64,000 nucleotides of DNA from Verrucomicrobiota bacterium. GTDB lineage: Bacteria > Verrucomicrobiota > Verrucomicrobiia > Chthoniobacterales > Terrimicrobiaceae. The translations under genes were made by a program, and so were the position numbers. The stretch covers positions 1 through 64,000 of the forward strand of contig JAPLTF010000063.1 in the NCBI GenBank assembly GCA_026398275.1, written 5' to 3'. Below the pieces are notes generated by a model. It was not told the DNA's origin and made no database searches. It saw nothing but the letters and a program-made list of their open reading frames with translations. Positions 1 through 64,000 of this stretch are shown here, piece by piece (positions within the stretch are counted from its first letter, which is position 1; every line of letters begins with the position of its first letter).

Positions 1-160
1 AGATGCCGCATCGTCGCACGAACGCGCTCCAGGGAACGATCCCGCCGTAGGGCGTCAGCGCGTCCCCGCTCATGCTCAGCCGCACGGTCCCGCCTGCCGT
101 TGGAAACACAAAAGTCTCTTCACCCTGCGGGTGAACCCTCAATGCTCTCGTTTTCTTCAT
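1..160 (-). CDS. IS1380-type transposase, N-terminal fragment (runs off the left edge)
   Basis: An uninterrupted reading frame begins with ATG at 160 and runs leftwards off the window for 53 codons. The peptide starts MKKTRALRVHPQGEETF and contains LTPYGGIVPWSAFVRRCGI. A 'LT-(P/S)-(F/Y/H)-GG' stretch followed by a short helix near residues 35-53 is how IS1380-family DDE transposases usually begin. Only the N-terminus is visible, so the catalytic residues cannot be checked. I could not fix the terminal inverted repeat of the element in the 275 bp between this start and the next gene. The family call comes from memory of the N-terminal motif and could be another IS4-clan transposase. Confidence 0.6.
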   Translation of the reverse strand, partial: MKKTRALRVHPQGEETFVFPTAGGTVRLSMSGDALTPYGGIVPWSAFVRRCGI

Positions 161-435
161 CAATCCCCATACTACCAGCGCGTTGCGCTCACTTCACCTC
201 TTCTCAACTGCTGAAATTAGGTTAATGTTTTCGTTCGGGGTCATGACTGTCTTTTCAAGTAATCGAAATTCTCAGCAAATCCGGCGCAGCCATGACGGAC
301 CGCGGGCGTCGTTGTTGAGAGGAAGAATGGGATTAATGGGGACGATGAGACCAAGGAAGGCGACCGTTGTATTTCCTAGAGGCTGCCATCCCATCAAACA
401 AACGCCCCATTCGTTAACCTATTACCAGTCTCTGA
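161..435. other. Non-coding stretch between the transposase start and the MFS gene end
   Basis: No convincing gene was found in these 275 bp. The stretch should hold the upstream end of the insertion element and the 3' flank of the MFS gene. A GTTAAC-containing sequence near 412-425 superficially resembles the operator boxes seen elsewhere in the window, but it lacks the fixed downstream TTG. No clear terminator hairpin was recognised. Confidence 0.5.
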
Positions 436-2901
436 TTAACCCGGTCGGGAGGGTTCGTTTTGAGCTTTTTTGTCATAGGTGGCCATCAGACTGGTGAGGA
501 TGTGAATGCCAAGGAGGATGTCGGCGGAATCCCGGGCGTCGCGGCCATGGATCATCCAGGGCTCATCGAGAATCTTGAGATACCATACCGTGATACCGGC
601 CTGGCGGTCGCATTCCATCAGGTTCAGCATGGCCTGATCGGCGTCAAGAGTGAGTTGGAGGCGGTGGATAAACTGGATCAGATGCAGCCCGAGGTGAAGG
701 AGGAGGCCGGAACATTTCGGGATGTCATCCCTTTCGTATGCAGCCTCCAATTCCTCAATCGATTCGAGTTGGCGGAGCGCTCGCGGGAAATGTTTTTTGA
801 TCCTCCGGGCGAGGCGACCGAGCGCCTTGGATGCACCGGTTCCAGAGGTTTCGCGGTCAAGGATCAGTAGTTGATAAAAAACTTCGCGCTCTCCGAGGAG
901 ATCTCCCAGAGCCAAGGAAAGCGCCTGTTTGAGCGCACGGCTTTCGGTCTCACGCATCTGGGGGATGATCCGATAAGCGGCCGACAACTCACCCAGCAGC
1001 GCAAGCGCCTCGCTGCTGACGGCCAGCAATTTGCTGTCGCGCGTTTCCTTCATGAGGTCGAGGATGCCGAGAATGGCCCGTCGTTCCCCTATGACTCCGA
1101 GCGCCCGCACACTTTCGATGACAACTTCGCGGTCTGCGGATGTCAGTTGGCCGATGAGAGCATCCACGGCGCGGGGATCGGCCGCTTGACGGAGGGCTCG
1201 ACAGATTTGCGGTGCTATCAGGGCTGCGGGGTCATAGAGGCGGGCCAGCAGCGCATCCACGGCCTGCGGCGACCCGATGGAACCGAGCGCCTCGACCGCC
1301 TCTTCCTGCAAGTCGAGCGAGGGGTCGTCCAACTTTGCCACGAGATCGGGGACAGCAAGACGTGTGCGAGTGCCACCAAGTTTGCGGGCCGCACCGGCCC
1401 GTTCCCGCCGCGTGGCTCCGGTGGTCATAAGGCTGATATTGTAAAAATTACGAACCACCTGAACCGGACTTGTCAGCAACATTTCGGAGACGGCCGCATT
1501 GAATGGCATCTCACCCTCCGGCATGCGAACGCTGAGAAGAACCGGCAGGGCCACCCCCCACGCCACCACCAAAAATATGAGAATCTGCACATGATAGAAT
1601 GAAAACTCGATCCCGCCCGGCAAATCCCAGCCGATCGGGTGGGCCGTGAACCAGTCCATCACGACGCCACCCGCCAACGGACCCAGCGCGGCGAGCAGGC
1701 CGATCAGGCACGCATGCACCGCCATCCACATGGTCCGGCCGGAGGCTTCCGACAACACGCCCAAAAGCCGGATCTGGCAGAGGCCAACGCCCGAGAAGAG
1801 CGCTCCTCCTGCAATACTCGTTAAAAAGATTACGAAGGTCACGCTGGAGACCTTGTAGCCGGCAAACTCGTAAAATCCTTCCCCGATAAAAAAATATCCC
1901 AGCATGCTGAGCGGTGCCGTCAGAAAGAGGAGGCCGGCTGAAATGCGCGAACCCACACGGTCGATCAACCGTCCGAGGAAGTAGCTAGACACCACCGAAC
2001 CGACGGCTCCCGCTACCGTGAGGGCCGCCAGTTCGGAGTAGCTCAGACCGAATTCTTTCTTGAGGTAAACGATGCCGAAGGTTCCCACCATGGCAAACCC
2101 GAAGCTCCACACGCCGACGGCCAGCGTCAACCGCCGGAAGGCCTCACTGCGCACCGGGGCCAGCAGGCGTCCCCAGATCGATGTCCCTTTCTGGACAACG
2201 GCGCGGGCGGGTTCCGGAACTCCGAGGTGGATGATGATGTCAAGCAGTCCCAAAACCGCCGCCAGCGCAAAGACGACCGCAAAACCGGCGAGGCTCGCGG
2301 ACTGTTGGCGTCCATCATAGGAATCCAGCAAAAAGCCCGCCAGCCAGAGGCCGCCCAATGAAACTGCCGTGATCACGCTCTGCCGGTTTCCCCAAAACTT
2401 CCCGCTCGATCGGCCGGGGATCAGATCGGTCATCCAACTCAGCCAGGGCGCTCCGCTCGCGTTGCCGAGCAATTCGCTCAGGGTCACGGCCAGCACGACC
2501 ACCACGGGAATCCATGGCTCGCCGGTGTGCGCAACCAACGCGAGGCCGGCTGGAATGAACCACAAGGCGCGGTGCGACAAGGCCAGGGCGGCCCAGACCC
2601 GCTTGCGCGAGCCCATGGCTTCGGCCAGCATCGCCCCCGGAATCTGCGCAGCCATGCTGGTCAACCTCACCGCGGTGATCAACCCGATGAGCACACCACT
2701 GGCACCGAGCGCCTCCATAAACATCGTTAGGGGCAGTCCGACGGAGAGCGACATCCAGAGCATCCCGAGCGACCCTGCGAAAATGCTCAGTCTCATCGAC
2801 CGGGCAACTTGCCGATGGGAAAGTGCTTCCGACGGCCCGGTGGCTGATGGTTCTTCTTTATTCACAAAGTCTGGCTGATGCGCTTTTCCTGTTTTCCTCA
2901 T
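436..2901 (-). CDS. MFS transporter with C-terminal HEAT-repeat domain
   Basis: This 821-aa protein starts with ATG at 2901. Residues about 35-460 hold around twelve hydrophobic segments with MFS features, including the loop after TM2 (EAMGSRKRVW, 94-103) and the repeated signature in the second half (GRLIDRVGSR, 310-319). Residues about 498-675 are not membrane-like. They form about five HEAT/Armadillo-type helical repeats, for example RTRLAVPDLVAKLDDPSL and EEAVEALGSIGSPQAVDALL, followed by a helical tail. Its place at the end of the xylosidase operon suggests uptake of an oligosaccharide, but the substrate is inferred from context only. A cytoplasmic repeat domain on an MFS carrier is unusual and could recruit a partner enzyme or regulator. 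Confidence 0.85.
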   Translation of the reverse strand: MRKTGKAHQPDFVNKEEPSATGPSEALSHRQVARSMRLSIFAGSLGMLWMSLSVGLPLTMFMEALGASGVLIGLITAVRLTSMAAQIPGAMLAEAMGSRKRVWAALALSHRALWFIPAGLALVAHTGEPWIPVVVVLAVTLSELLGNASGAPWLSWMTDLIPGRSSGKFWGNRQSVITAVSLGGLWLAGFLLDSYDGRQQSASLAGFAVVFALAAVLGLLDIIIHLGVPEPARAVVQKGTSIWGRLLAPVRSEAFRRLTLAVGVWSFGFAMVGTFGIVYLKKEFGLSYSELAALTVAGAVGSVVSSYFLGRLIDRVGSRISAGLLFLTAPLSMLGYFFIGEGFYEFAGYKVSSVTFVIFLTSIAGGALFSGVGLCQIRLLGVLSEASGRTMWMAVHACLIGLLAALGPLAGGVVMDWFTAHPIGWDLPGGIEFSFYHVQILIFLVVAWGVALPVLLSVRMPEGEMPFNAAVSEMLLTSPVQVVRNFYNISLMTTGATRRERAGAARKLGGTRTRLAVPDLVAKLDDPSLDLQEEAVEALGSIGSPQAVDALLARLYDPAALIAPQICRALRQAADPRAVDALIGQLTSADREVVIESVRALGVIGERRAILGILDLMKETRDSKLLAVSSEALALLGELSAAYRIIPQMRETESRALKQALSLALGDLLGEREVFYQLLILDRETSGTGASKALGRLARRIKKHFPRALRQLESIEELEAAYERDDIPKCSGLLLHLGLHLIQFIHRLQLTLDADQAMLNLMECDRQAGITVWYLKILDEPWMIHGRDARDSADILLGIHILTSLMATYDKKAQNEPSRPG

Positions 2902-3082
2902 TCGAAAGCAATGATTCGGAGTTTACTGAGGAAAGCAGGAAGGCAGGAAACAAAAGCCGTTGGGCAGAAAATTTCTTGCAGGCATCGTCCTCTACACAGG
3001 CGCCCAGCTTGTGCCCTTGCCGACACCCTGGGCGAATTGAGAACAATCAAGAAAACTCAAATCCCGGGATCCCATCTGCTTT

Positions 3083-4165
3083 TCAGGGGTTGGGCAGCTC
3101 AGACCGCTCGTAGAGAAATGCGGACAACCGGTCGAGATAGGCCAGGGCCGCACGGTGGCGCGCCTGAAGATCGGCCAGGCCGTTGATCCCGCTCTCTGCC
3201 ATCAGCGCATCGAAGTGCGGGCGATAGCGTCGGCGCAAGACGTTGTCCCCGTCGTTTGCGATGGCGCTGTGGTAGGCATAATGCAGGAAATGCACGTAAA
3301 GGAACGCCTCCCTCGCGTATCCTGTCGAGACCATGCGATCGATGCCCGCGAGCGACTTGCTAAGAATCAACGGATCGAGTTCGAAGCTGCCAAAGTATTC
3401 GGTGCGGAACACGCTGCGGGCGTCCTCCTGCATCGCAGGCAGGATGCGGACATGCCGTTCGACCTGTTCCGCCGTCAGGTCGGCGCTGCCGAGCAACCCC
3501 AGCAACTCCTCGTGCAGATCTCGCCGGCCGTAGCCCGCAAGGATGTCGCCGGCATATTGAATGCACCGGCGCATGGTTGGGTTGATGCAGGCGGCAATGG
3601 GCAGCAACGCCGCGATGTTTCGCAGACCCAGGATGAACCCGAGGTGATGCGGCAAGGCGTCGGTGCCTCTTGCGTCCTTGGCCCAGGTGAGTTTCCCCAC
3701 CGCATTGCCGCGAACCCATTCCAGTCGCTGCCGAACGTGTTCTGCGCGGTGGTAGCGAGCCTGAACCGCCGCACACGTCCGGGCGAGCTGCCCATCCACG
3801 TCGGCGAGGACGCATCCCTTGAAAAAGTTATGAGCATCGTAGGGGTTCCCGAGCAGACGTTCGGGATCGGCGATGGCGTCAATGTTGCTCGGTGATGGCT
3901 CCAGCACGACGCCCTCGTAGCGCAACTTCTGGTGCCTGATCGTCTCGTGCGGGTCGGCGAAGTAGATCGTGACGTCGACGTCCGAGGCGTCATCCCACGG
4001 CTCGTCGTCCTGCATCCACACGGTGGAGCCCCGCAGCAAGGCACCGCGAAAGGAGTGGAAGGACGGGGCCTTCTCCTCCACCCAGTGCCGGGCTGCCCGT
4101 TTGGCGTCGGAGACACGAAGGAGAGGCAAACCGGGCTTCTGAAAATGCTGTGTGGTCATAATCAT
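3083..4165 (-). CDS. Nucleotidyltransferase-superfamily protein, function unknown
   Basis: This 360-aa soluble protein starts with ATG at 4165; an in-frame ATG two codons later is equally possible. Residues 45-66 read RGSTVW...SDVDVTI, which matches the pol-beta nucleotidyltransferase pattern GS-x(n)-DxD, with G46-S47 and D62/D64 as likely nucleotide and metal ligands. The rest, about residues 110-355, is helical and not recognised; it could be a HEPN-like or substrate-binding domain. The gene lies 54 bp downstream of the creatininase-family gene on the same strand, so it is probably cotranscribed with the sugar operon. No sugar-related role can be read from the sequence. It could be an aminoglycoside-type nucleotidyltransferase or a stand-alone regulator. 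Confidence 0.6.
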   Translation of the reverse strand: MIMTTQHFQKPGLPLLRVSDAKRAARHWVEEKAPSFHSFRGALLRGSTVWMQDDEPWDDASDVDVTIYFADPHETIRHQKLRYEGVVLEPSPSNIDAIADPERLLGNPYDAHNFFKGCVLADVDGQLARTCAAVQARYHRAEHVRQRLEWVRGNAVGKLTWAKDARGTDALPHHLGFILGLRNIAALLPIAACINPTMRRCIQYAGDILAGYGRRDLHEELLGLLGSADLTAEQVERHVRILPAMQEDARSVFRTEYFGSFELDPLILSKSLAGIDRMVSTGYAREAFLYVHFLHYAYHSAIANDGDNVLRRRYRPHFDALMAESGINGLADLQARHRAALAYLDRLSAFLYERSELPNP

Positions 4166-4219
4166 GCACGAGCAACAGATTCGCCTTCGCGGTAGATGGG
4201 ATTTATCTCGTGTCTCATG

Positions 4220-5113
4220 CTAATCATGTTCGTCTCGTTCCTTATCCGCCCGTTGCCAATGTCCCTGCACCATGGTGTAAGCCGGATGACGATACCAATC
4301 CGGATGCTCGAGCCGGTGCCGGGTATCCCGAACGACCAGAGCGGCACAATGGTTGATTGCCAGCAGGCCTTGTTCGGGAGTTGCATCCTGTGGTGCGTGC
4401 TGGCCACCAACGCCGACCAGCGGTTCGCCTTTGGCAGGCAGCGTCGAGAGGTCAACAGTTTGCGGATAAAGCGCCATGAGGTTCGATGTTTCCCATCCGC
4501 CTCCATGATCCCCGACATTCCAATTTTCCTCCAGTTGCCCCCGGAGTGTGGGCTCACTGAAAGCCCAAGGCAGCAAATTGCCGGAAGAGCCTGCAGGCCG
4601 GGCCGGATTGAGGAATCGCGTCTGGGCAAATTGGTGCACCGCCGCCAGCGCATGGCCGATCAGCGGGTAATGCCCCGCTATCAACACGCCGACTTTGAAC
4701 TCGAGGATTTCTGCGAATTCGAGGATGTTAAACAGCGCCCGTTGGTAACGTTCATTGGCGGCCCGCACCTGTTCCTCCCGGTCGGCCAAGACAAAGTTTT
4801 CCACCGGCAAAGCCATTTCACGGGCGATGCCGGCCCTGTCGTTCTCGATCCATCCGGTCGTTTCGTGCAGCGGCGAAAAATACCAGAGCGGCGGCAAAAC
4901 GAGTCCCCCGCCTTCCTGCGCCGCCCGGATGGCGATTCCCTCGGCCTGCAGCGTATCCGCCCCCAGCGGGTTGTGCGGGCCATGCCATTCCAGATTCCCC
5001 AGCGGGATATAGGCAACCGGAGTGGCTTCGCGCCGTTGAACGATTTGCGCGGGGCGCAACATCTGGTAGCGAACCTCGGGTTCGGCCAGCGAAAAGGCGG
5101 GTTTTGTGCTCAT
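4220..5113 (-). CDS. Creatininase-family amidohydrolase
   Basis: I place the start at ATG 5113, which overlaps the upstream stop as ATGA and gives 297 aa; a longer frame would need a TTG start at 5128. Residues 39-54 (GNLEWHGPHNPLGADT) carry the family metal ligands E42, H44 and D53 with the same spacing as E34/H36/D45 of creatininase. Later motifs are GHYPLIG (H148) and GDHGGGWETS (202-210). In creatininase the motif after H120 supplies another metal-binding Glu (HYE); here it is HYP, so one ligand differs. Family members hydrolyse cyclic or linear amides such as creatinine or formamidopyrimidines. The coupling to GH120 and GH3 suggests a sugar-linked amide or lactone substrate, which is inference. 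Confidence 0.85.
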   Translation of the reverse strand: MSTKPAFSLAEPEVRYQMLRPAQIVQRREATPVAYIPLGNLEWHGPHNPLGADTLQAEGIAIRAAQEGGGLVLPPLWYFSPLHETTGWIENDRAGIAREMALPVENFVLADREEQVRAANERYQRALFNILEFAEILEFKVGVLIAGHYPLIGHALAAVHQFAQTRFLNPARPAGSSGNLLPWAFSEPTLRGQLEENWNVGDHGGGWETSNLMALYPQTVDLSTLPAKGEPLVGVGGQHAPQDATPEQGLLAINHCAALVVRDTRHRLEHPDWYRHPAYTMVQGHWQRADKERDEHD

Positions 5114-6852
5114 GCGGGAAGAGGCCAAATCCGAAGGGAAATTTCTCCGAGGGTCGTCTGCTCCGCGAACGGGCCGGGCGCGACTCGCGATGACCCGCGG
5201 GGCCGCCCGAAATAATCGGTATCGAAGCGCACGGGTTGGCCGTCCGCCGATTCAAACGGAAGGCCGGGGATGGCAGCGCGTCCGAGCCTTTCCGTAGTGA
5301 TCAGGTCGAGGGAACCGGATGCGCCTGCGTCGTAGTGGAAGTGCAGATGGCGACCCTCTTTTCCGTCACTCAACCCGGGAGTTCCTTTGAGCGAAACGTT
5401 GCCTTCGAGCAAAACCGGCAACGGGGCTTCGCGGTAGCTTTCAAGATCCTCGAGGTCGAAGAGGATATTGTTGATAAAGCGGTCGTCGCCGAATGGGAGG
5501 CCATTCATTCCGCCGAGTTCAGTGGAGTGGGGGCGGAGCCAGGGAGTCAGGCGACCTTCTTTCGGGGAATGGAACGCCCAGATTCTCCCCGCAAACAGGT
5601 TATGCACGTAGGCGCCGCCTTGGGAGCGGTCAATAAGGTTCAATTTCGAGAGAAAAATATTGTGATCCACGACGAAGGGCCCGTGGTTCACTTCAAGGCT
5701 CAGATCTTCACGATTTTCGTGAAGGAGATTGCAGGTGACGCGCGTGCCCTGGGTCATCCAATCGAGCCAGATGCCGGTGTGGGCGCGGAAGATCTGGTTC
5801 CGGGCAATGAGGACATCGACGGCACCGTGAAATTTGATTCCGCCCTGCTCGGCTCCGTCAAAATTCTTCTGCTGGTGGATGTCGTGAATCAGGTTGTCGG
5901 TGACCTCACTGAAGATCGCGCCCAGGCTGCCGACAATGCCGGCCTGCTCGCAGTGGTGGATGTGATTTTTTCGGACGATGTGATGGCCAACATTCTCTTT
6001 TTTCCAGTCCGCCGCCCATGCGCGCTGGATGGTTTCGATGTAACCCTCCGCCGTGTCGGCCGCTTTGTTGTCAAATTCGTCGCCGTATTTTCCCAAGGCA
6101 ATCCCAGTGCATCGGGAGTGTGAGACCTCGTTGTTCTCGATGATCCAACCCTTGCTCCAGTTCGTGCCGATCAGTCCGATTTGCTCGGCAGTCGGCGGCG
6201 CCCAGGGAGTCGCCGCCTGGCTCATCACAAAGCCGCGCACGGTGAGGAAATCGATCCCGGGCTTATCGGGATAAAAAACCGTCCGGCGTGCGTTGACCTC
6301 CACCAGCGCCTCATTCGGATTCACCCCGGGGCACCTCACCCAGATCGTCGTCACGCCATCCTGAACCTCCGCATGCCAGAGATTCTGCGAGCACGGATGA
6401 TAAACCATAGCGGCGGCCCAACTGGTGGATTGGGGTAACTCCACGCCGTTGATGTAAACCGCCCCGCTGTGATGGACGCCACCCTTTGCAAAAAACCAAT
6501 CGCCGCAAAGAGGATCGGCGAACGGATTGAAACCGTGAAAAAACGCGTCCGGGACAGAGGCGGACCAGACATCGCGTCCGGCTTTTGTCCAACCCGTGAC
6601 AATTTCTGAGCCCTTGATTTCCACGCGCTCGCCGGGTGCCGCCTGATAAACGATCCGGCGGGCGTCGGACTCTCCACCACATGGTGGATTGACGCGCTCG
6701 CGATAGACGCCCGCGTGGACGGTGATCGTGTCCCCTGGTTGGGCAACGCGGGCGGCGGCCATGATGGTTAAAAACGGTTTCTCGGACGTGCCGGCATTGG
6801 AGTCGTCACCCTTGAGTGCGCAGACGTGAAATTCAGAGGGTGGCTTGGGCAT
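5110..6852 (-). CDS. GH120 beta-xylosidase
   Basis: This 580-aa right-handed beta-helix protein starts with ATG at 6852. The N-terminus (HVCALKGDDSNAGT, then DTITVHAGVYRERV) and the block ATPWAPPTAEQIGLIGTNWS (213-232) match what I recall of the GH120 beta-xylosidase XylC of Thermoanaerobacterium saccharolyticum. In that enzyme the nucleophile is D382 and the acid/base E405. The equivalents here are D364 in GIWLDWMTQG and E387 in LSLEVNHGP, with exactly the same 23-residue spacing. There is no signal peptide, so it should act in the cytoplasm on imported xylo-oligosaccharides. It lies 9 bp after the GH3 gene and overlaps the creatininase gene by 4 bp. GH120 is a small family, which makes this assignment useful. 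Confidence 0.92.
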   Translation of the reverse strand: MPKPPSEFHVCALKGDDSNAGTSEKPFLTIMAAARVAQPGDTITVHAGVYRERVNPPCGGESDARRIVYQAAPGERVEIKGSEIVTGWTKAGRDVWSASVPDAFFHGFNPFADPLCGDWFFAKGGVHHSGAVYINGVELPQSTSWAAAMVYHPCSQNLWHAEVQDGVTTIWVRCPGVNPNEALVEVNARRTVFYPDKPGIDFLTVRGFVMSQAATPWAPPTAEQIGLIGTNWSKGWIIENNEVSHSRCTGIALGKYGDEFDNKAADTAEGYIETIQRAWAADWKKENVGHHIVRKNHIHHCEQAGIVGSLGAIFSEVTDNLIHDIHQQKNFDGAEQGGIKFHGAVDVLIARNQIFRAHTGIWLDWMTQGTRVTCNLLHENREDLSLEVNHGPFVVDHNIFLSKLNLIDRSQGGAYVHNLFAGRIWAFHSPKEGRLTPWLRPHSTELGGMNGLPFGDDRFINNILFDLEDLESYREAPLPVLLEGNVSLKGTPGLSDGKEGRHLHFHYDAGASGSLDLITTERLGRAAIPGLPFESADGQPVRFDTDYFGRPRGSSRVAPGPFAEQTTLGEISLRIWPLPA

Positions 6853-6861
6853 GGTGGGGTT

Positions 6862-9195
6862 TTACGGAGAAGGCTGGCACACGAGCTCCAGCAGATCGAT
6901 ATGAGTCGAAGCGGTATCCCCGCTGTTCGGTCCGGTGAAGAGCGTGAAGGTGCCGGGATCGGTGCGTTCGGTGCCTGAGGCGTCGTGGTAGGCAAACGCG
7001 CGCGGGGCAATCGTGATGCAGGCGGTGACGGTTTCGCCCGGTGAAGCTTCGACCCGGGCCCAGCCGGCGAGGCGGATGCGGGGAAGCGCGACGGCGGCGA
7101 ATTCGTCGCGCAGATAACACTGCACGACCGTGCTGCCGGGGCGTGCGCCGGTGTTGGTGACCTTCACTTCCACGGTGACCGTCTCGCCGATGGATGCGGA
7201 TTCCGGTGCGGTCGGTGTGGCGTAGGCCCACTCGGTGTAGCCAAGGCCGAAGCCAAACGGGAACGCGATCTTCGTGTCGCGGAATGCGTATTCGCGGGCG
7301 AGGCCGAGGGGACGCTGGTTGTAATGAACCGGAAGGCTGCCCGTGGTGAGCGGGAGCGTGAAGGCGAGGCGTCCGCGCGGTTCGCAAAGGCCGAGCAGGA
7401 CGCGGGCGAGTGCGCTTCCGCGGGCCTCGCCGCATTCCCAGAGATCCACGATGGCATCGGCGAGCGGCACGACTTCGCCGAGCGCGAGGGCGCGGCCGTG
7501 GCAGAGCACGACCACCACGGGGGTGCCGGTCGCGACGACGGCGCGGAGCAACTCGAGTTGGTTGCCGACCAGACCGACATCATCGCGGTCGCCCCGGCGG
7601 GCGGGGCTGTAGTTTTCTCCCGCGCAATGTTTGCTATCGCCGAGGCAGAGGATGGCGACATCGGCGTTGCGGGCTGCCTCGACCGCCTCCGCGATCCCGG
7701 CGGCTTCGGCCTCGAGCGGCAGGACTTGGGCGCGTTCGTCGGCGAAGAGTGCAGCGGTGGACGGATCGACATCCATGCGCTGCAAGGTGGTGAGTCCTTG
7801 GTTCGCTGTCTCTGCCAGGTAGGTCGGGGCGACGTCGTCTTTGGTCGTGAGCCGGCATCCGGGCACGACGGCCAGTGCGACCTCTGCGGGCAGTGCGGCA
7901 CGCAGGCCTTCGGCGATGGTGACCCGCGCGGGCCGGTCGTCGCCGAGTTGTTTCAGCGCCGCATGGGGCCCGAGCAAGGCCACGCGCTTGAGCTTGGACG
8001 GATCGAGCGGGAGGAGGTGCTTCTCGTTTTTCAGCAGGATCACCGAGGCCAGTGCGGCTTCTTCGGCCAAGGCGTGATGGGCGGGAGCGCCGGTTGTGGC
8101 TGCGGCCCGGTCCGCATCGGGATACGGATTTTCAAAGAGCCCGAGCTGGAATTTCAATTCGAGCACTTTCAGCACGGCGGCATCCACGCGTGCGCGGATT
8201 TCCGGATCGTCCATGAGCGGGATGAGGTGCGGGAAATTGTTTAGCTCGGGCAGGTCCATATCCACGCCGGCTTCGAGGGCGAGGCGGGCGGCCGCGGTGG
8301 GGCATTCGGCAATCGCATGCGGGTCGTGAAGATTATTTATCCCGCCGTAGTCGGCGGTGACCAATCCCTGGAACCCCCACTTCTCGCGCAGGACCTCGTG
8401 CAGCAGCCAGCGGTTGGCATGGCAGGGTGTGCCGTCGATTTCCGGGTAGGCGGGCATGACGGCTGCGACCCCGGCCTCGACGGCATCGCGGAACGGCGGG
8501 AGGATTTCGTTGAGCAGGGCGGTGCGTCCGAAGTTGACCGTGCCCATCTGGCGTCCGCCGTCGCTCTGCGCAAAGCCGGCAAAATGTTTCACCGTGGCGG
8601 CGATGTGTCCGGGCTGCGGGCCGTCGGGGCCGCCTTGCAGTCCGCGCACGGCGGCGGCGACCATGGCTCCGGCGAGCATCGGATCTTCGCTGAAACTTTC
8701 GCACGAACGCCCCCAGCGCGGGTCGCGCGCCAGATCGGCCACCGGCGTGTGGGCCAGCGAACCACCGCGGGACTGACACTCGACTCCGACAGCGCCGTAG
8801 CAGCGCTCGACCAGATCCGGATCCCATGTCGAGCCCATCGAGGGAGGTTCCGGCATGGCGGTGGCGCCGATGGCGACATGGCCCCACGCGCACTCCTCGC
8901 AGAAGAGCGCCGGGATGCCCATGCGTGTGTTTTCGACGAAGTGACGCTGGATCAAGTTCACCCAAGCAACCCCTGTGGCCGGCGGATGCCCCATGTTCAC
9001 ATAGCTGATCGTGCCGAGGCCGTTGGCAAAGGCCGCTTTCATGGCGTTGTCCAACTCCGGATCCGCGCCGCTGCGCAGCGCATACGGCATGATCCAACCG
9101 CCGAGTTGGGCGATTTTTTCTTCGGGTGTCAGGTGGGTGAGAAGGTCTGCCGCCCGGTCACGGTGCGCGAGGGTTTTGTTTTGATGGGGTTTCAT
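6862..9195 (-). CDS. GH3 glycoside hydrolase (beta-xylosidase or beta-glucosidase type)
   Basis: This 777-aa protein has the usual three-part GH3 layout: a TIM barrel (about 10-360), an alpha/beta sandwich (about 380-590) and a C-terminal fibronectin III-like domain (about 640-765, beginning PFGFGLGYTEWAYATP). The substrate-binding motif KHF is at 203-205. The expected nucleophile is D282 in GLVTADYGGI. DPRWGR at 158-163 is another family hallmark. No signal peptide is present, so it should work inside the cell. It is immediately followed by the GH120 gene, which points to xylo-oligosaccharides as substrate; GH3 members also cleave glucosides, arabinosides and N-acetylhexosaminides. Start is ATG at 9195. 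Confidence 0.93.
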   Translation of the reverse strand: MKPHQNKTLAHRDRAADLLTHLTPEEKIAQLGGWIMPYALRSGADPELDNAMKAAFANGLGTISYVNMGHPPATGVAWVNLIQRHFVENTRMGIPALFCEECAWGHVAIGATAMPEPPSMGSTWDPDLVERCYGAVGVECQSRGGSLAHTPVADLARDPRWGRSCESFSEDPMLAGAMVAAAVRGLQGGPDGPQPGHIAATVKHFAGFAQSDGGRQMGTVNFGRTALLNEILPPFRDAVEAGVAAVMPAYPEIDGTPCHANRWLLHEVLREKWGFQGLVTADYGGINNLHDPHAIAECPTAAARLALEAGVDMDLPELNNFPHLIPLMDDPEIRARVDAAVLKVLELKFQLGLFENPYPDADRAAATTGAPAHHALAEEAALASVILLKNEKHLLPLDPSKLKRVALLGPHAALKQLGDDRPARVTIAEGLRAALPAEVALAVVPGCRLTTKDDVAPTYLAETANQGLTTLQRMDVDPSTAALFADERAQVLPLEAEAAGIAEAVEAARNADVAILCLGDSKHCAGENYSPARRGDRDDVGLVGNQLELLRAVVATGTPVVVVLCHGRALALGEVVPLADAIVDLWECGEARGSALARVLLGLCEPRGRLAFTLPLTTGSLPVHYNQRPLGLAREYAFRDTKIAFPFGFGLGYTEWAYATPTAPESASIGETVTVEVKVTNTGARPGSTVVQCYLRDEFAAVALPRIRLAGWARVEASPGETVTACITIAPRAFAYHDASGTERTDPGTFTLFTGPNSGDTASTHIDLLELVCQPSP

Positions 9196-9207
9196 TGGAA
9201 AATCGCG

Positions 9208-10626
9208 TCATTCGATTTTGGTGATGATGGAAAAACCTCCGAGAAGGTGGCCGTTTTCCAGACGCACGAGGATGCGGTTGATGCCGCGGTTGAGGCGGAT
9301 TTTCCGGAGTCCCTCACCCGGGTTCCAGCCCTTGAGGATGTCGCTGCTTTTCCACACGAGTTGGTCATTCACCCAGACCTTCGACTGGTCGTCGCTGCCG
9401 ATGGCGATCCAGCGGTCGCAGTCCGTTTCGGAGCGAAGTTCGGTAAATGCGTAGTAGATTTGGTATTCGCCCAGCCCAGGCGGCACGATCATCTCCCCTC
9501 CCGATTGGTGGAAACGCCATCCCAGTTTTCTGCCGGATTCATTCTGGTAGATGGCGTCGAGGTTGATGATGGATTCCGGGGGGAACTTGGTGTCGATGTT
9601 CCGGCGATTTTCATTCGGCCAGGGGCCGATGAGATACCAGCTGTCGAGGAACATCCAGGTTCCGTCCTTGCCTTTCTCGATGAAGGCCGGGCCGGATGCC
9701 AACGTGCGTCCGGGCACGGACTGGAATTGGCGTGGAGGAGACGGGGGTTGGCCGCCGGGCGAACTCGTCGCGCCGGGGGGTGCTTCTTGCGGGGTGCCCG
9801 CCGGGGTTCCGTCCTTTCCTCCCTTTGCCATTAAGCTGGTGAGGTCGCGCGCGGGAGTGCCCTCGCTGGCCATGGCTGCATTTTCCATTTCGCGGGCGTG
9901 GTCGCCCAGGGACGCGAGCGATTCGGCGGTGACGCTCACGCCTCCTTCGTCCGGGCGGACCTGACTGAGGATATTGTTGGCTTGGGCCAGCATGCCTGCC
10001 ACTTCCTTGCGGGCGGCAAGAATCTGCTCCTCCTGTTTTTGCAGACCGGCGGCATCGGCGGTGTCGCCGGTGAGGGCCGCACTGTCGAGTTCGGGCCGCA
10101 CGGGTCGGGTCGTCTCGGTGAGCTTGCGGGCCTCCTCAATCGGGAGGTTCTGGATCGCAGCCAGCTCCGCGGCGCGGGCATCCTGGTAGGAAGCGGCCAG
10201 GGCATTTTCGATGCGGCGCGCCATGTCGTAGAGTTCCGGGATCGATTTGGCGGAGCCGATTTCGGATTTGCCGGGGTCGGTCGCAGAGATGGACTGCGCG
10301 GTGCCGGCGGAAGAGCCGTTTTTCTGGTTGAGTTCGTTCAGGCGTTCGAAGGCCTCCTTTTGAAATTCGCCCATTTCCTCCCTGAGGCGTTGGAGTTCGT
10401 TCACCTTGGCGCGCAGGGATTCGCTTTCCCGCGCACGGATGTCTTCCGCCACCTGACGCATTTTTTCCGGGCTGGCGGCCGACGGGGCCGGGGAATTGGA
10501 GGAGGGGAGGAGCGCGGTCGGAGAGGGAAGGAAAAAGAGCAGGGCGGCAAAGAGGCTCAGGTGGACCAGCAGCGAAATGATCCACCAGGGCCCCATTCCC
10601 TGCTCGGACTGGAGGCGCGTGTTCAA
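9208..10626 (-). CDS. TonB-position membrane protein with coiled coil and C-terminal beta-sandwich
   Basis: The frame opens with TTG at 10626, overlapping the exbD stop as TTGA; ATG at 10596 (MGPWWIISLL) is an alternative. It encodes up to 472 aa. One N-terminal membrane segment (about 13-33) is followed by a Pro/Ser-rich linker, a charged coiled coil (about 55-105) and helical low-complexity sequence to about 300. Residues about 310-472 form an all-beta, galactose-binding-like domain (LDSWYLIGPWPNENRRN, IGSDDQSKVWVNDQLVW). ExbB-ExbD-TonB order predicts an energy transducer, but the usual TonB C-terminal domain is not recognisable and a probable carbohydrate-binding sandwich takes its place. 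It could instead be a TolA-like or signalling subunit. The GH3 gene follows after 12 bp. Confidence 0.7.
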   Translation of the reverse strand: MNTRLQSEQGMGPWWIISLLVHLSLFAALLFFLPSPTALLPSSNSPAPSAASPEKMRQVAEDIRARESESLRAKVNELQRLREEMGEFQKEAFERLNELNQKNGSSAGTAQSISATDPGKSEIGSAKSIPELYDMARRIENALAASYQDARAAELAAIQNLPIEEARKLTETTRPVRPELDSAALTGDTADAAGLQKQEEQILAARKEVAGMLAQANNILSQVRPDEGGVSVTAESLASLGDHAREMENAAMASEGTPARDLTSLMAKGGKDGTPAGTPQEAPPGATSSPGGQPPSPPRQFQSVPGRTLASGPAFIEKGKDGTWMFLDSWYLIGPWPNENRRNIDTKFPPESIINLDAIYQNESGRKLGWRFHQSGGEMIVPPGLGEYQIYYAFTELRSETDCDRWIAIGSDDQSKVWVNDQLVWKSSDILKGWNPGEGLRKIRLNRGINRILVRLENGHLLGGFSIITKIE

Positions 10627-11045
10627 CGGGGCGGGTTGTCTGAGCGGGTGCGGAGGCCGATGTCGCGCAGGTTGTTGAACTGGCAGAGCTCGACCAATTC
10701 GATGACATCTTCATACCGCGTGTTGCGGTCGGCATCGATCCGCACGCGCGGCTTCACGCTTTGTTGGCCCGCCTTGTCCAGGGTGCGGATCATCTCCTCC
10801 TTGGAAATGGCCGTGCTGCCGAGGTATTTGTTCCCGCGTTCATCAACACCCAGGATGAGCAAATTATCCTCCGCATTGGTGGAGACGGCGGCGGTGGAGA
10901 CGGGCAGTTCGATGGGCAGTTCCTTGTCCATGTGTTTCAAGGTCGTGGCGACCATGAAAAAGATGAGCAGGATCAGCATGCAGTCGATCATCGGGACCAG
11001 GTTGATCTCGAACGACTCATCGTCATTGCGGCGACGCGCTCTCAC
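10623..11045 (-). CDS. exbD: ExbD/TolR-family biopolymer transport protein
   Basis: I choose the GTG at 11045, which overlaps the exbB stop as GTGA and gives 140 aa, close to normal ExbD length; an upstream GTG at 11075 would add 10 residues. The protein has a short basic N-terminus, one membrane helix (about 15-34: NLVPMIDCMLILLIFFMVAT) carrying the conserved pore aspartate D21, and a periplasmic domain ending with RVRIDADRNTRYEDVIELVE. ExbD is the proton-motive stator partner of ExbB. The order exbB-exbD-transducer with 4-bp overlaps argues for a coupled operon feeding the next gene, the beta-sandwich protein. Confidence 0.93.
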   Translation of the reverse strand: MRARRRNDDESFEINLVPMIDCMLILLIFFMVATTLKHMDKELPIELPVSTAAVSTNAEDNLLILGVDERGNKYLGSTAISKEEMIRTLDKAGQQSVKPRVRIDADRNTRYEDVIELVELCQFNNLRDIGLRTRSDNPPR

Positions 11046-11800
11046 CGGGAGGCGTCCTTGGATTTCATGAACCACTCGACGATCAGCACGGAGATCTGCT
11101 CCTCGAGCAGGAGGGCATAGCCGTTCGTCTTATTTTTAAAATAGTGGTAGAGCACGAGGAACGGGATGGCCAGGCCGATGCCGAGGGCGGTGGTGGTGAG
11201 AGCCTCGGAGATGCCCGAGGCCAGCTGTGCCGGGTTGCCGAGCGCGCCCGCGAGGGCCACGGTCTCAAAGCTCTCGATCATGCCCATGACCATGCCGAAG
11301 AGCCCGAGGAGCGGCTGGATGGTGGCCACCACGCCGAGCGGATAGGCGCGCTGCAGGCTGGCATCCATCTCGCGGGCGATCAGGTCGTTCACCGTGACGG
11401 AAAGATCGGCGACCGGATGGTTGCGGTATTGGGCCAGAAGAGAGACCGCCCGGGTGAAGGTGCTCGGCTGGGATTGGGCCAGGGCTTCGATCTCGGCGAA
11501 TTTCCCCTCGCGCCAGAGGTCCTGAACCTTGGTGAACAGGCCCCTGGGCGAGATGTTTTTGCGGCGGAGGCGGAGGAAGCGCTCGACGGCGAACGCCCCG
11601 CCGAAGATCGAGACAAGGACCTGGACGATCCCCGTTTCGCCGGAGGCGCGGAAGCGTTCCATCAGCACCTGCCCGCCGGAACGATGCGGGGCAGCGGCTG
11701 TTGTTGCGGGTGCTGCTGTCGGCGATGGAGAGGGAGTTTGAGCAGGCGCGGAAAGGGTCAAAAACAACGACAAGGGGAGAAGTAAAACGTAGAGATTCAT
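11042..11800 (-). CDS. exbB: ExbB/TolQ/MotA-family proton channel protein
   Basis: This 252-aa protein starts with ATG at 11800. A cleavable signal-like stretch (1-21) precedes a Pro/Ala/Thr linker, as in many verrucomicrobial and planctomycetal ExbB proteins. Three membrane helices follow: about 58-75, about 150-178 (LGVVATIQPLLGLFGMVMGM) and about 192-218 (EALTTTALGIGLAIPFLVLY). The second and third carry the small-residue and Thr-rich faces typical of the channel. It should form the pentameric channel around ExbD. The gene begins 36 bp after the SGNH/CBM9-like gene upstream, on the same strand, so the energised complex may be expressed with the exported carbohydrate proteins. Confidence 0.93.
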   Translation of the reverse strand: MNLYVLLLPLSLFLTLSAPAQTPSPSPTAAPATTAAAPHRSGGQVLMERFRASGETGIVQVLVSIFGGAFAVERFLRLRRKNISPRGLFTKVQDLWREGKFAEIEALAQSQPSTFTRAVSLLAQYRNHPVADLSVTVNDLIAREMDASLQRAYPLGVVATIQPLLGLFGMVMGMIESFETVALAGALGNPAQLASGISEALTTTALGIGLAIPFLVLYHYFKNKTNGYALLLEEQISVLIVEWFMKSKDASR

Positions 11801-11836
11801 AAATTGGAATGTGGAGGCTGCTGCGATTTATGCCGT

Positions 11837-13975
11837 CTAAGGCTGCGGTTTTGGATCCGCTTCTATGATGAGCGTGCCGAACTGGTCGGGCTGGGTGAAG
11901 TTGTCGGCGGTGCCCTGCCAGACGACTTCGCTTTCCACGCCGGTCCCGCTGTCATCGTCTTTGATGCCGATGTCGAAGCCCATGACGCCCGGAAGATTCG
12001 AGGCATCGAAGGCGAGTGCCCAGTAGTTGAGCCAGAACTCGGCGGTGTAGCCATCCTCGGTCAGGGTGATTTTGCCCTGATGTCCGAAGCCGCTGGGGGC
12101 TACGAGGACGGCGTTATACCATTCTTTAGTCGGCGCAATCCCGACCACGCGGTCATCGAAGTTGTAGACCTTCTCGCGGTTGTTGAGGACATCGAGATAG
12201 ACGAACAATGAGTCACCTTCGGCAATCTTATCGAGTTTCACATGGCGGTCGGGGTCGATCACCTTGATGGCGACAAACATGTTCCCGCCATTACGAACGA
12301 TGTCAAAGAAAGCTTGGACGTTCGTGGTTTCGCCCATGACCTTTTTGGTGATCGGTTCCTTCAAGTCCCAGAACGGTTCGTCGAGCACGCCGTCCACCGT
12401 CGGATCGGCGCTGCCTGCAGGCAGGGCTCGGACGCGGAAGACGCCGGGGCCGGGCGGTGTGACTTTGAGAGTGAAGGTTTGCGTGGCCGATTCCGGGGTC
12501 TTGGCATCGGCATCGGCCACTTTGAGTTCGAACGAGAATTCGCCTTCCTTTCCCGGAGAACCATACAGCGTGCCATCGGGGTGGAGCATAAGCCCGGGTG
12601 GCAGACCGCCTTCACGCGGGACCGGTTCCCATTGCATCGCGCCGTTGCCGCCTTCGGAGGTCAGTTTCAAGGTGAAATTTTCACCCAGCCGTCGGTCGGG
12701 CAGGGCGGCTGTAGCGGTGATCGCGGGGGTGGTGTCAGGTTCGACATTGATCGTCAACTCGCGGGTGGCCGTGCCACCTGCCGCATCCTTGACGGCAAAG
12801 GTCACCTTGTAATCGGCGGGGTTGCCCGAGGCCGTTCCGGCGAGCACGCCACTGGGTTCGAGCGTGAGACCTTCGGGCAGATTGCCCGAGGCCACACTCC
12901 ATGCATACGGAGTCTTGCCGAAGGCGGGCAGCAATGTGGTCCGATACGGTTCGCCCTGCACGCTGTGCGGCAGGGATGCGGTGGCCACTTTCACTTTTTC
13001 ATCGGTGGTGACGCCAGTGAGCGGATGGGTGGACACAACTTCCCAGACCGTCTCCTGGATGACCTTGGCCAGCTCGTCGGAGATGGGCGTGCGCCTTTCG
13101 TTGCTCTTGGGATCCGCCTGATACTCGCCGATCGGCAATCCGACCGGACTGGTCTTGAAAATCGTGGAGTAAAACGTGCAAGCGGTGATGTAGGAGCCGA
13201 CGTTGTCGAGGTGGACCCCGTCGCCATACATCTGATACGGCGTCGTGTAGCCGGGAACCAATCCTGCGCGCATTTTGCTGTCGAGCAATTCGATCACATG
13301 GCCGACCGGGATTAGCTTGACCGGATTTTTCATCGGCACGCGCCCGCGCAGTCCCTGCACGATGAGTTCATATTCGCTCTTGAGCGAGCGCTCGAGTTTG
13401 ACCGGCTCGCCAGCCGCCTGGCCTGCGGCGGCCACGTTTTCCAGCCACGAAGACTCGGCCACTTCCTTCTTGTAGCCGCTGCGCCAATCGCCGGCCGCCA
13501 AGTCTCCCATCCCGACGTAATCCGCCTGCTTGGTGAAGTCCGCCGTCCAGTCCCCCGTGCGCCGCCCGTGCCACTGGGCAAAGATATAGAGCTGGGTGTC
13601 CGGCTGCTTTTCCTGGAGAAACTTCGCGAAGTTTTCGCTCGCTTCGTATTCCAGCTCAAACTGCGCGAACGGTTGCAGCGTCACCACATCCCATTTTTCG
13701 TCGGTCAGTTTCTGCTCCCAGTTGGGTTTGGCTTTCCACCAGTGATTGACCGGAACGCCCGGAGCCATTTCCCGTTTCCACTCCAGCGGATGCCCGGCAT
13801 TGTCCGACAGATTTTTGAAGAAGCCATAAAGGAGCGTGTCGGTGAGGCTGTTGCCAAAGTAGTGAATGCGCTTGGGTGCGGGCTGGGCCGGCGGTTCGGC
13901 GTGGACAATCACCGGCATCATTGACATAGCGAGGGAGACTGTGGTGGAGAGCAGGGCGGGCAAGAGTCTTTTCAT
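11837..13975 (-). CDS. Secreted SGNH-type hydrolase with Ig-like and CBM9-like domains
   Basis: This 712-aa protein starts with ATG at 13975 and has a signal peptide ending near residue 26 (VIVHAEPP). Residues 36-300 resemble SGNH esterases: GNSLTD places a candidate nucleophile at S43, and YGDGVHLDNVGS gives D252 and H255. Two putative-Ig (He_PIG-like) repeats follow (about 335-520), each with the 'LP.GL.L...G.L.G.' signature. Residues about 525-705 look like a CBM9-like domain (DPTVDGVLDEPFWDLKEPI). It is probably exported to deacylate or bind a glycan. The catalytic part is paralogous to the stand-alone SGNH gene at 35201. No SD sequence is visible before the start. Confidence 0.75.
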   Translation of the reverse strand: MKRLLPALLSTTVSLAMSMMPVIVHAEPPAQPAPKRIHYFGNSLTDTLLYGFFKNLSDNAGHPLEWKREMAPGVPVNHWWKAKPNWEQKLTDEKWDVVTLQPFAQFELEYEASENFAKFLQEKQPDTQLYIFAQWHGRRTGDWTADFTKQADYVGMGDLAAGDWRSGYKKEVAESSWLENVAAAGQAAGEPVKLERSLKSEYELIVQGLRGRVPMKNPVKLIPVGHVIELLDSKMRAGLVPGYTTPYQMYGDGVHLDNVGSYITACTFYSTIFKTSPVGLPIGEYQADPKSNERRTPISDELAKVIQETVWEVVSTHPLTGVTTDEKVKVATASLPHSVQGEPYRTTLLPAFGKTPYAWSVASGNLPEGLTLEPSGVLAGTASGNPADYKVTFAVKDAAGGTATRELTINVEPDTTPAITATAALPDRRLGENFTLKLTSEGGNGAMQWEPVPREGGLPPGLMLHPDGTLYGSPGKEGEFSFELKVADADAKTPESATQTFTLKVTPPGPGVFRVRALPAGSADPTVDGVLDEPFWDLKEPITKKVMGETTNVQAFFDIVRNGGNMFVAIKVIDPDRHVKLDKIAEGDSLFVYLDVLNNREKVYNFDDRVVGIAPTKEWYNAVLVAPSGFGHQGKITLTEDGYTAEFWLNYWALAFDASNLPGVMGFDIGIKDDDSGTGVESEVVWQGTADNFTQPDQFGTLIIEADPKPQP

Positions 13976-14002
13976 AAGTTCATTAAGGAGGGAAACGGTT
14001 GT

Positions 14003-17000
14003 TTATGCCCTTGTGGTGAGCTTCACCGGTCCCATCACTCCAGAGGGCAATTGATCGGAGGAGAGAAATGCCGTCGGGCTCCAGGCCTGCATCCACGGTG
14101 CGAGCGTGTTGGTTACGAGAAGCTCGATCGTGTTTTCGCCGGGGCGGAGGGGCAAATCGAAGGTCCATGGCGCGGCGAAGCGCATGCCCGCAGATTGCCC
14201 ATTGCACCAGACTTCGACGGTGCCACGCACACTTCCGAGATCGAGGTTCGCTTCGTGCGCTTCGTCCGAAGAAATCGTCTGCCGCATCCGAATGGCTCCA
14301 GAGTAATTGCCGAGCCCTTGCGTGTGCCAGGAACCGGCCAAGAGTGTGCCGCTTCCAAAGTTGTAAGAGATCGGGCCAGTAAAAACGCCGCCGTCGAGTT
14401 GGGTGGAGCGGACTTCCATGCGCGCCGCGCGGGCCGGTGCGGGCGATTCTCCAAGTGAGACGGAACCATCGCGTGGGATGACTTTTTTGTCCTCGATGAA
14501 GAGTTCGGCTTCGGCTCCCTCGCAAAGCGGAATCGTCATCGTCCGGGCTCCTGGCGGAATCGTCCATTCGAAATTCTGAATGCACTGCGCGAGCCCGGTG
14601 GAGAGGGTAGGGGAACACACGATCTCCGCCTGCGGCCCCTCCAGCCATGCGGTGCCCGGCAGCGGATGCGGGCGGCGCCAGAGGCAGACATACGAGGGAT
14701 CAAGATGGGGATTGCTGCGCACGGCCACTGGCGTGAACGACGCGTCGTCACGGGCGACCTCCCAAAGGGCATCGGACATCAACGTGAATCGGTTGCCGTC
14801 ATCCAGTTCACCGAGCAGGTCGGCAAAGAGGCCGCCGGGCTGACCGGGGTCGGTGACTTCCACGATGATCTCATGAGTGCCGGGTGCGGTCGCTGGCAAA
14901 TCATAAGGCTGCACGCGGAGATCCATGGCATAAGGGTCAAAGCCGCCCTGACGTCCGAGCAATTTGCCATCAAAATAGACGCGGCCCACGCCGAGGACGG
15001 CAACCTGCAGACGCGCCTGGGTGAGTGCTGACGCCAAATGGAAAATCTTCCGGAAGCGCAGCCGGGATCCTTTGCTCGGGGCATCCGCAGCGGCAATGCG
15101 CTCGAGGCGGAGGAATTCCTTTTCGGTGCCGGGCCGCAGCAACGACCAATGGAATCGCAGCCATTCCGAACGTCGGGCCGTCAGCACGAATTCCAGACGG
15201 TTCCGCCCCGCCTTCAACCGCAGCGGCTGGAGCCAGAGGCGGGCTTCGGATGCTTCGCGGAATTCCTCATCGTGCACGCGCAGTGATTTTTGGGCGGCGG
15301 AACCCGCCGCGAGCACGAACTCTGCCTCCGCATCCAGATCAACAAACGCGCATAAGCGAACCGACTGCCCGGCCTCCACCTCCCACAGATCCACAAATTC
15401 TTCGGGCACATGTCCCTTGGGGCCGAGCGTCCAATGGTGAATTCTATCCTTAAAAATCCCCCGCTCGGGTGAGTAAACGACGGGCTCCCAGCCCGGCGCG
15501 GGAAATGCCTCGGGCACCGGCGGAAGTTTCTCGGGCGCGCAAGCCTTGGTCTTCCAGCCATAAACGCCAAACCCGGCCCAAACGGTCCGTCCTTCGCTTC
15601 CGAGCGCCCAAGTGCGCGGAAGCTCCACGCCGGGATCGGCAGCGTCACCCATGTCAAAGAAGGCGTTCTTCAACGTCGGGACATAATCCATGGTCCAACG
15701 ATCGGACAACGCGATGGCATCAGCATGCAGTTTGGGCATGGCCGGAGTTCCTTCGGCATCGTCCCAAGCGAGCACCACGTAAGCGCAGCCCTCGAAATCC
15801 ACGCGGGCCGCGCCATCCGCATCGACCTCGACCGTGCGGCGCGTGCCGGTCACGGGATCCCAGCGCACGAGGCTTCCGGGATGCTTGGCAAAGCGCACGG
15901 TCGTATCCTTCGCATACCGCGTCGGATCCAAGCGGCAGGATTCGTATTCGAACCAGGCACCACCTTGCAGACGTTTGACATCCGTCCCCATCGTCATGCA
16001 GGCCGGGATGAACAAGATGTGCCCGGCCTCGGTGCGGCGGTGCAATCCCGGCAGATCGAGCGAGATCGCGCGGGGCATCGACTCCATCCTCACCCGCAAT
16101 GCGGCCGCATCACGGCACAGCTCGATGCAATCCCGCAGCTTCGCCAGCAAGTCCGCGTCGCCGTCCAGAATCCGCGCGGGCAGTTCATGAAGCGCAAGGA
16201 TCGTCCCGCCCGCCCTGGCAAACTCCAGCAAACGACGCGCCCCACCGGCCTCGAGGATTTCGATCGCCGGAAGAATCACCGTGGAAAACCGGCAGCCGCG
16301 CAGTGCCAATCGTCCACCCTCGACGCCCGCGCCGGCCAGGCTTTCGTCATCGAGAAAATGATAATCCAAGCCGACCTCGTCCAGCACCCCGGGCATGGCA
16401 TCCATCCAACACATGCATCCCGCGATTTCGTTCGTCGCGGCATTGAGCGGACGGGCGTCCCCATCAACCCACACCTTGGCCTCGGGGGGCGCCGCCCAGC
16501 GACCGAGTTCGCCCTCGGCCCCCATCGCCGCCTGCGCGGTGAGTGTGGGGAAGAGCACCGCGACCTCCGCCTCATGCACGCCCTGGGCCAGCACCTTGCA
16601 GAGCCTGCTCACGGTGTCCGCAAACGGTTTGTAATGCAGCGCATACGGTTGACGCCAGCACATCGACGGCGGAGCCCATTCCCAGAATCCGCCGCGCGTG
16701 GAGTAGTAAGCCGCGTGCGGATTGTAAAAATTCGCCCCTGCCCGCAACCACGGCAGCAGCCAGTCAAAAGTCTCCTCGATCGTGCCTCCCCATCCGGTGG
16801 AATGAAAACCCTCCATCCAGCAACGGGGACGCCCATAAAGCCAGGCCAGCGAACTGTGAATTTTCGCGTGCCCGTGCAGGTCGGCACCCGGCGCGCCATA
16901 CCAGCGATGCGTTGCCATGTAGTCCGCGTAAATTTGCACGCAGGCGGCAGGTTTTCCCTGCCGCGCCGGCCCCTGCTGGTCGAACCCGCAGATCAGCCCG

Positions 17001-17878
17001 TGCTTCTCATGCCAGTCGAAGAACGGACGGAACATCGCCTCCTCCGCCAGCCGGGAACGATGACGGTGATAGAACAATCGCAACCGCGACTCCTCCTCGC
17101 CTCCCGCCTCATAAAGCGCGTCCAGATGGTCGAGGAGATCGACACCAAACTCCGCCCGAAAGCTCTCCGCAAAAGTCGCGCTCCAGCTCGGGAGATGCGG
17201 CAACTCGTCCTGAAACGAGCCGACGATCACGTCGCCAAAATACTTTCCCGCCCGCCGAAAAAACTCGCCATGCACCGTATCGAGCAGACGCACGCAGGCC
17301 GCCTTGGAGAAATAATCAAAGCCCTGCCCGACCGCATAAACCAGCCGCAGGCGTGTTGTTTTTTCGGCCAGAAACTCCGCGATGCCGTCCCTGACTTCGA
17401 CGCGCTGCGCCGCGCCGCCCCCAACGATGGCGTAGGCTCCCAGCGCCCGCGCATCCCCGGGACACACCACCCGCAGCCGCCCCGTGCCTTCAGCCAACAC
17501 GCTCCCAAGGCGCTCGCCGGAAAATTCCGGATGCTCACTCACCAGTTGAGCCTGGAAATTCGCCCCGGAGAATCCAATCTGATCGTAAAAATAGACTCGC
17601 AAACCGATGCGGCGCGCATACTCGCAAACCGCCAAAAAAATCTCCCACCACGCCTCGGAGAGAAATGCCGGATCATCCGCATCCGAGCCGAAGAGCGGCC
17701 CGGTGGGCGCAAGGTTCATGATCACCACCTGCCAGATTCCCATCTCACGGAATTGATCCATCTGCCAGCGCAGTCGGTCCATTTCGAGTCGCTCCCCGCT
17801 CCACCACCAAATCGGAGCGGGCGAAAACGCAGGATCGGGCTTCGCAAAGTCGTCAAGCAAATCAGGCATTGAAGGCAT
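14003..17878 (-). CDS. Large GH106-like glycoside hydrolase (putative alpha-L-rhamnosidase)
   Basis: The product is about 1291 aa from ATG 17878 (MPSMPDLLDDF); in-frame starts at 17899 and further upstream at 18019 are possible, but the extra N-terminus is Arg/Ser-rich and unlikely to be coding. The N-terminal PIWWWSGERLEMDRL, then VYFYDQIGFSGANFQAQLV and HPEFSGERL, resemble the beginning of GH106 and related giant barrel hydrolases. The C-terminal 150 residues form a jelly-roll ending GVMGPVKL, as in GH106 and GH2-type proteins. No signal peptide is evident. GH106 enzymes remove L-rhamnose from pectic and arabinogalactan chains, and a GH78 enzyme elsewhere in the window fits rhamnose use. 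The exact family is uncertain and the catalytic Glu residues were not placed. Confidence 0.6.
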   Translation of the reverse strand: MPSMPDLLDDFAKPDPAFSPAPIWWWSGERLEMDRLRWQMDQFREMGIWQVVIMNLAPTGPLFGSDADDPAFLSEAWWEIFLAVCEYARRIGLRVYFYDQIGFSGANFQAQLVSEHPEFSGERLGSVLAEGTGRLRVVCPGDARALGAYAIVGGGAAQRVEVRDGIAEFLAEKTTRLRLVYAVGQGFDYFSKAACVRLLDTVHGEFFRRAGKYFGDVIVGSFQDELPHLPSWSATFAESFRAEFGVDLLDHLDALYEAGGEEESRLRLFYHRHRSRLAEEAMFRPFFDWHEKHGLICGFDQQGPARQGKPAACVQIYADYMATHRWYGAPGADLHGHAKIHSSLAWLYGRPRCWMEGFHSTGWGGTIEETFDWLLPWLRAGANFYNPHAAYYSTRGGFWEWAPPSMCWRQPYALHYKPFADTVSRLCKVLAQGVHEAEVAVLFPTLTAQAAMGAEGELGRWAAPPEAKVWVDGDARPLNAATNEIAGCMCWMDAMPGVLDEVGLDYHFLDDESLAGAGVEGGRLALRGCRFSTVILPAIEILEAGGARRLLEFARAGGTILALHELPARILDGDADLLAKLRDCIELCRDAAALRVRMESMPRAISLDLPGLHRRTEAGHILFIPACMTMGTDVKRLQGGAWFEYESCRLDPTRYAKDTTVRFAKHPGSLVRWDPVTGTRRTVEVDADGAARVDFEGCAYVVLAWDDAEGTPAMPKLHADAIALSDRWTMDYVPTLKNAFFDMGDAADPGVELPRTWALGSEGRTVWAGFGVYGWKTKACAPEKLPPVPEAFPAPGWEPVVYSPERGIFKDRIHHWTLGPKGHVPEEFVDLWEVEAGQSVRLCAFVDLDAEAEFVLAAGSAAQKSLRVHDEEFREASEARLWLQPLRLKAGRNRLEFVLTARRSEWLRFHWSLLRPGTEKEFLRLERIAAADAPSKGSRLRFRKIFHLASALTQARLQVAVLGVGRVYFDGKLLGRQGGFDPYAMDLRVQPYDLPATAPGTHEIIVEVTDPGQPGGLFADLLGELDDGNRFTLMSDALWEVARDDASFTPVAVRSNPHLDPSYVCLWRRPHPLPGTAWLEGPQAEIVCSPTLSTGLAQCIQNFEWTIPPGARTMTIPLCEGAEAELFIEDKKVIPRDGSVSLGESPAPARAARMEVRSTQLDGGVFTGPISYNFGSGTLLAGSWHTQGLGNYSGAIRMRQTISSDEAHEANLDLGSVRGTVEVWCNGQSAGMRFAAPWTFDLPLRPGENTIELLVTNTLAPWMQAWSPTAFLSSDQLPSGVMGPVKLTTRA

Positions 17879-18033
17879 AGCAGGGATAAATATCCCCATG
17901 CCGCATCGCGAGCCAAGGCGGCACAATATCAAGCGCTTTACGAATATGGGCCGATCTGGCGTGCGCGCGCTGGAATGCGCCTTGGAGCTGCGAGCGGTGT
18001 CGGGCCACTGGACCTCCAATTGCTGAGGGCATG

Positions 18034-18061
18034 GTAAAGGGCTTTACATTCCTGGCGGTTG
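18034..18061 (+). promoter_or_regulatory. Conserved operator-like box, copy 1 (cassette B / GH106-like divergent region)
   Basis: GTAAAGGGCTTTAC at 18034-18047 is a perfect 14-bp palindrome, followed by exactly 11 nt and TTG. Five more copies with the same geometry lie before other plus-strand units in the window. The palindrome has LacI-family operator character. It lies 103 bp before the cassette B ATG and 156 bp before the divergent GH106-like gene, so it could serve both. Confidence 0.65.
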
Positions 18062-18149
18062 CTTAATCGCTTCCCAGCCTCCAACGTATTTACATAAGCC
18101 TCCTCCTGTGATTGCTCTCCCCAAAGACCCAAGACGATTGCCGGCCTGT

Positions 18150-18602
18150 ATGATGGATGTCGGGGAACAAAAATGCGCTTTCTGCCGCAGCAACGTTCGC
18201 GCAGGCTTTACCTTGGTGGAGGTGGCCATGGCGCTCGGGATTTTTGCTTTTGCGATCATTCCTGTCATCGGACTGATGGGAACCGGACTGAAGGCCAGCA
18301 AGGAATCGATCAATGCTTCGACCACAGCCCAGATTTTTCGAATTGCCGATGCATTGGTTGCCAGCGATGCCTCGGTCACAACGACCAACATGTTTTTTTC
18401 CAATGAGGGAGAGCAAACGGATTCTTCGGATGCAGTTTTCAAGGCTGTGGTTTCCCCTCTGAGTCCGAACGATGCTGCCGGGGGGCTTTTGGTCCGGAAG
18501 ATGTGGCAGGTGCAGATCGTGAACCCGGCGGCCACGAATGTCATCTACAGCACGCGATCCATCCAAGTTTCACGGGACCTCAGCACAAATGACTTCCGGT
18601 GA
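18150..18602 (+). CDS. Verru_Chthon cassette protein B (GspI-like pseudopilin)
   Basis: The protein is 150 aa from ATG 18150; a GTG at 18108 would add 14 residues. A basic leader ends in Gly, followed by FTLVEVAMALGIFAFAIIPV with Glu at mature position 5, the classic type IV pilin/pseudopilin N-terminus cut and methylated by prepilin peptidase. The sequence pattern (FTLVEV.MALGIF) is closest to GspI/PilV minor pseudopilins. The globular part is short and ends with STRSIQVSRDLS. It is the first of four overlapping genes (B-C-D-A) that match the Verru_Chthon cassette known from Chthoniobacter and Verrucomicrobium. The function of that cassette is not established. Confidence 0.85.
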   Translation: MMDVGEQKCAFCRSNVRAGFTLVEVAMALGIFAFAIIPVIGLMGTGLKASKESINASTTAQIFRIADALVASDASVTTTNMFFSNEGEQTDSSDAVFKAVVSPLSPNDAAGGLLVRKMWQVQIVNPAATNVIYSTRSIQVSRDLSTNDFR

Positions 18603-19692
18603 AGGGATTTCCGGTTGCCGATCTCCGATTTTCGATTCGGGCGTGCGCTTCGTTCTGATGTCTTCGCGGTATTGCTCTGCACGCACCCCGTCAAAAGTCG
18701 CCAAGCGCCAATCGAAAATCAAAAATCAAAAATCCCCTGCCTTCACCCTGTTGGAGCTTTTGGTTGCCATGGCAGTTCTGGGGTTGATGGCCGTGATGAT
18801 GCTTTCGTTGACGTCCTCCGCCCAGAAGATCGCGAAGCAGACATCGTCCCGCACCGAACAATTCCGCGAGGGTCGGCGGGCTTTTGAAAGAATCAACCAG
18901 CGGTTGTCGCAGGCGACATTGAACAGCTATTGGGACTATGTGGATTCGTCCGGCAGTCCACGCACCGCAGCCACCGCCACCTCGTTCACCCCCAACAAAT
19001 ACTTCCGCATCAGCGAGCTCCGATACCTGCAAACGAATGCCGCGTCCCTCACTGCGCCAAGGGGTGGAACCATGGTTGGGTCATCGGTCTTTTTTCAAGC
19101 CCCGCTGGGGAAGGCCGATGATGGCAACCTTTCGGGGCTGAACTCGCTCCTCAACACCGTGGGATTTTTTATCGAACGCGGCGACGATTCGAAGCTCCGG
19201 CCTGAGACGGTATCCGCCTCAAAGACACGTCACCGCCTCTACGAGCTCACCGAACCGACAGAAAACCTGACAATTTACACGAAAACCTCCGGCAATGCGA
19301 CCTACTCAGGCAAGGAATGGTATGAGACGCCGCTGGACGAGCCCGCAAATTCCCACCGCCTCGCCGACAACATCGTGGCCTTGCTTTTTGAGGCGCAATA
19401 CCGGAACGCGAGCGGCACGCCGACTACGGCATTCAACTACACGAGCGCCCCGCGCGGCGCAGCCACCCAGCCGATCGAGGAAAACAACCTGCCGCCCAAT
19501 GTCCGCGTCACCATGATCGCCGTGGACGAGACATCCGGCCGCCGGATTGCGGATGGGAACATCACGCTCACCGACGCCACGGATGATGCCTCGCTCGCCC
19601 TGCTCGAAAAGGACCTCACCGACAACCGCCTCAACTACCGCAAATTTGAGTCCACGGTTAGCATCGGGCCCGCAAAATGGAGCTCGAAATGA
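18589..19692 (+). CDS. Verru_Chthon cassette protein C (GspJ-like pseudopilin)
   Basis: I use ATG 18589, which overlaps the end of gene B by 14 bp and gives 367 aa; ATG 18658 would shorten the leader by 23 codons. The prepilin segment is A|FTLLELLVAMAVLGLMAVMM, with Ala instead of Gly before the predicted cut and Glu at position 5. A long amphipathic helix follows (KQTSSRTEQFREGRRAFERI), then a large globular domain, as in GspJ/PilW. The leader of about 50 residues is unusually long. It coincides with a palindromic repeat (18604-18738) that has been translated into SKIKNQKSP-like peptide. It is the second gene of the cassette and ends in an ATGA overlap with D. Confidence 0.85.
   Translation: MTSGEGISGCRSPIFDSGVRFVLMSSRYCSARTPSKVAKRQSKIKNQKSPAFTLLELLVAMAVLGLMAVMMLSLTSSAQKIAKQTSSRTEQFREGRRAFERINQRLSQATLNSYWDYVDSSGSPRTAATATSFTPNKYFRISELRYLQTNAASLTAPRGGTMVGSSVFFQAPLGKADDGNLSGLNSLLNTVGFFIERGDDSKLRPETVSASKTRHRLYELTEPTENLTIYTKTSGNATYSGKEWYETPLDEPANSHRLADNIVALLFEAQYRNASGTPTTAFNYTSAPRGAATQPIEENNLPPNVRVTMIAVDETSGRRIADGNITLTDATDDASLALLEKDLTDNRLNYRKFESTVSIGPAKWSSK
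18604..18738. repeat. Palindromic AATCGRAAATC-type repeat inside the leader of cassette gene C
   Basis: GATTTTCGATT at 18627-18637 is exactly complementary to AATCGAAAATC at 18710-18720. The outer flanks also pair loosely, starting GGGATTT and ending AAATCCC. A similar element of about 140 bp is in the leader of gene A. The repeat lies wholly within coding sequence between the start codon and the prepilin helix. Confidence 0.6.
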
Positions 19693-20426
19693 AATTCCGC
19701 CTTCTGCCTGCGAAGCGTAGAAACCATACAGTGGCATGGGCATCCTGCCCATGTCTTGCTGGATTGCGACGCATGGGCAGGATGCCCATGCCACGGGCGA
19801 TCTCTCCCGCCTTTTCACTGATCGAGCTTCTTGTCGTGATCGCCATCATCGGTCTGCTGGCCTCGCTGGCGTTGCCGTCGCTTGCCGGCATCCTTGGTGG
19901 ATCGAAAATCAATCTTGGTGTGGAGTCCGTGAGCGGTGCCCTCTCCTCCGCGCGGCAGCTCGCCGTCACCAAGAACCGCGACGTCGAGTTCCGCCTCATC
20001 GAGATGACCGACCCTGCTTTTCCGGGTGCCAGCAACGCGATCCGCGCCGTGCAGATCCTCGAGATTCGCGAAGCGACAACAAACCCCATCGGCAAGCCCC
20101 GCGTGTTTCCGTCCGGGGTGATTATCGGAGCGAGCCCATCCATGACTTCGCTCTGCGATGCTGCTGTGACCAACAAGTCGGCCGTAGCGGGCACGGACAC
20201 CGCCATCCCCGGCATCGGCACCACCTACAAATACCGCAGCTTCCGATTCCGGCCCGATGGATCGATGAATCTCAAGACCATTCTCCCCCCGACGGTTACC
20301 AACTACTTCCTCACCCTCTACGACGAAAAATATCAGTCGCAAGTTTCCGGCAATACCCCGCCCTCGAACTTCGCCACCATCCAACTCGAGCCCGCCACCG
20401 GTGCCTCCACCCTTTACAGGCCATGA
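19689..20426 (+). CDS. Verru_Chthon cassette protein D (GspH-like pseudopilin)
   Basis: ATG 19689 overlaps the stop of C as ATGA and gives 245 aa; another ATG at 19677 is possible. The prepilin segment is A|FSLIELLVVIAIIGLLASLA with Glu at position 5 and Ala at -1. After the helix, SGALSSARQLAVTKNRDVEFRL resembles the GspH/FimU pattern of Ala/Arg-rich helix followed by beta strands. The 41-residue leader contains a translated 23-bp inverted repeat (WASCPC...GRMPMPR). It is cotranslated with C and A through 4-bp overlaps. It is probably a minor pseudopilin in a tip complex with B, C and A. Confidence 0.85.
   Translation: MKFRLLPAKRRNHTVAWASCPCLAGLRRMGRMPMPRAISPAFSLIELLVVIAIIGLLASLALPSLAGILGGSKINLGVESVSGALSSARQLAVTKNRDVEFRLIEMTDPAFPGASNAIRAVQILEIREATTNPIGKPRVFPSGVIIGASPSMTSLCDAAVTNKSAVAGTDTAIPGIGTTYKYRSFRFRPDGSMNLKTILPPTVTNYFLTLYDEKYQSQVSGNTPPSNFATIQLEPATGASTLYRP
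19731..19794. repeat. Perfect 23-bp inverted repeat inside the leader of cassette gene D
   Basis: The arms at 19731-19753 and 19772-19794 are perfectly complementary over 23 bp and separated by 18 nt. The core reads TGGCATGGGCATCCTGCCCA. This type of palindrome is, from memory, abundant between genes in Verrucomicrobiota and Planctomycetota. Here it is translated as part of the prepilin leader. In mRNA it would form a very stable hairpin about 40 nt after the D start codon. Confidence 0.85.
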
Positions 20427-23400
20427 AGAAGATTTCCGATTTCAGATTTCCGATTTCAGATTGGTTGTCCTGCGGCGTCCGGCGGGCGAAGTTGGCCATT
20501 CTTGGTCGGGAACACCACCCAGGGGAATTTCCAGCAATCGCCAATCGGAAATCCCAAACCGGAAATCCCGAACGCGGGGCCGCGTTGGTTGTCACGTTGG
20601 CGATTCTCGTGCTGGTCACCGTCCTGGTGCTTTCGCTCTTTCTGTCGGTCACCAGCGAGCGGACGGAGTCAGCCGCTGCTGCGAATCAGGGTGATGCCCA
20701 GCGACTGGCCGCAGGCGTGGTGGATTTGGTCAAATCCACGATCACGCAGGCCACGACCGGCTTCGAGTCGGACGCAGCGGGAGTTCCCAACACTGCCAGC
20801 CCGGTGGCGTGGGCCTCCCAGCCGGGACTCATCCGCACATGGAACACATCGGGCAATCCTTACCGCAGCTACCGGCTTTATTCGTCTGGAAACATCACCG
20901 TCACGGCACAGGGAGACCTCGTCACCGATACCACCGAACTCGCAAACTGGAAATCCGGCGCCCCCGCCAATGCCGGGTCCTACAATGCGCTCTGGTGCGA
21001 TCTCAATGCCCCGGCTGCCAATCCTGCCAACGCCCTCACCTATCCGATCGTCAATCCTCCGGCTGACACCAACTCGGGCTCCACTGCAACGGACGCGACC
21101 AATGGTGTGCCGACGGACAACCCGGCCACAGCCTCGCAAGAAGGCGTTCAGGGCTTTGCCATCACCAGCCCGCCGGGCTTCACGGCAGGCAACGCCTCCG
21201 CCACCAACAACCCCGCCCCCATGCCCGTCAAGTGGCTCTATGTGCTCCAGGACGGTTCCTATGTCTCGCCCGCCGGCACGGGAAGCGTGGTCACAGTTCC
21301 AGGAGGAAACCAAACCAACCCGATCATCGGCCGCGCCGCCTACTGGACGGATGACGACACGTCCAAGGTCAATATCAACACGGCGAGTGAGGGAGTTTAT
21401 TGGGATAAGCCCTACGCCTACAATCGCGAAGAGGCGGGACTGGCCGGAAGCAGCCCTGTGCTTGGCTACGCGCTGTCCATTCCAGCGCAGGATGAATTTC
21501 AGCGCATTGCGGGGCATCCGGCCTTTACTTCGCTAAGTGCTGTTCTTGGGGGTTGGATGCCACGGCCAGACATTGGCTTCAGTAACAGCGGATCCCTCGG
21601 CGCTACGGCCTACACGGGGGGAACGTTCAGTAATAATCTTTTGCCCTATTACAACCTCACACCCCGTGCGGGTGATGGCGGAACAAAAGGCGGAACACGC
21701 GCGGTTTTGGATCTTACCACCGCTGGAAATGCTGTCACCTTGGGCACGGCCCATCTCTACACAGGCGCGGAGGAACTTCTCTACGACGCCGACCGCAATG
21801 AGAACAATGCGAACCTGACCCCCGACAGGATCCGGAAGACCAACTTTTTTCTCACCGCAAACAGCAAGGCCCCTGAGACCACCCTTCTGGAGCAACCCCG
21901 CGTTTCGCTGTGGCCCATTCAACAGGGAGTCGGAGCCAGGAATGCCAAGGACAAGTTGCTGGCTTTTGCCTCCACGATCAATGCCTACCCCTTTTATTTT
22001 CAGCGCGCCACGGAATGGCAAAGTGATGATAGCCCGGGCTCTTCACAGTCCGCCACGGCTGATGCCTCGATACCAAGGAATGACGCCCTTCTCAAGTATC
22101 TTCTCCATTCCGCCCAACAGACGGTGCCCGGATTCGGTGCGAGCCTTTCCAATAAATATCAAAACGGAAAACTTCCTCAAATTCTCGTTGGGATGTTCGA
22201 TACCATTCGCTCGCTGGTGAACACAACCAGCCGGTCCCTGGCTCCGGCATACACCTTCGCGCCGTATGGCGTAGGATCGCCGTTTAATGCAGTATCGCTC
22301 GGTTCCGTAGTCCCGGCAAGAGCAACGCTCGACGGAACCGAAGTCAAAGGATTCGGACGCTTCCCGGCAGTCAAGGAGGTCGTTGTTGTTTTTATGGCAA
22401 GCGAATGGAAGGATGAGACCACACTGGGAGCCGCAGCCCCATGGACGCCTACTCCAAACGCAGACGGCCTCCCTGATGATGTCGCGGCTGACAATGGAAC
22501 CTTCAATGGTGTTGGTGATCCCCAAACGACCGCTATCCGGGCCTTTGTCTTTCTTGTGACAGAGAACCTTGCGCCGGGGCAACCTGATGCCCAAGCAGCG
22601 GTTCGCTACCAGATTGAAGGTCTGGAGGCCTTGCAGGTGAACGGCAAGAACCTCGGATTTCCGAGCGCCAGCAATGCCGTCCTGATCTCGCGGGGAGTTA
22701 GCAGCTCTACAACCCTTACCGCAGTTTCCCCTACCTATAGTCAGTTTTCCTCCGCTGGGCTCTATGAAAACTATACCGCAGCCGCAATCGCGAGGAAAAG
22801 TGGAGTATCAGATGGGGTCACAAGCTCGACGGGTCGCAAAGATCCGAAGGCGATGATCTTTCCCTTCATCGGCTCCTCTATCCCCTTGCCTGATGCAGGC
22901 GGAAATTCCACAACTGCCCAACCCTCCCGCTTCGGTCTGGACGCTTCAGGAAACTACCAGGATCTTCGGCCTTCGGTTGTTCCCACAACCATGGTTTTCA
23001 GCGGGGGAACGCTAAAAATACGACTCTATCCAGGAACCGGGAATACTTTTGCAGCGAACGACTACCTTCAGGAGATGGAGGTAATCCTGCCGTCCACGAC
23101 TCTGCCGGTTCCGCAAATTACCCGATCAGGTTTCAGCGCGAGTCCGGGGGCGGATGGCGGGACGGTGGACTTTGATGCCTCGGCGGCAGAGACAGATCGC
23201 ACAAAAGCGACCTTTTACTCCGGACTTAAGGGAGGGATCGCGGACAGCCGGAACTTCGATCAGCGCCTGAGCGCCCAAATTATTTATAATCTTAGTTGGG
23301 GGAATCCCCAATATGCGGGAGCCACAAGCCCACAGAGCATCATCCGCCGGGGCGATGTAATGCGGAGTGTCTATCTCGACCCAAGTGGTCCGGCACGCGG

Positions 23401-24832
23401 AGACCTTCGTTTGGCGGCAGGGTTGCGCCATGTGCCGGATTCGTTTTTCACGAAGTTTCCCGAGTATGATAATTTGAACAAACTGCAAGCCACCTCGTCG
23501 ATGGCGTATCAGTCAACCACACTGGATACCAACCCTCAGATGTGGATGCGCCAGTTGAATCGCGATAGAGCTGACTATCAAGGCAAGTTGGTCAATCAGC
23601 CTTATGCATCAGGATTTCTTCCTTATGCCCCCAAGGGAATGACCGCCGCCAACCTTGGTTCGTCAGTGAATCCCGGGGACTGGAATACCGGTGTGGGTGG
23701 AAATTATGACGGAGCTTATATCAATATGGGCGACCAAGGGTTTGTCCTAAGCACAGCGGATATTTATCAAAACGTTTATTATCCGAGCAACCTCGTAAGT
23801 GCAGCAGGAGCAGCGAGCCTGGCCTCGTTTTCCCCAAACCGCCAGATCGCCTCGCCTGTCCTCTTCGGTTCACTGCCCTCCGGCATTACTCCACTATCAA
23901 GCGCGTCAGCATCAGGAACTCAGTCTCCCTGGCAAACCTTGCTTTTCTCCCCCAATCCGTCCGCAAAAAACAATCACCCCGGCCTTTCCGCTGGCGGAAA
24001 TGGCACAGGGCCGGATGCCCGTCCGCCCTACACCACGGCTCCCGATCATCTTTTCCTCGATAAATTCTGGATGCCTGTCGTCGAACCTTACGCGATCAGC
24101 GAGCCTTTCTCCACGGCCGGAAAGGTGAATCTCAACTTCCAGATCGCGCCCTTCTCACACATTGAGAGAAGCACCGGACTCCACGCGGTGCTTAAAGCGA
24201 TGAAGATGCCCGCTATCCCAGACGCACTTGCCGCAAACTACAGGAAATCCCAGGGCTGGACAGATATGATGAATACCGAACCCGGCACTCCCTCATGGCG
24301 CTACAATATTGATGTCGCCGCAGTCGTCGCGGGCATGAAAAACCGGCGCTTTGATAACAACGATATATTCCGTTCCGCCTCGGAAGTGAGCAACATTTTC
24401 ATGGTGCCTTTGAAACAACCGAATGCAACGGCTGCCACCCCGGCCGGGCCATCAGGGACGGCGTTGCAAAGGTATAATGCCACCGCCAACTGGTGGGATG
24501 ATAAAACGCTCACCGGCGACAACCTGCGCGAATCTCCTTACAATTACATCTACCCCCGCATCACCACCAAATCCAACACCTACACCGTGCACCTCCGGGT
24601 CCAGGCTCTCAAGCAGGTGCCGGGCTGGAGAACGAGCGCGGCGGATTGGGGCCGGTGGGACGAAACGAGGGACCAGGTCGTCTCCGAATACCGCGGCAGC
24701 GCTTCCATCGAGCGTTACGTGGACCCGAACGACACCTCCATCGCGGACTTTGCCCTTCCGGCCAACTACTCGAAAAACCTCGCTCCCTACTATCGGTGGC
24801 GGACGGTGACGGAGAAACAATTCGTGCCCTAA
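20423..24832 (+). CDS. Verru_Chthon cassette protein A (giant GspK/PilX-like minor pseudopilin)
   Basis: ATG 20423 overlaps the stop of D as ATGA and gives 1469 aa. After a leader of about 52 residues comes ERGAALVVTLAILVLVTVLV. This is a prepilin-like helix without the Glu at position 5, which is the usual GspK/PilX situation. The helix continues as SVTSERTESAAAANQGDAQRL. Further on, YWTDDDTSKVNINTASEGVY recalls the DE.GK.N.N segment of GspK. The remainder is a very large, mostly extracytoplasmic region of unknown fold, far longer than ordinary GspK (about 330 aa). The C-terminus ends in YYRWRTVTEKQFVP. It closes the B-C-D-A cassette. I infer that A caps a pseudopilus built with B, C and D. 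Confidence 0.85.
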   Translation: MKKISDFRFPISDWLSCGVRRAKLAILGREHHPGEFPAIANRKSQTGNPERGAALVVTLAILVLVTVLVLSLFLSVTSERTESAAAANQGDAQRLAAGVVDLVKSTITQATTGFESDAAGVPNTASPVAWASQPGLIRTWNTSGNPYRSYRLYSSGNITVTAQGDLVTDTTELANWKSGAPANAGSYNALWCDLNAPAANPANALTYPIVNPPADTNSGSTATDATNGVPTDNPATASQEGVQGFAITSPPGFTAGNASATNNPAPMPVKWLYVLQDGSYVSPAGTGSVVTVPGGNQTNPIIGRAAYWTDDDTSKVNINTASEGVYWDKPYAYNREEAGLAGSSPVLGYALSIPAQDEFQRIAGHPAFTSLSAVLGGWMPRPDIGFSNSGSLGATAYTGGTFSNNLLPYYNLTPRAGDGGTKGGTRAVLDLTTAGNAVTLGTAHLYTGAEELLYDADRNENNANLTPDRIRKTNFFLTANSKAPETTLLEQPRVSLWPIQQGVGARNAKDKLLAFASTINAYPFYFQRATEWQSDDSPGSSQSATADASIPRNDALLKYLLHSAQQTVPGFGASLSNKYQNGKLPQILVGMFDTIRSLVNTTSRSLAPAYTFAPYGVGSPFNAVSLGSVVPARATLDGTEVKGFGRFPAVKEVVVVFMASEWKDETTLGAAAPWTPTPNADGLPDDVAADNGTFNGVGDPQTTAIRAFVFLVTENLAPGQPDAQAAVRYQIEGLEALQVNGKNLGFPSASNAVLISRGVSSSTTLTAVSPTYSQFSSAGLYENYTAAAIARKSGVSDGVTSSTGRKDPKAMIFPFIGSSIPLPDAGGNSTTAQPSRFGLDASGNYQDLRPSVVPTTMVFSGGTLKIRLYPGTGNTFAANDYLQEMEVILPSTTLPVPQITRSGFSASPGADGGTVDFDASAAETDRTKATFYSGLKGGIADSRNFDQRLSAQIIYNLSWGNPQYAGATSPQSIIRRGDVMRSVYLDPSGPARGDLRLAAGLRHVPDSFFTKFPEYDNLNKLQATSSMAYQSTTLDTNPQMWMRQLNRDRADYQGKLVNQPYASGFLPYAPKGMTAANLGSSVNPGDWNTGVGGNYDGAYINMGDQGFVLSTADIYQNVYYPSNLVSAAGAASLASFSPNRQIASPVLFGSLPSGITPLSSASASGTQSPWQTLLFSPNPSAKNNHPGLSAGGNGTGPDARPPYTTAPDHLFLDKFWMPVVEPYAISEPFSTAGKVNLNFQIAPFSHIERSTGLHAVLKAMKMPAIPDALAANYRKSQGWTDMMNTEPGTPSWRYNIDVAAVVAGMKNRRFDNNDIFRSASEVSNIFMVPLKQPNATAATPAGPSGTALQRYNATANWWDDKTLTGDNLRESPYNYIYPRITTKSNTYTVHLRVQALKQVPGWRTSAADWGRWDETRDQVVSEYRGSASIERYVDPNDTSIADFALPANYSKNLAPYYRWRTVTEKQFVP
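20430..20570. repeat. Palindromic heptamer-rich repeat inside the leader of cassette gene A
   Basis: The left arm (20430-20466) repeats GATTTCCGATTTCAG. The right arm (20533-20570) reads AATCGCCAATCGGAAATCCC and a variant of it. The arms are imperfectly complementary across about 65 nt. It belongs to the same family as the element in gene C and has been translated as SDFRFPISDW ... IANRKSQTGNP before the prepilin helix. Confidence 0.6.
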
Positions 24833-24891
24833 ACCCGGAAATGGCGGGAGAGACCCGGCAACCCGCCGCACTCCAAATTGCGGGACTTTGA

Positions 24892-24919
24892 GTGAAGCGT
24901 TTTACACTCTGGCGGGTTG
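24892..24919 (+). promoter_or_regulatory. Conserved operator-like box, copy 2 (before the 2015-aa gene)
   Basis: GTGAAGCGTTTTAC at 24892-24905 is followed by 11 nt and TTG at 24917. The central CG fits a LacI-family operator. It sits in the 178-bp gap between cassette gene A and the giant exported-protein gene, 105 bp before the ATG at 25011. Confidence 0.65.
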
Positions 24920-25010
24920 TTTTGAAGGTGGCCGACGATAACTTGCAAAAGACCATTACCACTCGGTCCCCAGCGTCTTTGTTTGCAAGAAAATCATCCC
25001 CCAACGCCTC

Positions 25011-28000
25011 ATGATGCTTCCAGTTTCCAAGCACTGTTGCGACCCACGCGGTTTCCCCGTTTTGGGGAACTACCCGCATCAGTTCTGTCTCGTTTTCGTT
25101 GCCCTGTTTTTCGGGCTGCTGGGCATCCAATCGGCGCACGCCCAGGGTTACCCGGTCAAGGTGTCCGCGACGGCGGTTTCGGAGAGCCCTGCACAACTCC
25201 GGATCGAGTGGGATTACGAAAACTTTTATGGCACGCCGACGGTGCGGAAGGTCTTTCGCCGGGAGAAGGGGGACACGCCGTGGGGCACTGCGATTGCCAC
25301 GCTCAATAATGCAGAGAACACGCTGAGTTATTCCGACACCGGGGTCGTTGTGGGGCAGGCATACGAATACAAAGTAGAGACGCTGCTGAATGGCAGCAGT
25401 TCCCCGACCAGCACGGGCTATGTGAGTGGCGGCATCCGGATTCCGATGCCGGAGAGTCGTGGAAAGTTGTTGCTGCTCGTCGATGCTTCGCAGGCCTCCG
25501 CGCTGGCGCCGGAGCTGGCGCAATTGCAACAGGACCTCACGGGTGACGGCTGGACGGTGCTGCGTACGGATCTGCCCCGCAGCGTGGTGGACCCGGCCAC
25601 GGCCTACACCCCGCAGGTCGGGGCGGACCGTTTGGCGGAGGTCACAGCCGTCAAAAATGTCATCACCACCGCCTACCATGCGGATCCCACGAACGTGAAA
25701 GCTGTTTACATCGTCGGGCACCTCGCGGTGCCCTACTCGGGAAACACGGCACCAGACGGTCACTGGCCTGACCACCATGGTGCCTGGCCGGCGGATACTT
25801 TTTACGCTGATATCGATGGCACTTGGACCGATACCACAGTTGACTCCACCGGTGCTGCTGATCCCCGGAACAGGAATGTGCCCGGTGACGGAAAATTTGA
25901 TCAGACGAACAACCCGACCAGCCTGGAGTTGCAAGTGGGGCGGGTGGATTTCCAGAACATGACCCTGTTCCCCAGCACTGCGGTGAATGAGACCGAGTTG
26001 TTGCGCCGTTACCTGCGCAAGGCCCACGACTACCGCAAAAAGAATGGTGCCTACGCGGCCATCGAGCGCCGGGCGATTGTGATCAATGCGTTCACCCCCG
26101 GCACCGGCTCGCCCTCTATGACGACCTCGATCGGCGGCCTGCTGGGCCGCGATCCGGGTCTGGTGGACTTTCCGACCGGGTCAAGGTCTCCCTGGTTTGC
26201 GTGGATGGAAGGCAATCCCTCCAAGACCTATCTCATCGGATCGGCTCAGACGGCGGGTGGTGCGGAAGGCAACGGGGCGGGTAGTTCCTACGATTTTGGG
26301 CTGCGCCCGAGCCGCTCGGTCTTTAATGTGCTTTTTGGTAGTTACTTGGGCGACTGGGGATATACGAACAACTTCATGCGCGCTTCGCTGGCAGGGAACG
26401 CCACTGGCGATTCGCTTGGTCTCACCTGTTTCTGGGGGGGACGTCCGAATTTTTACATGCAGTCGATGGGCTTGGGCGAGACCATTGGCTATTCGGCCCG
26501 CGTTTCGCAGAACAGCGATTACCTCCTTTATGCGTCGCAGATCGGAGCGCAGGGGATCCACACCGCGCTGATGGGCGACCCGGCCCTGCGTCTCTATTCC
26601 GTGCAACCGCCGCAGAACCTTCAGGCCGGGAGCAGCAGCGGCAGCGTGGCCTTGAGTTGGTCGGCCTCCACCGAGAGTAACCTTGTTGGGTATCTGGTTT
26701 ATCGCGGGACTTCGGCGGCGGGTCCTTTCATAAAACTCACCGCTTCGCCGATTGCTCAAACGACCTACACCGATTCCACTGCATCGGTCGGCACGGCTTA
26801 TACTTACCTCGTCAAGACGCTGAAATGGGAGACGACCCCCTCGGGCACTTTCGAAAATCCGAGCAGTGCCTCTGTCGCCACGATCACGGCCAGCAACGCG
26901 GCAACGTCCATCCCGCCCGCCCCCACCAACTTGCAGGTCGCGGCCGCCAACTCCACCACGATCAACCTGACTTGGAATGATGCCACTGGAGAAACCTCCT
27001 ACCGCGTCGAACGCCGCAGCACGCCGTCGGGCAGCTTCAGCACGCTGACCACTCTCGCCGCCAACACCACCGCCTACACGGATGCCGGGCCACTCACGGC
27101 GGGAGCCACCTTTTATTATCGAGTGATCGCCGTCGGCAGCGCGGGAGATTCGCTGCCTTCGCAGGAGGTGGCGCTGAGCGGACACGCGGGCTCGATCAAA
27201 TTCGATAGGGACGTCCCTCGGTTGAGCCGCGCGGCCGGTTACGTGGACGTGCCGGTGCGGCGCATTGGCGGCAGCACGGGGACTGTCACGGTGAACTTTG
27301 CCACCGAGGCGGGCGCGACCGATTCAGCCCGGCCCGGCGTCGATTATACAGCCACCAGCGGCACGCTCACCTTCGCCGATGGCGAGACGCTGAAAACCGC
27401 GCGCGTCCCCTTGCTCAAGCAGAGTCCGCAGCCGCTTCACATGTTCACCATGCGCCTGAGCAGCCCCACCGGCGGGGCGCAATTGATCAATCACCAACTG
27501 ACCTATGCGGGCTCCTTTGCCACAGTGCTGGTCGAAGACCCCGCGGCACCCGTCACCTCGCCATGGCAGACGACAGTCATCGGAGGCAGCTTCGATCCCG
27601 GGGCGGTCGGACAGGTTGGCAATGATCTATCTTCGATTTTCTGGGGCGGAACATGGAATTCCAACGCCACGGAAGACGGGCGCTTCATCCACCGAACCGT
27701 CACTGGCGACAAGGTGATGACCATGAGAATCAACGCGCCCTCGGTTGAAACCGCCGCACTCATGGTTCGCGCCACGGCGGCCAACAACTTCTGCCGGATG
27801 GTAGCAGTGCGATTCACCAGCGGAGGCACTTCGAGCGCACAATTCTGGGCGCGGAGCACGGAAGCATGGCCATGGAATATTGTGAGTCTGCCGGCCACAG
27901 CGAGCCCGACGCAAGTGCCCTACTGGGCGAGAATCACGCGCTCGGGGGACACATTTATTGGCGAGGTTTCTCCCGATGGAAACACATGGACCGTGCTCGG

Positions 28001-31000
28001 GTCGGCCAGTGTCCCGGGTCTGCCCGCCACCGCCGAGTGGGGGTTTTTCCAGGGTGTTGGATTGTATCAAGGCCCGCAACGCGCCGAGCTCACGAATATC
28101 TCAATCACGGACTCCACCGCGCCATCGGCTCCCGGCAGCCTTGCCGCCGCCCGGACCAGCACCGGCGGACTGCTCACCTGGGTGAACACCTCATCCAACG
28201 CAAGCGGGGTGCGCATCGAACGTCGGCTTTCTCCCTCGGGCAGCTTTGCCCAAATCGCCTCTCTGGCCGCCGGCGTCATGACGTATGCCGACAACGCCGC
28301 CCTGCTGAATGAGACATATGAATACCGCATTCTGGCGTTCAACGACCTGGGGGATTCGAGCTTCAGCACCACAGCGATCCTCGGACCGCTCGCCGCTCCC
28401 GCCCCGCCGACCAACTTCTCGGCCGCAGGCGCGAGCCTCGGAAGCGTGGCCCTCACATGGCAAAGCGGTTCGCTTTCCACCGCCGGCTACAACATCGAAC
28501 GCCGCGCAGAGGGCACAGCAGATTTTGTTCTGATCGGCTCGACTACCTCGCTAACATTCACGGATTCCACGGCAGCTCCGGATACCGGCTACGAATACCG
28601 CATCCGCGCCACCAACTCCGTAGGCAACTCGACATTTACCACTTCGAATGCCATTGCCACCCCGAACATCCAGCCCACTCCGGTCACCACGGCAACCGGG
28701 CAAGGGGCGGATGCGCACATCAGCGAGGCGGCACCCTCGACGAATTTTGGCTCCTCGCCAACGTGGGTGGTCGAGGACACCACGGTTTTCACCGATGCGT
28801 TTTTGCGCTTCGATCTCGCGAGTGTATCGACCGGCAGTCAGTGGCTTCTGGTGGATGTTGAACTTGAGGCGACGCTGACCAATGCCATTCCAACCGCTGG
28901 CCTCGAATCCGGTGCCCAAATCGGCTTCAGCGCGTATCTCGTCTATCCTACGGCTCCAGCATGGAGCGAATCCTCCATCACATGGAACAACGCACCATGG
29001 CGATCGTCTCCCTCGTCATCCTTCACCGGCGGAAGCGATGGCCGGATTCTCGGGGAAATGGTTATGGCGGCCTCCGGCTCTGATGTTCCCGCCGGAACAG
29101 TCGCAACATTGCAGATCTGGTCGGCATCCTGGAAAACAACTCTGCTCAACACGATCACGACTGCGCTGGCCGGCTCAGACAAGAAGGTCGAGTTCTACTT
29201 CAACAGGCCAAACAACTTTCAAGCGGCAATGGCCTCGGCGGAAAACCCAACCTACGCCCCTCCCAAGCTCACGTTGAAGTTTCAAAAGCTAACCCCCAAC
29301 CGTGCGACGAATCTTGCCGGATCGGTCACCGGGTTGGGCTCGATCAGCCTCACGTGGGCGGACACCGCCACCGACGAAACCGGGTATCGCATCGAGGCGA
29401 GCACGAACGGTGGAGCCAGCTACAGCACGGTCGCCACACTTGGCGCAAATGCCACCACGATCTCGACATCATCCATCCCGGCGGTCGCGGGCAACCACCT
29501 CTATCGCGTGGTCGCCTTCAATGCCCGCGGGGACGCCACCCCAGCGCTCACGGTCACGCTTGCTCCCGGCGTCGCTCCGATTCCCCCTCCATCGATCACC
29601 ACAACCAGTCTGCCGGCCGGAAACCAGGGTAATGCGTATTCCCGAACACTGACAGCAACGGGCGGATCCGGTGCGCTCACGTGGACGATCAGCAGTGGCA
29701 GCCTGCCGGCCGGGCTGACCCTGAGCTCCGCAGGGGTCATCAGCGGCACGCCCGGCGGAACTGGCACGAGCAGCTTCACCGTGCGCGTTACCGACACCGC
29801 CAGCACCACAGATTCCCGCGCGCTCACGCTGACTATTAATGCTCCCGTGGTGACGAACGCTGTGTATGAACCCTTCAACTACACACCGGGAAGCGACCTG
29901 AACACGCAGACCCAACCGGCACAGTTTGGCGGGTGGAAGGCGGGCGCGGCTCCTGGAATCACCGCATCGGCCGGCAGTCTCGCCTATACCAATGGCGGCA
30001 CCCTGGCCACAGCCGCCAACAAGATTTCTGGCGGCAATTGGCAATCCACCGGGATGGGGATCAATTTTCCCAACAGTGCCTGGGACCCCTACAAGGTGTC
30101 CGTCGCGAATCAGTGGGGCGGCACCACCCCGGCGATCGCACAGGGGACGATGTATGTGAGTTTTCTCATGCAGAGCACAGCAGGCAACGAAGCCGCGCTG
30201 GGACTTTACACCGGGGATACCAATGCGAGTCCGTTCAGCCAGTTGGCCGTTGGCACGGCCGTTCGCGTGACGGCCGGAGGGGCGGTCACGCTGAGGGTCG
30301 CGTCCTACAACCCGGCGAATACCAACTTTGATCAGGTGGTCCAGGATGGAACGACGGGGGCCAGCCACACCGTGCAGAATGCCTCGCTCTCCGTCGCGGC
30401 AAACAGCGTCAATTTTTATGTGTTGAAGATCGAGTTTGGCGCCACCACGGATACCGTGTCCCTGTTCGTCAATCCGGCGGTGGGGGGAAGCGAGGGCACG
30501 CCCAGCGCCACGATCACGACCCCTGCGGGTGAAACGATGATCTTCCGCTCGCTCGCCGTCTTCCTCGGCTACAATGCCAACGCCAATTTTGCGGACGAAA
30601 TCCGCCTGGCCGGGACCTGGGCGGATGCCGTTCCGGCCGTTCCGCCCGCGCTCACCGGCATCGCGGCGTGGTTTGATTCGTATGGTCTGCCAACCGATGG
30701 CACCGGGAATGGTGCGCCCGGCGCGATCCTTGCCGGGGACGGGATCGCCAACCTCATGAAATACGCCCTCGGCATCGATCCGGAAGTGAGCGGCTATCAG
30801 GGTCACTACTCCACGGACATGGTCACGGTTGGAGGCGCCGATTATCTCAGCTTTACCTATATTCGACCCGAGCCTGCACCGGAGGGAGTGACCTATATTC
30901 CGCAGGCCTGCTCCGATCTGAGTTCCTGGTCGGGCAGCGGTCTGGCGGAAGTGTCTTCCACCGTCTCCGGCGGCTTGCGAACAATCACCGTCCGCGACGG

Positions 31001-31058
31001 AGCCGCAGCGGGGGACAATCCTCGCCGTTTCCTCCGGCTCAAGATAACAACACCTTAA
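25011..31058 (+). CDS. Giant exported multidomain protein: gingipain-like, FN3, Calx-beta, DNRLRE and lectin-like domains
   Basis: This 2015-aa protein has a membrane-targeting segment near residues 24-44 ending AHAQG. Residues about 145-535 follow the layout of peptidase C25 (gingipain) domains (KAVYIVGHLAVPYSG, LQVGRVDF, SMGLGETIGYSA, HTALMGDPALRLY), but the usual catalytic His and Cys motifs are not visible. Fibronectin III repeats follow. Then come a Calx-beta domain (about 730-845), a concanavalin-like domain (about 848-1035), more FN3, a DNRLRE-type domain (about 1221-1425), FN3, a putative-Ig domain, a lectin-like domain (about 1620-1875) and a C-terminal module ending RRFLRLKITTP. The last 491 residues are shared without net length change with the SASA protein encoded at 39958. 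It is probably a surface or matrix protein that holds a glycan or cells. Confidence 0.75.
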   Translation: MMLPVSKHCCDPRGFPVLGNYPHQFCLVFVALFFGLLGIQSAHAQGYPVKVSATAVSESPAQLRIEWDYENFYGTPTVRKVFRREKGDTPWGTAIATLNNAENTLSYSDTGVVVGQAYEYKVETLLNGSSSPTSTGYVSGGIRIPMPESRGKLLLLVDASQASALAPELAQLQQDLTGDGWTVLRTDLPRSVVDPATAYTPQVGADRLAEVTAVKNVITTAYHADPTNVKAVYIVGHLAVPYSGNTAPDGHWPDHHGAWPADTFYADIDGTWTDTTVDSTGAADPRNRNVPGDGKFDQTNNPTSLELQVGRVDFQNMTLFPSTAVNETELLRRYLRKAHDYRKKNGAYAAIERRAIVINAFTPGTGSPSMTTSIGGLLGRDPGLVDFPTGSRSPWFAWMEGNPSKTYLIGSAQTAGGAEGNGAGSSYDFGLRPSRSVFNVLFGSYLGDWGYTNNFMRASLAGNATGDSLGLTCFWGGRPNFYMQSMGLGETIGYSARVSQNSDYLLYASQIGAQGIHTALMGDPALRLYSVQPPQNLQAGSSSGSVALSWSASTESNLVGYLVYRGTSAAGPFIKLTASPIAQTTYTDSTASVGTAYTYLVKTLKWETTPSGTFENPSSASVATITASNAATSIPPAPTNLQVAAANSTTINLTWNDATGETSYRVERRSTPSGSFSTLTTLAANTTAYTDAGPLTAGATFYYRVIAVGSAGDSLPSQEVALSGHAGSIKFDRDVPRLSRAAGYVDVPVRRIGGSTGTVTVNFATEAGATDSARPGVDYTATSGTLTFADGETLKTARVPLLKQSPQPLHMFTMRLSSPTGGAQLINHQLTYAGSFATVLVEDPAAPVTSPWQTTVIGGSFDPGAVGQVGNDLSSIFWGGTWNSNATEDGRFIHRTVTGDKVMTMRINAPSVETAALMVRATAANNFCRMVAVRFTSGGTSSAQFWARSTEAWPWNIVSLPATASPTQVPYWARITRSGDTFIGEVSPDGNTWTVLGSASVPGLPATAEWGFFQGVGLYQGPQRAELTNISITDSTAPSAPGSLAAARTSTGGLLTWVNTSSNASGVRIERRLSPSGSFAQIASLAAGVMTYADNAALLNETYEYRILAFNDLGDSSFSTTAILGPLAAPAPPTNFSAAGASLGSVALTWQSGSLSTAGYNIERRAEGTADFVLIGSTTSLTFTDSTAAPDTGYEYRIRATNSVGNSTFTTSNAIATPNIQPTPVTTATGQGADAHISEAAPSTNFGSSPTWVVEDTTVFTDAFLRFDLASVSTGSQWLLVDVELEATLTNAIPTAGLESGAQIGFSAYLVYPTAPAWSESSITWNNAPWRSSPSSSFTGGSDGRILGEMVMAASGSDVPAGTVATLQIWSASWKTTLLNTITTALAGSDKKVEFYFNRPNNFQAAMASAENPTYAPPKLTLKFQKLTPNRATNLAGSVTGLGSISLTWADTATDETGYRIEASTNGGASYSTVATLGANATTISTSSIPAVAGNHLYRVVAFNARGDATPALTVTLAPGVAPIPPPSITTTSLPAGNQGNAYSRTLTATGGSGALTWTISSGSLPAGLTLSSAGVISGTPGGTGTSSFTVRVTDTASTTDSRALTLTINAPVVTNAVYEPFNYTPGSDLNTQTQPAQFGGWKAGAAPGITASAGSLAYTNGGTLATAANKISGGNWQSTGMGINFPNSAWDPYKVSVANQWGGTTPAIAQGTMYVSFLMQSTAGNEAALGLYTGDTNASPFSQLAVGTAVRVTAGGAVTLRVASYNPANTNFDQVVQDGTTGASHTVQNASLSVAANSVNFYVLKIEFGATTDTVSLFVNPAVGGSEGTPSATITTPAGETMIFRSLAVFLGYNANANFADEIRLAGTWADAVPAVPPALTGIAAWFDSYGLPTDGTGNGAPGAILAGDGIANLMKYALGIDPEVSGYQGHYSTDMVTVGGADYLSFTYIRPEPAPEGVTYIPQACSDLSSWSGSGLAEVSSTVSGGLRTITVRDGAAAGDNPRRFLRLKITTP

Positions 31059-31070
31059 AATACCAACACC

Positions 31071-34000
31071 TTGAATAAGTCATCGTTACTCCTCGCCGCA
31101 CTCCTCGCCATTCACCTGTGCCCCTCAGCCAAAGCTGCGGATGCCGCCGGCGGAGGCTTTCTTGATGGTGGCCTCACCGGCCAATGGTTCCCGAATCCCG
31201 ACCTGAGCGGCCCGCCCGCGTTTGAGCGCAGCGACATCCGCATCCGCTTCGATTGGGGCGACAAGCTGACCCCGGGGGGAGTGATTGCAGACGGCTTTCA
31301 GAAACTCTCGACCGACAACTACTCGGTGCGTTTCACCGGCACGCTCGTGCCGCGTTTCACGGAAACCTACACGTTCCACCTGACGGCGGATGATGGGGCG
31401 CGGCTGATCGTGACGCCCGAAGGCGGTCAGCCGGTGACGCTGGTGGACAGTTGGAACAAGGCGGGAACCCACGAGGCGAAGATGGATCTGGTTCGCGGCA
31501 AGAAGTATGCGGTGAAGCTCGAGTATGTCGAACGCACCGGCGACGCCCGGCTGATCCTGGAATGGTCGAGCGAGCACACCCCGCGCGAGGTGATCGAGGC
31601 CGCCGCCAAGATTTCCAGCAACAACCTTTATCGGGAATCACATTATACCAATGCGATCCGCACCGGGCGTTCCAACTGGGAAAATACCAAGATGGATGAG
31701 CGCGGATGGCCGCTTGGCGACGGGGATTTCATTGTGTCTGAGATCCTTGAGCCCACCCGCGGGGAGCCGCTCGAGCATGGCCGCATGCGCCTCACGTTCA
31801 AAGGCAGGGCGGATGTGAGTGTTTTTGGAAATGGCAAGGTCGAGCCGGACAGCTACGAATATGACGAGGCCACAAACACGTCTTCGGCGGTCATCATTGG
31901 CGACACCTTCTCGACCAGCAATGTGTTCAGCCTGCAATTCCGCAACACCTCGCGGGACGGCAAGCCCGGCGGCCCGGGCGGCGTGACGGACGTCAAGCTC
32001 ATGCGTCCCACGACATTCGGCGGCGAGGAAAGTTTTGCGCCGGACACTCTCTTTCACCCGGCTTTCCTCAAAGCCCATGACATCTACAGCAGCATCCGTT
32101 TTCAACGTGTGAACGATCAGGCCCGGGAGTGGAAGGACCGGGTTCCTCCCTACTGGCCCTATGATGGGAGGACCATCCCCTACTTTTACAACCAGCGCTA
32201 CAACGAGGGGAAATGGAACCTGATGGGGCAACAACAAAAGGCCCACGAGCATGAGATCATGCAGTGCAATGCGCTCGGTGCGGATTATTACGTCAGCTTT
32301 CCCCACCTGGCCACCTACGAAGGCGAAGGCTCCTACCTCCAGCAGCTCGCCCGCCTGATCCGCTATGGCAGCGACGCCGAGGGTAATCCCTACCGCGAAC
32401 CGACCGCGAATCCCGTTCATCCCCCGCTCAACCCGAACCTCAACGTCTATCTCGAAGAGAGCAACGAGCTGTGGAACTTTGCCCAGCTCGCAACTTACGC
32501 GCCATTTTACGATTACCAGCAAGAGGTCGCGGATCTCCAGGCCGAGAATGGCAAGAAATGGAAGCTGATCGACTTTGACAACACAGCCCAGGCATACGGG
32601 GGCAAGCCGACCTACGACCATTTCATGCGCTGGTGGGGGTATCGGATTGCGCTGGCGAGCGATGCGTTCCGTGCGGTCTGGGGGGATGAAAATATGCCCA
32701 TGACCAGCCCGGACCCGCGCATCCGTCCTTATTTCGGCTGGCAATACGCCAACACGAACCGCACGGCTTCCGAGCCACTCGGTTTTATCGATGCAGTGCT
32801 CAACAACCAAGCCGGAAAATTCGTGGAGAACCCGCGCCCGCCTGCCTACTACCTCTATGCCGGTGGTGGCGCAGCCTACTACAGCGCGGTCAATCCCTTC
32901 GCGCTGGTTGACTTTGGCGACGAGGTTTCCATTCCGGAAAACAGCGGCTTCGAGTCCCCTGTGGTTACGGGCCTCGTGACCAATCCCACGGTCCCCGGTT
33001 GGAAGTTTGAAGGCCAATCGGGCCTCGCAGGCCCCGGGACCCCCGACATGCCCGAACCCGCGCAGGGAAAGCAGTCCGCATGGGTCAAAGGGCCGGACGG
33101 TCGCATTAGCTTCCAACTCACCGTGCCCAAACTTGAGTCCCCCGTGCACGGCCTTGTTTTCCGCGCGGTCCTGCCGAAGGACTCCACCGCCACCGGCCCG
33201 CTCCTGCGCGTGACAGTCAACGGAACGGATGTCACTTACAAGGGTCCAGGGGCGACCCCCCGGCCTTGGGATGAAGCCATCAAGTGGAACCGCACGTCCT
33301 ACTGGGTGGGGTCCTGGTATTTTACCGAAAATTTCGACGTCAAACCCGGCGAGCCTTTCACCGTTGCATTCGAGGGGCTCCAAGACACGATCGTTTTCAT
33401 CGACGACATTCACCTGACCGGCCTCGATGCATTTTTTGCCAGCGGCATCCCGGCCAGCGGCGCAGCCATGGGGCAGGACGTGGTCGCCGGTGTGCCCTAC
33501 GATGACTCGATCCACAGTGACGGATATTGGGCCGCGCTCTACGGATTAAAATACATGACCTACGAACACGGCTGGTCGGCTGGTGGGGACTCGGGGGAAA
33601 CGCCGCTGCAGGATCATGCCAAATTCCGCGACCCGCGGGCGGCGGATTCCGTCGAACGGGCCATCGGATTTTTTCATGAGGCGGGCGGCATCAACCCGAC
33701 CTTCGGCACCTACTCGACCTGGCCCTCTTTTGACTCCACGCTGCGCGAGGAGGGGATCCTGAATGTGAATGACTGGCCGCTCTATGCCGGCCAGAAGCGG
33801 GTTCTGGCCGGATTGCCCGGCGAGCCGACCATCGCACCAAGCGTTCCGGTGACCCTCGACGGCGCCGCTCCCGTCGCCGAAATCAACAACTTGGGCGGAC
33901 GCTGGCTGGGCTACACGGTTTTCAGTGCCAAAGCCGCTTCCCTGCCAGTTCGCATCGAATTCTCCGAACCCACCGACGCACAGCTCTCCCTCAATAACAA

Positions 34001-35162
34001 GGCAATCATCGCCAGCGTGACCGGTGTGACCGAACTCGACACAACTGCTTCTTTGCAAGGCGGCATCAACAGCCTGAAGGTCCTCCTGCCCAAGGACTCC
34101 AAGGTTGCCGTTCGCTCGATCCGGGTTGGCGACGAAGCCACCCTCCTGCCCGCCCCGGCAAAGCCCACCGCCACCCTGGCCGCAGGCGGCACGGTCGAAG
34201 TCAAATGGACCCCGCCACAGGCCGGCCCCGTTCTTTGGTATGAAATCCGTCACACCGCCCCGGGCATTATTTCCGGCACCAGGCTCCACAAAGTCGAAAA
34301 CCAGCTTGCTTGGACGGTGGACAACGCACCTCCCGCCACCGGGCACACCTTCGCCATCCGCGCCTACACGGCCAAAGGTCTCACGCAGTGGAGTCCGGAC
34401 GTCTCGGTGGTCGTGCCCGCTCCACCCGCTGTCGACGAGGTCTTTGCTTTCGAGCCATTCGCCGGACCCGCCGGACGGCTGGAAAAGACCGAGGGCGGCC
34501 GCGGTTGGGCCTCGCCCTGGGGTGTGCAGGATGATGAAAAAGACAAGGAAGGCTTCGAGATTCGCACCGATTTGCCGCTCTCGCCCAACGGTGAGGCCTA
34601 TGCCACCGGCGGCCAAGTCTACCGCAGCAGCGGACGGCTTTTCGCCCTCCAGCGCCTGCCCGCATGGATGATCTCGACCGGAGAAAAGAAACGCATCGGA
34701 CGCCCAGGCACAGAAATTTGGCTGGGAGCAAAAGTCCGTCCGCAAGCCCTCGGAAAAGCCGGCGATGGCATTCTGGCCGTCAGCAGCTCGGACAGTTCAC
34801 CTGAGGTGGGCGCATGGCGCGCGGGTGTCACCATCCGCAACGGGGCATGGACGCTCTGGGCAGCCGACTCACGCGAAGAATCCAAACGCGCTTATGCGGA
34901 GAGTATTGAGCCTGCAGGTGTTGGTGAAACCGCGATGGTGGTCCTCCGGTTGGAATTCGGGGTGAGTGAATCCACCGTCTCGCTTTATCTGAACCCTGCT
35001 TCCCCGGACGCCGCGCCGGCCGCAACCTTAAAAACGGCCGACCCCCTGGCGTTCCAAACCCTCGTCTTCAACCCAGGGATCGAGGCGAACACGGGCGACA
35101 TCGACGACATCACCCTCGCCGGAACGTTCAAGGCCTTGTTGAAAGCCCAAGCCGGCCAGTGA
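31071..35162 (+). CDS. Exported PA14 protein with clan A-like hydrolase core and lectin-like C-terminus
   Basis: The frame opens with TTG at 31071, 12 bp after the previous stop; a good signal peptide follows (MNKSSLLLAALLAIHLCPSAKAA). Residues about 27-165 form a PA14 domain (GLTGQWFPNPDLSG, YTFHLTADDGARL). The central region has LEESNELWNF with E466 and MTYEHGWSAGG with E832. These two glutamates fit the acid/base ('NE') and nucleophile of clan GH-A barrels. A fibronectin III-like stretch and a C-terminal lectin-like domain follow (about 1110-1355: VLRLEFGVSESTVSLYLNP), akin to those of the 2015-aa and SASA proteins. It is paralogous in its core to the protein encoded at 45030. It is likely an extracellular polysaccharide-binding or -cleaving enzyme of an uncertain family. 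Confidence 0.65.
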   Translation: MNKSSLLLAALLAIHLCPSAKAADAAGGGFLDGGLTGQWFPNPDLSGPPAFERSDIRIRFDWGDKLTPGGVIADGFQKLSTDNYSVRFTGTLVPRFTETYTFHLTADDGARLIVTPEGGQPVTLVDSWNKAGTHEAKMDLVRGKKYAVKLEYVERTGDARLILEWSSEHTPREVIEAAAKISSNNLYRESHYTNAIRTGRSNWENTKMDERGWPLGDGDFIVSEILEPTRGEPLEHGRMRLTFKGRADVSVFGNGKVEPDSYEYDEATNTSSAVIIGDTFSTSNVFSLQFRNTSRDGKPGGPGGVTDVKLMRPTTFGGEESFAPDTLFHPAFLKAHDIYSSIRFQRVNDQAREWKDRVPPYWPYDGRTIPYFYNQRYNEGKWNLMGQQQKAHEHEIMQCNALGADYYVSFPHLATYEGEGSYLQQLARLIRYGSDAEGNPYREPTANPVHPPLNPNLNVYLEESNELWNFAQLATYAPFYDYQQEVADLQAENGKKWKLIDFDNTAQAYGGKPTYDHFMRWWGYRIALASDAFRAVWGDENMPMTSPDPRIRPYFGWQYANTNRTASEPLGFIDAVLNNQAGKFVENPRPPAYYLYAGGGAAYYSAVNPFALVDFGDEVSIPENSGFESPVVTGLVTNPTVPGWKFEGQSGLAGPGTPDMPEPAQGKQSAWVKGPDGRISFQLTVPKLESPVHGLVFRAVLPKDSTATGPLLRVTVNGTDVTYKGPGATPRPWDEAIKWNRTSYWVGSWYFTENFDVKPGEPFTVAFEGLQDTIVFIDDIHLTGLDAFFASGIPASGAAMGQDVVAGVPYDDSIHSDGYWAALYGLKYMTYEHGWSAGGDSGETPLQDHAKFRDPRAADSVERAIGFFHEAGGINPTFGTYSTWPSFDSTLREEGILNVNDWPLYAGQKRVLAGLPGEPTIAPSVPVTLDGAAPVAEINNLGGRWLGYTVFSAKAASLPVRIEFSEPTDAQLSLNNKAIIASVTGVTELDTTASLQGGINSLKVLLPKDSKVAVRSIRVGDEATLLPAPAKPTATLAAGGTVEVKWTPPQAGPVLWYEIRHTAPGIISGTRLHKVENQLAWTVDNAPPATGHTFAIRAYTAKGLTQWSPDVSVVVPAPPAVDEVFAFEPFAGPAGRLEKTEGGRGWASPWGVQDDEKDKEGFEIRTDLPLSPNGEAYATGGQVYRSSGRLFALQRLPAWMISTGEKKRIGRPGTEIWLGAKVRPQALGKAGDGILAVSSSDSSPEVGAWRAGVTIRNGAWTLWAADSREESKRAYAESIEPAGVGETAMVVLRLEFGVSESTVSLYLNPASPDAAPAATLKTADPLAFQTLVFNPGIEANTGDIDDITLAGTFKALLKAQAGQ

Positions 35163-35200
35163 ACCGCCTCGACGCAAATGCCCATTCTTCGAAATCACTT

Positions 35201-36163
35201 ATGAACATCACTATGCGCTCCCTCCTTCTATCCATCGCCGCTGCCGGCGTCCTGCTGCCCTCAACTTCCCGCGCCGAAGACGCCCTGCGGGTTTACTACA
35301 TTGGCAACAGCGTCACGGACGCCCTCAACTACCCGGCCTTGGCGGAGTTGGCGCAATCCCGGGGCACCAAAATTGACTGGGGGCGCACGATGATCCCCGG
35401 CGCGCCGCTGGAGTGGATCTACACGCATCCCGGCGACGGGTTTCAAAATCCACCCTTTGGCACGTGGGAAAAAGCCCTGAACGATTTTGCCTGGGATGCC
35501 GTTTCGCTCCAGCCCTTCGACCGGCGGTTTAGCAACCCGAACGCGCAAACCGGCGAAGACCTCGGCGACCTCGCGCTCATCTGCAAATTTGCGGAGATGG
35601 CGGCCAAGAAGAATCCCGACGTGCAAATCTACATCCTCGCCCGCTGGCCGCGCATCACGTCGGACGGGAAAGATCCTGGGTTTGACAAAAACGACTACGA
35701 TCCGTCAAAGCCGGGGAGCGGCGCGGACCTGTCCGCGGCTGATACCTTTCAAGAGCGCTGGAACGCGCCCTATAAAGCCGAGGGCTACGATCTGACGAAT
35801 GAGGCGGCGGATTACTTCGACCAGTTGCTCGTCGCCGTGACTGATCAGGCGACCTTTCTGAAAAAGCCGCCGCTGCTTGTTCCCGTCGGGCATGTGATGG
35901 CGGCCCTGGATCAGAAAATGCAGGCCGGCAAGGTTCCGGGCTATACGAACATCTATCAATTTTACCGCGATCCCATCCATCTGAGCGAATCCGGTTCGTA
36001 TCTGGTCGGCTGCACGTATTTTGCCTGCCTGCTCAAACAGTCGCCGGTCGGGCTTCCAACGGCACCTTATGGCACCATCGACCCGGAGCTTGCCAAAATC
36101 ATCCAGGAAACCGCATGGGAAGTTGTCAGCAATCACCCGAAGAGCGGCGTGAAAAAAAACTAA
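35201..36163 (+). CDS. Secreted SGNH-type hydrolase
   Basis: I choose ATG 35201 (MNITMRSLLLS), giving 320 aa with a signal peptide ending near residue 25 (STSRAEDA). A GTG at 35159 overlaps the previous stop as GTGA but would create an implausibly long pre-signal region. YYIGNSVTD places a candidate nucleophile at S37, and YRDPIHLSESGS gives D257 and H260, the same arrangement as in the larger protein encoded at 11837-13975. The C-terminal ELAKIIQETAWEVVSNHP is also shared with that protein. It is probably an acetyl- or feruloyl-esterase-like enzyme acting on the same exported substrate as its neighbours, though that substrate is not shown by sequence. Confidence 0.75.
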   Translation: MNITMRSLLLSIAAAGVLLPSTSRAEDALRVYYIGNSVTDALNYPALAELAQSRGTKIDWGRTMIPGAPLEWIYTHPGDGFQNPPFGTWEKALNDFAWDAVSLQPFDRRFSNPNAQTGEDLGDLALICKFAEMAAKKNPDVQIYILARWPRITSDGKDPGFDKNDYDPSKPGSGADLSAADTFQERWNAPYKAEGYDLTNEAADYFDQLLVAVTDQATFLKKPPLLVPVGHVMAALDQKMQAGKVPGYTNIYQFYRDPIHLSESGSYLVGCTYFACLLKQSPVGLPTAPYGTIDPELAKIIQETAWEVVSNHPKSGVKKN

Positions 36164-36168
36164 GCCTA

Positions 36169-38208
36169 GTGCAGATCGAACCGAACAAACAAGCTGCCCT
36201 CGCGACATCTTACGACAACTCGGATGAGTCGGTCCGTTCCGTCACGCTGATTTGCAAGAACCACCTCGATGTCGGCTTCACCGAGTCCGCCGCCAAGGTC
36301 ACGCATGACGCGGTGAATTGGATGCTCCCCGTGGCCATCCAGCAGGCGCGGGCACTGCGCGAGGAAAACGGCGGCGACAGCTTTGTCTGGACGACGCCGT
36401 CCTGGACGATCACCGAGGCGCTCGATCGGCACCGCGGCGAGAGCCTCAAGGCGGTCGAAGCCGCCTGCGCGGACGGCGACCTGGCCTGGCATGCGCTGCC
36501 CTTCACCACGCACACCGAGTTGATGGATGAGGAGCTTTTCGAATTCGGGCTGTCGCTTTCCCAAACCCTCGACGCGCGCTTCGGCCGCAAGACCATCGCC
36601 GCCAAGATGACCGATGTGCCCGGCCACACGCGCGGGATCATCCCCCTGCTCGCACGGGCGGGCGTGAAGTTCCTCCACATCGGAGTCAACCACATGTCGG
36701 CCGTGCCGGATGTGCCGGATGCCTTTCGCTGGCGCGATCCCGAAACGCGTGACGAAGTCGTTGTCTTTTATTGTCGCGGCTATGGCTCCACGCACCGCCT
36801 TTCCGGTGATGGCGCCGTGCTCTCGTTCCGCATGGTCGGCGACAACATGGAGGTGCCCTCGCTTGCCGATGTGCGCGCATGGTTGGCCGAGGCCCGTGCG
36901 ACCTATCCGAATGCCGCCGTCCGTTTCGGCCGCATGGATGATTATGCGGCAGGTCTGGATGCCCACGTTTCGGCTCTGCCGGTGGTCGATCAGGAAATCG
37001 GCGACACGTGGATCCACGGCGGCGGCACCGATCCGTGGAAAGTCGCGCGCTTCCGCGAGGCGCTCCGTCTACGCAAGGAATGGCTGCGGGACGGCAAGTT
37101 ATTGAAAAACTCGCCGCTCTATTTTTCGTTTTCCAAGCCGCTCCTCATGATTGCCGAGCACACGTGGGGTGTCTCAATCGGGCCGCATCTTCAGGATACC
37201 AAGAACCTCGCCAATGCCGATTTTCACCGGGTTCGCCACCGGGGGCAGTTTCTCAGCTGCGAAGCCTCGTGGCAGGAGCAGCGGGATTATTTGGAAGATG
37301 CGGCGGAGGCCGTTGCTGAAGCCGGATTGCCGCTGGAATCAGCCTGGCAGGCACTGGAACCGCAGCGACCAGACACGACCGGGTTTGTCGAATTCGATAT
37401 CTCGGCGCTGCTCTCGCTTCCGAACCTCACGCTTCAGTTCGATCCGCAAACCGGGGCGATCCGGGAAGGCACGCTGCACGGACATCCGCTGGCGAGCCCT
37501 GGCCAACCCACGGGATTGCTTCGCTTCCAGTCCATCGCCAGTTCGCAACTCCAGAACTACCGCAATCAATACTGCGGTCCGGCCCATGCCTGGGCGGGCG
37601 TGGATTTCGGGAAGGAAGGCACGGATGATACGAACACGCGCGCGGCCTTCTGGCTGCCGAAACTCGGGCAGGCTTTACGCCGCGACGCGGGAGATCACAC
37701 CACGCTTTTGTTCCAGCTTTCCTTCGAGGCCGAAGCGGTCCGCGACTACGGCGCGCCCGCCGAAGCATGGATCACATTGCGTCTTACGCACGCCGCTCCC
37801 GCGATTTCGTGGGATGTCCAGTGGTTCCAAAAAACCGCGTCCCGTCTGCCCGAGGCGCTCTGGTTCACACTGGCGCCGCCCGTTCCCGATCCGTCGCGGT
37901 GGCGCCTGCGCAAGATGGGACGCCTGATTTCTCCACTGGAAGTCGTCTCGCGCGGAGGCCGGAAGCTCCATGCGGTTGAGTCGATCACCAACACCGATCC
38001 GGCTGCGCCATGGCAGATATCTTCGCTCGATGCCGCGCTGGCCGCACCGGGATCACCAGATTTTATCAACTTTGACGATGCCCAGCCTGACCTCGCCGGC
38101 GGCTGGCACTTCAACCTTTGGAACAACGTCTGGGGAACGAACTTCCCCATGTGGTATGGGCAGGACGCCCGGTTCCGCTTCGAACTTTCACTTCACGAAA
38201 TGGTATGA
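36169..38208 (+). CDS. DUF5054-family GH38-like glycosidase
   Basis: The likely start is GTG 36169, five bases after the previous stop, giving 679 aa. Upstream in-frame starts lie inside the SGNH gene. The N-terminal half has CKNHLDVGFTE (H32, D34), WHALPFTTHTELMDEE and AAKMTDVPGHTRGI. The last corresponds to the GH38 'D-x-F-G-H' segment, making D149 the predicted nucleophile and zinc ligand. Such sequences fall in DUF5054, a bacterial group related to alpha-mannosidases whose substrates I do not know. The C-terminal half is beta-rich, like GH38 C-domains. No signal peptide is present, so it is cytoplasmic. The stop overlaps the next start as ATGA, so the two are translationally coupled. Confidence 0.75.
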   Translation: MQIEPNKQAALATSYDNSDESVRSVTLICKNHLDVGFTESAAKVTHDAVNWMLPVAIQQARALREENGGDSFVWTTPSWTITEALDRHRGESLKAVEAACADGDLAWHALPFTTHTELMDEELFEFGLSLSQTLDARFGRKTIAAKMTDVPGHTRGIIPLLARAGVKFLHIGVNHMSAVPDVPDAFRWRDPETRDEVVVFYCRGYGSTHRLSGDGAVLSFRMVGDNMEVPSLADVRAWLAEARATYPNAAVRFGRMDDYAAGLDAHVSALPVVDQEIGDTWIHGGGTDPWKVARFREALRLRKEWLRDGKLLKNSPLYFSFSKPLLMIAEHTWGVSIGPHLQDTKNLANADFHRVRHRGQFLSCEASWQEQRDYLEDAAEAVAEAGLPLESAWQALEPQRPDTTGFVEFDISALLSLPNLTLQFDPQTGAIREGTLHGHPLASPGQPTGLLRFQSIASSQLQNYRNQYCGPAHAWAGVDFGKEGTDDTNTRAAFWLPKLGQALRRDAGDHTTLLFQLSFEAEAVRDYGAPAEAWITLRLTHAAPAISWDVQWFQKTASRLPEALWFTLAPPVPDPSRWRLRKMGRLISPLEVVSRGGRKLHAVESITNTDPAAPWQISSLDAALAAPGSPDFINFDDAQPDLAGGWHFNLWNNVWGTNFPMWYGQDARFRFELSLHEMV

Positions 38209-39953
38209 CGTCCGCTGCAAAAACCAGCCGTCCGCCGTTCCGGGAAATCTGGGGAGCGCTCCCGCGCCACGATCAGGTTGATGAAATCAAACCGGTGCTG
38301 GCCCGTTACCGCGCGGCCGGGTTCACCGGGATCTGGGTCGAGAACGATTACCTGCGCTGGAGTTGGGCACCCGACCCGGATAGCGGGTTCGGTGGAAACT
38401 GGCGGCTTTTCAATTTGTTCGATTTCACCCGCAGCGTGGAGGCCCCGCGCTACCGGGCTTATTTGCACGAAATCGGAGCCGCCTGCCAAGCGGAAGGTTT
38501 GGAGCTGTGCATCTCGTTCTGGCTGCCGAAGCTCAACCAGGAACTTCGTGAATATTTTCACCGCCACGAACCCTCCTCGCTCGGCAAAGCGGTCTATGGC
38601 GTGGACCACGAACGGGAGACGTGGTGTTCCTGCCCGGGCGGGACGGGGATCACCGCCTTTGCGGGGATGTTCGACGAGTTTCTCACCGAGTTTCCTGAGG
38701 TGACCCGTCTGAAAATTTCGATCAAGGACAATTGCGCGTTCATCTGCACGGAGGAATGCCCGCACTCGCAGGGGGCCACCGAGGCGCAGAATGCAGCGCG
38801 CGTTTTCCAGGTTGTCCAACAATCCATTGCCGATGCGGGGCGTCCGCCGGAGACGTTGCTCGTTTATCCGTGGTTCTGGGAGGAGGGATTTGAAGAGGAG
38901 GTGGTCTCCGTGCTCAAACCGGGCCACACCCTCCTGACAAAATATGCGGTGGGTTCGGAACGCGCGATCGAGGCGGGGAGCCCGGCCGGGCAGCTTTTTG
39001 ATTCGAGCCTGCTCGGCGAATATCCCGGTCCTATTTTTGAGCGGTGGCGCGAGCGGGTCGGAGGCGATCACATCGTGGATCTCCTGCCGTGGTCGAACAG
39101 CATGGACGCCATGTTTGTGGCGCATCCTCCCACCCTGATGCTCGTCTGGAAGCGTCTGGAAATGCTCCGCGACAAAGGGGTGCGCGGGATCATGGATTTT
39201 GAGTGCGGCGGCTCCCCGGCCCGCAGCACCGTCGAGGCCATCCGGTTGTTTCAGGAAACGGGCGGCACCATTGGCAGCGAGGAAGCGGCACAACGGATCG
39301 CACGCGATGTTTATGGCGTGGCAGACCCTGCTCCTCTGGTCGAGGCATGGACCTTGGTGTCGCGCGCTTGGGACACGATCCCGATGTCGCTGAGCGAAAC
39401 GGGCATCATGGAACCTTACGGCCTCTCGCCCCGGCTCGGGCAGGCTTGGCCGGCCTGCGCCGCCAGCCCGATCGTGCGCGAGGCTTTCGCCGAGGGCGAA
39501 CAAGGCCACCACATTCACTGGTTCTCGCCTTACAATTTCTTCGGCTTCCAATTGTCCGCGCGCTTGCGGCCCTTCTTTGATAAGATGGAGGCCCTCTTCG
39601 CCGGGGCCGACCAGCTCATGCAGACGGTCGCGGCCACCGAGAACGCTGTGGACTTCGCCCGCGAGGCGCGCGCCATCCAGGGCCTCCGACTTTGCTCGCA
39701 AGCAGCGATCAATTTTTGTGATGCGGCGCTCGCCATGAAATCCGCGAACGACACGGCCTTTGATCACGCGCGCTCCCGTCATGTGCGGACCCTGAAAGCC
39801 ATGTCGGATCTCGACCGGCAGGACGCTGAATTCTGGGCCAACTGCTGCTGGCATCCGCACCAGATGCCAATCAGTCAACGCAACCTTGGCTTCGATCCGG
39901 CCAAAGATCGCAATGCTTTCACAGCCAGCCTGCACGTCATGCAAACCAATTGA
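38205..39953 (+). CDS. Putative barrel-fold glycosidase-like protein, unknown family
   Basis: This 582-aa cytoplasmic protein starts with ATG 38205, coupled by ATGA to the DUF5054 gene. The N-terminal two thirds have a TIM-barrel look (AAGFTGIWVENDYLRWSW, YRAYLHEIGAACQAEGLELC, LLVYPWFWEEGFEEE, VRGIMDFECGGSPAR). The last third is helical (residues about 370-570). I do not recognise the family with confidence. Short similarities are to GH20- and GH123-like or alpha-glucuronidase-like barrels. The Cys-containing patches (WCSCPGGTG, NCAFICTEECPHS) are conspicuous and could bind a metal. The tight coupling suggests it processes the product or the substrate of the DUF5054 enzyme. Confidence 0.5.
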   Translation: MTSAAKTSRPPFREIWGALPRHDQVDEIKPVLARYRAAGFTGIWVENDYLRWSWAPDPDSGFGGNWRLFNLFDFTRSVEAPRYRAYLHEIGAACQAEGLELCISFWLPKLNQELREYFHRHEPSSLGKAVYGVDHERETWCSCPGGTGITAFAGMFDEFLTEFPEVTRLKISIKDNCAFICTEECPHSQGATEAQNAARVFQVVQQSIADAGRPPETLLVYPWFWEEGFEEEVVSVLKPGHTLLTKYAVGSERAIEAGSPAGQLFDSSLLGEYPGPIFERWRERVGGDHIVDLLPWSNSMDAMFVAHPPTLMLVWKRLEMLRDKGVRGIMDFECGGSPARSTVEAIRLFQETGGTIGSEEAAQRIARDVYGVADPAPLVEAWTLVSRAWDTIPMSLSETGIMEPYGLSPRLGQAWPACAASPIVREAFAEGEQGHHIHWFSPYNFFGFQLSARLRPFFDKMEALFAGADQLMQTVAATENAVDFAREARAIQGLRLCSQAAINFCDAALAMKSANDTAFDHARSRHVRTLKAMSDLDRQDAEFWANCCWHPHQMPISQRNLGFDPAKDRNAFTASLHVMQTN

Positions 39954-39957
39954 AATT

Positions 39958-42900
39958 ATGAAACGATCAACCCTCACCTCCCAAGTCATCGCCCTCGCGG
40001 CCTCCGTGTTGCTGGCTCCCACGCTTCACGCGACGAACTACAAACTGATTGTCATTTCGGGCCAGTCGAACTCCGGGGACTGGAGTTATTGGGGCGAGGG
40101 ACCCTTCCCCGCCGGGGTCAAGGAGTGGATCAATGATCCGGCCTGCGATGCGCTGGTCCTCACCGACAACGGGGACGCCAGCGCCGCTGATGAATCGCTG
40201 GTCACCATGTATCAGCAGCAGTCCGTGGAAGGCTCGCAAGGTTATGCCCAGACTGTTGCCTATTTCGCCGACCAATACTGGAAGGCCATCGATCCCACCT
40301 CGAAGATCGTGGTGGTGAAAAAGTCCGTTGGTGCGACCTCGCTTGACTATTGGATCGGCGGCGGTCGCAACGGGAATAATCCCTACGCCGATGGGACCGC
40401 TCCGTATGGGCTTTACTACGCTCCGGAGGGAGCAGGGCACGCCTCCCTCTTCAGCCGGATCCAAAGGGCCAAGTCCCTGCTCGCTGGCTCACCCGTCGAG
40501 GGTGCCGGGTTCTTCTGGTATCAGGGCGAGGGCAATGCCGGCGACACCAGCGGGTATTACATCCGGAACATCCTCGATTTGCTCAATGGCGCAAAGATGG
40601 TGCACGACCCGATCCAGCCAAGCTGGGGGGATGACCCCAACGTGGACTTCACCAATGGGATCCGCCAGGAATTGGACAATCCCGACATGCCGCTCATCGT
40701 GACGCGGATCAGCAGCGAATTCATCGGATGGGGGAGCAACTTCGGTCCGCCCAACTGGGAGCCCGGACGGCAGGTCACACGGGCGGATCAGGTCAACGCG
40801 ACACGCGAATTGAGTCCGGCCGCCTTTATTGATGTGGACGACCGCCCGGTGAACGATGGCTACCATTACCTTGGTGCCGACTATTCGGTCATTGGGGGCC
40901 GTTTTGCCGCGGCGTGGAAACAGTTGACCGATTCGCCGGTCATCCGTCCGGAGCGCACGGTGTTCACGGGCAGCGGACAGGAAGTCACAATCTCGGCTCC
41001 TCCCGGAGGTGCCACGGTTTTTTACACGCTTGACGGTTCGACGCCGACAGCAGGTTCCACCGTCTACAGCGCACCATTCACCCTGAATCACTCCGCGACC
41101 GTGAAGGCGGTGGCCTACCGTGGCGGTGTTGCCGTTGGCCCGGTGGTCGAGAAGCGATTCACCAAGCTGGCCGCGCTGCCCGCCCAGACTCCGTCCGCGA
41201 CAGCGCCGGGAGTCCGCGTGCGTGCTTATCTTCCGGAAAACGCCGCGATTTTCCCCGGATTCGAAACCGCCGCTGCGCCCTTCAATCCCAGTGCAATCAC
41301 CCAATCCCGCATCTCGCGCGGACTCCTGGCCAACTACGGTTGGAGCGTCCTCCACTGCACGGCCTACATCAATATCCCTCAGGACGATGTCTATGAGTTT
41401 CAAGTCACTTCTGGTGAATGGCGCGCTCCGGATCCGAGTTACCGAATCCTCATCAACGACACCCCGGTGGAGCGTTATGTCGCGCTGAAGGCGGGCCTCC
41501 ACGCGTTCCGTTTTGACAAACGCCCACCCAACGGAGTTCTTGTGCTTCAGATCAAAGGCGGACCCTACACGGACTTCACCCTGCTTGCTCCGGAGATCTA
41601 TTCGCACGAAACCACCGGGGGCAATCCGGTCTCCTTCGAGGTGTCACGCCTCGCGGTGAATCTTCCCGCCGCCGCCGGGTCTATCGAATCGGTTTTTGTG
41701 ACAAGTGACGTCACCTCGTGGACCGCGGCTTCGGATCAGGGTTGGCTTACCGTCTCGCCGGGGGCGGGTGCCTTCCATGAAAAGCTCGCACTCACTGCGC
41801 AAGCGAATACCACAGGATCACCACGCACGGCCACGGTCACGCTCTCCGGCGCCGGAGCAACGACACGCACGTTCACGGTCACCCAGGCTGCATCGGACAC
41901 AGCCCCGCTTGAAGCGGTCGTTGCCAGCGCCGCACAAGGCGCGACCACCACCCTTGCGATCACCGCCGCCGGGGCGTGGAGCCTCGCCAATGAAAGCAAT
42001 GCCTGGTTCGATTGCATCCCGTCCTCGGGAACCGGCAACGCGACCGTCACGATCCGCGCGCAGAAAAATGATCTCACCACCGAGCGGATCGCCTGGGTGC
42101 AAGTGGACACCGGCGGGCCGACCGCCCAACGCGTGCGGGTCCGTCAGAGCGGCGACCCCGCCTTCCTGAGTGCGTCCACCACGGCGATCACACTCGCCGA
42201 TGCTGCCAATGCCAACCCGGTCAATTTGGACAGCGTGCTCGTTCGCTCCAATATCAACTGGACGGCGAGCACTTCGACTCCCTGGCTCAATGTCAACGCC
42301 GCCGCGCAGCAATCCCTCAACGGCAGCAGCAACGGCCGCATCTGGCTGCTGGCGAATCAGGCGAACCCCGATGCACAGCCTCGCGAGGGCACGGTCACTC
42401 TCACCGCCGCCGGTTTGCCCTCACAAAATATCACGGTCATCCAGCCCGGCACCGCTCCCTTTCTGGCGGCGAATCCATCCGCAGTGGTGGTCAATCGCGG
42501 GGATGCCGCCACCTTCCACATCGCTTCCAACCAGGCATCATGGGACGGCAACTCGGACCAATCGTGGCTCACCGTTTCCAAGGCCGCCACGCCGAAGCTT
42601 TTTATCCTTAAAGCGACCCCGAATACCACCGGTGTGAAGCGCATGGCGAATGTAACGATCACTTCCGGAACCGCCGCGCCTATCGTGGTGCCCGTCACAC
42701 AAAATGCCGCCGGCAAGTTCCTCGCCTTTAACCACGGCCCGGGAACTCTCGGAGCGGGCGCCAACCAGTCCGCAACCGTGCTTGTCGATGCGGATGAAGA
42801 TTGGTCGGTCACCTCGGTGTCTGCACCATGGCTTGCTGCTTCGGCAGGTTTGCCAGTGGCCAATGCCATGACCGGGCCGCTCCTGCGCGAGCACACGCCG

Positions 42901-44793
42901 GGGCTGGCTCCAGCCACCGAGCGGAGATTGCGCCGGCTTCACCTGAGTGCGGCCAGCGCGAATGACACCGGTGCGGGCCGCCAGGCAGAGGTGGTCCTCA
43001 CCTCCACCAGCGGGGCGACAATCAACGCCACCGTGACCCAATCGTCGAATGTCCTGTCGTTGGATACATCCAGCCTGCCAAACGGCACGGTCAACGCCGC
43101 CTATTCCCAGAGCCTTCAGAGAAGTGGCGGAGAAAGTCCCTTCACTTGGACGGTAACGGGCGGAAGCCTGCCTGCCGGGCTCACGCTTAGCACCGGCGGC
43201 GTGATCAGCGGCACTCCCACAACGCAAGGCACCAGCAACTTCACCGTCACCGTGACCGATCTGACCACCGCCACGGCCTCGCGGGCCCTGAGCATCACGG
43301 TGGATCTGGAACCGGCCATTCCGCCCACCATCACCTCCGTCAGCCTTCTCGGCGGCACCCAGGGCTTTGCCTACTCGCAAAGCCTTGCCTCGACCGGAGG
43401 CGTGGCCCCGCTTACCTGGACGGTCAGCAGCGGCACCCTTCCGGCGGGGCTGACCCTCAACTCCGCCGGGGTGATCAGCGGCAATCCCAGCAGCACCGGC
43501 ACGAGCAATTTCACTGTGCTTGTCACCGACAGCTTGAATGCCACGGATACTCAGGTGTTCAGCCTGGTGATTTCCGCGCCGGTGGTCTCGGATGCGATCT
43601 ATGAGGGGTTCAACTACAATGCGGGAAGCGATTTGAATGCGCAGGCCCAGCCGGCACAGTTCGGCGGGTGGAAGGCCGGAACGGCACCGGGAATAACCAG
43701 CTCCGCCGGCAGCCTCTCCTACACCAATGGCGGCACGCTCGCCACGGCCGGAAACAAGATATCCGGCGGCAACTGGCAAACCACCGGGATGGGGATCAAT
43801 TTTTCGAACAGTGCCTGGAATCCCTACAAGGTGTCCGTCCCGAATCAGTGGGGCGGCACAGCCCCGGCGATTGGACAGGGGACGATGTATGTCAGTTTCC
43901 TGATGCAGAGCACTGCGGGTAACGAAGCGGCGTTGGGTCTCTACACCGGGGATACCAATGCCGGTGTGTTCAGCCAACTTGCCATTGGCACGGCCGTTCG
44001 CGTGACGGCCGGAGGGGAGGTCACGCTGAGAGTCGCGTCCTACAATCCGGCGGGCACCAACTTCGATCAGGTGGCCCAGGATGGAACGACCGGGGCCAGC
44101 CACACCGTGCAGAATGCCTTGCTCTCCGTCGCGGCAAACAGCGTCAATTTTTATGTGTTGAAGATCGAGTTTGGTGCGACCACGGATACGGTCTCCCTGT
44201 TTGTCAATCCGGCGGTGGGGGGAAGCGAGGGGACGCCAAGCGCCACGATCACAACACCGGCGGGTGAAGCGCTGATCTTCCGATCTCTCGCCGTCTTCCT
44301 CGGCTACAATGCCAACGCCAATTTTGCGGACGAGATCCGCTTGGCCGGGACCTGGGCGGATGCCGTTCCACCTGTCGCGCCTGTGCTCACCGGCTTTGCC
44401 GCATGGGCGGATACTTACGGCCTGCCAACCGACGGCACGGGCGACGGCTCTCCGACAGCGATCCTCGCCGGCGACGGAATCACCAACCTCATGAAATACG
44501 CTCTCGGCATCGACCCGGATATTGCGGGATATCAGAGCCACCTGACCACCGGCACTGTGAACGTGAGCGGATCGGATTACCTGAGCCTTACCTACACCCG
44601 CCCGGAACCCGCGCCAACGGGAGTTACTTACACCCCGCAGGCCTGCTCCGATCTGGCAGCATGGTCGGGCAACGGCACCGTCGAGGTTTCCTCCCCGGCC
44701 TCAGGCGGACTCCGCACGATCACCGTGCGCGATGGCACGGCGGTGAGTGCGGCCCCGCGCCGGTTCCTGCGCCTGAAGGTCACCGCTCCCTGA
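39958..44793 (+). CDS. Exported SASA-type carbohydrate esterase with PA14-like, BACON, Ig and lectin-like domains
   Basis: This 1611-aa protein starts with ATG 39958, four bases after the previous stop, and has a signal peptide (VLLAPTLHATN). Residues about 28-325 match sialate O-acetylesterase/SASA hydrolases: VISGQSNSGD (S37), GFFWYQGEGNAGD and NDGYHYLG (D300, H303). A chitobiase C-terminal-like repeat follows (FYTLDGSTPTAGST), then a PA14-like domain (about 420-540), several BACON domains (about 560-1020), two putative-Ig domains, a lectin-like domain (about 1215-1470) and the C-terminal module ending RRFLRLKVTAP. BACON domains are thought to bind carbohydrate or mucin. Positions 43321-44793 correspond without net length change to 29586-31058 of the 2015-aa gene. 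It is likely a surface enzyme that removes acetyl groups from the target glycan. Confidence 0.8.
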   Translation: MKRSTLTSQVIALAASVLLAPTLHATNYKLIVISGQSNSGDWSYWGEGPFPAGVKEWINDPACDALVLTDNGDASAADESLVTMYQQQSVEGSQGYAQTVAYFADQYWKAIDPTSKIVVVKKSVGATSLDYWIGGGRNGNNPYADGTAPYGLYYAPEGAGHASLFSRIQRAKSLLAGSPVEGAGFFWYQGEGNAGDTSGYYIRNILDLLNGAKMVHDPIQPSWGDDPNVDFTNGIRQELDNPDMPLIVTRISSEFIGWGSNFGPPNWEPGRQVTRADQVNATRELSPAAFIDVDDRPVNDGYHYLGADYSVIGGRFAAAWKQLTDSPVIRPERTVFTGSGQEVTISAPPGGATVFYTLDGSTPTAGSTVYSAPFTLNHSATVKAVAYRGGVAVGPVVEKRFTKLAALPAQTPSATAPGVRVRAYLPENAAIFPGFETAAAPFNPSAITQSRISRGLLANYGWSVLHCTAYINIPQDDVYEFQVTSGEWRAPDPSYRILINDTPVERYVALKAGLHAFRFDKRPPNGVLVLQIKGGPYTDFTLLAPEIYSHETTGGNPVSFEVSRLAVNLPAAAGSIESVFVTSDVTSWTAASDQGWLTVSPGAGAFHEKLALTAQANTTGSPRTATVTLSGAGATTRTFTVTQAASDTAPLEAVVASAAQGATTTLAITAAGAWSLANESNAWFDCIPSSGTGNATVTIRAQKNDLTTERIAWVQVDTGGPTAQRVRVRQSGDPAFLSASTTAITLADAANANPVNLDSVLVRSNINWTASTSTPWLNVNAAAQQSLNGSSNGRIWLLANQANPDAQPREGTVTLTAAGLPSQNITVIQPGTAPFLAANPSAVVVNRGDAATFHIASNQASWDGNSDQSWLTVSKAATPKLFILKATPNTTGVKRMANVTITSGTAAPIVVPVTQNAAGKFLAFNHGPGTLGAGANQSATVLVDADEDWSVTSVSAPWLAASAGLPVANAMTGPLLREHTPGLAPATERRLRRLHLSAASANDTGAGRQAEVVLTSTSGATINATVTQSSNVLSLDTSSLPNGTVNAAYSQSLQRSGGESPFTWTVTGGSLPAGLTLSTGGVISGTPTTQGTSNFTVTVTDLTTATASRALSITVDLEPAIPPTITSVSLLGGTQGFAYSQSLASTGGVAPLTWTVSSGTLPAGLTLNSAGVISGNPSSTGTSNFTVLVTDSLNATDTQVFSLVISAPVVSDAIYEGFNYNAGSDLNAQAQPAQFGGWKAGTAPGITSSAGSLSYTNGGTLATAGNKISGGNWQTTGMGINFSNSAWNPYKVSVPNQWGGTAPAIGQGTMYVSFLMQSTAGNEAALGLYTGDTNAGVFSQLAIGTAVRVTAGGEVTLRVASYNPAGTNFDQVAQDGTTGASHTVQNALLSVAANSVNFYVLKIEFGATTDTVSLFVNPAVGGSEGTPSATITTPAGEALIFRSLAVFLGYNANANFADEIRLAGTWADAVPPVAPVLTGFAAWADTYGLPTDGTGDGSPTAILAGDGITNLMKYALGIDPDIAGYQSHLTTGTVNVSGSDYLSLTYTRPEPAPTGVTYTPQACSDLAAWSGNGTVEVSSPASGGLRTITVRDGTAVSAAPRRFLRLKVTAP

Positions 44794-44934
44794 TCGAAGT
44801 TCGCCTTCGCGTCGGGTGCATGGCCCGAAAAGTGCAAGCCAATCGACCTTTCGGCAGAAAGCCGAGTTCCACATTTCGGGCATCCCTCTTGGCCCGGCCG
44901 CCAGAACGTGATCGCGCTCATCCGGCCACGAAAC

Positions 44935-44962
44935 GTTAACCCTTTTACATTCTCTTGGATTG
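44935..44962 (+). promoter_or_regulatory. Conserved operator-like box, copy 3 (before the second clan A-like gene)
   Basis: GTTAACCCTTTTAC at 44935-44948 is followed by 11 nt and TTG at 44960. It lies in a 236-bp gap with no gene, 81 bp before the ATG at 45030. TATCTG begins 17 nt after TTTACA, the spacing of a sigma-70 promoter, so the box may overlap the -35 region. Confidence 0.65.
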
Positions 44963-45029
44963 CCGCTATCTGAGTCCGGGTTAGGCTGTTCCGCCTTTCC
45001 TCCAATCCTTTTTGCGCAGCCTTTACCCC

Positions 45030-48000
45030 ATGAATAATCATCAACTGAAATCCTGCCTCCTCGCCCTGGCCCTTCTTGCTTCCTCTCTAATCCCTCAGGC
45101 GGCCGACGCTGCAGACGCGGCCGTCTTCAAGATCACCGACCAGGTCGAGCGCCCGAAAGAGAAGGTGCCGCCGCTGGGAGTCAACGGCTACGGTGGATGC
45201 GGATCGGTCGATTGGGCGCGGAACAATTTTGTGCAGAACATCGGCAACGAGCCGATTTACTGGCGGAACCTCCACCGGGTTGTGACCTCGGGGCCGAACT
45301 GGTTTGAGTTCGACGGAGCCGGCACATCCTGGTTTCAACTTTGGGCCACCGGATTTCTCAGCGGCGCGGACGTGCGGATCTACCGCCTGGTGGACAAGGA
45401 GGGGAAATCGGTATCGGAAAATGGGGCTGCCCCCGACATGTCGCGGGCCGACCATGTGGCCCTTGTTGGGAAGACAAAAATTCTTCCCGAGGGTGCGCCC
45501 GGCTACCCCGACGGCGGCTGGCTGGTGACAAAATATGGCGAGGTGCATCCGAATGTGAATATCGCCTGGGGCAACCACTCGGCCACGGACACGGCGGGGA
45601 TCGTCAACGGGAAGACCTACTGGTATTCGGTCGTCGCCATCGGTGCCGATGGCACCACGTCGGAGCTCGCCACGGAGGTCAGCGCCACGCCGCAGGCCGG
45701 GTCGGACACCGGGCCGCACATTCTGGTTTTGTCACGCGAGGACAAGCTTCCGCCGGTTACACTCGGACAGACATTTTCCATGGAGCCGAAGGTCTTCGGC
45801 GGAAAGCCGCCGCTCACCTGGTCGGTGGTGGATGCCGAGGGAAAACCGGGGGAACTGCCGTCGGGATTGTCCCTTGATCCCGTGAGGGGGCTGATCACGG
45901 GCCTTCCGATCCGGGAGGTTGACCCCGGAACGCCTTTGCGCCTGATGGTCACCGACGCATCAGGCAAAAGCGACACCCGCACCTGGCTGATCAACCCTCC
46001 GGCACCCGCCGCCGAAGGTTCGAAGCCCGAGCCTCCCACCGACCTCAAAGCGGTCGCGGGCGACGGGTCCGTGACGATCTCCTGGACGCCGAGCAAGTCC
46101 CCGGGAGTCGTCGGTTATGCCCTTCGCAGATCCACGGCCCCGCTGGCCAAGCAGGAGGACCGGGTTTACGTCGTGGATGGCGGACCGAAAATCGAGCCAT
46201 TTGATTACGTGGTCATCGGGCGGAAATTCGATCCTTTTGAAATGAAGTATGTGAACCAGCGGGTGCGCGGGATCGGGGGCGATCCGAACATTCTCGGCGG
46301 ATATTGGCAGGGCGATCCGAAGCGGCTCCAGTTCAAGATGGTTCCCCATCCGGCTCCCGTGCCCGCCGAAATGGTGGATCCCGGAGAAACCTGCATGGAA
46401 GTCGATGCCCTCACCCCCGATGAGGTCTCCATCTGGCAGGTTGTCTTCTGCGGAACGGAACAGGGCGGCGAGTCGGTCTGGTATGGCCAGCTCGATCCGG
46501 GGAAACACTACCGCCTCGATGTCTGGCTGCGGCAGGAAGGCCTGCAAAACGGCGGCGAGGTCACCTTCAATTATGGAAATGGCGGGTCCGTCCCGGTCCT
46601 TCCCGACATTGAGACGAAATTCGAGGTCACCGGGGAGTGGAAAAAATTCACTTACGAATTTACCGGCCCCGAGCGTCCGGCCAGTCCCCTGCATTACGGG
46701 CACAAATTCACCTTTACGGGACCCGGCAAGCTTTGGATGGATAACGCGAGCGTTGCCCGCATTGACAAGCCGGAGGACGCCGCAAAGCCCTACGTGCCGA
46801 ACGCCACCGTGCTGGACGAATATCTCTCCACCCAGCCGAAGGATGGACCGAAGGGCACCTATCGCTGCTGGGTTCTCCATCGCGATCTCAACATGGATCA
46901 CATCCTGAGCTGGCACGGAAATTCGTCTGTGTCGCCGGACTGGCTGACCGGAGTTGGCAGCACCGGGGAAATGATGCTGCCGCAGGCCCTCGAGTGGTGC
47001 CGGCTCACCGGCGACAGCCCGGCCACCCGCGTTGTGCCGTGGATCGTGATCCAGCACGTCCTGCATTCCGAGGAGGACTGGCTCGCACTCGTGGAGTTCC
47101 TCGCGGCCCCTTACGATCCCAAGACCGACACGCCGCAGAGCAAGCCGTGGGCCTACCGCCGCACCCAGCAGCGCGGGGTCAACACGCCATGGACGGATGA
47201 GTTCCGCGAGATCGTCATCGAGTTCGGCAACGAGACCTGGCACAACGGCGCCAATGCCGCATGGCTCGGGTTTGGCGGGTTCAACCAGATCTGGCAGGGG
47301 GGAAAAGCCTACGGAATCTTCTCGCGCTACCTGATCGAAAACATGCAGCGCAGCCCGTATTGGAAACCGCAGAACCTCGACGGCAAGATCCGCTTCGCTC
47401 TCGGCGACGGCTATGTTTTCAACGGCGACGGGATTTCGTATGGCGAGGAGGCCATGAAGGAATGCCCGCAGGCGACACTCCTCGCCCGCGCCAACTACGT
47501 CGGGCCGAAGTGGGAGACCGGGGACGCTTCGAGCGGAGTCTTTGATGACGAGGGCGTGCAGGAGACGCTGCTCAGCTACGCCGCCGGCGAGCAGGAACAT
47601 TTCGAAAAAAAGAAAGCCACGCGCGATGCGATGGCGGCGGCCGGACATGCTTATGACATGGCCGCCTACGAAAGCGGCCCCAGCGGCTATGCCTTGCCCG
47701 GCACCGCCGCCCCGGAAATCGTCGAGGTCAACGAGAAATATGGCAAGAGCCTCGCCATGGCGGTCGCCGCTCTTGACAGCTGGCTGGGATCCTACCAGCA
47801 GGGCTGGACCTACCAGAACTTCTTCAGCTACGGCCAGGGGAAATATTGGAACAGCCACACGCCGTTCTGGGATGGGTTCCGCCCGACCCCCGGCTGGCTG
47901 GCCATGGGTATGCGGAACCGCTTCGCTTCGGGCGACATGATGCGGGTCGAGACGATCTCGGTCCCCACAATCGACCGGTTGCTGAAAAATATCCCGCTCG

Positions 48001-48347
48001 TCGGCTGCTACGCGTTCCGCGACGGCAACAAGTGGTCGGTTTTTGTGCTCAGCCGCAAGCTCGGCGGGATGTATCGCGGCTGGGACCAGGGGGCCGGAAG
48101 CATCCCGGTCACGCTCCAGCTCCCGTTCAAGAAGGCCGGGAAGATCATCCTGCACAAGCTCACCGGCGACCCGCGCGAGGGCAACCGCGAATCGATGAAA
48201 ATCGAGATCCAGTCCGCACCCGTTCCCGCCACAGCGATCAATGCGCCGGACGGTTCGTTCCCGGTGAACCAGACCACGGGCGCAAGTCCGGAGGGCATTC
48301 CTGCGGGCTCCATCCTGCTCTATGTGTTCGAGGATGCGGCCCCATGA
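45030..48347 (+). CDS. Exported clan A-like hydrolase with Ig, FN3 and CBM-like domains
   Basis: This 1105-aa protein starts with ATG 45030 and has a signal peptide ending near residue 28 (AADAADAAV). The N-terminal 220 residues are beta-rich. A putative-Ig repeat (about 230-315) and an FN3-like segment (about 325-400) follow, then a carbohydrate-binding-like beta-sandwich (about 400-580: LDPGKHYRLDVWLRQEG). The C-terminal region has IVIEFGNETWHNG with E735 and MAAYESGPSGY with E881. This is the acid/base and nucleophile pattern of clan GH-A, also seen in the paralogue at 31071. It probably acts outside the cytoplasm on a polysaccharide. The GH family is not identified. It begins a three-gene unit with an exported protein and an MFS transporter. 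Confidence 0.65.
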   Translation: MNNHQLKSCLLALALLASSLIPQAADAADAAVFKITDQVERPKEKVPPLGVNGYGGCGSVDWARNNFVQNIGNEPIYWRNLHRVVTSGPNWFEFDGAGTSWFQLWATGFLSGADVRIYRLVDKEGKSVSENGAAPDMSRADHVALVGKTKILPEGAPGYPDGGWLVTKYGEVHPNVNIAWGNHSATDTAGIVNGKTYWYSVVAIGADGTTSELATEVSATPQAGSDTGPHILVLSREDKLPPVTLGQTFSMEPKVFGGKPPLTWSVVDAEGKPGELPSGLSLDPVRGLITGLPIREVDPGTPLRLMVTDASGKSDTRTWLINPPAPAAEGSKPEPPTDLKAVAGDGSVTISWTPSKSPGVVGYALRRSTAPLAKQEDRVYVVDGGPKIEPFDYVVIGRKFDPFEMKYVNQRVRGIGGDPNILGGYWQGDPKRLQFKMVPHPAPVPAEMVDPGETCMEVDALTPDEVSIWQVVFCGTEQGGESVWYGQLDPGKHYRLDVWLRQEGLQNGGEVTFNYGNGGSVPVLPDIETKFEVTGEWKKFTYEFTGPERPASPLHYGHKFTFTGPGKLWMDNASVARIDKPEDAAKPYVPNATVLDEYLSTQPKDGPKGTYRCWVLHRDLNMDHILSWHGNSSVSPDWLTGVGSTGEMMLPQALEWCRLTGDSPATRVVPWIVIQHVLHSEEDWLALVEFLAAPYDPKTDTPQSKPWAYRRTQQRGVNTPWTDEFREIVIEFGNETWHNGANAAWLGFGGFNQIWQGGKAYGIFSRYLIENMQRSPYWKPQNLDGKIRFALGDGYVFNGDGISYGEEAMKECPQATLLARANYVGPKWETGDASSGVFDDEGVQETLLSYAAGEQEHFEKKKATRDAMAAAGHAYDMAAYESGPSGYALPGTAAPEIVEVNEKYGKSLAMAVAALDSWLGSYQQGWTYQNFFSYGQGKYWNSHTPFWDGFRPTPGWLAMGMRNRFASGDMMRVETISVPTIDRLLKNIPLVGCYAFRDGNKWSVFVLSRKLGGMYRGWDQGAGSIPVTLQLPFKKAGKIILHKLTGDPREGNRESMKIEIQSAPVPATAINAPDGSFPVNQTTGASPEGIPAGSILLYVFEDAAP

Positions 48348-48360
48348 TCGCATAAATCCT

Positions 48361-49026
48361 ATGAATACCCCCCCTAAACTCCACCTTCTGGCCGTCCTGC
48401 TCAGCCTTTCGATCTCCAGCTCTCTCGCAACAACCCCGCAGGCGCTGGAGATGGACAAGGCTGGCGTGATCTCCATCGTCACCGATGATCTCGATGGGGT
48501 CAGGCTCATCTTCGGGCTCACGGATACCTCCGAGGGCTACTGGCGGAGCCCCAAAGTCGTTCCGACATTCGAACCCGAAAGCGGAAAGGAAATCGAGCGC
48601 TCCGGCACATACGAGTTTCCCGATGGATCGACTGTCGAGGAAAAGACGACGGTGAAACTGAAAGGTTCCGACATCGAGTTCAAAGCGTCGTGGCCCAACC
48701 AAAGCCCGGCGACCGGGTTCGGGATGGCGGCTCTGAAGTTCCCACCGGAGATTGCCGAGGATCTCACGATCGAGGTCAACGGAGAGACCAAGGTCGTCAA
48801 TTTCGACAAATGCGTTTTCTTTCCTGAGGGCAAGGAGGTGGTTTTCAAAAAAACCTCGACAGGCAAATTCCTCTTCAAGGTCACCGGGGAACAATCAGGG
48901 AACGCCGTCATGTTTCAGGAGGATAACAAGGAGGCCGGGCTCGATCTCCGGATGGGTGGCGGAGCGCTCACCACATTGATCTCCGAAATCACCGGGCAGA
49001 GCTGCACGATCTCCTTCAAAGAGTAA
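48361..49026 (+). CDS. Small exported protein of unknown function
   Basis: This 221-aa protein starts with ATG 48361, 13 bp after the previous stop. A signal peptide of about 24 residues (HLLAVLLSLSISSSLATTPQ) leads into an all-beta mature part. The pattern includes IERSGTYEFPDGSTVEEK, EFKASWPNQSPATGFGMAAL and GQSCTISFKE at the end. No catalytic motif is evident. I do not recognise the family; the fold may be a beta-sandwich similar to part of polysaccharide lyases or galactose-mutarotase-like proteins. It lies between the clan A-like hydrolase and the MFS transporter, so a role in binding the same glycan is plausible but unproven. Confidence 0.7.
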   Translation: MNTPPKLHLLAVLLSLSISSSLATTPQALEMDKAGVISIVTDDLDGVRLIFGLTDTSEGYWRSPKVVPTFEPESGKEIERSGTYEFPDGSTVEEKTTVKLKGSDIEFKASWPNQSPATGFGMAALKFPPEIAEDLTIEVNGETKVVNFDKCVFFPEGKEVVFKKTSTGKFLFKVTGEQSGNAVMFQEDNKEAGLDLRMGGGALTTLISEITGQSCTISFKE

Positions 49027-49046
49027 GCGCGGAGTTTTCCTCATAA

Positions 49047-52000
49047 ATGATCATTACCCGCCAGCCCCGGATCCCCTTCAGTTGGCTCCTCATGACGATG
49101 GTGCCGTGGGTGTTTTTCTATTTTCTCATCACGGTGAACGGGGTGAACTTTTTTGTTCTCAACCGTCTCATCGACAACCCGGCGGCCCTGACCTTTGCGC
49201 TTTCGATCCCCGGGTTGCTTTTTGTCTTTCTGCCGCTCGGCCCGTATATTTCCTACCAATCCGACCGGATCTGGACACGCTTTGGCAGGCGCAAGCCCTT
49301 CCTGTTGGTGGGCTTCTCCGGGATGGCCTTCGTATTGCTGACTTACCCGCTTGCTCCGAACATCTGGGTCTTCATGGGGCTGATGTTTCTGGGGGCGCTG
49401 TTTGGTTGCTTCAATGCGCCGTTTGAGGCGCTGAAGCTTGAGGTCATTCCGCCCGCCATGCGGGGTCGCTCGGCGGCCATCGGCACATGGATCGTCACCA
49501 TTGTGAACATCCTCTTTGGGATGATGGTGATCGGGCGGTTTGACGAGGTGATACCGTTTTTGAATTTCCCGCTGAGCGGGGACAAGATCATCTTCTGGAG
49601 TGCGGCGGTCGGGCTGCTGATTGCACTTTTCATCTATGCGTTCGGGATTCATGAGATGTCGCCGCACAGTGAAATCACGGGCGAAAAATTCAGCTTCAGC
49701 CAGATGTGGCATGTGCTCACCACGCCGCAGTTGCGCTACCTCTACATCTTCGGGATTGCCTCGATCCTGCTCACAGCGAATCTCGGGGCGCTCGGTCAGC
49801 TTCTCTACATCAATCAATGGGGCTACAGCTTGCAGGAGATGGGTTTCAACGTGGCGGTGGGCGGCGTGATCAATCTGTTCCTCATTCCCCTCGTCGGATT
49901 GTTTGCGGACAAGGGCAAGGGGCAGAACCGGATGAAAATCTGGATCACCTGCCTGGTTCTCGTCCTCCTGATGAACGTCGCCTATTTCAGCTATGTGACA
50001 TGGTATCTGCCTGACCAGCGCCCCTCGCTGGTGGAGATCATCTTTTTTGGCGAACTCATTGCGGTGGTCGGGATTGTGGCGGGCGTGGTTTATTATCCGT
50101 TGGTCTATGATTATGTTCCGCGGAACATGATGGGGACTTACTTTGCGGGGGTTTCCATTCTGACCGGCATCTTCAGCTTTCTCTCGGTCAACGGCCTCGG
50201 TCTCTTCATGCTCGGCTGGGCGAATTTGTTTCAACCTCCCGCCGGTCAGATGGCAAGGGTTGGCCTGGCTCAGGAGACCAGCGCGAGGGAAATTCAGCAA
50301 GTGCTGGCCTCCGCCGGGTTGGCCACGCCGGATGGCGGGCGCGCGGCGGCACCGGACATCGTCGTCAATCCGTGGTTCGCGAACGGGATCGTCCAGGAGA
50401 CCGGGATTTGTCAGGAAATCCGGCTTCGCGATGCCGACGGCGAACGCATGCGCAGCCGCAAGGAAGAGCTGAAGAAGAAAATTGATTCCGAGGAAGCCAG
50501 GGGAGCGAAAACCGACCAGGCAAAACTTGCGGCCTTAAATACGGAAAAGGAAACCCTCGTTAGTGACCTCACGAAGCGGGCCGATCTCTGGAGCGCGGAA
50601 GTTCTTCGTGCGCTCGATGACCGCCTGGCCAGGCCCGGAAGCGAAACGTTGGCGTCCGCCGAACTCCCGGCCGTGACCGCGCTCCTGCCAACCCTCCGCA
50701 AGGCCGGTGACCGCGAAGTGGACAAGCTCAACCGGGCCCTCCGCGCTGCTGATCCGGATTTTGTCGCCCTGCGGGTCATCCTTCGCGGTCAGGATTTTTT
50801 TCTGCAAGTTTCCACCCTGCTTCCGGCAAATATGGCTCCGGATGCTGTCATTGACACCGCCTGCCAACGCCTCATTGCGCTGGCTGACCAAACCGGCAGC
50901 GGCCTGATCGCACCCGATGCGCGGCCCGTGGAACTCACCACCAGGCCGGCCGTCTCGGCGGACATCGCCCTCGTCGAGGACCCGATCCCAAGTTTTGTTT
51001 CTCCGATATCCCGCGTGGTGAACCATGTGCTTTCGACGTTCACGGAAGTCCCGCCGCCCGATCAAAAACTCATCACACTCGCCCGCAATCTGGTTGCCGG
51101 GGAGGATGGGGGCGGTGCCCGGGTCGATGCGCTGCCGTCCCACAAAGGGGTGCATGTCGTCCGGATTTCCGGAGCCGATCCTGCGGAGGATCTCCCTGCC
51201 CGCGTCCAAGGGCTTGTCGAAAAGGTGCGGACCGAAGGCGCATCGCTCAAGCTCACGGTGCCGGCCTCCCTGATCGATGAAGGCGCGGTGCCGGTTCGCT
51301 ACAACTACCTTGCGGGATACCTCTACGTTTTTCTGCTCGTGCTGGGAGGATTTGTCCTGGTGGCCTTTTTTCTTATCAAAGAAAAGGCGGGGCTGGTGCG
51401 TCGTTTGGGAGCCGAGGAAGTCGAAGCCGAGAGCGCGCTGGCCGAGGAAAATGCGCGCAAGGCGGAAGCGGTTGCCGCAGAAGCTGGCGAGCCCATTCCG
51501 CCTGCAGTCGTTCACACTTACACCCCGGGGCACTTCCTTCCGAAAGTTCTTTTTGCAGCAGCAGGTCTCCTTGTGGTGCTCGTGGCCTTGTTCCAGGTCT
51601 GGCCCCACTTGCGATTGCCCGCCGTGGGCGAGGCGACCCAGGCCGTGGCCATCTCCGTGCGCGCGGACAAACCCGGCCAACCCGAAGTGGTCCTGCACAA
51701 CCAGGCGGAACTCGACGAAAAAATGACCGCTGTCCGCAATGCCAAGGACTACCACTGGACCTTCTATAATGACTTCCGCTTTGAAACGAAAGATGGCCGC
51801 GAGGTGGTTCTGCAGCGCGAAGTGGGCAGCAAACTCAAACCCTCCATGCCGCTCATCGATGAGAGCGGATTGCCCGCCACAACCAAACTTCTCTACGATC
51901 CCGCCAATCCCGCCATCGCCGTGCTGCCGCTCGAATTCAGCTCATGGTTCGTGCCGGGCCTCATCGGGATTTTCGGGCTGATGGCCTTTCTTGTCGGAGC

Positions 52001-52049
52001 AACCCTCGCTTGGTTCGCCCGGAAACCCATTCCGATCAGCGTGGACTAG
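49047..52049 (+). CDS. MFS sugar transporter with long soluble insert and extra membrane helices
   Basis: This 1000-aa protein starts with ATG 49047. The first 400 residues form a twelve-helix MFS carrier of the GPH/sucrose-like type, with SYQSDRIWTRFGRRKPFLLV after TM2 and GLFADKGKGQNRMKI in the second half. A hydrophilic region follows (about 405-745), including a coiled coil (456-505: RSRKEELKKKIDSEEARG). Three further membrane helices lie near 754-776, 831-852 and 967-990, with soluble segments between them. This is about twice the normal MFS length. The gene is last in a unit with two exported carbohydrate proteins, so import of an oligosaccharide is likely. Its 3' end overlaps the convergent lacI-type gene by 14 bp. 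Confidence 0.85.
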   Translation: MIITRQPRIPFSWLLMTMVPWVFFYFLITVNGVNFFVLNRLIDNPAALTFALSIPGLLFVFLPLGPYISYQSDRIWTRFGRRKPFLLVGFSGMAFVLLTYPLAPNIWVFMGLMFLGALFGCFNAPFEALKLEVIPPAMRGRSAAIGTWIVTIVNILFGMMVIGRFDEVIPFLNFPLSGDKIIFWSAAVGLLIALFIYAFGIHEMSPHSEITGEKFSFSQMWHVLTTPQLRYLYIFGIASILLTANLGALGQLLYINQWGYSLQEMGFNVAVGGVINLFLIPLVGLFADKGKGQNRMKIWITCLVLVLLMNVAYFSYVTWYLPDQRPSLVEIIFFGELIAVVGIVAGVVYYPLVYDYVPRNMMGTYFAGVSILTGIFSFLSVNGLGLFMLGWANLFQPPAGQMARVGLAQETSAREIQQVLASAGLATPDGGRAAAPDIVVNPWFANGIVQETGICQEIRLRDADGERMRSRKEELKKKIDSEEARGAKTDQAKLAALNTEKETLVSDLTKRADLWSAEVLRALDDRLARPGSETLASAELPAVTALLPTLRKAGDREVDKLNRALRAADPDFVALRVILRGQDFFLQVSTLLPANMAPDAVIDTACQRLIALADQTGSGLIAPDARPVELTTRPAVSADIALVEDPIPSFVSPISRVVNHVLSTFTEVPPPDQKLITLARNLVAGEDGGGARVDALPSHKGVHVVRISGADPAEDLPARVQGLVEKVRTEGASLKLTVPASLIDEGAVPVRYNYLAGYLYVFLLVLGGFVLVAFFLIKEKAGLVRRLGAEEVEAESALAEENARKAEAVAAEAGEPIPPAVVHTYTPGHFLPKVLFAAAGLLVVLVALFQVWPHLRLPAVGEATQAVAISVRADKPGQPEVVLHNQAELDEKMTAVRNAKDYHWTFYNDFRFETKDGREVVLQREVGSKLKPSMPLIDESGLPATTKLLYDPANPAIAVLPLEFSSWFVPGLIGIFGLMAFLVGATLAWFARKPIPISVD

Positions 52050-53067
52050 TAATCCCCAGCGTCTCCCCCTCGATCCAGACCGGCTCGACCACATGTTCCA
52101 TCGATTGCCGGCTGAGCCCGCGTTTGCCCCATCCGATCAAGTCCCGGAGGATGGTTAACGACTCCCGGGTCATATTCATGATTTGAAGGTCGCAACCGGA
52201 AACCAACGGGAGGCCGGGCAGGCGGTCGGTCACGCTCAGGACAGCCGCAAGGGGAAAATCCTCAGGAATCCGAAACCCCGCTTCCCGCAGCGGAACGATC
52301 ATTTTCCAGTGATAAGCCACGATGACATCAGGGCGTTGTTTCCGCAGCCAGGCCAAAGTGTTTCCATCCAGAAAGTTGGCGTTTTTCACCTCGGCCTCCC
52401 GCCAGACGCAGGTCACACCGGTCGGAAGCTTGCGTTCCCTGAAATTCAACAAGGCCCCGTAGCGGGCGTCATCGTCCTCTTCGTTTCCGGTGTTTAAGAG
52501 GAGGACCGCCAACCGCCGATACCCCCGCGCCACCACCTGCCGCAAGGTCTCCGCCATGTAGTCAAAGGCATTCTGCTCGACCAGATGACAGGGCAGATCG
52601 GGCAGGGCCCGCGAACCTTTCACGAGTGAAAACTTGTCCCAGTCGAAGCGCTGGCGTTCCTCCGCCGACCATGTCATTCCACCCGGCGCAATCGACAGCC
52701 CGGAAATCCCGCGATGCCAGAGCGAGCGCGAACCCTCCTCCGGCGAACGGAATTCCTCGACCGCGATGTAGTGCCCCTGCAGATCGAGTTCCTTGCAGGC
52801 GACTATAAACTCGGGGTTGGTGCGCAAACTGCCCCCCAACTGCCCCACCACCAATTGTCTTCTGGCGGCGGACCTGGAACGCTGCCTCACCAGAAGCGAG
52901 GCCACCGGGTTGATCTGATACCCGAGGCGGGCCGCCACGGCCTCGACGTGAGAGCGGGTTTTTGCCGCCACGCCCGCCTGCCCGCGCAGGGCCTGCGAGA
53001 CCGTGAACCCGGAAACCCCGGACTCACGGGCCACGTCATCCCGCGTGATTTGATGGCTCTTTCTCAT
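52036..53067 (-). CDS. LacI-family transcriptional regulator
   Basis: This 343-aa protein starts with ATG 53067. Residues 7-30 (ITRDDVARESGVSGFTVSQ...) form the LacI-type helix-turn-helix, and 50-62 (YQINPVASLLVRQ) fit the hinge helix with the minor-groove Leu. The rest is a periplasmic-binding-protein-like effector domain (about 75-335), with ISGLSIAPGG and YRRLAVLLLNTG as typical segments; it should sense a sugar. The gene is transcribed away from the PEP-CTERM gene. A perfect 12-bp palindrome sits just upstream of its start. It is the only DNA-binding regulator in the window and therefore the first candidate to bind the six conserved boxes, though other LacI paralogues in the genome could do so. 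Confidence 0.92.
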   Translation of the reverse strand: MRKSHQITRDDVARESGVSGFTVSQALRGQAGVAAKTRSHVEAVAARLGYQINPVASLLVRQRSRSAARRQLVVGQLGGSLRTNPEFIVACKELDLQGHYIAVEEFRSPEEGSRSLWHRGISGLSIAPGGMTWSAEERQRFDWDKFSLVKGSRALPDLPCHLVEQNAFDYMAETLRQVVARGYRRLAVLLLNTGNEEDDDARYGALLNFRERKLPTGVTCVWREAEVKNANFLDGNTLAWLRKQRPDVIVAYHWKMIVPLREAGFRIPEDFPLAAVLSVTDRLPGLPLVSGCDLQIMNMTRESLTILRDLIGWGKRGLSRQSMEHVVEPVWIEGETLGITSPR

Positions 53068-53070
53068 ATG

Positions 53071-53082
53071 CTACACGTGTAG
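53071..53082. promoter_or_regulatory. Perfect palindrome directly upstream of the lacI-type start
   Basis: CTACACGTGTAG is a perfect 12-bp palindrome with the central CG usual in LacI-family operators. It ends 3 nt before the lacI-type ATG and lies about 90 bp before the divergent PEP-CTERM gene. Autoregulation is the simplest reading. Its sequence differs from the six GTnAAG boxes. Confidence 0.5.
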
Positions 53083-53171
53083 GTTTCCGTGATCTTGCGC
53101 CTTTGGGGAAAAATTGGAAGTTTTATTCCGTTCACGCACTGCCCATTCCAAAAACAACACAGCTGAACCCT

Positions 53172-53933
53172 ATGAAAACACCCTGGAAATCCCTCTCCCT
53201 CGTCGCTTTCTTGGCTGCCACTCTCGCAAGCTCGCACGCGGCCACGATCACGTGGGCAACCCCGACAGCCATCACTGCCAACTCGGATGTTTATAACTCT
53301 GGCACATTGGTCATGGCCTACAACGTCGGCACCTCCACGAGCACGACGGTGAACGGAGTCACGTTCGCGGGTTTCAGCACATCTGGAAGTTCCACCACTG
53401 TTGGCAACGCGACGCTGAGCACGACGACATCCTTCGGAAGTTACAACGGCTTTGGTGAGGGCGCTACAGGAGTTTGGCCCACTTTGTCGAGCAACTATCA
53501 GACTCTTCTGACCAACTCCACCTATGCCAATAGCGAGCCAGGCACCTTTACGTTAACCCTCTCGGGACTTACCAACGGTCAGAACTATGTCTTCCAGATC
53601 TGGCAAAACGATTCCCGCAATTATGGTTACGGTCGCGAATCACTCGTGACCGGCGGGGCCAACTCGGTCACGCTTAAATACAATGTTGGCAACGGCACTG
53701 GCTGGTTGGGTTATGTGGGGGGCACAGGGCAATTTGTGACAGGCACATTCACAGCTGACAGCACCAGCCAGGTGTTCACGATCCTGGGAACCGGATCGGG
53801 TAATTTCGGTGTTGCTGGACCATCCACCCAACTCGCCGCCTTCCAACTTCAGGCCGTCCCCGAGCCCACTACTTGGGCCTTGCTGGGCGCGGGCTTGACC
53901 GTTGTGACCATCTTCCGCCGCCGTCGCGCCTGA
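53172..53933 (+). CDS. PEP-CTERM sorting-signal protein
   Basis: This 253-aa protein starts with ATG 53172 and has a signal peptide (SLVAFLAATLASSHAATI). The mature part is Thr/Ser/Gly-rich and all-beta (YVFQIWQNDSRNYGYG), like a small exported sandwich domain. The C-terminus reads VPEPTTWALLGAGLTVVTIF followed by RRRRA. This is a textbook PEP-CTERM tail: the motif, a membrane helix and a basic end recognised by exosortase. No exosortase gene is in the window, so sorting must rely on one elsewhere. It is divergent from the regulator and may be controlled by the intervening palindrome. Confidence 0.9.
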   Translation: MKTPWKSLSLVAFLAATLASSHAATITWATPTAITANSDVYNSGTLVMAYNVGTSTSTTVNGVTFAGFSTSGSSTTVGNATLSTTTSFGSYNGFGEGATGVWPTLSSNYQTLLTNSTYANSEPGTFTLTLSGLTNGQNYVFQIWQNDSRNYGYGRESLVTGGANSVTLKYNVGNGTGWLGYVGGTGQFVTGTFTADSTSQVFTILGTGSGNFGVAGPSTQLAAFQLQAVPEPTTWALLGAGLTVVTIFRRRRA

Positions 53934-54012
53934 TCATTTGGAGTGCGGTGGCTTGACACCGCTTTGGGACAACGAAGCAAAAGCGCGGTCCAGCCCGCGC
54001 ACTCCAAATGAT
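53933..54012. repeat. 80-bp inverted repeat after the PEP-CTERM gene
   Basis: The outer 15 bases ATCATTTGGAGTGCG are perfectly repeated in inverse orientation at the other end, and the inner arms (GGTGGCTTGACACCGCTTT and GCGCGGTCCAGCCCGCG) pair in part. It begins on the last base of the PEP-CTERM stop codon. It may act as a terminator or mRNA stabiliser. Similar GGAGTGCGGTGGC palindromes are, from memory, common in Verrucomicrobiota. Confidence 0.75.
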
Positions 54013-54039
54013 ATCCGTTTTGGAACAAATCCGAATTTT

Positions 54040-54067
54040 CTTAAGGGTTTTACATTCCAGCCTGTTG
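54040..54067 (+). promoter_or_regulatory. Conserved operator-like box, copy 4 (before the first GH29 gene)
   Basis: CTTAAGGGTTTTAC at 54040-54053 is followed by 11 nt and TTG at 54065. It is the least symmetrical copy but keeps TTTTACATTC and the fixed TTG. It stands 115 bp before the GH29 ATG at 54169, downstream of the 80-bp palindrome. Confidence 0.6.
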
Positions 54068-54168
54068 CTATCGCCTCTGCGAGACTTCAGGATGACCCAC
54101 CGTGCGCTTTGCGATCAAAAAAGATTTTCACCGCGCAGCACCTCTCACTTCGCCTAAATACAAAACTT

Positions 54169-55521
54169 ATGTCCAACCCTGACTCTCCCACGCCGGAACC
54201 CCTCATCGCCCCCGACTTTACGTGGTTCAACAACGCCCGGTTTGGCATCTTCGTCCACTGGGGAATCTACTCCGTGGGACAATACGAAGCCTCGTGGGCG
54301 TTCTTTAATCACGGCGTGCCCGGCCAGGACCCGAAGGATTCGCTTCCGCTCGATGAATACATGGCGCAGCGTCATGCCTTTCTGGCCCGGCGTTTTGATC
54401 CCGTGGCGTGGTGTGAGTTGTTCAAAGCCGCCGGGGCGCGTTACACAATCCTCGGCACGAAACATCACGATGGGGTCGCGCTCTGGGACACCGCCGAAGG
54501 GCTCTCCACCGTGCGCGACTGCACGGCAGGCAAGGATCTGGTGGCACCCTTTGTCGATGCGGCACGCGCCGCCGGGCTCCACCTCGGCCTGTATTATTCA
54601 CACTTGGATTGGAATCATCCGGACTATGCGACCGTGCGTCAACCGGGCGGATTCACCCACATCCCGAAGGACAGTCCGTCCTACCGCTACGCGTATCCCG
54701 AGGGGCCGGACGATCCGGAGCGCTGGGAGAACTTCCTCCGCTTTCACCGCTTGCAATTGAAGGAATTGTGCGAGCGCTTTTCGCCGGAGTTGCTTTGGTT
54801 CGACGGGCATTGGGAACGCAGCTCCGAGCAGTGGAAATTCGCGGAGCTGCGCAAGCAGCTCCTTGAGTGGCGACCGGGCGTGATCCTCAATGGCCGGATG
54901 GGCGGATATGGCGACTACGACACACCGGAGCAGGGCATCCCGACCATCGCGCCCAAGGGCGTGTGGGAATTGTGCATGACCATGAACAAGAGCTGGTCGA
55001 TGGCGCTGCATCCCTCCTACAAAACCGCGCAGGAACTTGTGCGCACGCTTTGCGAATGCGCCGGGATGGGCGGCAACCTCCTCCTCAATGTCAGCCCGCT
55101 CGGCGATGGCACGATTTTCTACGAACAGGAGCGCCTCCTGCGCGAGATCGGCGCATGGCTCGCGGTGCATGGGGACGCCATCTATGGCACGCAGGCCGGG
55201 CTGCCATTCACGCATTTCTACGGCCCGAGCACCCTCTCCGCCGACCGCACCACGCTCAACCTCTTTGTCGTGGACAGGCCATGGAGCGAAGTCTCGGTCA
55301 AAGGCATCCGCAACAAAATCAAATCCATCACACTCGTCGGCCATGAAGGCGAGCTCAAGCATCGCATCAGCGGCGGAGCCGAGTTTGCCAACATCCCCGG
55401 CGTCCTCTGGATCAGCGTCCCGGCCGAAGCCTGCAACCCGCTCGGCAGTGTCGTGAAAATCAAACTCGACGGTCCGCTGGACTTCTATGCCAGCGAGGGC
55501 CAGGTGGTGACGCAAAACTGA
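54169..55521 (+). CDS. GH29 alpha-L-fucosidase (copy 1)
   Basis: This 450-aa protein starts with ATG 54169; the frame is open further upstream but runs through the palindrome and the operator box, which rules out the longer form. NNARFGIFVHWGIYSVGQYE (21-40) and TKHHDGVALWDT (97-108) are GH29 hallmarks. LLWFDGHWE places the nucleophile at D212. Residues beyond about 340 form the C-terminal beta-sandwich. No signal peptide is present, so it trims L-fucose from imported fragments in the cytoplasm. It is closely similar to the second GH29 at 60576 (same length) and is followed by GH78, suggesting a fucose- and rhamnose-containing glycan. Confidence 0.95.
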   Translation: MSNPDSPTPEPLIAPDFTWFNNARFGIFVHWGIYSVGQYEASWAFFNHGVPGQDPKDSLPLDEYMAQRHAFLARRFDPVAWCELFKAAGARYTILGTKHHDGVALWDTAEGLSTVRDCTAGKDLVAPFVDAARAAGLHLGLYYSHLDWNHPDYATVRQPGGFTHIPKDSPSYRYAYPEGPDDPERWENFLRFHRLQLKELCERFSPELLWFDGHWERSSEQWKFAELRKQLLEWRPGVILNGRMGGYGDYDTPEQGIPTIAPKGVWELCMTMNKSWSMALHPSYKTAQELVRTLCECAGMGGNLLLNVSPLGDGTIFYEQERLLREIGAWLAVHGDAIYGTQAGLPFTHFYGPSTLSADRTTLNLFVVDRPWSEVSVKGIRNKIKSITLVGHEGELKHRISGGAEFANIPGVLWISVPAEACNPLGSVVKIKLDGPLDFYASEGQVVTQN

Positions 55522-55544
55522 GTTTGAACCATAGACCGTCATTT

Positions 55545-57866
55545 ATGTCTGACTCCTCCCTAAACTTGCCCGATTGGCCAAAACCTCTAGCCGCCACATG
55601 GATCACGACACCCGTTTTGGGTGGCCCCCGCACGGTTTCGCCAGCGGTTTATTATCGACGCTCCTTTGCGATCGAAAAACCTGCCGGCCGCGCATTTCTG
55701 CACATCACAGCGCTAGGGATCCTTCAGTGTGAGATCAACGGCCGCCGTGTGGGCCATGATGTGTTTGCGCCGGGTTGGACGGATTACCGGAAGCGGGTTT
55801 ACTACCACACCTATGAGGTGACGGATCTCCTTCAGCCCGGCGAAAACGTCATTGGCGTGATTCTTGGCGACGGCTGGTATTCCGGTCATGTCGCAGAGAA
55901 GGACCGTCAACTCTACGGTGAACATCCGGCGCTTCTCGCCAGCCTCGAAGATGATTCGGCGGAAGTGCTTCTTGCCTCGGACTCCAGTTGGTCCCGATCC
56001 ATCGGCCCGATCCTCGAGAACGATCTGCTCATGGGCGAATCCTATGACGCCCGTCGCGAACTCGGGGCGTGGTCATCGCCCGGCTACGATGACGCCGGAT
56101 GGTTGCCAGCGGTTGCGATGCCTGCTCCGTCAACAATGATCGAACGTTCGCCCGGCCCTCCGGTGCGCCGTCAGGAAATTTTGCCGGGCAGGCTGCTCTC
56201 CACCGGCCCCGACGTTCCCTGGGTGCCGAGCCAGCGGCTTTTCGATTTTGGACAAAACTTCACCGGGCGGGTCCGCATCCGGGTGAGCGGTCCGCGCGGC
56301 CTGCACTTGCGCATGCGTCATGGAGAAATCCTCAAGCCCGATGGTTCGCTCTACACGGAAAACCTGCGCACCGCCCGCGCCACCGATCACTACACGCTGA
56401 AAGGGGAGGGGATCGAGGAATGGGAGCCATGCTTCACCTTTCACGGATTCCGCTATTGTGAGTTGAACTGGCAAAAGTCCGGAGTTGCCCTCGCGATCGA
56501 GTCGGTCGAAGGCATTGTCCTCCACTCCGACACACCGCGCACCGGACATTTTTCCTGCTCGCATGCGCTGCTCAACCAGCTCGCGAGCAATATCGTCTGG
56601 GGGCAAAAGGGAAATTTTCTGGAAGTCCCCACCGACTGCCCGCAGCGCGACGAGCGGCTCGGCTGGACCGGCGATGCCCAGGCCTTTGTGCGCACGGCCT
56701 CCTTTTTCATGGATGTGCGCGGGTTCTTTCACAAGTGGCTTCAGGACATGCGCGACGCGCAGGGTGAGGATGGGGCGATCCCACCCATTATTCCCAATAC
56801 ACATTCTTTCGGACTCCCGGGGGACGGTGGTCCCGCATGGGCGGATGCGGCGTTTATTTGCCCATGGACGATTTACCTCTGCTATGGCGATACGGAAATC
56901 CTGAGCGAGCACTACGCGAGCATGGTGCGCTATCTCGATTATCTCGCTGCCAACAAAGTCAAAGACCACATTCGTTGCCACCCTGAAAAGGACGATTGGG
57001 GCGGGTTCGGTGATTGGTTGGCTCTCGATGGCAGCGGACGGATGGAAGGCGGCACACCGAAGGAACTCATCGGCACAGCGTTCTACGCGAACGGTGCGGA
57101 CATTGTCGCGAAGACCGCCGAAATCCTTGGCCACACCGAAGACGCCGCGCGCTTCCGCGCCCTGCACGGCGAAATCGTGAAGGCCTTTGTCGCCCGCTTT
57201 ATCACCCCGGAAGGCCACGTGATCGGCGGGACCCAGACCGGTTATGTGCTCGCCCTGCATTTCGGCCTCCTGCCCAAAGCGCTTCGCGCGAATGCGGCGA
57301 ACGAACTTGTGCGCTTGATCGCCCGGAACGGTTTTCACATCGGCACCGGCTTCGTGGGAACACCTTACATCCAGCACGTGCTCGAAGCGACCGGCCACCT
57401 CGACACCGCCTACAAACTCCTCGAGCAGGAGTCGTTTCCTTCGTGGCTCTTCCCGGTGAAAAACGGGGCCACCACGATCTGGGAACGCTGGGATGGCTGG
57501 ACACCCGAAAAGGGGTTTCAGGATGTCGGCATGAATTCGTTTAATCACTACGCCTACGGCGCGGTGGGTGATTGGATGGTTAGCACCGTCGCCGGCCTGC
57601 AGTTTGACCCCGCCCAACCCGGCTACCGGCACATCCTCTTCAAACCCCGCCCCGGCGGCACGCTGACCTGGGCCGAAGCCCGCCTGCAAACCCCGCACGG
57701 AGAAACCTCGATCCGCTGGGAACTCAAGGAGGGCCAACTCGTGCTCGACCTCGTCGTGCCCGACGGTGCCACCGCCACGCTTTCCCCACCAGATGGATGG
57801 AACCACGCTCTTGAAATTCTCTCTGCGGGCAGCCACCGGATCGTGATGGACTCCTCGAAAAGCTGA
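55545..57866 (+). CDS. GH78 alpha-L-rhamnosidase
   Basis: This 773-aa protein starts with ATG 55545 (a TTG seven codons upstream is possible), 23 bp after the GH29 stop. The N-terminal jelly-roll domains (about 15-330) include GRRVGHDVFAPGWTDYRKRV and the conserved FDFGQNFTGRVRI. The (alpha/alpha)6 barrel has TDCPQRDERLGWTGDAQ with the general acid E370. The base is E647 in TTIWERWDGW. The C-terminal beta domain ends the protein. It lacks a signal peptide and should release L-rhamnose from imported oligosaccharides. It is cotranscribed with GH29 copy 1. Confidence 0.95.
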   Translation: MSDSSLNLPDWPKPLAATWITTPVLGGPRTVSPAVYYRRSFAIEKPAGRAFLHITALGILQCEINGRRVGHDVFAPGWTDYRKRVYYHTYEVTDLLQPGENVIGVILGDGWYSGHVAEKDRQLYGEHPALLASLEDDSAEVLLASDSSWSRSIGPILENDLLMGESYDARRELGAWSSPGYDDAGWLPAVAMPAPSTMIERSPGPPVRRQEILPGRLLSTGPDVPWVPSQRLFDFGQNFTGRVRIRVSGPRGLHLRMRHGEILKPDGSLYTENLRTARATDHYTLKGEGIEEWEPCFTFHGFRYCELNWQKSGVALAIESVEGIVLHSDTPRTGHFSCSHALLNQLASNIVWGQKGNFLEVPTDCPQRDERLGWTGDAQAFVRTASFFMDVRGFFHKWLQDMRDAQGEDGAIPPIIPNTHSFGLPGDGGPAWADAAFICPWTIYLCYGDTEILSEHYASMVRYLDYLAANKVKDHIRCHPEKDDWGGFGDWLALDGSGRMEGGTPKELIGTAFYANGADIVAKTAEILGHTEDAARFRALHGEIVKAFVARFITPEGHVIGGTQTGYVLALHFGLLPKALRANAANELVRLIARNGFHIGTGFVGTPYIQHVLEATGHLDTAYKLLEQESFPSWLFPVKNGATTIWERWDGWTPEKGFQDVGMNSFNHYAYGAVGDWMVSTVAGLQFDPAQPGYRHILFKPRPGGTLTWAEARLQTPHGETSIRWELKEGQLVLDLVVPDGATATLSPPDGWNHALEILSAGSHRIVMDSSKS

Positions 57867-57906
57867 CTGCAGCCAATCTGGAGTGCGCCAAAATGCATTC
57901 CATCCG

Positions 57907-57934
57907 GTAAAGCGATTAACGTCCGGCGGAGTTG
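57907..57934 (+). promoter_or_regulatory. Conserved operator-like box, copy 5 (before GH31)
   Basis: GTAAAGCGATTAAC at 57907-57920 is a near-perfect LacI-type operator, followed by 11 nt and TTG at 57932. It lies in the 142-bp gap between GH78 and GH31, 88 bp before the GH31 ATG, so GH31 probably has its own promoter. Confidence 0.7.
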
Positions 57935-58008
57935 GCCGCCGTCCGAATGTGCGGCTATGTTCCAGCTCTCGAACATTTCCCACAAAAAACGTCAGCAACT
58001 CCAACTTG

Positions 58009-60570
58009 ATGCCTTCGTCCTTCCCTCTCCAAACCTCCCCGGTCGCCTCTCCAAACGCCGTGGTCCCATCCGGTTCTGCACGGTTCACTGTCCTGACCGA
58101 CCGGCTCATCCGTTGCGAATTTGCGGCGGATGACCGCTTCAACGATTGCCCGACCCAGTCCGTGCTCTGCCGCGATTTTGCGCCTCCGGCGTTCGCGGTC
58201 GAAGAGACTGACGCCCTGCTTACGATCCGCACTGCGGCGCTCATGCTGAGCTTTAATAAGAGCGCTGCTGGCTTCGATGCGGCCAGTTTGCGCATCGAGG
58301 CCAATGACGGAAGTTTTTCCTGGCGCGCCGGGGATCCGGCCATGGACGATCTGCCCGGCACGCTGCGCACGCTCGATAATGCGAATGGCCTCATCAACAT
58401 GATGACCGGTCAGCCGCACGAATTGCGCGGGAGCGTGATTTCGCGCAAGGGGTGGACCGTGATGGATGACAGCCGGACGCTGGTCTTTAACGAGCGCGGG
58501 TTTCTTTTGGCGCGCGAGACCAGTGGAAGCGATCTCTACTTTTTCGGTTATGGCACCGACTACGCCGCCTGCCTGCGCGATTACTACCGGCTTTGCGGAA
58601 ATGTGCCGCTTCCGCCGAAGTTCGCGCTCGGCCTCTGGTGGAGTAAGTGGTGGCCTTACACCGATCAGGGCCTGCTCGGGATCATCGGCGAGTTCGCGAC
58701 CCATGGCGTGCCGCTCTCGATCTGCGTGGTGGACATGGACTGGCACATTGTCTTCAACGAGCATCACACGGGCTGGACCGGCTACACGTGGAATCCGCAT
58801 TACTTTGCAGATCCCGAAAAATTCTTCGCCGCGATCCATGCGCAGGGCGTCCATGCGTGCCTGAACCTTCACCCGCACGAAGGTGTGGCTCCCCACGAAA
58901 AAGCCTATGCAGCGATGGCCCGACGCCTCGGTTACGATCCGGCAGAAAAGCAAACCATCCCGTTCGATCTCTCGAACGAGAAATTTCTGGAGGCGTATTT
59001 CGAGGAACTCCACCATCCGCTGGAAAAGCAGGGCGTGGATTTTTGGTGGATGGACTGGCAGCAGGGTGAGACGTGTGCGCTGCCAGGGGTTGATCCGCTC
59101 TGGTATCTCAACCACCTCCACGCATCGAATCTGGCGCGCGATGGAAAGAAGCGTCCGCTCATCTTTTCGCGCTGGGGCGACCACGCCAGCCACCGCTATC
59201 CGCTGGGCTTCAGCGGCGATACCTACAGCACATGGGAGACGCTTTCTGCGCTGCCGTATTTCACCGCCGCCTCCGCCAACCTCGGCTACGGCTGGCGCAG
59301 CGACGAGACAGGCGGCTTCCAGCGCGGCAACCACAACGACCACGAACTCTTCACGCGCTGGAATCAATTCGCCTGCTTTTCTCCGACCTATCGTCTGCAC
59401 AATTGCGGTGATCCGACGCTGGACTACCGCCCGTGGGCCAAGCCCGCCGAATTCCGCGATGCGATCCTCGCCACGATGTGCCTGCGCCGCGAGTTGCTGC
59501 CCTACATCTACACCGCTGCCCACACCAATGCCACCGGCGGCGCCTGCCTGTGCCGTCCGATGTATCACGACTACCCGGCGGCGGATGAAGCCTACCTCTG
59601 CCCGCAGCAATACCTCTTCGGGCCCGATCTCATCGTCGCGCCCTTTGCCAGCGCGGCCGATAAAACGACAGGTCTCAGCCGTCAGGTCGTCTGGCTCCCT
59701 GCAGGGACATGGTTCGATTATTTCACCGGCGAAACTTATGCGGGCGGACGCTTCCATGTCCGCTACGGCGGGATCAACGACATCCCGGTCTTTGCACGCG
59801 CCGGGTCTGCCATTCCGCTCGAACGTGATGGAAAGACGATCCTGCACGTTTTCCCGGGCACGGGCACATCGTTTCATTACGATGACGATGGAATGAGCCT
59901 GGCCTGGCAGTCCGGCAGCTTTGCGCTCACCCGCATCGAGCAAACCTGCGATGGAGCCACGCTCACCATCCGCGCAGAGCAGGCTGCGGGCGATTTGACC
60001 TCACCGGGTTCTTATGAAATCGAGATCGCCGGTCAGCCCGGCACCCACACGCTGGCCGGAAAGATTTCATTGGCGGTCCAGCCTGTGTCAGCCCGCTTCA
60101 CCAAAGAAAGATTCATCGCCTGCCTGCAAACGTTCCACATGCTCGGGCACACGACGCGCCCGCTCATCGGCAAGCCGGGTATCGATTTTGATGGCACGAA
60201 AAACGAACCCTACCGGAAGATTGATGACATCCTCACCGATCCCACGGTTCTCCTGCCGTATCTCGGCGATTTCACCCCGGCCCAGACCCGCTGCCTGCTC
60301 GAACAACTCACCGACTCAGGGTTCCACTGCCAGCCACAGCCGGACAAGGCGGACGCGCTCTGCTTCTGGTCGAACCCGGACTCGCCGCATGCCGCGTCCG
60401 CCGCGCTGAGCATCCGGCTCGACTACAGCTACGATGCCGCCGCATGGACGCCCGCGAGTCCGCACGCCGTCCGCCGCATCGACAACCGCTCGCTCTTCAC
60501 CAGCTGGCAGGCCAACATCCAATACCCCGGCCTCTGGGCCTTCACCGAAAACCGTGCCGGACGCTATTAA
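58009..60570 (+). CDS. GH31 glycoside hydrolase (alpha-glucosidase or alpha-xylosidase type)
   Basis: This 853-aa protein starts with ATG 58009; the frame is open upstream through the operator box, which excludes the longer form. The N-terminal beta domain (about 15-190) leads into the barrel, with FALGLWWSKWWPYTDQG, VVDMDWH and VDFWWMDWQQG, where D349 is the likely nucleophile. The acid/base is probably D404 in FSGDTYSTWET. GH31 enzymes cleave alpha-glucosides, alpha-xylosides or sulfoquinovosides; the subfamily was not resolved. Residues about 690-853 form an extra C-terminal domain not usual in the family (LQTFHMLGHTTRPLIGKPG). No signal peptide is present. GH29 copy 2 follows 5 bp later. 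Confidence 0.92.
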   Translation: MPSSFPLQTSPVASPNAVVPSGSARFTVLTDRLIRCEFAADDRFNDCPTQSVLCRDFAPPAFAVEETDALLTIRTAALMLSFNKSAAGFDAASLRIEANDGSFSWRAGDPAMDDLPGTLRTLDNANGLINMMTGQPHELRGSVISRKGWTVMDDSRTLVFNERGFLLARETSGSDLYFFGYGTDYAACLRDYYRLCGNVPLPPKFALGLWWSKWWPYTDQGLLGIIGEFATHGVPLSICVVDMDWHIVFNEHHTGWTGYTWNPHYFADPEKFFAAIHAQGVHACLNLHPHEGVAPHEKAYAAMARRLGYDPAEKQTIPFDLSNEKFLEAYFEELHHPLEKQGVDFWWMDWQQGETCALPGVDPLWYLNHLHASNLARDGKKRPLIFSRWGDHASHRYPLGFSGDTYSTWETLSALPYFTAASANLGYGWRSDETGGFQRGNHNDHELFTRWNQFACFSPTYRLHNCGDPTLDYRPWAKPAEFRDAILATMCLRRELLPYIYTAAHTNATGGACLCRPMYHDYPAADEAYLCPQQYLFGPDLIVAPFASAADKTTGLSRQVVWLPAGTWFDYFTGETYAGGRFHVRYGGINDIPVFARAGSAIPLERDGKTILHVFPGTGTSFHYDDDGMSLAWQSGSFALTRIEQTCDGATLTIRAEQAAGDLTSPGSYEIEIAGQPGTHTLAGKISLAVQPVSARFTKERFIACLQTFHMLGHTTRPLIGKPGIDFDGTKNEPYRKIDDILTDPTVLLPYLGDFTPAQTRCLLEQLTDSGFHCQPQPDKADALCFWSNPDSPHAASAALSIRLDYSYDAAAWTPASPHAVRRIDNRSLFTSWQANIQYPGLWAFTENRAGRY

Positions 60571-60575
60571 ACCCA

Positions 60576-61928
60576 ATGACCAATTCACACGCCACCACAC
60601 CCGAACCCCTCATCGCGCCGGATTTTACGTGGTTCAACAACGCCCGCTTTGGCATCTTCGTCCATTGGGGCATCTACTCTGTAGGCCAGTATGAAGCCTC
60701 CTGGTCGTTCTTCAACCATGTCCCCGGACAGGGTTGGAACGGCTCGCTTCCGCACGATCAATACATGGCGCAGCGCCATGGGTTCCTCGCCCGGCGTTAC
60801 GATCCGGTCGCCTGGTGCGAGTTATTCAAAGCCGCCGGAGCCCGCTATACGGTGCTCACCACCAAGCATTGTGATGGCGTCGCGCTTTGGGACACCGCCG
60901 AAGGACTCTCCACCGTGCGCGATTGCATTGTTGGAAAAGACTTGGTAGCCCCCTTCGTCGATGCGGCTCGGAATGCCGGATTGCATCTCGGGCTGTATTA
61001 CTCCCACTGCGATTGGAATCACCCGGACTACGCGACCATTCGCCAACCCGGCGGATTCACCCATCTCCCGCCCGAAAATCCAGGCTACAAATACGCTTAT
61101 CCTGAGGGCCCTGATGATCATGGGCGCTGGGAGAATTTCCTCCGTTTCCACCGTTTGCAACTCAAGGAACTCTGCGAAAAATTCTCGCCGGAATTGTTCT
61201 GGTTTGACGGGCAGTGGGAACGCAGCTCCGAACAATGGCGCTGCGCGGAACTCCGTAAACAGCTTCACGAATGGCGTCCGGGCGGCCTCATCCTCAACGG
61301 GAGAATGTGCGGCTACGGTGACTACGACACCCCCGAGCAGGGCTTCCCGACGATCGCACCACGGGGCGAATGGGAGTTCTGCATGACTATGAACAAATGG
61401 TGGGGGATGGCCTTGGATCCCTCCTACAAGACGGCCCAGGAACTGGTCCGCACGCTCTGCGAATGCGCCGGCATGGGCGGCAACCTCCTGCTCAATGTCA
61501 GTCCGCTCAGCGATGGCACAATTTTTTATGAACAGGAACGGCTCCTCCGCGAGATGGGTGCCTGGCTTGCGGTGAATGGCGAGGCCATCTACGGCACGCA
61601 GGCCGGGCTGCCGCTCACGCATTTTTACGGCCCGAGCACGCTTTCCGCTGACCGCACCACGCTCAACCTCTTCGTCCTCGACAGGCCCTGGGGCGAGGTC
61701 TCGGTGAAAGGCATCCGCAATAAAATCAAACGCATCACGCTGGTCGGCCATGAGGGCGAACTCAAATACCGCCTCAGCGGAGGAGCCGAGTTTGCCAACA
61801 TCCCCGGCGTGCTCTGGATCAGCGTTCCGGACGAAGCCTGCAACCCGCTCGGCAGTGTCGTGAAGGTCGAACTCGAAGGCCCGCTGGACTTCTATGCCAG
61901 CGAAGGCCAGGTGGTCACACAGAATTAG
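60576..61928 (+). CDS. GH29 alpha-L-fucosidase (copy 2)
   Basis: This 450-aa protein starts with ATG 60576, five bases after the GH31 stop. It shares all motifs with copy 1: NNARFGIFVHWGIYSVGQYE, TKHCDGVALWDT and LFWFDGQWE with nucleophile D211. One residue is lost near position 49 and one gained near 260, so the length is unchanged. Differences cluster near the likely active-site loops (GTKHHDG versus TTKHCDG; NKSWSMALHP versus NKWWGMALDP). This suggests the copies split between linkages or aglycones after duplication. It is cytoplasmic. No operator box directly precedes it, so it depends on the GH31 promoter. Confidence 0.95.
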   Translation: MTNSHATTPEPLIAPDFTWFNNARFGIFVHWGIYSVGQYEASWSFFNHVPGQGWNGSLPHDQYMAQRHGFLARRYDPVAWCELFKAAGARYTVLTTKHCDGVALWDTAEGLSTVRDCIVGKDLVAPFVDAARNAGLHLGLYYSHCDWNHPDYATIRQPGGFTHLPPENPGYKYAYPEGPDDHGRWENFLRFHRLQLKELCEKFSPELFWFDGQWERSSEQWRCAELRKQLHEWRPGGLILNGRMCGYGDYDTPEQGFPTIAPRGEWEFCMTMNKWWGMALDPSYKTAQELVRTLCECAGMGGNLLLNVSPLSDGTIFYEQERLLREMGAWLAVNGEAIYGTQAGLPLTHFYGPSTLSADRTTLNLFVLDRPWGEVSVKGIRNKIKRITLVGHEGELKYRLSGGAEFANIPGVLWISVPDEACNPLGSVVKVELEGPLDFYASEGQVVTQN

Positions 61929-61977
61929 ACGGAACAAAGAAGGTGCTCCGAAGCCAGAAAGGTGGCACAATATTCCC

Positions 61978-62205
61978 ATGACGGAATTGCAGCGGGCAGA
62001 CATACGGCGTTCAGTCGAGGCATGGAAACGGGCCGGTCCGGTAATGGACCGCGTCCGACGCGAAGACATCCGTTCGGCTGACACGATCTCATCTATTGCG
62101 GCTTTTCGTGGAGCGGCGCTAACCAAGGTCATGACCCACCCGCCGACATTGACCTCGGGCCTCGTCGAACAGCAAATGTGGTTTCGGCTCTTCCGTGAAG
62201 CGTAA
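61978..62205 (+). CDS. Small partner protein of a nucleotidyltransferase (possible antitoxin-like)
   Basis: This 75-aa basic, helical protein starts with ATG 61978. It contains VEAWKRAGPVMDRVRREDIR and ends TLTSGLVEQQMWFRLFREA. The ending 'SGLVEQQ-WF' recurs, from memory, in small proteins placed directly before AbiEii/MNT-type nucleotidyltransferase genes. The stop and the next start overlap as TAATG, so the two are translationally coupled. I cannot say from sequence whether the pair is a toxin-antitoxin system or a tRNA-modifying unit. Its place inside a sugar locus may be accidental. Confidence 0.65.
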   Translation: MTELQRADIRRSVEAWKRAGPVMDRVRREDIRSADTISSIAAFRGAALTKVMTHPPTLTSGLVEQQMWFRLFREA

Positions 62206-62765
62206 TGACTGAGCTTTTTTCTCTCGCCTTGGAGATTCAGGATGCCTGTAAAAAAAAGGCTTGGCCGTTCTGCGTGATTGGAGGGCTTGCCGTTCAACAC
62301 TGGGGGGAACCGCGTTTCACCAAAGATGTGGATCTCACCATTCTCACGGGATTCGGCGACGAGGAACCCGTGGTGGATGGATGTCTTGCTCTTTATCGTC
62401 CCCGCATCGAAAACGCCCGCGCCTTCGCCCTTCAAAATCGGGTGCTTCTGCTCAAATCCCCCGATGGACTGGGAATCGATATTGCGCTGGGAGCACTTGA
62501 TTTCGAGCGGTCCGCCGTGGAGCGTGCATCCGAAATCGAAGTCATGGAGGGTAAATGCCTTCGCCTTTGCACTGCCGAGGACCTGATTGTCATGAAGGCG
62601 TTTGCCGATCGCCCGCTCGATTGGAACGATATTCAGGGGATCATTGAGCGGCAGGGGACAGGAAATCTTGAGTGGCCTTATATTTATCGGCATCTGGAGC
62701 CACTGTGTGAAGTGAAGGAGCAGCCGGAGATTGTTGATCGCTTGCGTCGGCTGGCGGCCCTTTGA
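62205..62765 (+). CDS. AbiEii/MNT-like nucleotidyltransferase
   Basis: This 186-aa protein starts with ATG 62205, which shares its A with the preceding TAA. FCVIGGLAVQHWGEPRFTKD followed by VDLTI shows the 'GG-x(n)-KDVDL' nucleotidyltransferase pattern (G25-G26 region, D44 and D46 as metal ligands). RLCTAEDLIVMKAFADRPLDW is a common continuation in this group, which includes AbiEii-type toxins and MNT antitoxins. It is probably a small mobile or accessory pair with the 75-aa protein. A different, larger nucleotidyltransferase is encoded at 3083-4165. Confidence 0.8.
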   Translation: MTELFSLALEIQDACKKKAWPFCVIGGLAVQHWGEPRFTKDVDLTILTGFGDEEPVVDGCLALYRPRIENARAFALQNRVLLLKSPDGLGIDIALGALDFERSAVERASEIEVMEGKCLRLCTAEDLIVMKAFADRPLDWNDIQGIIERQGTGNLEWPYIYRHLEPLCEVKEQPEIVDRLRRLAAL

Positions 62766-62814
62766 CCCACCCGCGCATGCAGCGGAGGTTCCAAGAGGGG
62801 AGATGCGCAAACAC

Positions 62815-62842
62815 GTAAAGCCATTAACATCCGACACACTTG
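62815..62842 (+). promoter_or_regulatory. Conserved operator-like box, copy 6 (before GH43-like gene)
   Basis: GTAAAGCCATTAAC at 62815-62828 is followed by 11 nt and TTG at 62840. It lies in the 114-bp gap after the nucleotidyltransferase gene, 51 bp before the ATG at 62880. It is the closest of the six to its gene. Confidence 0.65.
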
Positions 62843-62879
62843 GCTGGAGTCCGGTTTTGCAGTTGAGTGGATCCATTCC

Positions 62880-64000
62880 ATGAACCAAATCCCCGGCCAC
62901 CTGTTTGCCAGCGATCCGACGTGTCGCGAACTTCCAGACGGTCGCTTCTGGATTTTTACGACGCACGACCAGTGTTCCAGCGAATTTCAGGCCCCGGCCG
63001 ATTACTGGGACAACATGTATTCGTATCAGGCCTACAGCACGGCCGACTTTGTCGAGTGGCGCCAGCACGGCTCGATTCTCAGTCGTTTTGACATCGCCTG
63101 GGGCACGGCGAATGCGGTCTGGGACGGCGATGCGGGCATCCCTGCCAACGGGCGCTATTATGCCTACATACCGATTCGGTGCGCAGGGACAAAAGGCTGG
63201 GAATTCCAGATGGCGGTGTTGGTGGCCGACCAACCGGAAGGTCCCTACAAGGACGCGCTGGGGCGGCCGTTTCTGACCCGGGCGGAGGCGCAAGCGCAAG
63301 GCCTGGGGCATCAGGAACCGTGTGATGTCTGCCTCAGCCCGACCGTCATCATCGCCGATGATGGCTCGCCCTGGCTGCTCTTCGGGCAGTTCCGCGCCTA
63401 CATGGCCCCTCTGTGCAGCGACATGCTGGGGTTTTCCGGACCGATCCGTGAGTTGAACATCTCGCTGTTCTCCGGCGAGGCGCATGAATTCATCGAAGGC
63501 CCGATGCTGCACAAAGTGGGTTCGCGCTGGGTGTTCAGCTACATGACTTACAAGAATTGGAAGGGAAAACCCAACGCCAACTTTCAGCCGGACGATCCGG
63601 AGGGGCCTTATATCCAAGTTTGTGAATCCGACAGCATGTTCGGGCCGTTTGATAATCCACGCCATTGGATTTACCCGTCGGCCCCGGACGACTGCAATAT
63701 CCAGCACGCCATGGCGCCATGGCGCGGACGCTGGATCGTGGCCTATCATCTGCCGTGGAGGCAGGGGTCCGAGTTCCGTAAAATGCATGTCACCGAGGCC
63801 CGCCTGGATGCCGACCAAAGACTCCTGCCGATTTATCCGAAGGCAGATCCGGGGCTTGGTGAAACATCCCGGATCACCTATGCGGCGCATGCCAAACGCT
63901 TCGCGCAGGAATACTCGGCCGCCCAAGGCGCGCGACTGGAACAAGGGCCGCTCAAGGCGCATCACGTGGTCTTTCAGCCGGGTGGGCACATTCGGTTTGA
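62880..64000 (+). CDS. GH43-like glycoside hydrolase (3' end beyond the window)
   Basis: An open frame from ATG 62880 runs to the window end for 373 codons. LFASDPTCRELPDGRFW places a catalytic base candidate at D12, as in the 'DP' start of five-bladed propeller enzymes, and HEFIEGPMLHKVGSRWVFSY places the general acid at E206. Both fit clan GH-F (GH43). No signal peptide is seen. The last visible residues (HHVVFQPGGHIRF) may begin a CBM6-like domain. GH43 enzymes remove arabinose, xylose or galactose side groups, in keeping with the GH3/GH120 pair at the other end of the window. A large open frame on the opposite strand here is a coding shadow. Confidence 0.8.
   Translation, partial: MNQIPGHLFASDPTCRELPDGRFWIFTTHDQCSSEFQAPADYWDNMYSYQAYSTADFVEWRQHGSILSRFDIAWGTANAVWDGDAGIPANGRYYAYIPIRCAGTKGWEFQMAVLVADQPEGPYKDALGRPFLTRAEAQAQGLGHQEPCDVCLSPTVIIADDGSPWLLFGQFRAYMAPLCSDMLGFSGPIRELNISLFSGEAHEFIEGPMLHKVGSRWVFSYMTYKNWKGKPNANFQPDDPEGPYIQVCESDSMFGPFDNPRHWIYPSAPDDCNIQHAMAPWRGRWIVAYHLPWRQGSEFRKMHVTEARLDADQRLLPIYPKADPGLGETSRITYAAHAKRFAQEYSAAQGARLEQGPLKAHHVVFQPGGHIRF

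Follow-up and report, generated by a model that had tools for sequence, protein, structure and literature searches.

For a long time, to our knowledge, Ton and Tol stood alone as envelope systems with a 5:2 proton motor that pulls on something at the outer membrane. Transducers in which such a motor drives a hand unrelated to TonB and TolA have been proposed in the form of the vWA force transducers (Williams-Jones et al. 2025, PMC12204202), which are the closest precedent for the unit analysed here, and glycan uptake by Caulobacter MalA and NagA is ExbBD-dependent (reviewed in PMC11658791). A transducer of the PA14/galactose-binding type is not described in PMC12204202 or in the literature searched, which covered few subscription papers or preprints, and the unit would seem to represent a kind of proton-driven envelope machine that has not been described before. 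It was found in a stretch of 64,000 nucleotides from a Verrucomicrobiota bacterium (contig JAPLTF010000063.1), referred to as the window, in which an ExbB-ExbD pair is followed by a third gene. The product of this gene is read here as a PMF-driven periplasmic transducer akin to TonB and TolA, whose lectin-like output domain would bind glycan and which probably serves glycan use (estimated probability about 0.6).

Gene unit and architecture of the third protein

The unit consists of three genes:
11042..11800, minus strand: exbB, ExbB/TolQ-like proton-channel protein of 252 amino acids (PF01618, 79.2 bits, E = 2.9e-22)
10623..11045, minus strand: exbD, ExbD/TolR-like protein, GTG start (PF02472, 104 bits, E = 7.8e-30)
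9208..10626, minus strand: third gene, TonB/TolA-like transducer with beta-sandwich end, 472 amino acids, TTG start

Window ExbB and ExbD both exceeded the curated cut-offs (22.9 bits for PF01618 and 25.4 bits for PF02472), and the transmembrane aspartate of ExbD was located by sequence reading within LVPMIDCMLILLIFF (MIDCMLILL). The start of exbD is very likely GTG 11045 rather than the longest-ORF start at 11075; given this start, GTGA at 11045-11042 forms a 4-bp overlap of exbB with exbD, and TTGA at 10626-10623 forms a 4-bp overlap of exbD with the third gene, in agreement with the first-pass annotation, which had placed such an overlap at both junctions. For the third gene, a profile search of the protein gave no Pfam or NCBIfam match of weight. 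The parts of the protein were delimited as follows:
10534..10587, minus strand: N-terminal transmembrane helix, residues 14-31 (hydropathy and helix in model)
10561..10575, minus strand: S18-x3-H22 motor-binding motif, with L29 at x6 (sequence reading)
10315..10470, minus strand: long helix/coiled-coil stalk, residues 53-104 (full-length model, low confidence)
9868..10242, minus strand: conserved helical region, residues 129-253, SIPELYDMARRIE...YQDARAAELAAIQ
9667..9867, minus strand: Pro/Gly-rich linker, probably disordered, residues 254-320 (model and composition)
9211..9666, minus strand: C-terminal beta-sandwich, PA14/galactose-binding-like, residues 321-472 (model, Foldseek, VIA)
9388..9393, minus strand: Asp-Asp pair D412-D413 (SDDQSKVW), candidate Ca2+/sugar site (alignment A3)

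The single hydrophobic N-terminal helix (...GPWWIISLLVHLSLFAALLFFLPS) carries an S-x3-H-x6-L pattern of the SHLS type (S18, H22 and L29, the final Ser of the motif being Leu here); motif definition and contacts with ExbB were taken from PMC12215075. A TonB layout with one N-terminal helix, a linker and a long coiled coil had been proposed for the protein. The single helix, with its S-x3-H-x6-L, and the linker were found, but the coiled coil was not continuous: the low-confidence full-length model (pLDDT 40, too poor for domain placement) showed a long helix at residues 53-104, followed by several of lesser length at 129-253.

The unit is flanked by the following genes:
6862..9195, minus strand: GH3 beta-xylosidase/glucosidase-type gene, 12 bp 3' of the third gene (PF00933, PF01915)
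5110..6852, minus strand: right-handed beta-helix protein with GH120 insertion domain (PF21258, E = 1.6e-20)
11837..13975, minus strand: secreted DUF4886-like/Ig/CBM9 protein, just upstream of exbB (PF06452, E = 1.2e-12)
14003..18019, minus strand: rhamnosidase-like protein with C-terminal jelly roll, upstream of the unit (NF049897 and NF045579, below cut-off)

The xylosidase genes previously noted downstream of the unit correspond to the GH3 gene and, after it, the GH120-type gene; GH120 is a beta-xylosidase family. The window unit is also adjoined by a Verru_Chthon prepilin cassette (proteins A-D, TIGR02600/02598/02599/02596), of which A (938 bits) and D (124 bits) scored over the cut-off and C (245 vs 256.5) and B (31 vs 51.4) below it. 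Related prepilin genes adjoin five other units. A fixed link between unit and cassette is not supported, such cassettes being many-copied in these genomes and without match in two unit-bearing genomes (G300 and G304).

Fold and candidate site of the C-terminal domain

The model of the C-terminal domain (CTD), built with three sequences, was all-beta, with a mean pLDDT of 57 (core about 75) and a pTM of 0.60; from model residue 90 on, pLDDT was mostly 57-83. The best Foldseek match was yeast beta-glucosidase (E = 4e-5), in a part which we take to be its PA14 insert, and other glycosidase and CBM domains were matched as well. In VIA-align, CBM6 and the GH2 N type of sugar-binding domain were matched at Z 8-9, a range in which values near 8 can reflect a common arrangement. 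Pfam PA14 (PF07691) was matched weakly in 14 of 42 members, with a best E of 0.0079 and under the gathering score, the window member reaching 14 bits (cut-off 24). Searching solved structures by sequence returned chance-level matches only. No VWA domain was matched in the third protein, and the CTD model was without Rossmann folds. A glycosidase function of the CTD was rejected, as no catalytic domain was matched in the profile search. We conclude from the model that the CTD is probably a jelly-roll beta-sandwich of the PA14/galactose-binding sort, with the exact family unsettled; the galactose-binding-type sandwich of the first-pass annotation is thereby supported, at moderate model quality, by the all-beta model, Foldseek and VIA.

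A TonB_C domain (PF03544/PF13103) was not matched in the third protein by profile search. When a profile of 42 sandwich domains was compared by hhalign with TonB C-terminal domains from related genomes, the probability was 0.2%, vs 64-96% for TonB-vs-TonB controls; by this comparison the sandwich is not a TonB domain. The window genome (98.7% complete) contains ten ExbD genes and TonB_C-like domains at two places. A check for a receptor partner in this 98.7%-complete genome yielded no Plug domain and no TonB_dep_Rec domain (PF00593, E 0.1), and because none was detected the unit does not work here as a TonB for classical receptors. The other CTD-bearing genomes encode 1-15 TonB-dependent receptors each, so the system is not a receptor replacement everywhere; a receptor gene adjoins one unit only (L123). 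An ordinary TonB for TonB-dependent receptors, to which a sandwich has been added, would fit the ExbB-ExbD adjacency and the SxxxH helix, but for this genome the explanation is contradicted by the 0.2% TonB_C probability and the absence of receptors from the window genome, and the single receptor neighbour likewise stands against it.

The Asp-Asp pair was invariant in all 28 ExbBD-linked members of alignment A3, and its position was occupied by Lys-Asn in 13 of the 14 secreted relatives without ExbBD. In PA14 lectins, two consecutive Asp bind Ca2+ and, through Ca2+, vicinal sugar hydroxyls (PMC8092209); D412-D413 is thereby marked as a candidate ligand site. As a separate observation, the window's own PA14 protein (31071-35162) has a similar DDGARL motif.

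Recurrence, genomic context and probable motor contact

A sandwich-only profile was searched against about 1,060 genomes of two phyla (384 of the class and 387 of the phylum, partly the same genomes, and 294 of the second phylum, Planctomycetota). Scores were bimodal, with an ExbBD-linked family at about 95-290 bits and secreted proteins at 60-86 bits; the two lower-group loci examined (L141 and L142) adjoin PQQ-type genes and have no ExbBD. At 56 of the 63 upper-group loci (40/47 in the first read-out and 16/16 in a later one), ExbB and either one or two ExbD are encoded in the same orientation and within a few kilobases. Among the remaining seven, L119, L155 and L167 are truncated at contig ends, L014 (genome G007) is the only frameshifted member and has no ExbBD next door, and L138-L140, all from one genus, are truly without ExbBD. 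With 56 of 63 loci, though there are about ten ExbD genes per genome, the ExbB-ExbD-sandwich order is far beyond chance. The three-gene order recurs in two phyla, and an absence of the fusion from relatives, which would have spoken against the first-pass annotation, is contradicted by these 56 loci with ExbB and ExbD. A frameshift or annotation artefact fusing an unrelated enzyme domain is likewise out, as the intact fusion recurs in many genomes. The unit is a widespread family in two phyla, not a peculiarity of the window genome. A scan of viral contigs found no relatives. Two contig pieces of one assembly (L084 and L004) likely form one operon.

Neighbours of 21 units included five LacI-type regulators, GH2, GH5, GH43 and GH59 domains, 3-keto-disaccharide hydrolases and L-arabinose isomerase, whereas TPR proteins, porins, TonB_C proteins and housekeeping genes were found around 23 other ExbBD loci of four genomes; this contrast is qualitative, drawn among the top families listed per set and between sets from different genomes. 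Two-component propeller sensors adjoin some members (L121 and L139), and in L121 the stalk of the third protein contains a laminin-G/concanavalin-type domain. The LacI-type regulators at 5 of 21 loci and the propeller sensors would be expected of a mechanical or ligand sensor, in which the motor-coupled stalk reports glycan occupancy and nothing is transported; this is improbable, as no signalling domain was present in any member examined and the regulators differ between loci and are ordinary companions of glycan genes. A Tol-Pal-like envelope stabiliser is a very remote alternative. Its sandwich would hold on to peptidoglycan or to a lipoprotein of the outer membrane, and pulling would constrict the envelope, which suits the TolA-like helical stalk and S-x3-H and the ability of PA14-like folds to bind glycans, peptidoglycan possibly included; the distribution, however, is patchy (strong sandwich matches in 19 of 384 class genomes, with up to four copies per genome) and the neighbours are catabolic genes.

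In eight split units (L118, L126, L130, L157 and L160-L163) ExbD precedes a stalk protein that carries S-x3-H, and the sandwich comes next as a protein of its own, in most cases with a visible signal peptide. Reading the split proteins in full placed the helical region of residues 129-253 with the sandwich and not with the stalk. Because the same pair exists fused and split, the two halves can be suggested to act together in the periplasm. A split sandwich must dock onto the stalk, which makes protein-protein contacts likely somewhere and is in keeping with the main rival reading, a protein partner at the outer membrane. The motor-driven transducer would be the same, and the sandwich would grip either an outer-membrane protein (porin-like, or another that is not a TBDR) or an envelope assembly, with the pull opening or moving what is gripped. 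Proteins are what TonB and TolA grip, protein binding is frequent among galactose-binding-like folds, and the Foldseek and VIA matches speak to the fold only. Neighbour clustering, however, found no conserved outer-membrane partner near the units; besides ExbB, ExbD and the third gene there were no shared families other than LacI, ABC and prepilin genes at scattered loci. We regard a protein partner as possible, but tentatively so.

An S-x3-H motif was present in the membrane helix of 17/17 one-ExbD units vs 2/20 two-ExbD units (Fisher 1.2e-8). A repeat in the second phylum gave 6/7 clean one-ExbD units vs 0/7 two-ExbD units, the seventh one-ExbD unit having the His with a different Ser spacing; L197 and L201, whose spacing suggests an undetected second ExbD, were left out of this count. 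A Ser in TM1 of ExbB accompanied the helix motif (19/19 units with the motif vs 2/18 without) and is present in window ExbB. It corresponds, by position reading rather than alignment, to E. coli ExbB Ser34, which contacts TonB Ser16/His20 (PMC12215075). In the sandwich tree most two-ExbD units formed one main clade, with L166 outside it. The two classes are also told apart by several further ExbB columns, and part of the Ser/His co-variation is therefore due to shared ancestry. L121 is nested in the two-ExbD clade yet has both the helix His and the ExbB Ser, a pattern that argues for direct contact between helix and ExbB. Taken as sequence co-variation, this is good though not conclusive evidence for a TonB-like docking of one-ExbD transducers on ExbB. 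Since most two-ExbD units are without the His, their coupling must differ, and the split into one- and two-ExbD units with loss of the motor-contact His is a natural experiment on the coupling of transducer and motor.

Proposed mechanism and comparison with known systems

These results give good support to a motor operon, to a stalk in the periplasm that is held by a TonB-like helix, and to a beta-sandwich hand other than a TonB domain. In the preferred reading, a PMF-driven transducer with a lectin-like hand, ExbB and ExbD would form the motor, the third protein would be anchored beside ExbB through S18/H22 of its N-terminal helix, as the motif and the co-variation suggest, and helices and linker would extend into the periplasm. 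The PA14/galactose-binding-like sandwich, its fold predicted from a model of moderate quality, would be the hand. This hand would most likely grip a carbohydrate that enters the periplasm or lines it, or else an envelope component bearing glycan, with a gripping surface that may lie around D412-D413. Proton flow would pull or release the gripped target in the service of the neighbouring xylan/hemicellulose-type utilisation genes, and force would be transmitted, by analogy, as in Ton and Tol. We infer that the thing gripped is a carbohydrate and that the purpose is uptake or handling of xylan-type glycans. It is rather unlikely that the lectin-like hand captures polysaccharide at the outer membrane or below it and draws it inward with no TonB-dependent receptor involved, as a second, non-TonB energised uptake route. 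A lectin-tipped class that is conserved across two phyla and linked to polysaccharide genes would widen the range of motor targets, and it suggests a testable way in which polysaccharide degraders lacking TonB-dependent receptors, the window bacterium included, could move glycans.

The vWA force transducers (PMC12204202) have in common with the present units a transmembrane helix with SHLS motif, a linker and a globular CTD without TonB/TolA homology, as well as adjacent tolQ/tolR-like motor genes and occurrence in the PVC group. Their CTD is a von Willebrand A domain and they follow a TPR gene and two paired tolR genes, whereas the present units have a PA14/galactose-binding-like CTD, often one ExbD, and glycan-gene neighbours. 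With TonB (PF03544) and ExbB-ExbD the units share the motor proteins, the S-x3-H-x6-L transmembrane helix and the linker, but the present CTD is unrelated to that of TonB and the window genome is without a TonB-dependent receptor. The transmembrane motif and the helical domain II are common to TolA of Tol-Pal, from which the third protein differs in giving no TolA family match, in having no TolB-Pal among the neighbour families listed and in its patchy distribution. Caulobacter MalA and NagA likewise draw on ExbBD energy for oligosaccharide uptake, but use TonB and TonB-dependent receptors (PMC11658791). The PA14 lectins (e.g. MpPA14, PMC8092209) resemble the CTD in the beta-sandwich model, in an S-D-D motif followed by a W-x-N strand and in the Asp-Asp pair; unlike these lectins, the present CTD scores below the Pfam cut-off, is extended in its N-terminal part with WYxIGP and PPE motifs, and is fused to a motor-coupled periplasmic stalk.

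Receptors and neighbouring genes in the window's genome

Ten ExbD genes were counted across the whole genome of the window (98.7% complete), and no TonB-dependent receptor was detected in it by either the Plug or the TonB_dep_Rec domain. Two further features of the window were recorded:

18108-24832, plus strand: Verru_Chthon cassette encoding the prepilin-like proteins B, C, D and A
436-2901, minus strand: MFS transporter fused to HEAT repeats, 821-aa protein

The cassette is divergent from the ExbB-ExbD operon and starts approximately 6 kb from exbB; a related prepilin gene was found near five units besides that of the window. In the 821-aa protein, the transporter (residues 40-339) and the HEAT repeats (approximately 496-600) form an unusual fusion.

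Sandwich proteins without ExbBD

At three loci of one genus (L138, L139, L140) the sandwich protein retained its N-terminal membrane helix and ExbBD was absent alongside. In L139 a propeller-type histidine kinase gene adjoins the sandwich gene; L140 and L121 also contain genes related to this kinase gene. A second sandwich family (L008-L011, L106-L116, L141, L142) comprises secreted proteins of about 370-450 aa in which the Asp-Asp pair is replaced by Lys-Asn; PQQ/BamB-like genes adjoin several members.

Altered copies and gene order

The third-gene homologue of genome G007 (L014, 4359-6070) was split over two frames with no ExbBD adjoining; either the gene is decaying or the assembly is at fault. 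Genome G823 gave 11 matches in the sandwich profile search, including 8 partial matches located in short frames; these represent fragments, decayed copies or misassembly. Other arrangements were as follows:

L164, 5791-9771: tandem pair of sandwich genes after a single ExbBD set
L179, 2551-4362: tandem pair of sandwich genes after a single ExbBD set
L063, 3576-5450: large gene at the ExbB position
L071, 2951-4909: large gene at the ExbB position
L076, 5579-7534: large gene at the ExbB position

The large genes encode a long, secreted N-terminal part (WWNKEWAARKPITVDT...) and are followed by ExbD; they recall DUF2341-ExbB fusions.
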